Positions 1-64,000 of a DNA stretch of 64,000 nucleotides are shown piece by piece. Numbering within the stretch: the stretch's first letter is position 1; every line of letters starts with the position of its first letter. Source of the stretch: Tetrahymena thermophila SB210 (lineage: Eukaryota > Ciliophora > Oligohymenophorea > Hymenostomatida > Tetrahymenidae). Under the pieces are notes generated by a model, which ran no database searches, had not been told where the DNA came from, and saw only the letters and a program-made list of their open reading frames with translations. The DNA lies in the NCBI RefSeq assembly GCF_000189635.1, contig NW_002476368.1, positions 124,001 to 188,000 on the forward strand. Direction: 5' to 3'. Position numbers and translations under genes: made by a program.

Positions 1-675
1 GTTAGCCAGATAATACACGCCTAAAAGAGCTAAACTTACTATTTAGTTTGTATATAAGCTGCTCCAATTCTCAACTACTAAAGAATCAAGAGATAAGCAA
101 TTAGCTCCAGTTCCAAAATCATAAGTTTTACAAGATTTTATTATATATATTATACTTAATTACTTAACTACTTCCTCAGTTGAATAGCCAGTAATTTCTA
201 ATTTTGAGCAACTAGAAATAGCGTCATCTAAATTTGTCTTTATATCATAACCATCATATGGATAATTATGCTGAATATAATATCCTTATAATAAAATAAT
301 TAATTAATTATTTTTTAAATAATTTAAAAATATTTTACCACAAAACTGTTGCATATTAGTAATAATAAGATTTCCTACTATTATTCCTCCAATACCACCT
401 ATAGATATCATCAGCAATATAATTATAGCTATTCTTTACCATCTTTAATTTCTGGTATAAAACCATATTAAAGAATTGATTAAAGCTACTACAATTATCA
501 GAGAACTTAAGATTATAATAGCAGTTTGTATGCCTGTTTAAATCTGTAAATCTGATATATGTTTTGACGAAACAATTGCAAGTATACAGCCTGCTAAAGC
601 TATAACTGCATTTAGACAATTAAATATCAATAAAGTTTTATTATTTTTAACAAAATTCTATTAAATTTGATTCAT
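1..675 (-). CDS. Tetraspanin-like multi-pass membrane protein, 3' end outside the window
   Basis: Read with TAA/TAG as Gln. Exon 1 is 675-339, starting at the ATG at 675-673. A 54-bp GT...AG intron (338-285) follows, and exon 2 runs open from 284 to the window edge, so the C-terminus is missing. About 205 residues are visible. Three hydrophobic segments lie in the first ~110 residues (for example LLIFNCLNAVIALAGCILAI). The chain then reaches an FCG motif at the splice site and continues into a hydrophilic stretch with several cysteines. A final hydrophobic run starts at the edge (IVSLALLGVYYLA). That is the layout of tetraspanins: TM1-3, large extracellular loop, TM4. The classical CCG motif is absent, so the family name rests on topology. 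Intron position and phase match the gene at 54950-56074, which suggests a paralogue. Confidence 0.72.
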
Positions 676-1684
676 TTTGTTTTAGCTGTCGTTTTAATAA
701 ATTATACAATTTATATTTATTATAAAATTAATGATTATATTATAATTAAAAATTAATTATTTGTCTGAAGCACTTAAATAATATACAAGTAAGAATTTAG
801 TTAATAGAAAAAAAATACCTTATATGGAAATTAATATCTTATCATCCAAATTAACAAATCAGGGCTAATAAATTTGTCTATTATGATCAAATAATTAAAA
901 ATAATAAATTAATATATAATTATCTTTTATTAATTCCTTATCGGATTGTAATTTTGGCTTGAAATTTAATTTAATAAGGCGCATCACTATAACATTACTG
1001 TTGAATTGTAAGTGGTATTAAAAAAATAGTTCCAAATGGATTTTATATTTCTCTCAAACAAAGAAAGGATTATTTAAAATATTTTATTTGCATAAAAATA
1101 AGAGATTGCTGCATACAATTAAGTAAAAAAATTTACTTCCATATACAGCTTAGCTTGTGTTGAGATGCCATAAATACCTTCTAATCAGTTATTACAATTT
1201 ATTTCAATATTTTTGGCATTTTTGGAAATTAAGGTGTTTTAATTTAAAGAAATAGAAAAAGCCTCAATTAATAAATATGATTGAATGCTTATATCTAGTT
1301 TATAAGTTAAATAAACTGTAAAAATTAAAAAAGAATTTTAATATGACTATATAAATTGATTTTATCCTATTGATATTAATTTATTTAAATATCTGCCTTT
1401 TACAATATTATTTATTTTAATTTTAAAAATATTATTTAGATAAAATTATAATTGATTTAGATAATTCTAAAACTAACACAATTTAATCAATAATTTTTTT
1501 ATTAAAAATTATTTTTTTTATTTATCATCTAATTTTTATTAGAATTTGTCAAAGTAGCAAAATCATATAAATACATTTTTTAATTTAAACTAGAATTTAT
1601 TTTTAATATTAGAATTATTAATCCTAATTTTTCTTTATATTTGAATATAGAGATAATAAATATAAGAAGATATTTATTAATTTT
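676..1684. other. Intergenic, nothing recognised
   Basis: Very A+T-rich sequence between the tetraspanin-like gene, which points left, and the first 5S gene. I see no coding-like stretch or RNA gene. The last ~30 bases carry the TTTATTAATTTT leader that precedes the 5S copies. Confidence 0.6.
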
Positions 1685-1804
1685 GTTGTCGGCCATACTA
1701 AGGTGAAAACACCGGATCCCATTCGAACTCCGAAGTTAAGCGCCTTAAGGCTGGGTTAGTACTAAGGTGGGGGACCGCTTGGGAAGTCCCAGTGTCGACA
1801 ACCT
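1685..1804 (+). rRNA. 5S ribosomal RNA, copy 1
   Basis: A 120-nt 5S rRNA beginning GTTGTCGGCC and ending GTCGACAACCT, so the two termini pair as helix I (GTTGTCG with CGACAAC). The internal region carries the usual loop-A sequence (GATCCCATTCGAACTCCGAA) and the 3' half with GGTGGGGGACC. A run of T directly after the gene is the expected RNA polymerase III terminator. The promoter should be internal, as in other eukaryotic 5S genes. Sequence appears identical to the other four full copies. Confidence 0.97.
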
Positions 1805-1938
1805 TTTTGCTTTTTTAAATTAATTTTATCTATGAAAAATAAATAGATTTATTTATTCAGTTATTATATTTATTAAATATTGTTATGATCATAGACTACC
1901 TATTAAATGTATTTATTCACATTTATTTTATTAATTTT

Positions 1939-2058
1939 GTTGTCGGCCATACTAAGGTGAAAACACCGGATCCCATTCGAACTCCGAAGTTAAGCGCCTT
2001 AAGGCTGGGTTAGTACTAAGGTGGGGGACCGCTTGGGAAGTCCCAGTGTCGACAACCT
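1939..2058 (+). rRNA. 5S ribosomal RNA, copy 2
   Basis: Second identical 120-nt copy, 254 bp after the start of copy 1, with the same TTTATTAATTTT leader and a T-run terminator. The spacer after this copy (2059-2169, 111 bp) differs in sequence from the other three spacers. Confidence 0.97.
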
Positions 2059-2169
2059 TTTTATTTTTTAAAAATTGATTTTAATCTAGTATAATAAGTT
2101 CATTTAAGTTAAATAATATTATTGTAATAAATTATAAATTTACTAATTCACTTTATTTTTATTAATTTT

Positions 2170-2289
2170 GTTGTCGGCCATACTAAGGTGAAAACACCGG
2201 ATCCCATTCGAACTCCGAAGTTAAGCGCCTTAAGGCTGGGTTAGTACTAAGGTGGGGGACCGCTTGGGAAGTCCCAGTGTCGACAACCT
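2170..2289 (+). rRNA. 5S ribosomal RNA, copy 3
   Basis: Third identical copy, 231 bp after the start of copy 2. The following spacer (2290-2423) is nearly the same as the one after copy 1, sharing the block around ATAGACTACCTATTAAATG. Confidence 0.97.
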
Positions 2290-2423
2290 TTTTGTTTTTT
2301 AAAATTAATTTTATCTATGAAAAATAAATAGATTTATTTATTTAGTTATTATATTTAAAAAATATTGTTATAATCATAGACTACCTATTAAATGTATTTA
2401 TTCACATTTATTTTATTAATTTT

Positions 2424-2543
2424 GTTGTCGGCCATACTAAGGTGAAAACACCGGATCCCATTCGAACTCCGAAGTTAAGCGCCTTAAGGCTGGGTTAGTA
2501 CTAAGGTGGGGGACCGCTTGGGAAGTCCCAGTGTCGACAACCT
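2424..2543 (+). rRNA. 5S ribosomal RNA, copy 4
   Basis: Fourth identical copy, 254 bp after copy 3. The following spacer (2544-2678) belongs to the same type as those after copies 1 and 3 but contains an expanded TTTA microsatellite around 2580-2620. Confidence 0.97.
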
Positions 2544-2678
2544 TTTTGTTTTTAAATTAATTTTATATGTAAAAAATAAATAGATTTATTTATTTATTTA
2601 TTTATTTATTTATTATATTTTATTTGAATAATAGACTACTTATTAAATGTATTTATTCACATTTATTTTATTAATTTT

Positions 2679-2798
2679 GTTGTCGGCCATACTAAGGTGA
2701 AAACACCGGATCCCATTCGAACTCCGAAGTTAAGCGCCTTAAGGCTGGGTTAGTACTAAGGTGGGGGACCGCTTGGGAAGTCCCAGTGTCGACAACCT
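2679..2798 (+). rRNA. 5S ribosomal RNA, copy 5
   Basis: Fifth and last full copy, 255 bp after copy 4, with the same leader and a T6 terminator. The downstream sequence no longer matches the spacers and leads into a truncated sixth copy at 2910. Confidence 0.97.
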
Positions 2799-2909
2799 TT
2801 TTTATAAATTTTATCATATTCTTTCTATCATAAAAAATAAATAAAATGCTTATTTGTTATTTATTATTAAAAATGAAAATATAAATAAACTTTTATCCTT
2901 ATAAATTTT

Positions 2910-2949
2910 GTTATCGGCTGTACTAAGGTGAAAACACCTGATCCCATTT
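2910..2949 (+). pseudogene. Truncated 5S rRNA relic
   Basis: Only the first ~40 nt of a 5S gene are present. They differ from the intact copies at about four positions: GTTATCGGCTGT in place of GTTGTCGGCCAT, and CACCTGAT in place of CACCGGAT. The match stops after GATCCCATT. The 3' two thirds, including the downstream part of the internal pol III promoter, are gone, so it should not make 5S rRNA. It marks the degenerate downstream end of the array. Confidence 0.85.
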
Positions 2950-3729
2950 AAATGTAAATAACTTGAAAATTAAATATATATATAAATTAGTAATAATAAT
3001 ATTAATTCATCAAATACACATTCGCCAGAGCAATATAGATAATCTAATGTGTTTAAAGGAGTTCAAAAAATTTTTTTATTAAAAAAAACAAATTTAAACA
3101 ACATGAATAGAAAATAAATATTTACTTCTTCTATATCTTTGAAATGGTTATTGTATCATTTATTATTATTATTTTTTTAAATAGTGAATTGAGATTTATT
3201 TATTGAAATTTAATTTAATTTATTATGCATATTTAATCTACTTTTAAAAAAAATTAATTTTAATAAAAAGAATAAATTTGTTACTATAAGAATGCTTCTC
3301 CTATAAGAAAATTTACAAAAGTAAATTTAAAATATCTTTAAGGTCTCTCTCTATCATTAAATTTATATTTATTATATCCACCTTAAAATTAAAAAAATTA
3401 AAAAGGGAGGAGAAGGGGATAGATATTTTGCAATTTGGTGTGTATATTTATATATATAGCTAGCTGTTCCAGTTCTTCTTTAAAAACTTCATTATTAAAG
3501 AAGTATTTAATTTTGGTGTAAAACTAGAATAAAAATTAGATAGATAATACTTCATTATTTAAGAACTAATAAAATAAAATAAATTATTTGATTTAAAATT
3601 AATATTAGTTAGTTTGATTTTCGAAACTGTATTTACATAGAAATATTTATTTAGATTTAAATTTAATTATTAAAATATATTCTTATTAATTAATTAATTA
3701 TGTTGCTTTTATCTTAATGCATTTTAATA
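2950..3729. other. Intergenic between 5S relic and kinase 3' end
   Basis: A+T-rich sequence with no supported gene. It contains a purine-rich tract at 3403-3420 preceded by AT-rich AAAATTAAAAAAATT, one of five similar motifs in the window (see findings). Confidence 0.6.
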
Positions 3730-6700
3730 TCAAAAAAAAGATATATCGAATTCTTAGATCTTTGGCAGATAATTTTTGAAAATTTGATCTATTTAAGCTT
3801 TCAAAGATTCTTCTTCTATTTCTCTCTGCCATAAAAAGAAATTTTTTTGTAGTACATCGTTGTTAAAATCTTGATTTTAATACTTAGATCTTAAATATTT
3901 TTAGAATTCAGTGAGCTTTATATTTTAATCATCAAGCAATATAAAATGATTTAGAGTACAGCATAATAAAATTCTTAAAGAATATTTCATCTTTTCAAAT
4001 TCTGCTTGCTGAGTTTAATCTTCTTCTATTTAGGTATTACTTATTTGATTTAAATTCGATTAAGCTATTTTATTATTTGTTTTGGGTTAAGTTTACTAAG
4101 AAGAAATTGGCAAGCTAGAATTATTAGGTTTTATTTCTGGTTTATTTGATTTTAAATTTGCTTTTTGAGTTTAGGGCGACTTTTATGCAGATATGCTATT
4201 AACTTATGTTTTGGTTGCAACTGAAGATGATGCTGCTGCTTATGGTTTTACTGTTTATTTTTAAATTAAACTGCTTGATTATTGTGTATTTTTATTTTAT
4301 TGAAAAGTGAATTATTTAGACTAGGAGGGAGATGTTTTACTAGGTGTTATAGCTTAGTTTATAGAGCTATTTTAAAGTTATTTATTGGTTGCAAAACTGG
4401 AAAAGCTCTTCGTGTTATTGGAAGTTGCTAGCTGCTTCAATGTAGATGTTACAACTTATGGTGAGTTATTTGCTGTTTTAATTGTTTGAGCTTAGCTACT
4501 TTGTTTAATACTAGATTGAGCACTCAAAGGTGTTGTACTTGCTGAGCTATTTGTTATTTTTTTTATTACGCTATTATTGTTACTCGAAATGCTATTAGGT
4601 TATACTGTCTTTTTGGTTAAGGCAGATAAATTTGTAATACTTTAACTTACTTGCTTAGTTGTGCTTGATGCTGCTGCTGATTGGTGCTGAGGAGATTAAT
4701 TAAAAACTAAACTATTGTGATTTTATTTTACAGATTTAAGATTAGAGTGACTTTTAGATGATCCAATTAAATGCAGGCTTTGCTATGGTGAACTTATATA
4801 AGAGAGACTTGATAGTGTTGCTGAATAAGAGTGTCCATCACCTTAAGATGCTGATTGAATCGATTTATCCTCTTTATATGAGTTTTGTAGACGAGTGTAT
4901 GCAGTCATCATTACAGCTCTAAATGCTATCTTTATCTAATCAGGTAGATTAGATTGTAAAAAAGAGTAATCCTATGGAGCTGAGGTCTCTAGAGGTGAAA
5001 TAATATTTTCTATAATATCAGGAAGGAGTTTGAGAGTGCTTTTGCCTTACTTGCCTTTTATTGCTTTTTCTGATTTCTTGTTTGTACCTTTTGCTAGCTT
5101 TTGTTCCTAGTTTTCACTCGAAGTCTCGGTTTTGTTTTCTTAGTCAGTAGTTTCGTCAATTTCATCTTCTAAATCTTATTCTTTGTCTGATGTCTTTTCC
5201 AAATGCTCAATTTCTTTCACTTAAATAGGAACAAGCTCTATCAATTTTAAGTGATTGTAAAGAATGGTTGACTTTTCCATCCATATTTGCATTTCAAGTT
5301 AAACTTAAGAGAATATTGTTAAGTAAGATTTGCTAAATATAAACTGCGACCAATGGTCTAGATTATAAGTGTTATCACGTTCATCAAGAATTTTGTTTAA
5401 GCCTTGGAAGTAGAAAAGAATAATCCTCGAAAGGAAATAAAGAATTAAATTAATTTCGTTAGTATTAAATTCAGTACTGATAATAATGTTATCTCCGTTT
5501 GCAAAAAGTTCATATACATCTATCAGCTGAGTAATTCTATTTAGCATTTAATTATATGGTAATAGATGCACTTCATAAATGTGCTTTTACGTATTACCAA
5601 ATTGACTGATTTGGAATGTATTTTCTTCTTGACTTTCAGTCTTATTTTTCTTTTAAGATTCACTTGGGGATTCGTTTTCATTTTGGACACTATCAACTGG
5701 CGAAAGTCTGTCTGCAGACGGTGTATCGTCTTCTCTAGATTCTTCTGGTAATACTTGCTGAATCGATGATGAAAAATCAAATAATTTCAGTTTTTTTACG
5801 ATTGGAGATGTTTCTACTTACAAGCTGTTAAGTGATTTGAGCTGCATTTTTTACTTGTAAACTATTTAATTTTCATCTAAAACAACAGGCTCGACTTTTG
5901 GTACTAAATCACCTTGCATATCATGCTCCTTTATAATAGGGAGTTCCAACAGCTAGTTTAGTGTAATCCTTTTGCTCGGATCAATATTCAACATCTTTTG
6001 TAGAAGCTCAACTGTTTCTTACCTAATGTTTTAGTATTTACTTTTCTTTGCTTTCTCAAAGTTAAATTCTGGAGTGCAAACCATCTTAATTCTCTCAAGT
6101 TACATGTAGGTTGTTTACTCACATATTGGAAAATCATTAAACATCATCGCATAAAGCAAAACACCCAAACTCCAAATGTCAACTTGCTAATCGTAGTTTT
6201 TACCATCTAAAATTTCAGGAGCCATATACATAGGTGTCCCTGCAAACCCATCAACTTTATCCTTTTACTACTAAGTAACAAGACCAAAGTCAGCTATTTT
6301 TGGCTAGTCATTTTTCAAGAGAATATTTTACAATTTAACATCTCTATGAATAAGATTAGCTTTCTATATTTCTTTGAATCCTACTAAAATCTAAACAAAT
6401 AAATTTAGAGCTATCTTTTCTGGGATGCAGTGATTATGGAATTTTTTCATCAAATCAGACAACGTGCCTCCTTCACAAAGTTCTAAGACAATACAAGGAT
6501 GGTCTTGCTTATCATAAAAGACCTCATAATACCTGACAACGTACTTAGAATTAACACTCTTGAGCGCATCAAGCTCATTATTCATCATTTTTTTCATTTT
6601 GATATTGTTGATCTATTTTATAGCATACTCATATCCTTTGTAAGTTGAGCATTTGTAAACAGTACCAAAAGTACCTTGTCCTATCTACTTAACAACCTTG

Positions 6701-6777
6701 TATCTCCCTAAAAACTCTATCTTCTGCTTATAATCTGATCTTACTATAACTGGAGCATCAATATTTACCCTATTCAT
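3730..6777 (-). CDS. Ser/Thr protein kinase with long Q/S/N-rich tail
   Basis: One uninterrupted exon of 1015 codons plus TGA, from the ATG at 6777-6775 to the stop at 3732-3730. It contains over 80 in-frame TAA/TAG codons, read as Gln. The kinase domain covers roughly residues 26-300: glycine loop GQGTFG (33-38), catalytic lysine in AIKQ (K54), HRDVKLQN catalytic loop (144-151), DFG (163-165) and APE (186-188). All key catalytic residues are present, so it should be active. The loop and lobe sequence resemble ULK/NEK-like kinases, but I cannot place the subfamily. The remaining ~700 residues are hydrophilic and partly low-complexity (Ser, Gln, Asn, Lys), with a more ordered hydrophobic stretch near residues 410-500 and a structured-looking C-terminal end. 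No substrate can be inferred. Its start faces the gene at 8648 across 1.9 kb. Confidence 0.93.
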
Positions 6778-8647
6778 GCTTCCTTAAACTATTTCTTATG
6801 GTATTAAAATTAAACGCGGTTTTCAGCCCCTGCTAATGACAACGAATGAAATAATATGTAAATTGTAGCCTAAACTCTATACTTATGATGCTGTTTTGGA
6901 GCTATTTTATTTTCTATGAAATATTTTTAATTGTTTCTAGTATGGTAATGTTAATAAGAACTAATAATAACTTAGATTTTTTGATTTAATTCTAAAAAAA
7001 ATAATATAAATCTTTTTCATTCAAAAATAAATGCATTGTTTTCTTTCCAATTAATTGAATAATCGCATTTTGGCTAATTAATTAATTAACAAATAATGCG
7101 CATTCAGTTTTGTATTATAGATCATTTATTATCTCTTTCATAAGCAAGCAAGATAAAAAAGTAACAAAAAAAAAACAAAAAACACTTATTTGTATATTTA
7201 CTTTTTTAAGTGTTTTTTACTTTTTATGTTTTTATGATTATAAATGTAATAATAAACTTGAATGATTAAAGTAATTGATTTCTTTAAATCTCCTCAATTA
7301 ATTTATTAATTCTTTCAAGCATTAATTAATCTTTTTATATATTTATGTAATCGACTTCTGATATCTTTCAAAGAGTAATTAGCACTATCAAATTCAACCT
7401 AATGGTTACATCCTTTAATTTTTTTATTATGTAATTGCATCAATAAATTTTTAGATGATTTCTATTGTTGAAGCAGTATTTTCAAATAAAATAAAATATT
7501 CATAAAGTATTTTCTTTATTTGATGTTTTTTTTTGAAAGTATTTTTATTGATAATTAAAATAGACTAATTTTAATAGGCAAATTATACTGAATAAATAAA
7601 TATTGCATTTTTTTAGATAAGAAATTGTTTCTTTTAAAAAAATATTTATATAAATGTATCTAAAATAAATTAATTATTTTTGAATAATTTAAATCTTGTA
7701 AATACTTCAATAAATATAATTAAATTATTTTATCATAATAGTTTATATTTATTTAACATTATTAAAATTTGAATAAATAAATAAAATATTAAAATCTTTA
7801 AAAATCATATTCTAAATACAGATTTATGTTTGGTATTTTTAAGAAACTGTTTTTACTTTATGCTTATTAAAATTTATTTATATTCCACTAAAAAAATGTA
7901 TTTTGCTTTTAGTTAGTTAGAGTTTGAATTCAAAAACATACTTTATAAAATAATATTAATATTCCTCTCAACTTTCATTTTCAATATAACAGATAACAAA
8001 CAAAAGAAATTTTATATTTTACATTAAAAGAGGTTTGTTTAATGCATAAAAATTTTAGTATTTAACTAATCCAAATTGTATATTTTTGATATAACTTGAA
8101 ATAAGTAATTGATATTTTATTTTATTATAATAAAATAAATAAATAAATCTAAATTTAAAATCTTAAGATTTTCTTTAATCTTTGATAAAATAAAACACTT
8201 ATTAGAGTAGAAAATTCTTCAAAAAATAAATAAAATTTAATGAATTGAGTTTAAGAAATCCAGGGTTAAATTAGAAAGATTATAAAAATATTTTAAAGAA
8301 TTAAATAAATTCAAAACTGAACCGACTCCAATTTTATTATTTTCCCTCTATATCAACCTCCTCCTCCCCTTTCAAAATTTAGAGATTTATTCAACCATTA
8401 ATTTATTATTTTTATGTATATTTTCTATATAAAATTTTATAGAACATTCAAGAATTGAGATTTTATTGAAGTATCTATTTTATTTTTCCAAAACGTACAT
8501 ACACATATAATTTAGATAAATATTATTCAATCCTATAAATTAAGAATTAGGATATTGAATTTTATATCTCATATATTAATTAGTTTTATAAAATTAGTAG
8601 TTAATTAATAGATTAATTAATAAATTGCTTATTTTACTTATCAGTAG
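6778..8647. other. Intergenic between two divergent genes
   Basis: About 1.9 kb of A+T-rich DNA that must hold the upstream regions of the kinase (leftward) and the 1028-residue protein (rightward). I recognise no specific sites. A pyrimidine-rich block at 8355-8372 is one of five similar motifs in the window. GTAAC...AAAAACACTT around 7160-7210 contains an inverted AAGTGTTTTT element that could form a hairpin. Confidence 0.55.
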
Positions 8648-11600
8648 ATGCAAAAAAAATAAGAAATTTAAATTTAAAGCGATAACATAAGAGACAAAAA
8701 TGATTCAATTAGTCTCGATGAATAGTAGCTTTATAATCTACCTTAGAGATAAAAGTTGTTATTGAGCGAATAGTATCATTCTATTCGAAACTAATTATCC
8801 ATTCAAAAGTAGAACTAATATACTTAAAAGGCTTAAAAATTAGTCGATGGCATTGATAAGGTGTTGGAATCTGATTTATATTCCTGGGAAGAAGAAAAGT
8901 AGTGGAAATTTAATCTACCTAAAACTGTATTTGAAGGTGATTAGTCTCCAATAAAATTCTTTCAACCAGAACTAGTATATGGCAATTAAGACATGAACAG
9001 GTTAACTCTCTAATAAATGATTTCTATAGAGTAGTCAGGAAAATTTATTGTCAGTGGAAAAAATGAAGAATCATCTAAAGTATGGAAAGTGAGTCCTTGG
9101 ATAGTTCGAGGACAAAATTATATTAATGAGTGCTATTATTCAGGGCTAAGCCGTTCTTATTATCAATTACTTTAAATCAAGAAAAGATTAGGATGGAAAT
9201 ATGCTTAAAACTAGTTTCTTGGATATAAGCTTTTTAGACCAAACTTTTTTAATGGATTAATTGGTATTTCTTGTGTATTTACTAAGTTGGCATCTATAAC
9301 TATTGGTACTTAGCAATTAAATATCTAAGGTAAGGACTAAATTTTAAATGAAATAGCAAGAGAGAGGAAAAAAGAAACTATAAAGATGTATTAGCCTGAA
9401 ATTAAAACAAGCTTTTTTGAATACTTCAGAATAAAAAATGATGAGGTTTTCTATGACGAGATTAGTAATCAATTTTACTAAAATTTGAAAAGCGTAAAGG
9501 AACAGCTGGAATCATAAAATCGAATTGAAGATTTTAATACACTCTAAAAGGCATTCGAAATGGCTGCTAACGAACTAGAAAAAAGTAGATTAAGTGAGCT
9601 GGAGAAAATGAATGTAGAAGAAAAGGAAGCCTTACATAAAATTTTTAATGAAAAATAAGAGCTTCTTTTTAGCATGATTTTATCATCAAAATACATAAAA
9701 GATAAGTAAGTGTAAGAACATTTCATAGAATTAATAAAAGTTACTTAAATTACAGAAAACCATTACTTTAAACTTGAAAACGATTTAAAGGAGTATGCTA
9801 AATAAGAATAAAATAATTTATCTGATAAGCACCCAATAAAATCAAAAGTATTTTCTTGGATAGAGCATCAAATAAATGAATTTATGACAGCAAAGAGAGC
9901 TGAATTGTAGATTGAGTGCAATGCTCAGATCATCAAAGAATTAGAAGATAATAACCTTCACTCTTATGCAAATTAATTTAGAAGATATACTGAATTTTAG
10001 TAAAATCAAGATGCTATTTATGAGTAAAACTATGAAAGAATCTAAAAAATTAAAGATGAACCTAGCAGAGTTTTTAAGACATTTGAATAAAATAAGAAAC
10101 CTTACAAAATATTGAGCGATGTTTCCTACTTAGGAGAGACTTATTATTTTTTTGACGAAGCAAAGACTCATTTAACACCTACAAGCTTCTTAGGATGGAG
10201 GTTAGCTTTGCTATTTACTAGATATAAGGCTTGGACAAAAAATGTTTATAACATTTTAATTGACAATATGATAAATGGAGAATTAGGGTTAAAGGCTTTA
10301 TTCAAAACAAAACCCTTTCCTAGAGATTATAATCTAGACATAAAGACTGGCTAATTGTAAGAAAAGTTAGTCGATCCTTATATTTATAGCTTAAAAGAAT
10401 CTCTTAATTCAATAAAATAATCTCTTAGAGACTTTGAAGCCTAGCCTGACAGAGGTATTATTGGAAAGAGTATCTCTAGAGTTTTCAAATAAATCGAATG
10501 CTTAATTAGATTAGCTTTAACAGCTAGTTTCATTGGAATTGGTATGCCTGTAGGAATTATGATTAATACTACTTTAAGTTTCTTACTTGCTGTTACATCT
10601 TGGGCTTGGATTCCTGCTTGTCTTGTATTAAGATAGATCTTCAATATGCTTATATTTGATCTTGATTATCCTCATAGCATCGACTCTAGAAGATAAAATG
10701 ATTAAAGAGTCATTAGTTCATAATTTTTTCCACTCCCAGCAGTAGTTTTTGACATGTTTGTAGATTATTTAGAAGTTAGTATCAGTTTGGCTAGTGCATT
10801 CATTATACATCCAGCTCTATCCACATTTAACTTTGCTATTACTGCTTTAAGACGTGCAGGATAAAGCTTGAGTGACGACATTATGTGCTTAATTATCTCC
10901 TTAATAGGTAGACAGCCTGAAATCGATACTTTCTTAGCATGGAAAGTAGGTAAGGCAGGAGATGAGCAATAACAAATTTACTCAATGAACATTGAAGATG
11001 TTTAATTCTTGGTGAGAGCTCGTTTAGAGGAAATTGAATTGGAAGAGTATCAAAGTAGATTATTAAATAAAATAAATGAACCAAGTTTTATTTTCGATAA
11101 TTTATCAAAAAATTTATTTCAGTTTTATGATCTTCGTTAACCAGATAATAGAATAATTATTTCTAGCATAGAAATGTATATCTAGATTTTATAAAAGCAA
11201 ATTGAAGAAAGAAAGAAAAATTACCCTTTACTACCAAAATGCAACATTAAATTCACAGATGAAGAGCTTTAAAAGCTTTTCTTTTAATCTTAAAATCTTG
11301 TTTAGAGTTTTGTTGAGCCAAGAAAAATGGATTGGGTCTTCTAAAAATTTGAGATAAAATAAAATGATTATAAAAAATTAACAGAGATGGTTTTGATTGA
11401 CATATTCGAAGATTCTGAAATCCTGTATCCAATCAGTGAAGCAGATAAAAGAATATAGATTAAAACAGAAAAAAGAAGCAACTTTGATTCTATTTATAAT
11501 TCCATAATAAGTAAAAGTGGTATTTACTCATAAAACTAAATAAGATTTTAAAAATATAAAAATAACTTCTTATTCCCTTTCATAGGACCAAAAGAAGTAT

Positions 11601-11734
11601 AGTAAAATTTCGATAAAAAGCAAATAAACTATAGCACTATACTCAATCCTGCATGTGAAGCATTTTATTTTGATCACAAAGACTATGAAGAAATAGTTTT
11701 ACCAAAAAATGACTATTAAAATGATAAAAATTGA
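8648..11734 (+). CDS. Large membrane/coiled-coil protein, family not recognised
   Basis: A single open frame in the ciliate code from the ATG at 8648 to the TGA at 11732-11734, 1028 residues with no intron. The ATG lies in an A-rich context and is the most upstream one I found in frame. The N-terminal ~110 residues are polar and Gln-rich. Residues ~110-290 look globular (WKVSPWIVRGQNYINECYYS). Residues ~285-345 are charged and heptad-like (ELEKSRLSELEKMNVEEKEA), a likely coiled coil. Two hydrophobic regions follow: residues ~620-660 (IGIGMPVGIMINTTLSFLLA) and ~695-735 (SISLASAFIIHPALSTFNFA), suggesting a membrane-anchored protein. The C-terminal ~290 residues are hydrophilic. I see no enzyme motif. 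The frame and composition make a real gene near certain; the function is unknown. Confidence 0.9.
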
Positions 11735-12214
11735 ATTATTTTTTTATTTTAAATTAAAATTATTTTTTTTAGATGAAATAATATTTTATTTTGTTTCAGT
11801 TTTTTTAACTTTAAAAACAAAAATCTAAATTAATTAAATTAATTCAAATAAATTTAATTTTATTTAATATATATATATATAGTACCCTAGGGTTCTTACT
11901 ACCTTTTCGGAGGATACATACATTGACAAATAATAATAATATAAATTAAAGTTATAAATTTACTATCAATTTAAAAAAACAATAAAAAGAATGAAAATAT
12001 AAAATGTATAATTTTAGTTTAAAAACATAAAAATTAAATCAAATATTGCCATCTGCTTTAACAAAATGGATAATATTTTAATTTTAGTATTAGCTATAAA
12101 TAAATATGTTTACTTTAAAAATAATTATAAACAATATATATATTAAACCAATCAAAAGGAATTACAAAATTATTTTTAACTTTTATTAAAAGATAAATTC
12201 AAAAATATTTAGTT
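11735..12214. other. Short convergent intergenic region with a palindrome
   Basis: Lies between the 3' ends of the 1028-residue gene and the LRR gene. It contains TATATATATAGTACCCTAGG at 11874-11890, extending into the perfect palindrome ACCCTAGGGT. A related element in the opposite orientation occurs near 27910-27940. No gene seen. Confidence 0.55.
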
Positions 12215-15200
12215 TCATTGTTTAAATTTTATATGAACTGCTCTCTTCAATTTGTAAAGCTTAAATTTTAAAGCATCATGATTTATACTCCTATATTAAA
12301 AGAAAAAAAGAATATATTCTTGCTTGCTTGTCCGAAAAATAACCATTTAAATTAAAATTATTAAAATAAAAAAATAATAAATTAATTTTATCTTTTAAGT
12401 ATGAAATAGTGAAAAATTATTTTAAAAAATTTAATTTTTGAATGAAAGTTAATAAATTTAAGATTACGATTAATATTAAATATCAAATATCAAAACTCTC
12501 AGATTGTTGTTTTTGAATTTCAAATTAGATAATAAAGATTCATTTTATAAAAGTGAATATCCTCCTTTAATAGCTAAAGTTGAGAAGTGATTACAGTTAA
12601 TCAAAGTATTAAGTACATGCAATGTGCTTTTAATAAATTTTAATTTTATATTTAATAAGATGTTATAAATAAATTACTTATTGTCAATACATATTTATAA
12701 GGTTGACAAATTATTTAAATCAGTTAACTTAGAACTTAACAATTATACTGAATTTCTATTGATTTTGTTATTTCTTTTTAGGTTACAGATAAATATTAAT
12801 AAGCAAAATAAATAAATAATTAAATAAATAAATAAATAAAAAAACAAACAAATATTAAAATAGTAAACTTTATTAATAAAAAGAAAATAAAATGTTATTA
12901 AAAGATATCTTTACTCAAGATCAAGAGCTAGTCTTGATAGTTTACTACATTATGCTAAAGACTCACATAAACTTATTACTCCTTCCTCTCCAATAATATT
13001 TCCTCTTAATATAAAGTTAATTTATTATATATATTTTTTATATACATACATACAAACAAAGCAAAAATAAAACACATAAGCTAGATAAAAATTTCTCTTA
13101 ATAAAGAAATACATACCCTCCTCCCCCCTCTCTTTTCAATTAAAATTTTTAAAGAAATTTATTTAGTTAGTTAGTTAGTTGGTAGGTGGGTGTTTCTTTT
13201 ATATGTAAATTATTCACTTAATAAAATATAAAATGTATGATTAATTAATTTTACTTTAGATAAAGTCCTAAATTTTAAAGTTTTGATAGTTTCTATATGA
13301 CAAAACCAAGATATGAGATATCAGAATCATTTATTTATAAACATCTTTTTTAGATTAATTGAGTATTGAATATATATATGATTTTAAATTTAAGAAATAT
13401 TTAAAGTATATTTTAGAAAATTTATAATAGCTAAAAACAACAAATTTTTACTCTAAATTTAATTCAAGTTCTGATATACTGACTAATTTTCCTATGGAAC
13501 TAAAAAGCTCAAACTATTCATTATCAGGATACCTATTTTAATATTTTTAAAAATAATATTTAACAATTTATTATTTATTTATTTTTTTAAAAACTGATTT
13601 AAAAAAAGCTTTTTTGAAAATTAAAAAGATTAATAAAATGATACCATAAAAATAGCTTTAAAAATCTAAGATTTGAGCAATCAGCTAAAATAGTACATAA
13701 TCCAGAAAAAGCTTTATAGCTATAATAATACCTTTGAATAAAATAATTTCTGAAATAAAAAAATAATTTAAATATAAAAGTAAAATTTAAATAAAGTTTT
13801 CTTATTATTTAAAACTTAAAAGTATTTCTTAGCTATTTTAAACATTTTATTTTTCTTCTTTTAAGATGGATAGGTAAATAAATAAATAACTTTGTTTTAT
13901 TTTTTGTTTTATTTGATGGTAAAAATTTACTTGATATCGAGAGTTAAACTAGAAAGCTACTTGAATTAAGATAAACCCTTACCTATTTTTATCAACCCTT
14001 CTTCATTTATACAGTTATTTCTATTTAGTAAAATAAGTTTATTTTTTGATAAAACAATTTATTATTTTATTATAAAACAAAAAAAAAAAGAGGGAATGAA
14101 TATAAATATACTTAATATCTTCTTAATTTTAGTAAAGAACAATAATAACTATAAAATTTGATTTTTATCTTTTTTATCTTTTGTTTGAAGTATTTTTTTA
14201 AATTTTTCAAAATTAGAATAAAAAATAAAGTACAGTAAAGACAGATTAATGTGCTCAACAATTAAATTATTTGATAATTCATGTTAGAAATCTGTAAAAG
14301 CCTATTTTCCTATTTTATTATTACTGTTCAAAAATGTAAATATATATTTATTTTAACATAAATAAATAAATAATCAGATTATAAATCAATTAGTTTGTTT
14401 TAAAAAAAGTAAAACTCCTAAACTAACAAACAAACAAACAAACAAACAAAGATTTTTACCATAATGAAAGTGTTAGAAATTGGAGACTACATTAATAAAT
14501 AGCACAAATCAAATTCTCATAACCGATCGATCCAATTTAGTTTTTACTTTTTTTAATTTTAAAGAGGTTTTTTAATATGATTAACATTTGAATTTAATAA
14601 AAAATCATATTAATAATATATATATTTGTACTTCATTTAAATGAAAAATAATAAATAAATAAATATAATTATACTCAAGATTAATAGTCAAATTTGATAA
14701 ATTATTTAGTTTTGCTAAATAATTGAAGCTTGACATACTCTCATCCCCAATATAGTTATCCCTTCATTAAAAAAATATTTTATTAGCTTTAAATAGATTT
14801 AATGATATATTAAATCAACGAACATTTATTTAAAAATTAAATTATATTTTTCAGATGATTAATAATTATAATAGAAAGCATAAAATTATTAAATAAATAA
14901 AGAAATATACCTTAAATTAATTGATATTGTTGAAAGATTAGAACAGTTTGGTAAAGCAGAGCACAAGCGTATTAAACCTTAGTTCCTAACTTTATTAGAC
15001 CTTTTTATTTATAGGATAATTTAGAAGTTTCAGAGTAAATATTTTATTTTAAAAAACTAAATAAAAGAATAGATTAATTAATTAAAAAAAAATTAAGACT
15101 GACCCTAAGTCAAGAATTAAAGTAGTAAGATGAGCACAATTAGCTAATTCAATAAGTAAATCTTATGTCCCGTAGTGACCAACTTCATTTGAACTATTTA

Positions 15201-15979
15201 AGAATAGAAATTAAAATAATATTAAATTACCGTCATTAATTGCCTATTTAAAAGAATTTTGCATATCTATCTAATAAGTCAAATTTAAGTTATTAAATTA
15301 AAAAAGTCTAGCTAGTTTATTAAATTTTAATTTTTTATGTTTTTTAGCTCACTAATGTTTGTAATAATATTAAATAAATAAATAAATAAATAATAATTAC
15401 TTAAGATTGAGTAATAATTTTTTTAGTTTAGAGTATTTAGCTAAAGCACATCCTATATCAGATAAAGCCTAATCACCAATAAGTTTTGTATCCCTTAAAA
15501 TTTGTATTATTATAAAAATAAATTAAAAAACTATTAATTTATATTTTTTAAACAGTAGAAAGAATATGCTCTTAGGGATTTAAGGTAATGACTATTTTAT
15601 AATATTTTCTAAATAAGATTTTGTATTATTTTAATCTATGAGAAAAAATTAAGATTGAAATAAGTAATTTTATTTAATTTTAATACCATTATTAATTTCC
15701 ATATTTTATAAATCTAATTCCTGTTAATTTGTCCTCCCATTCATTGGAATAATCCCATATACATGTCCTAAAGGAACAATATATTTTTGTCTCTTCAAGC
15801 TAAGCTGGAACTATTTTAGACGAATCGTAAATCTTAAAATCAAGATGAACATAAGTATGGTCAGTAGTAGGAGAAATTCCAAAAAACTTAATTATTAAAT
15901 TAAAGTGAATTATTTAATGCAAACTTTCAATTAAAAATACATTTTTAAAAGATTTTGTATGTAATATTTTTTCTGTCAT
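12215..15979 (-). CDS. Leucine-rich-repeat protein, 14 exons, one repeat per exon
   Basis: Exons, 5' to 3': 15979-15687, 15493-15401, 15193-15104, 14985-14911, 14761-14675, 14546-14460, 14323-14234, 14020-13931, 13749-13645, 13532-13452, 13344-13255, 13004-12915, 12626-12468, 12290-12215. The sum is 1506 nt, or 501 residues plus TGA. Every junction has GT...AG and the same phase: two bases before the intron, one after. Each internal exon encodes one repeat of the form IGxxGLxxLxxALxxCxNLxxLxLxL, for example GLIRLCSALPNCSNLSTI, LIELANCAHLTTLILDL and VISLCESLAQCSKLSRLALD. Exon 1 is a ~97-residue N-terminal part with no recognised domain, starting MTEKILHTKS. The last exon gives a short basic end (KLYKLKRAVHIKF). 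This type of LRR protein is abundant in ciliates; the role of this one is unknown. Introns are 107-288 bp, longer than the exons. The exact start and the 13749 acceptor (alternative near 13724) are the least certain parts. Confidence 0.82.
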
Positions 15980-18533
15980 ATATATTTTTTTAGAGTTTAA
16001 CTTTTATTATTTAGTCAAATAAATTATTATAAAAAATAAAGCATAAGATTTTGTTTTTATACTAAACCAATTTTAAATAAAATGATAAATGAAATTAATT
16101 AGCTTTTTTATATAATTTTTTTTAGATAAATTTTACAATTAGTACTTAGCTATTAACTATTTATTTTATTCAACTTTCTTTTAATAGTTAATTATTTTAT
16201 GTACTTCACAAAGTTAGATAGGAAAGTAAATCATAGCTTTTCTAAATTAAAATTATAAATGAAAAATAAAATTTTAGCAAAATTAGCAGCTATTTATTTT
16301 GTGAAGGAATATAAATTAAATCTTTTTTATGGCATTAAAATGAATAAATTAGACTTTTTGTATCAGTTATTAATTCATATTTTATTTAACTAAAAAAATA
16401 ATTGATATAATCTACAATAAATACTTTTATTTATAAATGGCATTTTAAAATAATAAAAACACTTTAACGGATCTCTTTTATTAAAGTATTTTTTATAAAA
16501 AATATTTTCTGTTCGTAAAGATTACTACTAAATATACAGTTTCATTGTTTTTAAATTTTATTCTCTTCTCAATTATTAATCACTGTTTATATTTTTGTAT
16601 GAAGATGCTAAATTCTACTAAAATAAATATGTTAAATTGAACACAGATATTAAATATTTGCCATTAAAAATATATTAATTTATTATATAAGCATGTTTTA
16701 TTTACTTAGGTTAGTTAGTCTATTTTAAAATGGAAATATACAATTTACTACAATTTTAATTTCTATTTATTTATACTTTTGAATTTTTACAAAAAGATTA
16801 TAAAAATCAATATCATTTATTTCTTATAATTATTAATACAAAAAATCAAGAGAAATTTAGTATCTATTAACTTATAAATCTAATGAATGAATGAGTATTT
16901 CCAAAACAAATTCACATAATAAAAGATAATTAAAATAATTATTGAGCCATAGTAAATTATATTATTAATTGAATTCGCAGTAACCTAATAAAATGCAAAT
17001 TAATTAATTGATTTTCCTAATATTTTGCTATAAAAATAAAAATCTTCCAATTAGTGCAAATGCTTAAATAAACTAATATAAATTAAAATTAATAATAAAA
17101 ATATATAAATAATATATTGATTTATTTTTAAATTTAGTCTTTAACTATGTCTTAAGAAATAAAATTGTTATTCTCATATTTTAAAATTCAATTAATTGGA
17201 GTTCTTTTAAAGAAGTCAAATTAAAATAATGATTCAAAAAAAGTAAATAAGTAATTCAGAAAATAAAATTTTAATTCTCAAAAATGTATGAATGTAAATG
17301 AATAATTCCTTTTCATATACTGTAAGTAAATCCTAATTAGATTCCAGGGACACATGTATTTAATTTTAAAAATATTTATAATAAAGGCGGATTTTAAGAA
17401 AAAAATGAATAGGAGAAGGTCTTAATTAATGAGGATTTACAATATATTAATACCTTAAAATAAAATATTTGCATAGAAAAAAAAGTTTAAAAAGAACTAT
17501 CTCTTTAATAAAGAAAGTTTGAAATTTGCTAATTTTTTCATTAGATTTATTTCATTTTATTATGAATTATAATAAATATCATATCTTACAGATTTATGCA
17601 AATGCAATCTATCTAATATTTAATATGTAGTGAATCACTATTAATAGTATTTAAAATCATATTTTAAGATAATTGATATATGAAATTTCTTATCAGGTAA
17701 ATTTTAAATCGAATAAAAAACATAAATTTTATTTTCTCATTTGTCATTAAAGGAATAAAAACTTTTATACTTTTATCAAAATTGTCTTACTGATTTATAT
17801 TTAGCAGCTTTATTCCACAAAGATTGAAAATCTTTCAAAATAAAATCATTTTCGTTTTTATCAGTATTTAAAGTTTACAAATTTAAGTAAAGTTTTATCT
17901 TTTTAGACTAGTTTTATAAATTATTTTTGAAAAGTATTCTAATTATTGTATCATATTTATTTTCAAGATTTATTTTAGATTAAAAATTTACTAAAGTAAT
18001 TTAACTAACAAAGATATTTTTTATGCTGATCATGAAATAATTGATCAAAAATTAAATAATATACCTAATATATTCAAAATACAAACTAGCATCGTCATAT
18101 AAAAATGTATATTTATTCAAGTACTCTAAATTTGTGATATGTTATAAATTATGTGTTTAGAGAATAGAATGAAATAAAAGGAAAAAAAAAAATCTTTTTG
18201 ATATAAAATTTGATATTTTATAATTTAGATCATATGTAATTCAATAAAAACCACAAAATAAATTTCCTAATCATCTATCTGATGAAAAAATCAAATAAAT
18301 AAGATTTACATAAATCTAATTTGATAAGTAAATCATAAGCATATAAATAGTATCTATCATTAGTTCGTCTCATATACTTTACATATATAGAAATTTGTTA
18401 ATTATCAATTTAAATTGAGCATATCTTAACTCCCATATAATAAATAAATAAATAAATTAACTAATTAATTAATTTGTAAAAGTAATCTCATCATTTAAAA
18501 TTTACATAAAAACAATCAAGCATATAAAGTAAA
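15980..18533. other. Upstream region of LRR gene and of the first lectin gene
   Basis: No supported coding sequence. From about 16665 rightwards the sequence is repeated, with scattered differences, at about 20258-22098, so it is the 5' flank of duplication unit 1. The last ~100 bases contain (AAATA)n-type runs and the pair TAATTAATTAATTT / ATTTACATAAAAA, shared by both lectin gene leaders and possibly part of their promoters. Confidence 0.55.
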
Positions 18534-19976
18534 ATGAACTTCAACTTTTCTATGGGACAAAATCCTCAAGGATAATACCCTCCTCAACAAGGCCAATATC
18601 CTCCTCAAGGCTAGTACCCTCCTCAACAAGGCCAATATCCCCCTCAAGGATAGTACCCTCCTTAAGGTTTTTACCCTCCTTAACAAGGCTAATATCCTCC
18701 TAATCCTTGTGAATAACAACCTCCTACTTTTAGTTTTGGATTTGGATAGCAACCTCCTTAAGGATAATATCCTCCTCCTCCTTTTGGATAAGCTCCTCCC
18801 TAATTCTAACCTCAACAATAAGGAACTTCTTAACCTAATCCTCACTACGGAAGAAAATTACCTCATATGGTTAAATAAAGTTAAAAAGTTGGTAAAGATA
18901 CCCACTACTACTCAACTCACTTTGATCAATTAGAGCAATCATCAGTCTTAAAAAATGAGTTCCACACTCCTGAAGTAGATAAAATAACTGTATTCTACAC
19001 AGAAAACATTGTTGTCGGCATAGAATGCCATTATAAAGCATTAGGCAAGGACAGTGTAGCTACTATAACAAATAAAGGTAGTTGTTAAGGATACGTTTAA
19101 TCCTAAACAATAGCTTTAGAATTTGGTGAAAACTTCACTGAAATATCTGGTCGTGCTGGAGATTCTATTGACCGTTTATTGATTAAGACAAGCAGAGGAA
19201 AAACTTTAGAAGTAGGTGGATAAGGAGGTTAACCATTCTAAAACCTCCTCCCTTGGGGTCATCCAAACATTGTCAGTATTGGTGGTTCTACTCGTGAATA
19301 TTTAGACTCTCTTTATGTTTTACATAAATGAAAAAAATAGAATAATTTATTAAAAGTAGCTTATTTAGTAAATAAATCTAATATGTCTTTATATTTTACC
19401 TTATTAAAATTTTTTAAGATTATTCAAAAGTCATTAAAATTAAAAACAAATAATTAGAATTGTTAAAAAGAAGTTTTCTCATTTTATCTTCTTCTTAAAA
19501 ATGGAAACTATTTTTATGCTATTCTTTTTATTACATAAATATTTTGAAGAAAATGTTAGAAACATGTTTACTATTTTTTGTTTTTTAAATTTGATGAAAT
19601 TAAATGCAATAATAATTTTTATAAGTAACTCAATTAATAGCTAGTAGTTTTGTTTTTGTCAAAAATTAAAACCAATTTACAAGTAGAAATGGTTAAAGCT
19701 GTTGACATTTTTTTCATAGCAGAATTGCTAATAAATTATTTTATTCAATTCTCTATTCATAAACTTTAATAAGTTAAAAAAAAAAAGAATTAAATGATTA
19801 AATGCAATTATAAACTTTAAGATAAAGAAAATTATAATTTTTGTAATTTATTAAACACTAAATATTCATTAACATTTATGCAATTTACTTATATTTATTG
19901 TAATCTACTCAAGAGGCTTATTATAAAAAAATAAAAATTTCATTTTAAATACGAAAATAACAGAAAGACCTTAAAT
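16665..19976. repeat. Tandem segmental duplication, unit 1
   Basis: Unit 1 of a direct duplication with an offset of about 3.57 kb at the genes. It begins near AATATATTAATTTATTATAT (16668) and ends near AAATACGAAAATAAC (19948-19963), after which the two units diverge. It contains ~1.87 kb upstream of the lectin gene, the gene at 18534-19331 and ~0.64 kb downstream. Boundaries are by eye and good to about 20 bases. Confidence 0.85.
18534..19331 (+). CDS. YPPQ-repeat jacalin-type lectin, copy 1
   Basis: A single exon, ATG at 18534 to TGA at 19329-19331, 265 residues. Residues ~8-110 are Pro/Gln/Tyr/Gly repeats (QGQYPPQQGQYPPQG-type), as in annexin A7 and rhodopsin tails, with most Gln encoded by TAA/TAG. 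The C-terminal ~130 residues match a jacalin-type lectin domain, a beta-prism carbohydrate-binding fold. Its hallmarks are visible: ISGRAGDSIDRLLIKTSRG, then GGQGGQPF, and a C-terminal SIGGSTREYLDSLYVLH. There is no signal peptide, so a cytosolic or unconventionally delivered lectin is likely; sugar specificity cannot be read. A near-identical paralogue is at 22099. The dense Arg/Leu-rich frame on the opposite strand is only the shadow of the repeats. Confidence 0.93.
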
Positions 19977-22098
19977 GCTTTGTTTTTTTAATTTTCAGAA
20001 ATCATACAAATACCATTTTTATTATATTACTCAACTAATTTTGGTGGTTTTTTTTATAAAAAAATAAGATTAAGACCAGCTTACTTTTTATGCAAAGTAG
20101 TTCAAGTTATTAATTTTTTATTCACTCAAATAGTATTAAATATTTTATTGAATTTTTTATTTCCTATTTTAATAAGATTTTTAAAAAAAAGAAAGTTTTT
20201 AAAGTATGATTTTATAGACTTTTGGAATTTATTAGACACATAAATATTATCTAAATTATAAAATATATTAATTTATTATATAAGTATATGTTTTACTTAG
20301 GTTAGTTAGTCTATTTAAAAACGGAAATATACATTTTACAACAATTTTAATTTCTATTTATACATTTTCAACTTTTACAAAAAGATTATAAAAATCAATG
20401 TCATTTATTTCATATAATTATTAATACAAAAAATCAAGAGAAATTTAGTATCTATTAATTTATAAATCTAATGAATGAGTATTTCCATAACAAATTCACA
20501 TAATAAATGATAATTAAAAAAATTATTGAGCCATACATAGTATATTATTTTATTAATTGAATTCGCATAATAAAATGCATATTAATTAATTGATTTTCTT
20601 AATATTTTACTATAAAAATAAAAATCTTCCAATTAGTGCAAGTGCTTAAATAAATTATTATAAATTAAGATAAATAATAATAATATATTATAATATATTC
20701 ATTTATTTTTAATCTATAACAATATTTTAAGGAAATAAAACTGTTATTCTTATATTTAAAACTCAATTGGAGTTCTTTTAAAAAAGTCAAATTAAAATAT
20801 TGATTCAAAAAAAGTAAATAATTAATTCAGAAAATAAAATTTTAATTTTCAAAAAAATATGAATGTCAATTAATAATTACTGATTTGATCCTATATTATA
20901 TACTGTAAATAAATTTTAATTAGATTACATTAGGGACACATGTATTTAATTTTAAAAATATTTATAAAGGCAGATTTTAAGAAAAAAATGAATAGGAGAA
21001 GGTCTTTAATTAATGAGGATATACAAAATATTTATATTTTAAAATAAAATATTTGCATACAAAAAATAGTTTAAAAAGAACTATCTCTTAAATAAAGTTT
21101 GAAATTTGCTAATTTATACATCAGGTTTATTTCATTTTATTATGATTTATAATAAATATCATATCTTACAGATTTATACAGGTGTCAACTACCTAATATT
21201 TTATTTGCTGTGAATCATTATTAATATAATTTAAAAGTATATTTTCAGATAATTAATTTATTAAATTTCTTATCAGGTAGATTTTAAATCTTATAAAAAA
21301 CATCAATTTTATTTTTTCATTTGTCATTAAAGGAATAAACACTTTTATACTTTTATCAAAATTTTTACTGATTTAAATTAAGTAGTTTGATTCCACAATG
21401 ATTGAAAATCTTTCAAAATAAAATCATTTTCGTTTTTATCAGCATTTAAAGTTTACAAATTTAAGTAAAATTTTATCTTTTTAGAGTAGTTTTAGAAATT
21501 CTTTTTGAAAAGTATTCTAATTTTCGTATCCATAAATATTTTCAACCTTTAATTTAGATTAAAAATTTACTAAATTAATTTACCTAACAAAGATATTTTT
21601 TTTGGCTGATCATCAAATACTTGATCAAAAATTTTTTTAATAATATACCTAAAATATCCAAACTTCAAACTATCATCTTCATATAAAAATGTATATGTAT
21701 GTATTCAAGCATTCCAGATTAGTGATTTGATATAAATTATGTGTTTAGAGAAAAGAATGAAATAAAAGGAAAAAATAAAATCTTTTTGACATAAAATTTG
21801 GTATTTTATAATTTAGATCACATTTAAATCCATAAAAACCACAAAATATATTTTTCTAATCACCTATCTGATGAAAAAATCAAATAGATAAGATTTACAT
21901 AAGGCTAATTTGATAAGTAAATTTTAAGCATATAAATAGTATCTATCATTAGTTCGTCTCATATACTCTATCAACGATTTAAATTGTGCATATCTTAACT
22001 CCCAGATAATAAATAAATAAATTAACTAATTAATTAATTTGTAAAAGTAATTTCAACATTTAAAATTTACATAAAAATAATCAAGCATATAAAGTAAA
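19332..22098. other. Intergenic: 3' flank of unit 1, unique spacer, 5' flank of unit 2
   Basis: 19332-19976 corresponds to 22930-23455 in unit 2 and ~20258-22098 corresponds to 16665-18533. Between them, 19977-20257 is unique A+T-rich spacer. I see no gene in any of these parts. Confidence 0.6.
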
Positions 22099-23455
22099 AT
22101 GAACTTTATCATTTCTCAAAATCCTCAAGAATAATACCCTCCTCAACCAGGCCAATATCCTCCTCAAGGCTAGTACCCTCCTCAACAAGGCCAATATCCT
22201 CCTTAAGGCTAGTACCCTCCTCAACAAGGCCAATATCCTCCTCAAGGATAGTATCCTCCTTAAGGTTTTTACCCTCCTTAACAAGGCTAATATCCTCCTA
22301 ATCATTGTGACTAACAACCTCCTACTTTTAGTTTTGGATTTGGATAGCAACCTCCTTAAGGATAATATCCTCCTCCTCCTTTTGGATAAGCTCCTCCCTT
22401 ATTCTAACCTCAATAATAAGGAATTTCTTAACCTAATCCTCACTATGGAAGAAATTTACCTATTATGGTTAAGTAAAGTTAAAAAGTTGGTATAGACACC
22501 CACTAATACTCAACTCACTTTGATCAACTGGAGAATTCATATGCTTTAAAAAATGAGTTCCACACTCCTGAAGTAGATAAAATAACTGTATTCTACACAT
22601 AAAACATTGTTGTCGGCTTAGAGTGTCATTACAAAGCATTAGGTAAGGAAAGTGTAGCTACTGTAGCAAATAAAGGTCATTGTTAAGGATATGTTTAATC
22701 TTAAACAATAGCATTAGAATTTGGTGAACACTTCACTGAAATATCAGGTCGTGCTGGAGATTCAATTGACCGTTTATTGATTAAGACAAGCAGAGGAAAA
22801 ACTTTAGAAGTAGGTGGATAAGGAGGTCAACCATTCTAAAACCTCCTCCCTTGGGGCCATCCAAACATTGTCAGTATTGGTGGTTCTACTCGTGAATATT
22901 TAGACTCTCTTTATGTTTTACATAAATGAAAAAAATAAAATAATTTATTAAAAGTTATTTATTTAGTAAATAAATCTAATATGTCTTTATATAATACCTT
23001 ATTACAATTTTTTAAGATTATTCAAAAGTCATTAAAATTAAAAATAAATAATTAGAATTGTTAAAAAGAAGTTTTCTATTTTTATCTTCTTATTTTTTGT
23101 TTTTTAAATTTGATGAAATTAAATGTAATAATAATTTTTATAAGTAACTCAATTAATAGTTAGTAGTTTTGTTTTTGTCAAAAATTAAAACCAATTTTCA
23201 AGTAGAAATAGTTAAAGCTATTGACATTTTTCTCATAGTAGAACTGCTAATAAATTATTTTATTAAATTTTCTATTCATAACTTTAACAATTTAAAAAAA
23301 AAGAATTAAATGATTTTATGCAGTTAATTTTAAACTTTAAGATAAAGAAAATTATAATTTATTAAATATATTTATTTTAATTTACTTAATAGGTTAATTA
23401 CAAAAAAATAAAAATTTCATTTTAAATACGAAAATAACGAAAAACCTTAAAATGG
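20258..23455. repeat. Tandem segmental duplication, unit 2
   Basis: Second unit of the direct duplication. It carries the lectin gene at 22099-22929, matches unit 1 through ~1.84 kb of 5' non-coding sequence with small indels, and ends near AAATACGAAAATAACG (23427-23442). Its 3' flank has lost a ~70-bp segment that unit 1 keeps (around 19490-19560). Non-coding DNA is still clearly alignable, which points to a recent event. Confidence 0.85.
22099..22929 (+). CDS. YPPQ-repeat jacalin-type lectin, copy 2
   Basis: A single exon, ATG at 22099 to TGA at 22927-22929, 276 residues. It has the same layout as the gene at 18534: N-terminal YPPQ repeats, then a jacalin-like domain with the same GRAGDSIDRLLIKTSRG core and GGSTREYLDSLYVLHK end. 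The 33-nt length difference is explained by one extra 39-nt repeat (13 residues) and a 6-nt deletion after codon 6. Most differences in the lectin domain are silent or conservative (for example GIECHY to GLECHY), so both copies appear functional. Its leader repeats that of copy 1. Confidence 0.93.
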
Positions 23456-23603
23456 GTATAAATTAATTTGAAATTTTTAAAACTAAAAATTAACTAAATT
23501 AAAAAAATGTATTTGAAGTATATTAAATTTTTAAAAATAAGAACAAATATGAATAATAGGATTTTATTAAAAATATTCCATATTTTAAAATTAAATAATT
23601 ATT
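22930..23603. other. Convergent intergenic region
   Basis: 3' flank of lectin copy 2 (duplicated as far as ~23455), then ~150 bases of A+T-rich DNA up to the stop of the convergent secreted-protein gene. No gene seen. Confidence 0.6.
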
Positions 23604-24053
23604 TCAAAAAATAGGATCTAATCCAAAAGTACAATTAGATAAGATATTGTTATTTTGGACTCTAACTCCAACAAATGTATGGTTTTAGCATAATGGGATA
23701 TTTTCGGAAGCCCAAGCTTCTTGGCAATTTTAGATAGAGAAAGTAGTATTATTATTAAAGTGGGCTTCAATATGGACTTGATTTACTTGAAGAGGTACAT
23801 AAACCTTGCTACGCTTTCCAAATTAATTTAAAGTAGCTATCTCTAAAGTCATTTCGCTAGGAGACATAGTAGGATTAGATAAGTAAGCATTTCCTTCTCC
23901 TGGAATAGGACAAGCCATAGATTCTAAGGTGTGATTGAATTACCAGAAATTTCTCTTACAGTGATGAGGGTTGCAACCTTAAGAAACTGTGAAATTGTAG
24001 GTTTAGCAGCTAACAAATGCGAGTATGGCAAGAACAAAAATAATTTGTTTCAT
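23604..24053 (-). CDS. Small secreted cysteine-containing protein
   Basis: A single exon, ATG at 24053-24051 to TGA at 23606-23604, 149 residues. Residues 1-17 form a clear signal peptide (MKQIIFVLAILAFVSC). The mature part has six cysteines (27, 32, 48, 110, 122, 141) and several N-x-S/T sites, as expected of an extracellular disulfide-bonded protein. Residues ~63-135 have a beta-rich look (KVYVPLQVNQVHIEAHF). I do not recognise the family. It is convergent with the lectin gene at 22099. It is distinct from the LRR protein and from the BPI-like protein. Confidence 0.85.
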
Positions 24054-27000
24054 TTAGTGTGTTTTTTTTTTTCTTTTTTAGTTAATAATTATTTTGAGTT
24101 AATTAAATAATATAAAAATAAAGATTTGTATTTTCATATTTAAAATAAAGCTTAATTTCTAGAAACTATTTATGCTGTTTAGCATTTCTTGTGTCATAAA
24201 AATGATCAGAAATACTTTGAATAGCACACTTTCTATCCTACTTTTGTTGAAAGAGAATTAAATATTTTATATAGTAAAAATAAACAATTTAAATTTAAAT
24301 AAGTAAAAGATATATCTAATTCAAAAATATTTTATAAGTTTAACAATAGAATTATAAAAAAAGATTGTATTTTAGAAAATAGATTATTATAAAAATAATT
24401 GTCATTTTCTTTCTTTTTATTTATTTAAGCAGAATTTCTTATACTAATTTTCTTAATATTACAAACATGAAATTACACTTTTTAACCAAGATAATTTTAT
24501 GTTATTAAATTTTCAAAGTATTACGTAAGATAGTTTAATATATCCACATTTTTCAATTTCAAAAAGCAAATAAAAATTGACCACTCATACCACCTTTTTT
24601 TCTATTTTGCTTAACTTTTCTATATACTCTGAAAAAAAAGATAAAAGATTAATTTTCTTAAAATAGCATTTAATAATTTAAAAAAGAAATATATTTTATT
24701 ATATAATATATATTAAAATTATGATCAATGTGCTTTGTTAATATTTAGCTTTATAAAAAATTATATCTATCTATTTTTAGATTGTATTTGATTCAGCTTT
24801 TAAAATATCTAGAAAAAATAAAAATTGATCTACTATGATGATACTCATTTTCTTAACTTAAATCACTTTGGTTTTTAAAATTAAATATACTACTTTATGA
24901 TGAGATTCCAAAATATTAAATTAGTATAAGTGCTTATTAGAACCATGTAGCTTTTTAACCTTTTCAATTTTTTTAAATTATTCTGCCCCAATTATTTTAA
25001 AACAACTAAGTATATCTTTTCAAAAATAAAATTAATTTAAAAAACAAAGAATTATAGTTAATATATATGAGATTAATGAAATACAATTTAATTAATTTAT
25101 GAAATTTATATTAATTTATTTAAATTAGAAGCTTCTTATTTCATTCAATTAAAGTATTATATAAGTGTTAGAAAAGACTCTTTCTTCTAAATATTAAAAT
25201 AAAATTTACCTTCAAAACATTGAAGAAAATAGTAATATATTTTTTTTTAATTTAAAATTTTAATAAATAATACGAATTATCTAATTAAAAAATTAAAATA
25301 GTAATTGGGTATGTTTTGATTACTATATTATTAAATTAAAAATTTACAAATCTAATTTTACAAATTATTAATAAATATTTTGGTTAGTAACTAGCTTTTA
25401 ATAAATAAACTAAGTAGAATATTAGAATTTCTTAACTTTTCATTTAATAAAAAATTAGCTTTTATTCAATATTTTTATTTTTAGGAGTGGTCTTTTTTAT
25501 CATTTTAATTAAATTTGATTTTATTACTCTTTTACTTAGTGAATGAAAAACCAAAATAAATAAACAAAATTAGGAAGAAATAGAGAAATTTAATAGTTGA
25601 ATAAAATTTAATAAATATTTAATAAAGATTTATTGATTTGATCAAGTATAATTTGAATTTATAATAAATTTATTTATTAGATTAAGTGTTATTTAAATTT
25701 ATAAAACAAATGATAATCTATGTCTTGAAAATATTTAAAATAGAATTTATTTCAATTTTTAAAATTAGATAAAAAAACATAAAAACAATACTTTATATTT
25801 GTATGTATTTTCAAAGTGAAGATAAAAAAAATGATACTAAAGTGTTATTTATTTTAATTAGTTAATTTATTTAATTTTTCCATTTCATTGAACTCAGATT
25901 ATTTTCTATCTAATAAATATTTCTATTTCTTAAACTTTTGATAATAAAATTTATTTTTATTTTTTTTGTCATAAAATATCTTAACTTTTTTTAATTTTTA
26001 TAATTAAATAAATCAAAATAATTGTAAATAATTATTAAATTTTCTTCAAAAATGCTTTAGCAGCAGATAAAAAAACTTCACAAAAATAATAATACACTTA
26101 TTAACAGATATAGTTTGTTTTAAATACATTTAGAAGCTCTATAAATAAATTTTAACCAACCATATATTTATCTAAGAAATCATATTTAAAGGTGATTTAA
26201 AAAAAAAATTATTGGATCTTGAGATTATTTTTTTATTTTTAATATGCTCAATATAATATAACTCATTTAATTAATTTATAAAATCTTAAAAAGTTTGTTA
26301 AACTATGAACTATGTATGATACAGTAAAGAGAATGTATATTTATGAGAAAAGTTAAAAAGAAAGTTGAAGTTGGATCCACATTTAAATGTAAGTAATTTT
26401 CTAATTAAAAATTAAGAAATTTTATAATTTGTGTTGTTGAAAAAAAAAATTTTGCTTTATTTTTTTAATAATGGAAATTTGTCATTTATTATAAAGAGTT
26501 TTATTTTTAATTAAATTTTTGAAAGTATTATTTTTATTCTTATATAAAATTTGGAATTTATCGCTTGTAAAATGAATGTTTTTATTTAAGAATTTAATTA
26601 TTTTTGCCTCAAAATTTTTAAATAAGAAGGTAGGAGAAAAATATAAGCATTCTAAATTAATATAATTATATATTCTTTTGGTGCAGGTTAATAATTAATT
26701 GATTTACTATTTGTTTCGACAGATTATAAGTTAATAGAAATTTGCTTTCACATTGATAAACATTGATAAAATTAATTCTTGTGTAACTACAAACATTAAA
26801 AAATTATATTTTTTAGAAATAGCTAAAATTTTTGATCCGGATGTATAAAATTAACAATTACTTTTATAATTTAGTTTAAACTTACATAGATTTACTTTAA
26901 AATATTTATCTAATTAATCAGAAAAATATAATAGATAACATTAAATGTTAAAAAAAATTAATTCTAGATATTTAAATAAAATATATAATGCCTTGATATC

Positions 27001-27351
27001 TAATATTTAAATATTATTGCTTTATGATTTTATTGAATAAATTAAATAAAAATACAATTCGAAGTAAATATAAATCAGATTTTTGATAAGGAAAATTAAT
27101 TGTTTTTTGATAAGGGAACAAAAAGAGATAAAAGAAATTAAATATAAACTCATTTCTGATCATTCCTAAAAATATGAAAAACAGAAATAAATACTTTAAA
27201 TAAGAAGAAACTAAATGATCAGATAATAATTTTAGAAGAAGATTGAAGAATTTCGATAAAAATTTAATCTAAAAAGAGAAACTAAGTAATTACAAACAGT
27301 TCAATTAAACTAAATCTTCTAATCAAAAGAAAATATCACAATAAAAAAACA
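24054..27351. other. Gene-poor A+T-rich region
   Basis: 3.3 kb in which I could support no gene or RNA. A purine-rich motif copy lies at 26624-26640. GGATCCACATTTAAATG near 26374 resembles the sequence at the break of the 5S relic (GATCCCATTTAAATG at 2939) and may be a chance match. Genes with very short exons could be missed here. Confidence 0.45.
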
Positions 27352-27528
27352 ATGGAAGAAAATAAAATACTTGAAGATAAAATTTTTTAGACCTTAGATG
27401 ATTCTTCGTCTAACCAGACAAATTAAAAATGGACATGGAATCAAATTTTTATTTTTTTATTAAGTAAAGCTTTAAAAGGATTCGTATTTGCTATATTGCT
27501 CTATTTTCTTAAGTTATAAGGACTTTGA
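27352..27528 (+). CDS. Possible small single-pass membrane protein
   Basis: An ATG after an A-rich leader opens a 58-codon frame ending at TGA 27526-27528. The first ~30 residues are acidic and polar (MEENKILEDKIFQTLDDSSS). The last 28 are hydrophobic (WNQIFIFLLSKALKGFVFAI), compatible with a tail-anchored membrane peptide. An overlapping frame on the same strand stays open longer but has no coding character. At this length, with only TGA as stop, the frame could occur by chance. No family recognised. Confidence 0.3.
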
Positions 27529-28112
27529 TAGAGTACAACTAATATTAAATTATTCATCATATTTGATATAAAATTTATATTTTACAGACCTAAATTGCAA
27601 ACTTAAATACCATATTAAATTAAAATAAAACAAATTTTATCAAAATAAAATATTATTATTATTAAATTTTATTGTATATTTATTATAAAAAACTTACTTT
27701 TCTCTTTATTTTTTTGATTTTTCTTTAATAAAACACTTCAAGTCTTCATTCGTTAATTAATAAATCTATTAAAATTAATTTTTTTTTCTTTTATCATTAA
27801 ATTACAAAAATAAAGAGGGCATTCTGAGAATATTTGTTTTATATTTTAATAATTTTAGGTGAAACTAACTAACTCCAACCTAAAGTCAAAAAAAGAAGTA
27901 ACCTTGAAAAAGACCCTACCTCAGGGTACTATATTTATATATATTTGAATTGTAGTAAGCTATATGAAAGAGATTAGCAATATTATATAATTATTAAATA
28001 AATCTAATTGATATTTGTATTTAAATCTTTCAAATTGATCCCAACACTATAAAAAACCAATTATCAAATAATTTGCTTAATAATTACTCAGAAATATCTT
28101 AAGGATATAAAT
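27529..28112. other. Intergenic with an ACCCT...AGGGT element
   Basis: A+T-rich. Around 27910-27940 is ACCCTACCTCAGGGT followed by ACTATATTTATATATA, an inverted relative of the palindrome at 11874-11893. Nothing else is supported. Confidence 0.5.
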
Positions 28113-28401
28113 ATGAATCTAATATCAGACACTAAATTTTTTTTTGAGTAGAGTTATAAAGTATTTTGATTAAATCTAAGTTTAGATTATAGATTGCTTA
28201 AATCAATAATCAATTTTAATAGATTTCCTTATTTAGCGATACCATCCTACACCTACTTCTAATATAGATTTTTATCTTTTTAAGATTTAAGCTCCTATTT
28301 CTGATTAACCAAGTTATGATGATTACTCTCAATTAAATAAAGTAAGTGATTTATGCTAATTTAGGTAGTATAGTAGGACTAGATTATTTTATTTATACTG
28401 A
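28113..28401 (+). CDS. Possible small two-exon protein, unknown
   Basis: Exon 1 is 28113-28160 (ATG, 16 codons). A 76-bp intron (28161-28236) begins GTATTTTG and ends ATTTAG. Exon 2 is 28237-28401 ending in TGA. The total is 70 residues, phase 0 at the junction. The exon 2 frame has a mixed, protein-like composition (RYHPTPTSNIDFYLF, then ISDQPSYDDYSQLNK) unlike the surrounding DNA. A perfect donor, GTAAGTG, sits in exon 2 at ~28334, so a third exon downstream is an alternative. The unspliced frame hits TGA at ~28168. No domain recognised. Confidence 0.4.
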
Positions 28402-28816
28402 AGGCATTGTAAGGATTATGTATAAACTATGTTGTATCTATTTGATTAACTATTAGCTTTACAATAAAAGATGAATTTTGTAAAGTTTAAAAAGATAAAT
28501 TCTACTAGCTAGTTTTTATTAAATATAAACAAAAAATAATACTTTTATGGTATTAAATATAAAAGATATTTTACTCATAATATTAGTAAGTGTGTATATA
28601 TTTATTTAGAATAATTTAGCTTAATCAAAGTATTTATAGACAAACAAAATAAATTATTGTTAATATAAATTTGTTTTTAAGGGATTTATTTGTACAACTA
28701 AGAAAGTAGGATAATCTATTGAAATAAAAAGAAGTTTATTGAATTTACTTTAACTTTTTTTAATTAAAAAAAATTCATAAGCTGAATTAATTATTTTTTT
28801 AATGCATATTAGAAAT
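28402..28816. other. Intergenic, nothing recognised
   Basis: A+T-rich sequence between the tentative small gene and the tRNA gene, without supported features. Confidence 0.5.
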
Positions 28817-28822
28817 AAAAAA
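28817..28822 (-). terminator. Pol III terminator of tRNA-Asn
   Basis: Six consecutive T on the minus strand start two bases after the tRNA 3' end, the standard RNA polymerase III stop. Confidence 0.85.
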
Positions 28823-28823
28823 G

Positions 28824-28897
28824 CGCTCGATGTAGGGATCGAACCTACGACCTTGCGGTTAACAGCCGCATGCTCTAACCAGCTGAGCTAATCGAGC
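28824..28897 (-). tRNA. tRNA-Asn (anticodon GUU)
   Basis: A full cloverleaf on the minus strand, 74 nt with the discriminator base G. Acceptor arms GCTCGAT and ATCGAGC pair perfectly. The D arm carries AGCTCAGCTGGTTAGAGC, which includes box A. The anticodon stem TGCGG/CCGCA encloses loop CTGTTAA with anticodon GTT. The T arm GTAGGTTCGATCCCTAC contains box B. No intron and no encoded CCA, as expected for a nuclear tRNA. GUU reads AAC and AAU. Confidence 0.97.
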
Positions 28898-29269
28898 TAC
28901 CAATATGGTAAAGGATATAAATAAATTTATTTGTAAAAAAATAAAGGAAGTATATAATTAAATAAAAGATCATTTTAATATCTGCTCATCCGCATGAAGT
29001 TTATAGACGTAAAAAAGGCACTTTTAAAATTAAATAAATTAATTAATATCAAATTATCCAAATATATTTTTTAATTTTTTAATTTATAATTTGAGTATAT
29101 CAATAAAATTTTCGAAGTGTAAATATAATTTTGGTGATATGCATAATTAAATTATCTGTTTGTGTAGATTATAAATTGATAAATATCTTTTTTATTACAT
29201 TAGATTTCATAACAAATATTAAATTAACAAATATTAAACGAAAAAATATCTAATAGAAAATAAGCATAA
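28898..29269. other. Intergenic between tRNA and glycerol kinase
   Basis: About 370 bases of A+T-rich DNA upstream of both diverging genes. I see no specific regulatory site. Confidence 0.5.
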
Positions 29270-31324
29270 ATGTCTTGTAATTTATTTGCAAAAGGATTAA
29301 GCAAGTTTAGGTTTTCAACTAAGGTAATATTATTAAAGCGCTTGTGATCAATTCAAAGATATCTTACTTAACATAGAAAGACAGGATTCTTCTTGGAGCA
29401 TTAGATTAAAGTACTACAGGTACTAAATTTGTTGTATTTGATTCATTAGGAAATCAAATACAACAGGATATGATTCCTCATGAGCAAATCACACAAAAGC
29501 CTGGTTGGCTTGAGCATAATCCTGAATAAATTCTAGAAAATGCTAATAAAGCTATTTAAAATACTGTGAAGAAATTAGAATAAGACGGATTTTCCATATC
29601 TTAAATAAAGAGCATTGGTGTAACTAATTAGAGAGAAACTGTAGTTGCCTGGAATAAAAAAACAGGTTTTTTCTTTATAAGCATCATATTTATAATAAAT
29701 CAAGTTGAATAAAAAAAGGAAAACCTTACAACAATGCATTGGTGTGGAGTGACACACGTACTAGAGAAATTTGCAAAAAATATTTGGAAAAAAATAATGG
29801 AAATGCAAATTATTATTCAAAGATAACAGGATTGCCTATTAACACTTACTTTTCTTCATACAAAATTAGATGGTATTTCGTTTTTTGTAATTAATACTGA
29901 ATAAAATGTCTTTATAAACTTAGGTTACTTGAAAATGTCCCTTAAATCAGATAAGATTTATTCAAAGATGTTGCTTTTGGAAACATGGATTCCTGGTTGG
30001 TTTGGGTATTACAATTTTTAATTAAATATGATATTAATAAACAAGTAGAACTTAAATTTTATTTTTTACTAATAAATGAATTATTAAACAATAGAATCTC
30101 ACTAAAGGAAATCACTTCACAGACGTTACAAATGCTTCAAGAACATCTCTTCTTAACATCAAAAATCTTAAATATGAAAAATCTATATTGAAGTAATAAA
30201 ATTTCTGTTATTATAATTGAAAACATGTTTTAATTTATAATTAGTGACTTTGAAATTCCTGAAGAAACACTGCCTAAGGTTCTTTCTAGCTCACAGGAGT
30301 TTGGTATAATTTAAGATGGCCCTTTAAAAGGAATTCCTATAACAGCATGCCTTGGAGATTAGCAAGCAGCAAGTGTTGGTCATGGTCTGTTTAATCTTGG
30401 AGATTCTAAAAATACATATGGAACAGGATGCTTCTTCTTAGTTAATACAGGAACTGAACCTCGCTTTGTTGAAGGAGGAGGTCTTTTAACAACTATCCTA
30501 TATAAATTAGGGAAGAATGAACCAACAGTATATGCATTAGAGGGATCTATCGAGGCAGGTGGTTCTTCAATCAATTGGGCTAGGGATAATATGGGTAAAA
30601 AATTAAATTAATTGAAATTATTGAAACTTTTAAATAAACCAATTAAGATGAATTTGAAATTAGGAGCAAATTCTTTTAGATTTTACATAAAACATTTTAA
30701 AAAATGTTTACTGAATTTTATTAAAAAACCAAATAGGACTTTACAAAGATTTTCATGAACTTAAAGATTTGATTGACAAAACAAAAGATACTTAAGGTGT
30801 TTACTTTGTTCCTGCATTCAGTGGCTTGTTTTCACCCTTTTGGAGAGAAGATGCTGCTGGTTGTATATTAGGATTAACTATGCACTCAAAGAAAGAACAC
30901 ATATTAAGAGCTTTGCTAGAGGGTATAGCTTACAGAACAAGAGATGTAAATAATTTACTTAAATAATTTCAAAAAATTAAAATTGAAAAAAAAGGTCGTT
31001 GAAGCTTTTGAAGCTACAGCTGGATATAAAATAGATTCTTTGAAGATTGATGGAGGTCTCTCTAAGAATAAATTTTTAATGTAATTTTAGGCAGATATTT
31101 TATAAAAAGACATATATCAAACTAAGGTAGTAGATAGCACATGCTTAGGAGTAGCATTTGCTGCTGGACTTTCATCAAATGTTTACAAAGACGTTGAAGA
31201 ATTAAAGTAATATATAGAAATAGAAACTAAAGTTTAATACAACTCTTAGTTCTCAAATTAAGCAGAAGAATAATATAAAAAGTGGAAGAAAGCTATTCAA
31301 AGATCTATGGATTGGAAAGATTGA
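29270..31324 (+). CDS. GK: Glycerol kinase, eight exons
   Basis: FGGY-family glycerol kinase (glycerol + ATP to sn-glycerol 3-phosphate + ADP). Exons: 29270-29323, 29377-29665, 29719-29872, 29924-30005, 30095-30192, 30245-30594, 30737-30945, 30995-31324. The sum is 1566 nt, 521 residues, close to the ~500 usual in the family. All introns are GT...AG with consistent phase; most are 49-53 bp. Motifs in order: [15 protein letters not shown] (phosphate loop), [103 protein letters not shown] and [19 protein letters not shown]. Catalytic Asp and both FGGY signature regions look intact. Exon 1 alone encodes an 18-residue Arg/Lys/Phe/Ser-rich leader ([18 protein letters not shown]) resembling a mitochondrial presequence; this targeting is an inference. 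Confidence 0.96.
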
Positions 31325-31671
31325 AGAGTTAGCACAATTTGTGTAAAGATATTTTTCTTACAGTATAAAAAGAGTTTTGTATTAATTAAAATTTATTATT
31401 GCTTGTTAGTTTGTGTTTTATTGTTTTTAAAAAAATAATAAATTAATATTTTTGTAATTATTTTATTTTTAAAAATTGTTTTTTTTTTATTCAAACACTC
31501 TTATTTTCAATTCAAAGTAAATATTCTATTTTTAACATAGGGTATACCTAAAAAATTGCCATTATAAATATATAAAATTTATCAAAACTGAGAATATTAA
31601 TAGAATAGGATTAGAAAAAGGAAAGAGAGAGAAAGTGAAATAAAAATTGATTAATTATTAAGAAAGAATAT
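31325..31671. other. Intergenic, nothing recognised
   Basis: 3' flank of glycerol kinase. A+T-rich, with no supported feature. Confidence 0.5.
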
Positions 31672-31876
31672 ATGAAAAAAGAAAACCCGACTAAATAACG
31701 ATAAATAAAAGCAGTTAGCTACAATCAAACGATATAATTATAATTCATATAAATTAAATAAAAAAGTCAGAAGCTTAAACTCAAAGAATTAGAAAAACAG
31801 AAAACTTGATGCTTTATTGAGCTAATCAGAATAGAAATCTCACATAAAGAATTGTAATAAATATATCAATAACTGA
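31672..31876 (+). CDS. Possible tiny basic protein, low confidence
   Basis: Local G+C is higher than in the flanks. An ATG frame meets TGA after 46 codons. A two-exon model (31672-31713, 31793-31876; 79-bp GT...AG intron) gives a 41-residue Lys-rich chain, MKKENPTKQRQIKA joined to KNRKLDALLSQSEQKS, in phase and ending at TGA 31874-31876. No family recognised. Chance is a real alternative for something so short. Confidence 0.22.
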
Positions 31877-34800
31877 ATGACCAATAAAATTTTATTTATT
31901 TGTGGTCAATATCATAGTCTTAATTATGAAATATTAATTAAAAAAATTAAAACTAATGAAAATTTTAAAATAAAATTCTTTTAAAGTAATTTAGTCATTT
32001 ATATTATATTCATAAAATTATAAAATAATAGGTTCTTTATTTTATTTTTTCAATCATTAACATCCTTTTATTTCATCGTAAGACTATTGCTTAGAAAAGA
32101 CTTTTAATTGAGTTTCAAAAATTTATTAAAGGAAATAATGAGAAAGTTTTATATTTTTAAATAATAAAGATAAATTTTAAAAAAAGAAATAGATTTTATT
32201 ATTAAAATAAAATATCTTATTTTTCTTATATTAATTAACACACTTAGATAATGCATTTAGGTAATTTATATTATCTCAATAAAAAAACATTAGAAATAGA
32301 TTCTACACATTCATATTTATATTAATTGAGAAAAAACAATTAAATCCAATATAAATGGTATTATTTTTTTAAATGAATAAAAAAATTTACCTTAAATTTA
32401 AATAGTGAAAATTAATTATGGATAAAAATAGTCATCCAAAAATTAAAGCTGAATATGAGAATAAAATACCATGAATAACATTAATTATCACCAAATATCA
32501 CTCATATCTTGTTTTAAAATATCTAATTTTTTTAATCTGTTTAATTTTACCTCTCATCTATTATATGTATATAAAAATTGTATTATGTATGTTTAAATGA
32601 TAGTAAATTACTTCATACGAAAATACTTTTCTTTTAATACTGCATAAACAGTTTGATCTTATTGATTCATGATCATTAATTTCAATCAAAGTGTTAGTAT
32701 TTTATTCAATTAAAAAAACTCTCTTTTATTATACAATATAATAGATAAAAAATTGCATTAAATTTATATCTAAATATTCCTAAAAAAATTTTTTAAAAGA
32801 GATATTTCAATAAAAGGGTTTATATTACCATATATTTAAATACTTTGGATTTGAAAAATGTGAATTAATACATATTTTAAATTATCTTTATGAATTGTAA
32901 TATGTAACAAACATAATAAGATAATACTGGTTAGGATTATGTCAAATACATTTGACCAAATAAACAAAAGTAGAGTAAGCTAATTAGTACAAAATGCTTT
33001 TCAAGTTATTGTATAGAAATATAAAATTTTAAATATTCTTTAGTTTACATATTTTGCTAAACATTAACTCTTAGTAATTATCTTTACAATTTATTAGAAT
33101 TTATTATATCTTTAGAACCAATAAATATATAATTTTTTTCATTGATACAATTTAATTTTAACTCTTTTGAAAATTATATTTTAAAATATAAATGTTAAAT
33201 AGCGTGATTAAATGTGTTGAGTCAAATAGATATACTATGTTCTTACTAGAAATAATAATCAGTCATTTAATTTAGATTTTAAATAAAATTTTCAAGTAAA
33301 AAGTGTTTATTGTAAGGGTTTTGAATCAATTAAATTTAAAATGTTAAAAATAACTTTTGCAAGTAAACTTTTTTGGTTTTTTAGTTATCTATTCTTCTAT
33401 TTTAATTTAAATTAAAAAGTAAAAAAGTAAATTTTCTACAAGTAAATTTGTGTAAGTTAAAGATTTTCTGAAAAAATTAAATTACATATTTTATTAATGC
33501 GATTAAAAGTCTCTGCTTTTAAAATAAGAAATTTTAACATAAATTTTTGTAACCAATAAGAAAAATAAATCTCAAATAAAATAAAAAAATTATATTCTAA
33601 ATGTACTTCTAGAAAATACAAATGGATATTTATTTTTAATTAAAAGCAAAAAATTTAAATTGTTAAATACAAACTTTATGATTTAAAAAGCAAATTTTAA
33701 CTAAAATCAAACTACTAGTTAATTTTAGCTTACTAATTTTAGGTATTTATAAATCTTTTGTTTTAAATAACATTTTTAGTACGAGTAAAGAACATAGCTT
33801 GATAAAATTTAAAATTTAAATAATACATTTGAAAAGAATTAACCTCTAAGACTTTGCATATTTCGATTGTGGTAGTTTTGAAGTGATTTATTTTAATTTA
33901 TAGAACTAAATTAAAATGTTAGTGATTATAATTTTTCTATAAAAATCTGATAAATGAAAAATATTTGGCTTTTATAAAAGATTATACTGGAAACTTCTTA
34001 ATATTTAAGATGTATGGCTTATATCAATTAGAAAAACTTTAGAATTTATTAAAACTAAATTTCATATTTTAATAAAAGAATAGAAATAAAATAAATCACT
34101 ACTCTATTTTCTATGGTAAAATTAAATTAAAAAAGTGAATCTCTTTTAATTGTTAAAAAGAGCTAGAAAAATTTAAATTATTTTCATTCATTATTGATCT
34201 TAATTGACTGTATCAATCTTTAATAAAAACCATTTCGGTTTTTAAAAATATAAAGCTTGAACGAATTTACATAATTTTAGTTATATATACCAAATTATGC
34301 AATTGATGTATAATTTTAGTAATACCAATTATAAAAATATATAATTTCAGTTTAATTTTCATCAAAAAAATTAACACTTGAATTTTAATTTTAAAGAAAT
34401 TTTAAATCATATGAAAATCATTGAAAAATAATAAATTTATATATTTGAAATTTAAAAAGTTCAATTCAAATTAATTAGATGTGAACTTGTTTGAGTTTAT
34501 AAAATTAAAAGCTTTATAAAATACTTTTGTGTATGATTTATTATAGAGTAATTAATTCTTCTACTAATTAGTTCTATAAATGACTTGTAATGAATTATAA
34601 ATATTGAAATAATCATAATTTACACAAATTTATATATTCTATGCTACGCTTTTTTTGATATTATTTTTATTATTATTTAAAGGCTGATTAGCTTTTTTGA
34701 TTTCTTAACTAGCCTTTTAATTTGAATCTAATAAATTTTCATATAATATTAAGAAGAAGATATTAAGAAAAAAACATGTTTACATTATTAACAAAGGCTT

Positions 34801-37800
34801 TATTATAATTTCGAAAGCAAGTAATCATTTTGTTCTCTTTTCAAAACTAATTTTAGAACCAAACAAATTTTTCAGGAGAAGGAAATACTCGAAAATAATT
34901 TAAATAATAAATATCGCTATCCATGGAATTAATGAACAGTGTTACACACTAATTAAAATATAAACCAAAAATAATTATTTTGTAATAATCGCATATATTT
35001 CAGTAATGAACGAATGATTGAGGTTAATTTGTTTTGAATTTTCTTAAATTAACAAAAATAGAAAACATTATAATCAAATTTACAGTTTTTAACTATTAGG
35101 AATGACTGTAAATTAATTTTGAAGAATGTTATAACATAAGATATTTCTTACTGATTAAATTTTAAAATAGCAAAGACAGTAATTATTTTAAGACAAATCA
35201 TAAAGATATATAATATATACATGCTATGTAATAATAATAACATAAGCAAACGCAAGCTATTTAAAGAGAGATTTAAAAATATTTTATATTCAGCTATTTA
35301 ATTAGAAAATAAAAACCATTTTTTAACTTTTTTATTTGAATTGCAACTAAAAATAAATTTTGCATAAATAACGAAATAGTTAATTGATATCGGTTTTAGA
35401 AAGTGTAAATAAATGAATTTATTTCATAGAAAATCCAAATAAATATTTATTATAAAATTTGTTTATAATTAAATAATTAGATTAGTAATATAAATTCTTT
35501 TATTGATATATTTATTAACATCATTCTATGTACTTGCAGAAATAAACATTTTATATAAACATATTTACAGCTTTAATTTAATGTTAAATGTTGATTATTT
35601 GCATTAATTTGATTACTAAGTATTCAATTTTACTTTTCACAATATATAATTTTTGTTAATTTGTGAATAACTTTTTCATAAATATGGGCTCATTTATTTT
35701 TTATAGCTATAAAGATATATTTAGAAACATGTTTGATAAATCTTAGGTAATAAGTAAATAACTATACTAGGAGTAAATTTATCTAAGTTTTTAGTTTTCC
35801 AAATTATTTATTTTTGAATTATGTGTAAGCAACAACTAATTTGATTACAAGTGAGAAGTGATTTGATAAAAATATTTGAAATTACATGAGTTGAAATGCA
35901 TCATACAATTTAATATAGAAGCGAAATAACAAATTTCCCAAAAATTGTTATTTACATGTAAGAATAAGTTTTATTATCTATGTAAACGTATGTTATTTTG
36001 ATTGTAATAGAAATTTATTTATCCATTAGTTTATTTTATTGTTTTATATATAATTATAAAATTCTTCATTTATTTTGAGTACCAACCTAATTACTAATGA
36101 AGAATTCCATTAAGATTAATTACTGTTTATATTTTTTGAATAAGTTTTTTATGGATGATTTGATTTTGATTGTAATAGAAATTTATTAAATCATACTTTA
36201 TAAAATTCTTCATCGCAAATGAAATTATGATCATACTGATAATTATATGCAATTTTTACTTATTTTACCTGTGGTCTTTTTTGTTTGTATAATTTCTACT
36301 GATATTAATATAAAATACGAAATATAAGCTAAATATGATCATAAAAATCTATTTTCATGAAAATTAAATAGTATTTTCCCACGCTTTTTATGGTAAAATT
36401 TCTTTTTTTAAATATTTGATAATAAAAAATATATGAATACTGATTAAAAATAAAATTTGGTTGTTTTAATCAATCAATTATTATTAATCAAGTGTTTTCT
36501 GATGAAGATTTTTAATTAATATTTTTAATGAATAAAAACAATTCCTTAGATTTTGAATATTTTTGATAAATGTCCTTAAATAATCTTTAAAATTGAAATA
36601 CTCTGTATCCTCAAAAAATACTTTTTCAATGATATTGAAAGAATTTAGAATATTTTTCTTATTTTATGTTTCCGTTCAATAATTTTTTTAGTCTTTCTTC
36701 GAATGTGCACAAAATTTGCATTTTAAGTAACAAGCCCAACCAAAACTGTATCTTGTTATTTAATGATATTATTTTTATACAATATCTCAGTAATCAATAC
36801 TAAGGGGTGGGACCTATAATTAAATATACAAAAAAAGAAATATTTATCAATTATGCCATGTAAATCAATAGAGTAAAAAATATACAAAAAACCCAATAAC
36901 AGAATATATAGATTAGTCTGAATCATACATTTTTTTGTATTTTTTGTGAATATTATAATACCAAATAAAGATAATAGATGGCAAAAATTTTATGTCATAA
37001 AGTAATAAAATTTTAATCCATAATTAATCTTTATTTGGTTAATATTTTCAACAGAATGGATATTGATATACAATTTACATTCGTACATCTTTTAAATCTG
37101 AAATAAAAAGAGTAAGTAAATGGGCATAATTAATTTAATTTTTATTTCATTTTCATGCATTTGAAAGAAATTTAACTAAATACAACAAAAGAGTCCAGTA
37201 AGTATAAAAACTAGATAAATACCATTTAAAAAGCATTTTTTTGGAATTAATGTATTTATAGAAAATACTATTTTTTTAGATTTTTAACTCGATACTTCTT
37301 CGTAAGATTAGCTAGTATAACGAATTTATCTAATTTTACTAGCCTTAGAACCCTAATAATAAACAGCACCTTGAAAATTGTAAGTTATTTAATTATTTCA
37401 ATCCAATAAAAAATGAAAGGTTAATTAATGAATACAATCTAAGTAATAGTTAATTTTTTATTCAATTAACTTTTTTTTAATATTAGAAAAATTTGTTAAT
37501 AATGCTTAATCAGTATTAAAAATAAAAATAAACGAGTATAGGTTGCTTTAAAAGATATTTTTTTAACTGAAATTTAATTTTAACTGGAAAAATAAATATA
37601 TTCAAGCTTGAAATCATAGCTAAAACTTTAATCTTAAAAAAAACGCTTAAAAATTATATTTTCATCAATTATACTTACATAATTAAGTCATTGAAAAGCT
37701 CGTTAATTAATGACTCATTTTATTACACAATAAAATAACTTAATGCGTTAAGCCTGCAAAATAAACAATTGATTGCTAATTTAATTTCAACCTAAATACA

Positions 37801-38793
37801 AAAGTTGGTATTTAATTTATATTTTAAGGAAACTAATCGTACCTAATTAAAACAAAAAATTAAATAATTTATCTAAAATATAATTACTTTCTTTATTTAT
37901 ATATTTATTACGTCACTATCTAGAATTAAAAGGTACTCGCATTCATAATAATTAAAAATGTTAATAACTCACTCTGTAATTAATTTGTGATTATTAGAAA
38001 GGAAACTTTACCAAAACGATTATATTTCTTTATTTGTTTACATACAAAAATTCTAAACAATATGTTAACTCATTAATCATGTAAATATTTTTTGAAAAAG
38101 TAATAAATTTTATGAATTTGTTATAGAAATTTTCTAAAATTATTCAATATTTTTTTTCATGTTAAAAAAATTCTATTAAATTCAACTAATATAATTTGTA
38201 AAGACAAAAAATCAATTTATTTTAAGTTACTTATATTAATTTATATATTTTGACTGAACTAGAAATAATCTAATGACCTTAATTTTATTTGTAAAAAAAT
38301 TACTTTACAAATTAATATTTACAAATTTTAAAGTATTACAATTTTATGAAAAATACTATGAATTTGCACAAGATATCTCACTCAAATAAAAGCTATTAAA
38401 AAAATAAACTCTTTTTTGTTATCTATAAAAAATGCAAATTAAATTAAATTAAAAATCAAAAGAGTTCCTTCTTTGAAAAAATATCAAAAATTAAATTAAA
38501 AAAAATTAAATGTCTTTCAAACATAAATAAAAAATGATTTTTTTTAATATGAAAATTAATTTATGATATTGACTTGCATTCTATTTGATTTTAAACCAAA
38601 GAATATCTTTGAAAATTAATATTTTTCCATGCTTAAGATTTTCTTTTATTTTTGATTGAAGATAACAAGCAAATTTTTATATGTATTGTTTATTATATAT
38701 TTTTTACTCAAATTTATATCACTTGAAAAATTAATAGTTAGTTATCAAAGATAACAAAATTTATAAAGAAATAGCAAATATATATTTAGCGAG
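31877..38793. other. Long gene-poor A+T-rich region
   Basis: Nearly 7 kb in which I could support no gene, RNA or mobile element. Small local features: an inverted repeat AAAGGCT...AGCCTTTT at about 34680-34716, and a brief G+C-richer spot (ACTAAGGGGTGGGACC) near 36800. It has no transposase- or integrase-like frame. Concealed short-exon genes of the kind found at 12215-15979 cannot be excluded by eye. Confidence 0.4.
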
Positions 38794-39477
38794 ATGGTGG
38801 ATAGATAACACAGACCAGGTGCTAAGACTGGTTCAGGAGGACCTGCTTCTTCTTAAGATGCCAATATTGAGCACAGAGAAAGACTGAAAAAGCTAGCCTT
38901 AGAAACAATAGATATTAAGAAGGATCCTTATTTCATGACAAATCACTTGGGTACTTATGAATGCAGATTGTGTCTAACTCTGCACACAAACGAAGGTAGT
39001 TATTTAGCTCACACATAAGGTAAAAAGCATCAAACTAATTTATAAAGAAGATAAAGCAAAGAACGCTAAGAACAGAATATACAGTTGCAGCAAAACTAAA
39101 CAAAAGGGCTACAAAAGAAGAAAACCATCAAAATTGGAAGACCTGGATATAAAATTTTTAAGATGATTGATCCAACTTCTGGATAAAAGTAGATAACTTT
39201 TGAGATAGATTATGAGTAAATAGATGCCAGTTGGAAACCCTTTTATAGAATTATGAGTTCTTACGAGTAAAAAGTAGAGTAGTTTGATAAAAATTATTAA
39301 TATGTAGTCTTTGCCGCTGAGCCATATGATAACATAGCCTTTAAAATACCAAATATGGAAATAGATATGGAAGAAGGGAAGTTTTACTAAGATTGGAATA
39401 AAGATAAGAAGAAATACACACTCCATTTAACATTTAAAGATAGACAAAATAAATAATCAAGAAATCAAAAGAATTGA
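38794..39477 (+). CDS. SF3A2: Splicing factor 3A subunit 2 (SAP62/PRP11)
   Basis: A single exon, ATG at 38794 to TGA at 39475-39477, 227 residues. It is a component of the SF3a complex of the U2 snRNP, acting in nuclear pre-mRNA branch-site recognition. The family signature is visible throughout: N-terminal MVDRQHRPGAKTGSGG, then IDIKKDPYFMTNHLGTYECRL. A matrin-type C2H2 zinc finger follows (C57, C60, H73, H79). Then come RPGYKIFKMIDPTSGQKQI, the IDASWKPFYRIM block, and a C-terminal FAAEPYDNIAFKIPN...DWNKDKKKYTLHL. It is shorter than animal SF3A2 because the long proline-rich tail is missing, and close to the yeast PRP11 size. Intron-less, which is ironic but ordinary. Confidence 0.97.
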
Positions 39478-40069
39478 AGTTTCTATTCATTTTCAAAAAG
39501 ACATTTAAGTTGAAATTTATTGCTTTATTAATTTTCTTAGAGAGAAAAGCACTATGTAAATAAATATATTGCTATTGTCTAGACAAATAGATGAGTATTT
39601 ATATGTATTGAATGAATTTTTTTATAAATTATTTTTATGTAATTATCATCATAAAAAATTTATTTCTTCTAAAATCATTTTAAATTAAGAAATTAAAAAA
39701 AATAATATTTTTCTTTAGTTTTTTTTTTTGAATTAAATTTTGTTGGTGCATTGTACTTTATAGTAAGCTTTATCATCTAAAATTAAATATTGATTTGAAT
39801 TCTTTAGCTTGTATTATCTTTAAAGATTTTGAATATGATGAATAAAACAAATATCTTCAAATTTTTTCTTTAAAAACTCTAATTTAATTATTTTAATATT
39901 TTAATATAATTAATTTTAAACTATTTAGGTTTATTTTTTAAAAATATTTTTTAAGTATATTTTATTTCTTTTATATGTAGGAAAAACAGATAATTTTTTA
40001 GATTAATCTATATGTGATTATGATTATGGCATAAAAACCTGATTTACTTTTTAATTAGATGTAAATCTA
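39478..40069. other. Intergenic, nothing recognised
   Basis: 3' flank of SF3A2 and upstream of an uncertain small gene. A+T-rich, no supported feature. Confidence 0.5.
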
Positions 40070-40642
40070 ATGGATATTATCGAATTGAACAAAGATAATT
40101 TCTGGCTTTTTAAAAGATTAACTTTTAGAGAGATAAATTTAACATTTAATTTTATACATACAGTCAAATTTTTAGGTCAATTGTTCAATTTAGGTTAGCT
40201 AAATTAAATTCCACATAAAAATAATCCTAACCAATATATCTTCATTATTTAAACATAACCTAACAAACCAATCATATTTATATATTTTTTGATGTTTGCA
40301 TAATCTATGAGACAAACTTTCTAAACACATAAAATAGAATAAGAAAACAAAAAAGCTTAGTAAAATGAATGGGTTTTAAAATAGCATAGAGAGACTATAT
40401 TTCTAAATAGAAAGTTTACAGTTAAAATTACAAATAGAAAAGAAATCAAATTTCAGTAAATTTTGAATTAATTTTTTTCAAAAACTGAGTTAATGTAAGA
40501 AAGGAAGTAAATTTTGATTTTCTAAGATTTTTAAATTATTTAATTCATTTAGATTACAAATAAATACACAAGAGGACGAATTCAGACTGACTGGAAATAT
40601 TTCGCTGAGTTGTAGAAAAAAAAAAATTGTAAATTAAAATGA
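40070..40642 (+). CDS. Uncertain small gene with intron, unknown product
   Basis: The frame from the ATG at 40070 stays open for ~128 codons: MDIIELNKDNFWLFKRLTFR, then a hydrophobic stretch (PIIFIYFLMFAQSM), then a charged part (THKIEQENKKAQQNEWVLKQ). It runs to a candidate donor at 40456, or an earlier one near 40418. A sequence after the acceptor TTCATTTAG at 40552 reads ITNKYTRGRIQTDWKYFAEL and ends at TGA 40640-40642. Only the earlier donor (phase 0, before GTTAAAATTAC) joins that frame; the donor at 40456 would give a different, longer C-terminus. A shorter start at 40292 is also possible. No family recognised. Confidence 0.35.
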
Positions 40643-41394
40643 AAAATAAATTGTTACTCGCACATTTTTAATTCTAAATTTGCTATGTATCAAAAATAGA
40701 ACTAAAATAAGAAGTATAGTTAGATAATTTACAGAAGCTAAAAACTAAATATTTTTAAACTTATTAAAAATACATTTTATGTAAGATATAATACGGAATA
40801 TTGTTGTTTAATTATATATTAAATTCAAAATGCAAATTTAATTAACTGTAAGCATCAAAAAAAAAAAAGATATTTGTTTTAAAATTTTTGAAATAAAGGT
40901 GTTTTAATGTGATTGATCAAATTCAAATAATGATAATTACAAGGATATAAAGTTATAAGTATGTTTATATACAACATGACAATAATTTGAATAAGTTATT
41001 TTAATGTAAATGTATAAAGTGTTTAATTGAATGATGGATATGTGTAATGAGAGAGGGATCAAAAGTTAGATTAGAAAATTCCAAACAACTGGTTTGATTG
41101 ATAACTATAATAAATTAAAATTAGAGTAATGGTTTTTTTGATTGGATATTTTTTATTAGGTATAGTATATTAGTATGCTAAGTATCTATCCCACTTATAT
41201 ATTTAAGTAAGTGTATTTGACATGTGAGATATTATGAGAAAGTAGATTTAATTAATTTAATTTTGTTATTAATATTTATTATTATATTTGAGTGATCTTT
41301 AATGAGATTTTGTTAATTTTTTGGTTGATTGGTTGTATAAATAATGATGGATAGCAGGATACCAGAGCTCCTGAGTCAAAAATAATAGTATGAA
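40643..41394. other. Convergent intergenic region
   Basis: A+T-rich sequence between the tentative gene at 40070 and the stop of the convergent MGC gene. No feature supported. Confidence 0.5.
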
Positions 41395-41868
41395 TCACAT
41401 TAAGATAGATTAAGAATCGATATTTGTGATGCATTTGGATACTTCGTAGTGTTAGTAGTTATCGAAGTTAATGGCAGGCATTTCTAGAATACGCTATGTC
41501 ATTTTAGTGAAGATATTAAGGAAATCGTTAAAGAATTCCTCTACTTCTGGTTTAATTTAGTGAATACTCTTTTGTTCTAGAATAATTCTAACTCTACGCA
41601 AAAGATGGTCAATTCTCTTGAAAGTTTCATTAATAATTTGGTAGATCATTTAAAGTTCATCCTTAGAAAATCTGTTGGTCTTATAAGAAGTTAAAAGGAA
41701 TTCCTCTATAGACATGACTTAGTAATCAATGTGTTTAGCTGAGAGGTCTTGATTGAAGATGTACTTTTCCTTTATTTCGTCAAGTTCATCAATGACTTGG
41801 ATTATTTCAGCAACTGTGCCTTCATATTGGCTTTTAGATTTCATAGATTTAGCTTGAGTGCATCCCAT
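41395..41868 (-). CDS. Small protein with N-terminal MGC acylation motif
   Basis: A single exon, ATG at 41868-41866 to TGA at 41397-41395, 157 residues. It starts MGCTQAKSMKSKS: Gly2 with Cys3 and Ser/Lys at following positions fits N-myristoylation plus palmitoylation, so the protein is probably anchored to the inner face of a membrane. The rest is predicted largely helical and charged (VAEIIQVIDELDEIKEKYIF, then FKRIDHLLRRVRIILEQKS), with no transmembrane segment or known domain. Local G+C is clearly above the flanks and the composition is coding-like. Function not recognised; a signalling or cortical adaptor is one guess. Confidence 0.87.
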
Positions 41869-42357
41869 TTTAATTTAATTGTTAGTTTTAGTTATATTTA
41901 AAAATGAATGAATGTATGTATGTATGCAGTATTTAAGTTTTCTTTTTAATTTTTTGTTTTTATTTATTTAAATTAAATTATAAATTACGATTGTGCTTAA
42001 TATTTGCATATTTAAATTAATCAGATATTCTTTCTTTTTATTAGGCAAAATCTCCAGACTTTTATTATGTTTTCTATGAATAAATTCATGACTCAATTAT
42101 TTTAAGATACAACTTTTAAATGATCTTTTTTTGTCAGTAACAAAAAGAAATTTAATTTGTATTTTTCTCGCTTCTTCATAATATCAAGGTCTTACGCTGC
42201 TGTATTTTTTAAAATTAATTAAATAAAAAGTAAGCATATAAAAATCAAAGTACGAGCTTAAAAACCAACCCTATCAAAAATCTATACCATTAATAAACAT
42301 TTTTCCCTACGCCTTAAATTTAATTTTTCTTTTCTATTTAATATGCAAGCATAAAAT

Positions 42358-42570
42358 TCAAAGGAATGCTTAATTAGGACATTTAATTGTTTTTAAGGTA
42401 AAAAATGTGTAAACAAGTATAATATCTTTGGATTTTGCCTTCTCTCTAATATTTACTATAACTTTATTTACTATGAATCTGTCCTAGTATCTGAAACGAA
42501 TATGTTCTAATTACAATTTATAGACTTAATATTGCTTTTATGGTTTGAGGCTTTAATATTTCTTTTTCAT
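42358..42570 (-). CDS. Possible small ORF, unknown
   Basis: An ATG at 42570 opens a 70-codon frame to TGA at 42360-42358, with a basic start (MKKKYQSLKPQKQYQVYKLQ) and mixed composition (RFIVNKVIVNIREKAKSKDI). An overlapping frame on the same strand is also open, so this may be chance. It lies 0.49 kb upstream of the MGC gene on the same strand. Confidence 0.22.
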
Positions 42571-45500
42571 ATCTGTATTCTTATATACACTTAGTAAGCA
42601 GAGGCTGACTGATTTGTAGTAATTTCTATCAAAGAAAAAGCAAACGAACTTAAAAATGAAATTTTTATATTTAATTTAAGGTTGTAATCTTCTACAACAC
42701 ATTTTTAAATTTGTCTCAAGCATAAATACTTTCGTACATATAATTATCATTAAAATAAATAGACAAAATTTGAGAATAAATAATGTAAATTACTCAAATA
42801 GGCATCTCTATTATTTGTTTATTTATTGTTTTTTTATAATAAACTCTATCAAAAACCCATTTGAAATGTATAAAATTCTCTAGAGCAGAAAAAAGCAATT
42901 ATTTCTACAACATAAAAAATATGCTACTAAAATAATATTTAAAAAAATCAAATGAACATTTGAAATTATTAAAAGGTAAATAAAGTCCTTTCTCCCTCCT
43001 TCTTTTATAATTAAAAAAATTTAATAGAATTGAATTAATTGCTCTTTTCATTTCCATGTGTATTTATTTATCAATCTATACTAAAAGAATTGTTTGTGGC
43101 TCATAATATTTTCTCAAAATCAAAAGGTAAGCTACCTGTTTCTACTAATTAATTTTAAAATGCTGCTTCTAAGATAGCTCTCTAACTAAATGATATAATA
43201 CTTATCTAGCTCTCATAGCAAGATAAATTCATATTTTACTACAATTTAGTTTTGTTTATTTTTGAATTTTAGCTTAACCATATTAATTCTTAGAAGTTTT
43301 TTGTATCAAAGCGCAAGAAATTTATAATTTTTACAAACAACTTTTCTTTTACTTTTTAATTTAAAAACATTGAATCAACATTCGATCAATCAACCAAGTT
43401 AATTTTTTAATTTTGGTAAAATTTTGTAATTAATCACCAAAATCATAAATTCTCACCATCCGTCAACTCATAAATATGTAATTTATATTTTTAGGTTTGA
43501 GGCGAGATAAACAATTTAAATTATTTAGCAAATAGTTAATATATTCAGAATTCGAACTAATATTTTATATACTATTTTTAAGAAAATATACAACGATCGA
43601 TCGATAATCGGGTTATTAAAAGAAAAGTTACAAATACATTAATAAGTCTATTTAATTGTAAAAAAAAAAAAATTAGTGATCAATCTTTTATAGACTTATA
43701 AATATCTAAAGGAATGAATATCATCCATAAAGGTATTTAATAATATACTTTAATTTGTATTTTATTCATTCATTCTGATAGATGTCTAAGTATTTTTTAA
43801 AAAATCACCAACTTTCAATTGGAATATTCTTAATTTGATATTTTTAAAAACTTACTTTATTTTTAAATGAAAATATTACAATAAAGTTTTCCGCAAAGCC
43901 AAATCATTTATGATATGATAATAGAAATTTTGCAGCTTTTTTCATATATTGTTTTCTAATTAGATATTTAAATGTAAACCAACTAATCAGTCTATGATTT
44001 TTCCTCTTATTTTAGCAATTTTAGAATGCCTTTTAGGCTGGTTTCTTATTTAATATTTCTGATAGATTATGAATAATTAGTAAATAACATTCTTGCTAAA
44101 TTTAAAAATCTGACCATAGATTATTATGTGCATTTATAAAAGACACCCATCACTTTTTTATAATGTTAAGCCAATCAATAATATATTTTATATGTATAAT
44201 CTAGTTGTTTACTCTATCAAAGTAATAACTGGCTATCATTTTTATTTCATTTACGAAACAATCTAATTTAATTACATACTTATATCTTAATAAATACCAA
44301 CAAACATTATTATTCAATAAAAATTCTTTAATTTACCTTGGTTCAAGTAATAAATAACCACTAACGCATCAATATAAATCTAATACTTAAATACCTGAAG
44401 CTTAGATTAACATCGTCTGACATCAGAATTTATAAAGTTAAATCTAAGTAAGTATATGATTATTTTTCTTTATTTAGACATTATTCCTAACAACATCCCA
44501 ATTTTAATTATTAAAAGTAAGAAACTTTTTCTTATTATTGATTCATTAACTACTATATTAAAAAAAATGATCCATTAAAATACTATAACTTTAACAAAAA
44601 TCTGTTGATGACTGGAATTAAAAATCTACTAATACAATCATTCATATAACATTTATACAAAAACATCTTTCTTTAGCGCTTACAATATTTGCCAATAAAT
44701 CTAGTCAAAATTTAATTAGACTGAGGAAGTTTTTCCCTTTGTTAAAGAATTATTACAAGTATTTAGATGTAAATTCTTCTAATTAGGTATTTAATAATCA
44801 ATTAAAAGATAGACAATTAAATATTTATATAGAAAATTATTGAATGTTTATTTTTAGCATTTTTGGGTAAATTTTGAATGACACTAATAATAAATATTCT
44901 GTTTGCATCATATGAAATAATGATAATTAAATAATATCTCATGTAAAATTATAAATAGACTAATATAAGTGAAATTTAATATTGATTGATACAAGCATCC
45001 ATTGACATGTAAAAGTAATATTAAATATAAATACTAATTTAAGAAAACTAACTAAATAATAGATAGATCAACTAATATTTCAAATAAATTAAGAAAAATT
45101 AGTATTGAATTGACAAATTTTTAATATTTATTTATACTAAAAAGTAAGTATTGTTAAGATTTAATATGATAATTTATAAACATTTTGATGTAGATAAATT
45201 ATATATAATCAGTAAATGTTTCAAAAAAGGTTGTAAACATTAGCAAAAATGATAAGCCATCTAGTAACTTACACTTTTTAATCACTTTATGTTTTTTATT
45301 AAATAAAAATATAGATAAATTAAATAGTGATTTTACTTATTTTAAAATAGATCATATACAAATTTATATTTTTTCTCAATACAAAACAACTAATGCTAAA
45401 ATTAATTAGCATCTATAGCAAAATTTCTTATTTAATTATTAATTTGATGATTTATTTGACTCATTTAATTAGATTTACTCATTTATCCAAAGGAGAAATT

Positions 45501-48500
45501 ACATAGGAAATTTCTTCTAAAATTTTTTTTTTGTTTTATAACATCTCCTATAATATTTTTAAAATTTAGCTTACTTAATACAACTTTCCTTGATTACCTT
45601 TATGTAAATTTATTATTCAAAAGCTAACAATTCATTTAAGATTAAGCTGGTCCTTTTCTGATATGTCTCAAACTATTGATTCTTATAAATTAATCTAGCG
45701 TACTAATACATTACCCAACTTTAAAGTACAAAATTGCATATAAGATTAAGGCTATTTGTTGGAAAATATTATTAATTCAATATAATCTAAGCTAATTATT
45801 CTTACTTAATTAATTATCAAACAAAGTAACAAAAAATTTCAGTTAAAACAAAACCAGTAATAAAAATTATAATTTTAACATTTTAAATAAATTACTTCAA
45901 TTAATGGTAATAACTTGAGGAAAACATTTAATTCTTTTTCAGCTTACATGAACTTTAAAGAAGAAGATCACATACTCAACAATTCTAATCCTCTTCAAAT
46001 AATATCTTCTTATATACATCAATTTTTATGTAAAAGAAATATTGGCTATTTTATCTTCAATTAATATTAATTATAATAAATTAAAAAACTGAAATATAAG
46101 ATTATTGAAAGCTTGAATGATTTTTTAATTTACATTAATTAAGATTTCTATTGTTTGTTCTAACTACAACTATTACTTATTTTCTTTCGTTATTTTTTAA
46201 ATCTTTTCACTCATATTTTCTCAATCTATTTTTTAAAAGTGTCTTAAATATATGTAATTTAGTGCAATTTTGGTATTCTTGTTTGCTTTAAATTATTTTT
46301 CTATTTTATCTTACATTCTCATCATAAAAATATATCTTATTAAATTAGAATAATCACTAAACAAGTACAATGTTTTCACTTTATATAAATTAAAGTGTTG
46401 AGAACTATTTTATTTCACTTTGAGATGTCTTTGATTTAAAATGAGGACTTTTTGATAGTATAAACATAAAGATGATCAAACAAATACACTATACAAATGA
46501 AATGGTAATTTAAAAGGCAAGTATTTGTCGGTACTTCTAAATATAAAAAATTTTTGCTTATCCTAAAATCTTAAACTATTTAAAAATTTTAAAAATTAAT
46601 AATATGTCAAGCAACAACAATTTGTTTAAATTAAATAAAAACTAATTTTCAACATTATTTAGTTTTTAACTTATCTAAATTTTTCATTTTGTGTGGCTCT
46701 AATTAGTTGATTAACCAATTTGTTTTTTGATTTTTTTGGATACATTCATTAGAATCTAAACGCAAACATTTAATTGATAAAGCACAGAATTAATTAACCG
46801 TCTTTTCTTTACATATTATTAATAATAATTATATCAATTATTTGTTATTTATCATCAATTAATCACACCTATTGTGTAATTTTATTTACAATTTACAATA
46901 CCTAATTCTGATAGATATCGTTTAATATAGATTGATTGATTTATTTATTAATTCATGTTATTAAAATTCATCTAAGTAAATATAAATTTAGCTAAAAATA
47001 ATTGCTAAAATGATAGAAAATTTAATTGCTTTAAAATTAGCCAAAGATTGGTTTGATTTTTGACTTGAACTTTAATTTTCATATATTTATTCTTTTATTT
47101 AAAAGTGAACATTTATTTTGATAATAAAGAATAAAAATTGATATTTTCTTGTTTACTCACTTAAATCAAAATGTTTACATTGATAAATCAAATTATTTAA
47201 AATTCATTCATGAATCAAACAACTTGTAAATTTGTAGAAAATAAAGTCATTCATTTACAACTTTTCTTTCAGATAAGCTTGAATTTACATCTAAGCAATT
47301 AATTCAACTTTTTAACATAATTAAAATATATAATTCTCACAATCCTCGCATATTAGTTTTAATGTAACCTCATAAAAAAATCAAAGAAATACTTTAACCA
47401 ATCAAAGAGAATACTTTATTTACATAAAAAAACGCTTTAAAATGAATTAATATTACTTTTTTATGGGCTTAATATATTAAATTTCAATCAAAAAACTTCT
47501 GTTAATTATAATACCTTGCTAATTTCAAATTATTTTTAATTTTTATAATTGCCATTTAAGTAGGTATAATTACCTTTTTGTATTTTTAATTTGTCCTCAG
47601 CTAATTTAATTTAGTATCTTTTCCATGATATACAATAAATACTTATATCACATTTTTTAATTTTTTCAATTTTTATTTAACATTCTAATTTTTATATTTA
47701 TTATCATATTTTAAGTTTATTAGCATAATAGAGTTAAGATTTTAAATATAAAATTTTATGGAAAAAATAATTGTTATTTAAGAAGATTTTTTTTATAAAG
47801 ATTTTATTAGAATAAATAGATATCTATTTAAAATAAAATTGCATGAAAAAATAATTTAAAAACAAAAAATAAAGACAAAATATCTTTATAAATCTTTAAA
47901 AAAAAATAATATTTCAAAACAATCTAAATTATTATATTACTTTTAATAATTATAATTTTTTATATAAGTATAATATAATAAAGGTAAAATAATAGAAATA
48001 GCTATCAAATTCAATCTTTAAGATGTATTACATTAATGCTAAATTTAATATATTTTATTTAATAAAAATAAATAAAGAAAAATCACTAATCAAAAAGGAT
48101 ATTTAAAAGCTACATAAATTATTTTATTTTTTTGATAATATTTTGTTTTAGAATTAAACTCTAAAAAGAAATTAAGTTAATTTGTTCTCAAATCAAACAA
48201 AAATAAAATATAGCAAAAATGGAAATATTATTTATTAAAGGATACTTCAAAAATAAAAAAATAAAGATTTTGAAGGGAAAAAAAAATATCTGTGAACCAA
48301 CATAAAATAATGTAAAAAAAGGATATGAATAATTTTATTTTTTAGTAATGAAAAATAGTTTCTTAATTATTAATCATTAATATTTAACAATTATTTTAAT
48401 TTACCATTAATAATTGAACTATCAGTAATGTTTTATACATTAAAAATTAAAAATGGAAAAAAACATTTTTTCAAATCTATTTAATCATCATTTTTAATAT

Positions 48501-48850
48501 AAAATAGTTAGTTTACACATTCAAATATTTTTTATTTAATCAGAAAAAATGAAAAAGAATAAGTAAAGTACTCAAGCATTATGTTATTCTAGCTTTTTTA
48601 AAAATTCTATCAAAGTTTTTTCTTAAAAATTTAATAGCTTTCTATTATTTTAACATGTAGAATTATATTTTATAGTGTAAATTACTTAAATATTTTAAAA
48701 AATTTTGTAGCTATTATTCATTAAAGTATTTTATATTATTTTTTAATATATATTTCAAAAATTTATATTATTTATTTAAAAAAAATCAATACAATTAAAA
48801 CATATTTTCAGTTTTATTTATTATTTATAATCAACCATTTTTGTAAAATT
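42571..48850. other. Long gene-poor A+T-rich region
   Basis: 6.3 kb without a gene I can support. It contains a pyrimidine-rich motif copy at 42986-43004. A TGA-free frame of about 100 codons lies around 44570-44850 (+) but has no start codon. No mobile-element signature is seen. Confidence 0.4.
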
Positions 48851-50212
48851 TCATACAAATTTGGGAGTAGCTTGTATCTTAATATGGTGATTTACAAAAC
48901 TGATTTGAGCTTTTTCAAGGACAAAGTTAGGACCATTGATTGGAATAGAACCATTGAAGAATTTGGCATTGATTTTAGGGAGGAAATAAGCAAGGAGTTA
49001 GTTGATTAGGTTTGTTAAACCAGCATTATCAATTGTTTTAAAAGTACTTAACTTAATTTCTAGCTTTTTAAGAGCAGCCTTTGCCAAGGTAATATGCAAA
49101 TCTTTGTTATTAACAATTTATGCAGCAACGCTAAATTCAGGGATGATATGAAGTAAAAGTAAATTTATTTCCTTATCTTAGATTTTAAGATTGACTGAAA
49201 TTGCAAGATCTGTCAAAGTAGTAAAAAGATTATTTGCAATGTTAAATTATGGGTAATTTTAGGCTGAAACGGTTATCTTAACTTAAGGATTTTATTTTAG
49301 CAATTCATCCAATCCTTTGAAAATGTTAGTAAGAACTTCTTTTTTGGCTACTTTTACTATTTCATTAAAGTCAAGCTAGTCAATGAGCAACTTAGCATCA
49401 AAAGCAGCATATGAAAATGAGTTGAGGGAGTACTCGCTGAAGTATAGGGTGAAATCGGTTGTAATTGGCTCATTAGGGAAAGCTATGCTATTAGAAAAAG
49501 GAGGTCTAGCTTTGGGTTTTTGCTTATTCCAAGCAAATAGATTGTTAGGGATAATCATCTAGTTGTTTTCAAAAGCAATAGCTGAAGAGAATGTGCTGTC
49601 AATCATGATAGGCAAATTTCCAAAAGGAACTGAAGTTGGCTGAGTAGATAAAATGGTATTCACTTTCTTTTAAACTTCAGGCATAATTGAATTAATTTTG
49701 CTTTGGACCTTATCATTTATCATGTGAATAAAATGATTCACAATTTTCTTGAAAACACCTGGCATGCTTGCTTGAGTGTCAGGAATCTTAAAGTTTTACA
49801 CTTTCAAGGATGTCACCTATAGCTATCCAGAGCCATTAACACCCAAGGAAGTTTATGAGTCGAATTAGAAATGAGCGGAAGGAGAGATATGGGCTTTTGC
49901 AATTCTTAAATTCAACTTAACACCCATAGACATGTGCATGTTTCTGGCATTTAGGTGGAAAGCACCCTTTGTTAAAGAGAAGCTAATAGAATTATTTGGA
50001 ATTTCTAATTTTCCATTCATGCTAGAGCACTTTACACCCATGATGCTTGTGTCAGGAACATTAAAATCTATTTTATTACCAGGGAAAAACTTTGGTAAAG
50101 CCCAATTTTTGGCGTTTGTCAAAAAGTTAGTGGTTAAATGAACTCTTGTTCCAGGGTTTTCGCAAAGAACAAAAGCGACTAAAAATAGGGAAATAAGAAG
50201 TGATATCTTCAT
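48851..50212 (-). CDS. Secreted BPI/LBP/CETP-family lipid-binding protein
   Basis: A single exon, ATG at 50212-50210 to TGA at 48853-48851, 453 residues, the usual family length. Residues 1-18 are a signal peptide (MKISLLISLFLVAFVLCE). The chain then follows the BPI fold pattern of two similar elongated lipid-binding domains. The first ~220 residues are alternating beta strands and an amphipathic helix (IVNHFIHMINDKVQSKINSI). A proline-rich linker follows near residue 230. The second half includes a helix (VLTNIFKGLDELLKQN) and a C-terminal edge of strands (NFVLEKAQISFVNHHIKIQA). The family binds lipids or lipopolysaccharide outside cells or in the secretory lumen. No membrane anchor is visible. 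The assignment comes from overall pattern, not a single catalytic motif. Confidence 0.85.
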
Positions 50213-52854
50213 TAGTTTTGATAAGTTTTTTTCTTAGCACTATTTATTAATTTTATATTTATTATAATCTTTTCCATCAAATAGACTTCCCACTAATAAA
50301 ATATATCTATAACCAAAAGTTTTGAAGAATAAATAAATTTCACATACAAACTTTGCATTTACTTTGTGGTAAAAATTAGAAGATCAAAATTAACTAAAGC
50401 GAATCAAAATAAAATTAACAATTTACAAAATCTCTTTGAAGTAAAACATCTTTCTAATATTCATACTTCATCTTTAAGAGCGATTGCTCAGGATGATATG
50501 CTTAAAATCATACACTATTGATAAGTTGAGATTATTTTATGAAATATTTTAATTTCTGACAGATAAAATAATACAATTTTCATCAATATTTTATTTAAAA
50601 AAAGAAGAAGAAATACATATTTTAATATCTGAACATTATAAGATGTAATAAAATATTTATGAAAACTGTAAAATTGTTAAAATTTATTATTAAGAAAGTA
50701 AACAAAAAACATCAAAAAATAATTTTAGAATTTATTTTAGATAGAATTAATAACTTTATTTATGCTTTTTTAGAAATTTTTTAAAAGCAATCAATATAAC
50801 CAAGTAATTAATTATCATATGTAATCCAAATAAATCCAATTTTAGTTTACATAAATTAAAAACTTTTTTTAACTAAATCGAATGAATACATTTCAAGCAC
50901 ATAAAAAATTCAAATAAAATTGATATTTTAAATAAATTAGCTGTGTCTATGGTAAAACAAAATAATGTAATTAGCAAAGTATTAATCTAAGTTTGGTTTA
51001 TTAAATACTATTTTTAAATAATACAAAAATTAACAATATTTTAAATAATTATATTGATATTTCTTCATAATACTCTAAGTCCTCATAAATTAAGACCAAA
51101 CGAAAATCACTTTTTTATTTAAAATTTTGTCCTTATGAGTATTAAAATTTGATTTAAAATATATGGTAAATAATGGAGCTAGCTAATAGCAGATTTATGA
51201 TATTTAAAATAAATAATCTAATAATTTTTTTATAAAATTTAAATAGTTAGTTATTCAAAAATTTTAAAATTTATTTTAAATTGAGAGAAAATCAATATGA
51301 AAATTATTTCAAATGCTAAATTGAAATTTATTTAATCTAATCTAAAATATAATTAAACAAATGTAAATTTAATTTAAAAGCTATTAACCAACCAATTAAA
51401 TATAATTTTTTACATAAAAATAAAATTTCATTTATTTTGCTTCAATATTGATTTTTTTAATAAGAAAAATTGCCATTAAATATTTTAATATTTCTAAAAA
51501 ATAACAAAAAATAATAATTTAAAATTCACTAAACTACAGCCTTTTAAAATTTAAAATTTAATTTTGTTGATTTTATTAATTTTAATGACTTTAATTTAAA
51601 TTTAAAAACTTTTATAACTACTGCTTGATGAAAAAATAGCTCATAAATATTAAATACTTATTTAATAACTAAAAAAATGTAAATCTAAATTAATTTATTG
51701 ATGTTAATAAAAAATTAAGGTTAAACTAAGTAAGTTTTATAGCAATTAAATTTTTATTTATTTTTAAAGATTTATTAATTATATTACATCGAATATTATT
51801 TAGTTCATTTATAATTAATTTGATAGTTTTTTTTTAATTTAAAATGGCTTTTGTTTGATATTCATATTTTTTGGTGTAAGAAAATATTAAATTGACTTTA
51901 AAAAGTTTCAATCCTTAAAACAAATCTTTTTTGTCCACAATAGAAAAATAAATTAATAATTTTTTTAAGAGAAGTAATTTTAATTGTTTTCTAATTAATT
52001 TTATTGTAAATAAATAAATAGATTAAAAGGATGAATTACTAAAGAGCAAAAATACATATTTTAAGGCATACTTTTTTTAATTTAATTATTTTAATTTAAA
52101 TTAAGGAAGTTATTATTTTAAAAGTGTATCAATATTATATTTAAAATAAATTAATTTTATTATCATCTTGTGAGAGAATATTTTATGAATAAGATGGAGG
52201 TTTTTTGTTATTTTAAGGAAAATAGGAATTAAATTACTAACTTGTGGGGGTTTTGCAAATTTATATTTAATGAATCATTTAGCTGATAAAAGCCACTATT
52301 TTAATTGAAGTTACTATTACATTTTTTTATTTAAAATATCTTTTTTATTAAGCAAGGAATTCTGTTTATTATAGTAACCTATCAAATAAACTAACTAGTT
52401 TTCCAATTCTAATAAAATTTTATATGTCAATTCAAGCAGCATTTATTTATTCAGTTACTTACTTATTAGCACTCTTTGAGCTAAGATGAATCAATTATTA
52501 AGTGTATTTCTTTAATTTTCTATTTATTTTAATTGATTTCATTATTGCATAGATATCATAAATGGTTTTAATAACAATATTAAACACTATTAAAAATATC
52601 AAAATGAAATAATATGCTTTATTTTCTTGTAATTCTATTTCATACAAGAATTCCTGTTATGATGTATTTGAATTTTAAAAGCAAGTATTTTTAGACAACC
52701 AAATAGCTTAGATGAATTTGTCACTATCAAATAGACTGCATCCATTGCTAAAGTTCGAATCATACAATTTATAAATATTTGTTTTGATAAAGCATTCATT
52801 AGAATCCCAAATAAAATAACCTTATTTTACAAATAATATTTTTAATTTCAAAAA
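50213..52854. other. Gene-poor region
   Basis: Upstream of the BPI-like gene, 2.6 kb of A+T-rich DNA. I find no gene or RNA that I can support. Confidence 0.45.
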
Positions 52855-53139
52855 ATGAGTGAGAGTTTTCTATAAGATATTTAAAAAAAGAAAAACGAAA
52901 TAGAATTTATAAAAGAATGAATTTTAAATTAATTTAATTAGCAATAATTTACCACAGATACTATATTTATTTATTGCAAAGAGAATCAAGCAAATAAGAA
53001 CTGTTTAGATAAGTCTGAAGAAATTAGAAACGTAAAATACTTTAAAACTCCTCTTAGAGGTTATGATTGTTTTAAATTTAAAAATAGAGTAGATGTCAAG
53101 AAGGACAACTATCAAACATAAGATGAGAGAAACAATTGA
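52855..53139 (+). CDS. Small cysteine-containing protein, two exons
   Basis: The continuous frame from the ATG at 52855 is broken by a single in-frame TGA at 52918-52920 and ends at TGA 53137-53139. A conventional model removes the internal TGA: exon 1 of 10 nt (52855-52864), a 93-bp intron from GTTTTC to CCACAG, and exon 2 at 52958-53139. It gives 63 residues, MSENTIFIYCKENQANKNCL and onward through EEIRNVKYFKTPLRGYDCF to a hydrophilic end, with cysteines at 10, 19 and about 43. Donor GTTTTC resembles the one used in glycerol kinase intron 2. No family recognised. Composition is clearly different from the flanks. Confidence 0.45.
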
Positions 53140-53284
53140 ATACTAGATAAAAAAATATATATTTATTAATCGAATGTTTATAGCGATAAAGAGTCCTTAA
53201 CAGATCGTCGAGAGAATAATTGAAATTATTAAAAGTAAAACAAGGATTTTTTTATTTTTATAATTTTTTTTTAGCTTTTTTTAT

Positions 53285-53425
53285 GTATTCCTTTGTATTT
53301 CCGAGTCCGGTATAGCTTGGACTGTTTCTTAAGGCTTTAGCTTGATCTTTAAAACTATTTTTGAGCTGTTTCCAAGAGAAGACTAAGTTGTCGCACGGCT
53401 GTCTTCTTATATTAATTGCTCGTTC
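53285..53425. ncRNA. Candidate structured non-coding RNA
   Basis: A ~140-base island with much higher G+C than its surroundings and no coding frame that I find convincing. It can fold into two hairpins. One is AGTCC(53304-53308)/GGACT with a ten-base loop. The other is larger: an outer stem GAGC (53363-53366) with GCTC (53418-53421), an internal loop, and an upper stem AGAAGAC (53377-53383) with GTCTTCT (53401-53407). Lower stem, open pocket and upper stem recall one half of an H/ACA guide RNA. I see no clean ACA end on the plus strand, and an ATACAAAG on the minus strand is only suggestive. Strand and class are undecided. Confidence 0.35.
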
Positions 53426-54949
53426 ATGTATTTATTTCTCTGCAAATTAATTTCGTTTACAAATTTTTGATTAAAATTTACAAATATTTAAATTATAAGA
53501 AGTTCCATCAAAAAAATCAATACTTAACTTAATTAATATGTTGAATTTTATCAATTAAGTCTCCACTAAAATAAACAAAGGGGTTACTTCGTGTAATTAA
53601 ACAAAATGTATTTACTATTATTTAAAATGACAAATGTTGATATAATAAGTAAAGCTTTAAAAGATACAAAATATAATTAATTGCACAAATGCAATCATTT
53701 GAACAAATTAAAACGACTTGTGAAAGAAAAATCTAAATTCCATCGTTTGATTTTTGATTAGAGCTTTTTCATTTGCAAATTTGCTTAGCAAGATAGATAT
53801 TAATAAAATTTACTTCTTAATAAATAAATTAATTTTGTCTATAAAATTCATAATCCTTTTTAAAGAAAATTGAAATAGTTTAAGTTTGATTTTAAAAGAA
53901 TAACAAAATATTATTTTAAAAAGGAATAAGTGTGATAAATTAATAGGAGTTAATCAATTTTAATAATAAATTTTTAATTCTTTTATATATTTATTGATAT
54001 AATTTTAGAATCTTTAAATCAAATTTTCTAGCAAATTACAAATATTTATTTTAAACATTACATTTAGTTTTGTTGAAAAAAGTTTAAATTTCTAAACTTA
54101 AAATCTTAAAATAGCAAAAATAAAAAAATTTGCAACCACTTTTTCTTCAAAGTAAAAATAAATTTAGTATTTATGTAAATTATTTCATTTTAGTTGCAAG
54201 ATTTTGCTAAGAAAATTTAATAGATCAATTTTAAGTAAAGCATGAAAATTTATATCACTTCTTTAAATTTAAATGATATTACATCTATATTTTTGATCTA
54301 TCAGATTAAGTGCAAGAGATATTAAATCACCCCAAAAAGATACAGAGAGAGAAGTAAGTAAGAAACTTGTATAACAAATTAAAAATAGATTAAAATGTAA
54401 AAAACGTGTTTTTTATCTCAATCTGAAAAATATGTTGGAATTTACATTATCTGTAAATTAATAACTTTGAAGTTAAGTCTAGCTCATAAACTAGCTGTTT
54501 TATTTTAAAGCTGTAAGGATTAATTCCTTTAGAAAAGTAATTTTAAAAGAAGTGTATAAATTTATTTATTGTAAAGAGTTATTGTGTAATGTAATAAAGT
54601 ATTTAATGCTTTGAATGGCACATATTTTTTTGAAAGCTTTTAAAAACTCCACTAATAAGAATTTAGATTCAGAAGTAAATTAAATTTATAATTTAGTGGG
54701 GGATTTTTTGAATAGTTTTTGATTATTTTTTACTGATATTATTTATAATTTAAGAAAACATCGAGGATAATGATATTTATAGCAATAAATAGTAATTACA
54801 AACAAGAAATATGGAACAAAAAATTTAAATAAAAATATATAAACATGATTGAAATCGGATGATTTTTAAAAATATTTTATATAGATATTATAAATAAGTT
54901 TTGAAAAATTGTATAAATAGATAATCTTAATTGAAAAGTTCTTGATTGC
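53426..54949. other. Gene-poor region
   Basis: 1.5 kb of A+T-rich DNA between the hairpin island and the 3' end of the tetraspanin-like gene. Nothing supported. Confidence 0.5.
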
Positions 54950-56074
54950 TCAATTAGCAAATTTATTTTTTGAGATATGATAATGATTTTTTATAATTTG
55001 GTGCAATTATTTTTAAGTAGCAATCATTTTTTTGTTAATTTAGAAGCATTTGAATAGGACAAGAGATTTTAAAATAATATTAACGGTCATTTTATAAATA
55101 ATTGAAGCATATAGTATTAATAAATAAGCTTGGTTGTTAATAATTGTCATTTAGTTTTCGAATTAGTGTTTTGATGTTTTTTAATTTATCAAGCATGAAC
55201 TCAAATTATTATAAATTGTGTTTGATATTTCGTAAGTATCATTTTACAACTCACAATAATTTTCGATGAAGTCATAGAGGTTTTCGCTTTTAAAGCATTC
55301 ATTTTTACTCCAAAAAAACAAACCTATTAATAAATAAGGAAATTATTATAAGGTATTTTATTAAGTTAATAAGTTTATTTTAAAATGAGGATATGATGTT
55401 GTTTTAATTTATTTAATTTGTTTAATATCCACCTCAAATTTAAGTTAAGTTTAAATATATCAGAATTGCTAATTTTATCAATGTAAAAAAAATATATTGG
55501 AACTGAAAGGTGTATTCAATTTTAGTTTTTGAGTAAAGTTCCAAGTGATAGAATAATACGATTTAAATGAAAAATTATTAAAAACTCAAAATAGCAATTT
55601 ACCACAAAAACTTGATTTCTGGATACTAATGAGGCAAATTATATTGCATATGGCTTGTAATATATCAAAAGCAATTGAGGTAAATATAGAAATGTAAATT
55701 CTCTTTGTTTTATTATGTGAGCTGAGCATGAAAATTGAAATTAATTCAACTAATGTTACTGCGATGGCACTGATTATGAAAAAGATAAATAATTCTCTAT
55801 GGAAGCTGATCTTCATTAAAAAGATATACATAGCTAATAAAAATCCTTAAACAACTAAATTAAAAATAGCTACAATGTTGTTTATAAGCAAGTATTTCTT
55901 CTTCTTTTTTAGCAAATGGTATTAGTCAATTTATGTTTGATGGTGTTCATTGTCTATACTGTCTTCTACTGACTAAGAATGGTAAGTAAGACGGTCACTC
56001 AAAGAGTCAGCTACGTCTTCTTCTTTATTATCTTTTTCTTTATAGGAGCTTTCATTTATACTAAAACCAGCCAT
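54950..56074 (-). CDS. Tetraspanin-like four-pass membrane protein
   Basis: Exon 1 is 56074-55603 (ATG), the intron is 55602-55324 (279 bp, GT...AG), and exon 2 is 55323-54950 ending in TGA. The sum is 846 nt, 281 residues; the phase-1 junction is confirmed by length. A ~65-residue acidic/basic cytosolic N-terminus is followed by three hydrophobic segments (for example LFIFFIISAIAVTLVELISI and SIFTSIAFDILQAICNIICL). An FCG motif sits exactly at the splice site. A hydrophilic loop with four cysteines follows (NECFKSENLYDFIENYCEL), then a fourth hydrophobic segment (AYLLILYASIIY) and a Lys/Gln-rich tail. Topology and Cys-bearing loop fit a tetraspanin-like protein without the canonical CCG. Intron site and phase equal those of the gene at 1-675. 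Confidence 0.8.
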
Positions 56075-56715
56075 CCTTTTATAATTCTTTGTTATGATTT
56101 GTTTTGTTTTATTTTATTTTGTTTGTTTGTTTGTATATATTTTGATTAATTTAATTATTGAAAAAAAAGGAGAAGAGAAGCTCAATGAATGTTAGCTATT
56201 ACTTAACAGATTTGATCCAAATTAGATGGGATTACTTTATTTAGTTTTTATTATCATTTGATTTTACAGATAAATTTAATTTATCTGTGTTTACATCTGA
56301 TTTGAGGAGTTTAAAGTATCTATTTTATAAAATTCTTATATAAATAAATTAAATCCTTCATAAGAATGGCTTTATTCTTTGAATTACTTAAAAGTATCTT
56401 GACTATCAAAAACTCAATCACTTTATTTACAAATATTAAAAATAATGAAAGAAATAATAAAATTTCTATTTTTCTTTTGTTTAATGTTTAGGAAGTAACA
56501 AAATACAATTATATATACAAAATTATAAAATTTAGAATCTTAATCATAGATATAGGAATAAATTTATTAACCAAGCTTATTTTTCAATAATAAAAAACCA
56601 AAATTTCTTGTAATTATTAATTTTGGCTTAATATAATTGAATAAATGTTACTCACTCATAAATAGTAAATTTACTTAAATGTCTTTATACACTGTTTAGA
56701 AATTTGTTTTAATTT
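56075..56715. other. Intergenic, nothing recognised
   Basis: A+T-rich region upstream of the tetraspanin-like gene and downstream of membrane paralogue A. No feature supported. Confidence 0.5.
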
Positions 56716-59311
56716 TCACTTATAGAAAAATAAATAAAATGCTAAATACAAAATTATGGCAGCAATCGAAAAGAAGGCTGATAATAGACCATATGAGCTA
56801 GGAACTAACCCCATAAATTTCATTGGAGTTTGTAGGATATCCATGCTTATTTCATCTTAAATAAATTCAATTAAATTGAAAAATTTTTGCTAGTACTCAA
56901 AATCATATTATTAATCTTATTATGAAATAGGAGATGAATCAAATTGATCAGCAATATCTACATTTTTATTGTTTTATGTGTCTTTATTTTTATTAAATAC
57001 TTTTCTAACTTATAGAGTTTATAAATAATTCATATTCATTTCTTTGTAGAACTACCATTAAATATCTTTATCTAATAAAGTAATGTCATCTCTCTCACAA
57101 AAATATTCTCTAAAAGTGAAAAATTTCATCAAGATGTTTTTCATATTTTGTAAGAGTTTGTATTATTCTTTATAAAGTTCATTTATTTATGTTTGTTTAT
57201 AGACTCTCGAGCAGAATAAAACAAATATGAGAATTACATCAACTGTATAATATAAAACTAAGTATTTATCAGAGCTAATAGAAAAAAAAAAGGCAAGGTG
57301 ATAAAATTTGTCTAAGAAAACTGATAGAAAAACTATAATTAAATAAGCAAATAAAAAAAGAGTGCATTAATCTATTGGGATAGTTTCTTTTTTTTTCAGT
57401 TCATTCATTAACCTTCTCATTTAGCTCCAGGTTTTTATACTTCTAGCATCCACTGGATTGATGCAAGGTGTGTTTATTTTATACTTTGATTTCAATTTAA
57501 GATAAGGCTCATAAGATATTAAAGCACACAAAGCTCTGTTATAATCATATATAAAATTAAGATCCTACAGGGAATTAACACTTCTAGCAAAGTAACCTAC
57601 AATATTGCCAATACATAAATATGGTATTACAGTAAAATAAGTATTATAAATTTCAAAATGCCCTTCTGTGATTTATCTATATATTCCTGGAATAAAAGCT
57701 TTTAAATAGGCTATTAAACTAATAATAAATTATCTTAAACTTTACTATTTATTTTCTACATTCAATTTTTCAGAATAACGAACAATTTTCTAACAAAAAT
57801 CTAAGCCAGAATAGAATTACTATTATATAATTTAATTTAAAAAATAAATTTAATAAGAAAGAATCATTTATAATTTTTATCCAATTATATTTAATAATTT
57901 TAAAACTAAAAATATTCTAAATCATCCAATTTTTATTCAATATTAATATTTAAATTGTTATTTAATCTAATTTTTTGCAACCCCTTCTACAAATTTTAAA
58001 TTTTATTGAATAAAAAAATCATTTCCAACTTTAAAGTTTGTACCTTTGGACTGAAAGGGGTTAAACAACTAAACAGCAATAATATTTTATAATTAAAAAA
58101 TATGCTGAAAGAAAAATTAAGAGCTCATCAAATTTATATTAAGAAAATATTGAAAATTAAATAATCATATCATGAATATATTACTTGACCAAATGATTTT
58201 GTAATTCTTAAAGAAGGGATTTAATTTAAATATTACAGATTTTATCAAACTCTGGAAGTTTATTACAACATACCATTTAAAATATAGAAATTGGTCAAAT
58301 TATACTTACTTGGTATCTGGTTATTTAAAAAAATGGCGAGCTTTTATCAGTGTTGAATACTTTTTTAACTCTATCTCTTTCCTTAATTTTTGCTTCATCT
58401 TCTTAAGGATGTATAAAGAATTAAAAGACAAATTCAGACTCAGAAATAAAAAGATCTTTCATACATTTTGGAATATTAGTAGAAGTTTATGATTAGAGAG
58501 ATTTGTAAATTCTAAAAAAGAAAGAACTATTTTTGAAGAGAGTTGTATTTAAGATACTGAAGCCTATACCAGCTACAGTGTAGTACATTAAAACTTTATT
58601 ATATTCACTGTCTAATATTTTGTAGTCACTATTGTTCATATTAAGGGAGCATTTTATATAAATGTAATTTACCAAAGCCATCCAAAGAAAGATAGAAGAG
58701 ACAATAAAGTAAAATTTTAATATAAACAAAAGATAGAATGATTGTTTTGTCCTATTGATATTTAATTTAGATCTTTATTTTGAGAGAAAAATATATATAA
58801 TTAAAATAGGATTAAGTAACTGGACTAGCATGAATCTGAGAAAGACAAATAAACAGTAATACCATTTATCTTGAATCTTTTCGTCTCTTTTTAGTAGCAT
58901 TTAAATAAATTTTTAATCATTATTCAAATTCTAGGAGTCTATCGAGTTTCTAGATGAAATAGGTTTTTGAGAATTGATCATTTAAGATCTTGGACTTTTG
59001 TTATTTTGTAAAATGTGGCTTTTTGATTAATCTTTTTTTTTATTATCATTTTTTTCATCTTACTCTTTCTTTTCAACATTCCTTTAGAGAATTTCCTAAT
59101 TAACATTATTTGCATCTAATTATCTCAATAGCTTGTTTGATGGTGATACAAAACCAATAGAGAAATCCAATTAAATTGAAGCGTTGTGAGTTTGGTTTTA
59201 TTAGGCTTGAATATTATCGTTCTTAGGTGAATTTATTTAATCAAACTGATTATTTGAAATAATGTTTTTTTCTTCCAATTATATTTAGCTAAAAAATTAA
59301 TTATTGTTCAT
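56716..59311 (-). CDS. Multi-pass membrane protein, tandem paralogue A
   Basis: Exon 1 is 59311-58310 (334 codons), the intron is 58309-57820 (490 bp, GTAAGT...ATAG), and exon 2 is 57819-56716 ending in TGA; 701 residues. A ~150-residue Asn/Gln/Lys-rich cytosolic N-terminus leads into about eight hydrophobic segments, for example LVQLLNPILIIYIFL, YFIVSSIFLWMALVNYIYI, TLFLFAYLIIVFLSVFL and a final LLSAFFSIAAIILYLAFYLF. Between them lie conserved hydrophilic blocks shared with paralogues B and C: AFIPGIYR, NSLQDLNFIYDYNRALCALI, SIKTWSQMRRLMNELKKKET, LLDKDIQW and DILQTPMKFMGLVPSSYGLL. I do not recognise the family, and no transporter or channel motif stands out. The three genes run head-to-tail on the same strand. 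Confidence 0.92.
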
Positions 59312-59856
59312 TTTTTTTTTGAATTTAACATAATAAAATCAGAAGAGTTTATATTTAAACAATCTTCTTATTGTAATTTCTTTATCTATTAAATTTGATT
59401 AATTGTAAATTAATTTGAAAATTTACAAAAAATTGAGGATTAATTTACTATACCTTTATTAATGCCTATATTTATTTACTAATTAATATTACAATTAATA
59501 ACTGTAATTCAATTCATAAATTACATTAATTCATATTAAATCAAAAATATTTTTCTTAAAATTTAGTTTGTATTTACTTATTAAAATGCATTCGTACATA
59601 ATTTTAAAAACAAATAATAATTTAACATAAGCAATTTATCTATTTACAATCAATAACACGAATATTCTAAAATTAAACAATTTTCTCTAACATTTTAGCC
59701 TTTTTTGTTAAAATAAAAGACCACCACATACTGCAATGTATTTAAAATTTAATATGCTAATTTCCTAAAAAGTTTTTTTAGTTTTATATTGTAATAATAT
59801 TTTATTTAAATTATTTACAATTATTTTATTTTATATTAAATTTATTATTTATTAGC
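59312..59856. other. Intergenic between paralogues A and B
   Basis: About 550 bases of A+T-rich DNA that must hold the 5' region of gene A and the 3' end of gene B. No specific site seen. Confidence 0.5.
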
Positions 59857-61993
59857 TCATTCAGATAAGTATAAATAGAATGATATGTAAATAAATGTAG
59901 CAGTAAAAGATAGAAATGTATATAATAATCCATATGTACTTGGTATTAAACCTAAAAATTTCATAGGTGTCTATAATATATCTAATTGAAGTTCATCCTA
60001 AATGTTATCTATCAATCCTATTAGCTTAGAATAATATAAAAAGTCATAATCTTCTTTTTACTTTGTATCTTAAATTTATTTATTTTTTAAATGATCAATC
60101 TTATTTTAATCTTCATTTTATTAACTTTATGATTGACTTTCTTATGAATTAGATTAAAAATTCTACAAGGAAAATTAACAGTTTATATAATTCACATTAA
60201 TTTGAGAGTAGAAAAACCACTGAATATCCTTATCTAAAAAAACAATATCTTCTTTTTCTATAAATTGTTTTCTGCATGCAAAAAATTTATGTAAAAAATT
60301 CTTGATCATTTGCAAGAGTTTGTATTATTCCTTAAATTAATTATTAATTTTAACTTATTTGTACACTCTTTAACAAAAAAGTCCACAAATAAGCAGAACA
60401 TCTAAAGCAAAATAGGGCAAAAGATACTTTTCATTAATTAAATTCACAAAAACAACTACTTTAAAAAATCTACCTAAAAACACAGCAAGAAAAACTAATA
60501 TTAAGTAAGCAAATAGGAAAATTGTACATCGATCTATAGGGATGGTCTCTTCTTTTTTAAGCTCGTTAAGCAATCTCCTCATTTGAGACCATGTTTTAAT
60601 ACTTTTTAAATCAATTGGATTGATGCTTGGAACATTTATTTTATATTTAGGTTTTAATTTAAGATATGAACAATAGCTTATCAGTGCAGAAAGAGCTCTG
60701 TTGTAATCATAAATAAAATTAAGATCTTAAAGTGAATTAAGAGTTCTAGCAAAGTAAGATGCCAAATTGCCTACACATAAAAAGGGAACTATAGTTAAAT
60801 AAGTACTATAAACAGAAAAGCCTTCATTTTAAGCATATCTATAAATTCCTGGTATAAAAGCTTTAAAGTATAAAATTAAAGACAGGGCTAACTAGGAAAC
60901 TACAAATTGCTTATTAAAAACGTTATTTTTTTCAGCATATTATATAATCTTTTGACATAAATTCAGTCCAGAATAATATATCTATTTTTAGTAAAATGAT
61001 GTAAATAATCATAAAATAATTTCAAAATAAAAATAAACTAACTTGTTATTAAGTCTTATTAAAGAAAAAAGATTTTTTATCATTCTGGTTCAAAAAAATT
61101 TTTTTGACCTTTTACTTTTGCTTAACCTTACTCTCTTCTTCATAAGGATATTCAAAGAACTAAAAAACAAAGGCATATTCTGAAATAAAGAGCTGCTTCA
61201 TAATCTTTGGGATATTTGTACTTGAATAAATATGTAGAGACTAGAACATGATATAAAAAAGAGAGCTGTTTTTGAAAATGGAAGAATCTAAGATAGCAAA
61301 AGCAACACAAATGATAGCAAAGTACATAAATACTTTGTTATAATCATTTACCAAATCAACAGATTCATTATAACTCATAGGTCTAACTGATAATATGTAA
61401 ATAAAATTGATTATCACTATCCATAAAGAGATTGATGAGGCCAGAAAGTAGAATTAAAATGTAAATAAAATGCACTTTTGTTTTATTGTATAGTTTGGGA
61501 GTTATTTTTTTTAATTTTGAAAAATTGAAGCTATCAAAAAGATAGGACTTGCAAGCTAAATTAGTGCGAATTTAATAGCAACAATAGCATAGTGGTACCA
61601 TTTTTTGTTTTATTAATTATCTAGTTTTAATAGCTTTTTCAAAAATTTTTTGTCACCATCATTATGTGTTTTTGAATTAAAAGAATTTTATGAAGATCTA
61701 GGCATTTATGAAGACTTTGCTGGGGACTTAGCAGAGTTTTATTGAGAGTAAGTTTCATGATTTTTGCTTGATTTTTTTTTTTATAGATCAATCTCAATAT
61801 CTTTATCTTATATTGTATCCCTTTATGATAAAACATTTTTGGGTAATATTTCTAATTCTCTAAATTGGCTTTGGGGATTTTAATCATCGTGGATATCTTC
61901 GAGTGAATTATTTCTTATATTTTAGTCTTGAGAGACTATTAGATCTTCAAAATATTATTTTATTTGAATATTATTTGTTAGTTCTACATTCAT
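59857..61993 (-). CDS. Multi-pass membrane protein, tandem paralogue B
   Basis: Exon 1 is 61993-61043 (317 codons), the intron is 61042-60982 (61 bp), and exon 2 is 60981-59857 ending in TGA; 691 residues. Same architecture as A: Ser/Asn/Lys-rich N-terminus (~140 residues), about eight hydrophobic segments and the conserved blocks AFIPGIYR, NSLQDLNFIYDYNRALSALI, INPIDLKSIKTWSQMRRLL, LNELKKEETIPIDRCTIFLF and LDILQTPMKFLGLIPSTYGL. The intron sits at the same place and phase as in A, although it is 61 bp here against 490 bp in A. The loop before the last membrane segment is Gln/Asn-rich and variable among paralogues. Function unknown. Confidence 0.92.
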
Positions 61994-62806
61994 TTCTATA
62001 TAGTTTATCAAAATTTATAACTAAATTTAATTAAATGATTCTTACTTGAATAAAATAAATCAAAGAAATAATAGATATTTTTTGTTAAACGAAAAGAACT
62101 TTTTTCAGTAGAAATTGTATTCTTAATATGTAAAATCAATAGTATTTAATTTGTAAGTTCTTAAAGTAAACAAAATACAAAATGTATTTGATTTTATATT
62201 ACTCATTCATAATTATCTCACTTGTATAAGTAATTATATCACTATTTTAAGTATATAATTATAAACCATTAAGTTAACTTAATAATAAAATTATTCAAAT
62301 AGTATTTCATTTTCTTTAAAACTGAATATTTATTGTGAATATATGAATTCTTCCTTTCTATAATAAGACCTTCAAAATAAAATAGACTGCTGTAGTTGGA
62401 CTGACCCTAATTTAAGTAGGGATTATGTCATATATTATATCTTTTAAAAAAATTAAAATTTTTTCTCTTACAAATTACATGTTAAATTTATTTTAAATAT
62501 AATAAATCTCTTAATTTATTTTAAGTATTCAAGTATAGATTTTTTAAGAAGTAGCTTAAGGATAAAACTAGATGATAATAAAAATAGTTTGTAATAAATA
62601 ATATGAATAACCATTCATTTAAAAATTGAAAAATAATTATCTTTTATAATATTGAAAAGAAAATGCTTTATTAAGGTATTTATTGTTTTAAAAGATGCTT
62701 ATTTTGAAGCTTTTATAATGTTTTTAATCTTAGTGAATTAGTAACTATTACAATTTATTTTTGAATTATTTTTTATTTACTAAAATAAGGGATAGTTTAA
62801 GTATTT
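61994..62806. other. Intergenic between paralogues B and C
   Basis: A+T-rich. One small hairpin-capable element, CCCTAATTTAAGTAGGG, lies at about 62405-62421. No gene seen. Confidence 0.5.
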
Positions 62807-64000
62807 TCATACATAGAAATATAAATAAAATACTAAATACATGAATGTCAGCTGAAAAGTAAAAAAAACCCAGAGTAGTTTATATGAGCTAGATAGGATT
62901 CCCATAAACTTCATTGGTGTTTACAATATCTCTAGTTATATTTCTTACTATATGTTTTCTATTGTTGTAAATATTTATTAAAAATATTAATCATCTAATT
63001 AACTATTTTTAGAAACTTAAGAATTTACATTTTGTTTCTTTGTAAATTCGTTTAGCTTATGAGAAGTTTTAATTTTATGTAAAAAACATGTGTTAATCGC
63101 TAATTTATAGTTTTAATGTAACTAAGAATAAAAGTGCCATTGAACATCTTTGTCTAGAAGAAGCTCATCATTTTTTAATATAAAAGATTAGTTTTAAAAG
63201 TAAAATTTAATTATCAAATTTTTAAGAGTCTGAAGCAAGCTGTATTGGATTCTGTATTAATCATTAATATTTGCTTATTTATAAACCCTATAGAAAAATA
63301 AAGTGTTAATCAACACTACGTCAATAGCATAATAAATTAAAATGAATTTTTATTATCCAGCTTAAATCAGTATAGACTATTTCAAAATTTTATCAATAAA
63401 GACACTAAACATAATTATAATAAAGTAAATAAACAGAAAAAGAGTGCATTTATCAATCATCATGCTTTCTTTTTTCTTTATTTAGTTTAGCAAAAGCCTC
63501 ATTTACTACCACGTTTTTATACTTTTTATGTCAAGAGGATTAATGCTAGGTGTGTTAATTATATGTTTAGGTTTCAATCCTAGATAAGACTCATAAGAAA
63601 TCAAAGCGCTAAGAGCTTTATTGTAATCTAAAATAAAGTTTAGATCTTGCAAATTAATCAAATTTCTACTAAACATACTTATTAAATTTCCAACACTAAT
63701 ATATGGGATGAGAGTAAAATATGCATTGTAAATGATGAAATTTTCATTATTAAAAACTCTGTATATCCCTGGTATAATTGATTTAACATGAGCAACCAGA
63801 GTTAAAATAATGTTTAACATCAAGGTATATTTTTTATTTAAATTTTTTTACTCTGAATAAAGAATGATTTTATTGCACAAATCTGATCCTGAATAAAACT
63901 AATATTTAATTAATGTAAAATCTAATTAAATAAATAACTTGACTAAATTAAATTACTGAAAATGTTGATTATTAGTTGTTAGCTTTGTTATCTATTATAA
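62807..64000 (-). CDS. Multi-pass membrane protein, tandem paralogue C, 5' end outside the window
   Basis: Exon 2 runs 63898-62807 (364 codons ending in TGA), with the last ~20 codons of exon 1 at 64000-63939 and a short 40-bp intron between them; the N-terminus lies beyond the window. The blocks of paralogues A and B recur: SIIPGIYR, NLQDLNFILDYNKALSALIS, INPLDIKSIKTWQQMRLLLN, MIDKCTLFLF, LLDKDVQWHFY and EILQTPMKFMGILSSSY. It is the most diverged of the three (for example KKESMMID against KKEETIPID). Its C-terminal hydrophobic segment is intact (LTFMYLVFYLYFYV). Family and function are unknown. Confidence 0.88.

Follow-up and report, generated by a model that had tools for sequence, protein, structure and literature searches.

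The LRR genes of Tetrahymena thermophila that are built from 90-bp exons form the closest described system to the locus analyzed here (Xiong et al. 2019, PLoS Biol, PMC6564038). In the sections of that paper drawn on here, 1,874 LRR genes are counted in T. thermophila, and 1,500 of them have 90-bp exons. More than 98% of the introns preceding 90-bp exons are in phase 2, and the Leu codons of these exons are centred on nucleotides 36, 48, 66, 75, 81 and 87, positions that were in print before our analysis. Group I consists of the LRR genes without 90-bp exons, in which the introns show no phase-2 bias (34%); 90-bp exons and phase 2 are tied to groups II and III. Group II (566 genes) is the older group and is not masked by the consensus repeat sequence, and group III (934 genes) is younger and is masked by it. 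Intron lengths in the family peak at about 56 and about 257 nt, and an array is defined as a run of three or more exons, each exactly 90 nt long. The exon units are described as having been multiplied by unequal crossing-over, possibly with a LINE-like retrotransposon, and the REP retrotransposon is reported beside young LRR genes. Species-specific genes are mostly silent or very lowly expressed in vegetative growth, and the family is compared with the immune LRR genes of plants. In our search of the literature on this gene class, this was the only paper found, by title, among the matches listed.

This study was concerned with the minus strand of one segment (12215-15979) of a 64-kb stretch of T. 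thermophila DNA, referred to here as the window. The segment very probably holds a member of the Tetrahymena 90-bp-exon LRR family, older and diverged, whose exons would be spliced to encode an LRR solenoid protein. This explanation draws on the anatomy of the exons, which exceeds what chance would give, on arrays of similar exons in the same genome, and on weak similarity to LRR proteins of solved structure.

The GC content of the window is 16-31% in 2-kb steps, and the genome comprises 101 Mb in 445 contigs. Two marker proteins of this genome point to T. thermophila: a fragment of ribosomal protein L3 is identical to PDB 4v8p at 202 of 202 residues, and a telomerase exon agrees with PDB 2r4g at 101 of 102 aligned residues, the exception being the first of the alignment; both PDB entries are from T. 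thermophila. An earlier reading of this DNA, made without database searches (the sequence-only reading), had proposed a host that reads TAA and TAG as Gln, as a ciliate does, and this proposal was supported. Once TAA and TAG are translated as Gln, the stop-to-stop frames of 170 codons or more number 137. The same reading had stated that no long frame exists in the segment. Under the standard code, a search with ATG, GTG or TTG as start codons found no frame of 150 codons; with TGA as the only stop the statement is a loose one, for both strands then have stop-free frames of about 200-370 codons that overlap the segment. Since open frames are common under a TGA-only code and prove little alone, splice-bounded exons were tested instead. 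The gene model that was obtained is given in Table 1, together with other frames of the window. The two neighbouring frames that end in a jacalin-like lectin domain are possibly a tandem pair, and the two adjoining frames with FGGY carbohydrate kinase domains are probably one gene with introns. A scan for bacterial promoters gave 60 matches against 56.6 in shuffles and no terminators, a result that is not meaningful in a ciliate.

Table 1. Features of the window, with the exons of the proposed LRR gene listed in the order of transcription.
Feature	Position	Strand	Length (nt)	Remarks
Proposed LRR gene, ATG to TGA	12215..15979	-		15-exon model, 532 aa + stop, genetic code 6
Exon 1, N-terminal part	15687..15979	-	293	Not LRR-like by eye; least certain exon
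Possible phase-0 intron within exon 1	15940-15887	-	54	
LRR exon (core)	15401..15493	-	93	Phase 2-2; chain and length scan
LRR exon (core)	15104..15193	-	90	Phase 2-2; Leu at 6/6 positions; chain, length scan and YT pattern
LRR exon (core)	14911..15000	-	90	Phase 2-2; alternative acceptor gives 75 nt; chain and length scan
LRR exon (core)	14675..14761	-	87	Phase 2-2; chain and length scan
LRR exon (core)	14460..14546	-	87	Phase 2-2; fails the six-position rule; placed by eye, outside the chain
LRR exon (core)	14234..14323	-	90	GTAC donor; passes the looser chain rule, not the stricter scan rule
LRR exon (core)	13931..14020	-	90	Phase 2-2; chain and length scan
LRR exon (core)	13645..13731	-	87	Alternative acceptors give 75 or 105 nt, phase unchanged; chain and length scan
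LRR exon (core)	13452..13532	-	81	Phase 2-2; chain and length scan
LRR exon (core)	13255..13344	-	90	Phase 2-2; chain, length scan and YT pattern
LRR exon (core)	12915..13004	-	90	Leu at 6/6 positions; chain, length scan and YT pattern
LRR-like exon	12678..12773	-	96	The following 51-nt intron could be read through
Exon with two degenerate LRRs	12468..12626	-	159	Our own reading of the translation
Last exon	12215..12290	-		Ends KLYKLKRAVHIKFKQ-stop
Frame with N-terminal protein kinase domain	3730-6822	-		1,030 codons; E 1.4e-63
Frame matching Pfam Lips over the full length of the family	8459-11734	+		1,091 codons; E 5.2e-231
Neighbouring frames, each ending in a jacalin-like lectin domain	18138-19331 and 21790-22929	+		E 2.2e-10 and 1.6e-10
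Adjoining frames with N- and C-terminal domains of FGGY carbohydrate kinase	29095-30758	+		

The core of the gene model consists of 11 LRR exons (minus strand, 15493-12915) with GT-AG borders and phase 2 on both sides. Each core exon runs from codon position 3 to codon position 2 and contains one LRR of the ribonuclease inhibitor type. Six of the 11 are exactly 90 nt long. The core introns measure, in order, 207, 103, 149, 128, 136, 213, 199, 112, 107 and 250 nt (median 142.5 nt). When the 11 exons were anchored at the donor, Leu was found at 51 of the 66 published positions and one of L, I, V, F or M at 63 of the 66.

Borders and phase were conditions of the search, and the weight of the result therefore rests on the controls. 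The exact-90 scan looked for AG, 90 nt and GT around an open phase-2 frame with at least four Leu and five hydrophobic residues at the published positions. It identified five matches in the whole window, each of them within the segment on the minus strand, and none elsewhere under the same rule. Shuffles of the segment gave a mean of 0.013 matches (maximum 1, n=300), and shuffles of the whole window gave a mean of 0.17 (maximum 1, n=30). When lengths of 75-105 nt were allowed, 90 included, 12 matches were found in the segment against a shuffle mean of 0.19 (maximum 3, n=200). This loosest scan also gave five matches in the rest of the window, at 5111 (plus strand), at 79 (minus strand, twice) and at 39074 (minus strand, twice).

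The chain test, which is based on the published Leu positions, applied a slightly looser rule than the exact-90 scan and counted non-overlapping exons. It gave a chain of 10 exons in the segment, using the shorter acceptor variants for two of them, against a shuffle mean of 0.33 (maximum 3, n=500). Among 58 other strand-segments of the window the longest chain was 2; on its plus strand the segment gave 1, and the other two exon phases gave 1 and 1. Phase-2 introns precede all six of the exact-90 exons by construction, so the independent support for phase comes from the chain test. A strict DNA pattern (YT at the six positions, one mismatch allowed) was a weaker test with only mild enrichment: four matches were found in the window, three of them in the gene, against 0.87 expected, and one of 100 shuffles also reached four.

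These controls bear on the possibility that there is no gene in the segment and that the exons are a chance pattern in AT-rich DNA read with a permissive code. Long open frames are common when TGA is the only stop, the splice dinucleotides AG and GT abound, and matches of the loosest scan also lie outside the segment. However, the count was 10 exons in the segment and 0-3 in every control, whether shuffled sequence, another segment, the opposite strand or another phase, and matches in the PDB were obtained only with the unshuffled protein (below). A chance pattern was ruled out by these controls, and we assign it next to no probability.

The chain of 10 bears out the main claim of the sequence-only reading, a minus-strand LRR gene of symmetric phase-2 exons with one repeat each. 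The exact structure that it had given, 14 exons and 502 codons, was not reproduced, as no combination among those enumerated came to 502 or 503 codons. That structure is one among several, and its codon sum is no evidence, because any in-frame model sums to whole codons. In our own model the 5' end may comprise a single exon or a pair, and beyond 12915 the borders are likewise uncertain.

The core exons have a GC content of 0.265 against 0.139 in the introns. The gene model contains no TGA in frame, while its other frames contain 3 and 19; the absence of TGA alone is not significant (P = 0.11, taking the rate of TGA in the introns), and since the frame and the borders were selected as open, the openness of the model is partly by construction. 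These figures bear on a second alternative, that the segment holds the remains of a decayed LRR gene of the 90-bp-exon type, with exons that can still be recognized and with expression or function lost. Five of the 11 core exons depart from 90 nt, several repeats are degenerate and Pfam is silent, all of which would suit a relic, as would the weak TGA statistic and the low vegetative expression reported for most species-specific genes (PMC6564038, in the sections used). On the other hand, the exons that are not 90 nt long differ from that length by whole codons, and the borders are GT-AG. Codon positions 1, 2 and 3 of the core exons have a GC content of 0.33, 0.30 and 0.17, no frame breaks occur inside the model, and the C-terminal motif and the stop lie in register; part of this agreement comes from the selection of an open frame and open borders. 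We regard a relic as improbable and a real, ordinary member of the published gene class, not new in kind, as most likely.

The spliced protein matched no Pfam family even at E up to 1, and the curated Pfam LRR model was not reached. A sequence search of the PDB gave eight matches at a whole-sequence E up to 0.1, of which the best was an LRR protein (2.1e-6); ribonuclease inhibitor was found at 6.4e-4. These low E-values arise because scores are summed over repeats, and in the two alignments shown the best single stretch had an i-E of 0.046. An exact shuffle of the same protein gave no match.

Each phase-2 exon would encode one repeat of about 29-30 residues with the ribonuclease-inhibitor-type core, and the exon border would fall just behind the LxLxL strand. 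Thus, the gain or loss of an exon would mean one coil more or fewer in the protein, without a frameshift. Spliced together, the exons would yield a single protein of roughly 510-540 residues, provided that the gene is expressed. Judged from its sequence, this protein would most likely adopt the shape of a curved LRR solenoid, preceded by a distinct N-terminal part, and its predicted function is most likely the binding of other proteins. The gene may have originated by unequal crossing-over of exon units, the process published for the family (PMC6564038, in the sections used).

The N-terminal part appears to have no convincing relative in the genome. When the 97 residues encoded by exon 1 without splicing were used as a query, the genome gave, besides the query itself, a single weak match (E 0.047, 25% identity) whose frame contains TGA, and the PDB gave nothing at E up to 1. 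A 99-residue query from the second half of exon 1 with the intron read through found only itself in the genome.

A protein query of four repeats gave at least 151 matches in the same genome at E up to 1, its own gene included (best 150 of 261 candidates). From this match list, 20 stretches were chosen for a count of the 90-nt pattern, and 14 of the 20 contained 158 exact matches together. Over 33 loci, 14 had no match, and five of the 19 positives were overlapping pieces of the window gene. For example, locus L019 has 15 exact matches on a single strand where 0.02 would be expected, and by eye they resemble one another. Loci L014 and L016 lack exact matches; with up to two mismatches they have 17 (three of which look spurious) against 2.44 expected and 21 against 1.65 expected, respectively. 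No exact match was found in L017, L018 and L033. In L030, a run of 100 N (6959-7058) starts inside a 90-nt exon and is possibly an assembly gap.

At the DNA level, the 3,765 bases of the gene region were used as a query, and no close copy of the gene was found among the best 40 of 134 genome candidates. These gave at least 53 non-self matches, of which 33 fall in the AT-rich intron 12914-12774, 15 on core exons and five elsewhere. The 15 are short and weak and overlap four core exons at 67-82% identity, so the exons retain some nucleotide similarity to other places in the genome. The RVT_1 family had one match in the genome, on a different contig from the window; a single reverse transcriptase match is compatible with a macronuclear assembly. 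Queries from the 3' part of the gene found little: the last repeats (114 aa) gave three matches to their own gene and four weak ones elsewhere, and the C-terminal 43 residues gave no match beyond their own gene.

The best multi-repeat relative of the four-repeat query is an uninterrupted LRR frame in locus L023 (G000:C288), with 40% identity over 119 aa. L023 contains two neighbouring, similar multi-repeat LRR frames on its minus strand (2020-3438 and 4172-5431). They resemble the window gene in their repeats of about 30 aa and in their C-terminus, since they end in KTKRLVQIKIN-stop and KAKRLVQIKIN-stop, which by eye are like the end of the window gene; they differ from it in that several repeats lie in one open frame with no introns between them. 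This relative would suit a third alternative, in which the window gene belongs to the published group I and gained its introns separately. However, the core has six exact-90 exons and phase 2, both features of groups II and III, and the introns of genes without 90-bp exons lack the phase-2 bias (PMC6564038, in the sections used). Membership of group I is therefore very improbable, and membership of the 90-bp-exon family is preferred. The L023 frames also bear on the question of whether 90-bp exons arose by intron gain or whether introns were lost in L023.

Within the 90-bp-exon family, the window gene has the look of an older member. Its core exons share a mean nucleotide identity of 44% and at most 58%. 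The internal repeats of at least 40 nt belong to two families, both in AT-rich introns, and recent internal duplication was rejected on this ground. The low identity and the confinement of repeats to introns suggest an older gene, close to group II. The sequence-only reading had proposed that the gene grows by single exons like beads on a string. Look-alike exon arrays elsewhere in the genome support such growth as a property of the family; the window gene itself bears no trace of it. That reading had also presented the gene as a kind that annotation would overlook, a view not in keeping with the 1,500 genes with 90-bp exons already published (PMC6564038, in the sections used), a count which indicates that annotation captures this gene class.

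A more tentative and rather doubtful reading is that a former 90-bp-exon array gene left the birth-and-death cycle, had its exon number frozen and was taken over for a fixed, conserved job. On this reading the exons would have drifted by whole codons to 81-96 nt, and the gene would have been taken over together with its N-terminal part, which is without a convincing relative in the genome. If it were true, the exact length of 90 nt would be a mark of youth and no requirement. The window gene alone changes nothing that is known. It provides an example of the published massive exon shuffling in which one exon is one structural repeat, and, since it is probably old, it could help to date the relaxation of exon and intron length after the expansion.

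Compared with known proteins, the window gene product shows weak similarity to those of the ribonuclease inhibitor type, namely ribonuclease inhibitor itself (1dfj/2bnh, the match at 6.4e-4 noted above) and dynein regulatory complex subunit 5 (8j07, E 1.2e-3). It shares with them the repeat core LxxLxLxxNxIGxxG, which we take to be that of ribonuclease-inhibitor-type LRRs, and differs in being highly diverged, to the point of having no Pfam match.

Compared with the published 90-bp-exon LRR genes, as described in the sections drawn on here, the window gene differs in that its exact-90 exons never occur three in a row. Their longest run is two, and the gene thus falls outside the published definition of an array. 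Its core introns (103-250 nt) match neither published peak and lie between the two in length, with a median above the peak of group II. It resembles those genes in exon length, in phase 2 on both sides, in having one repeat per exon, in the six conserved Leu at the same positions, in its many introns and, as far as the two marker proteins indicate, in its species.
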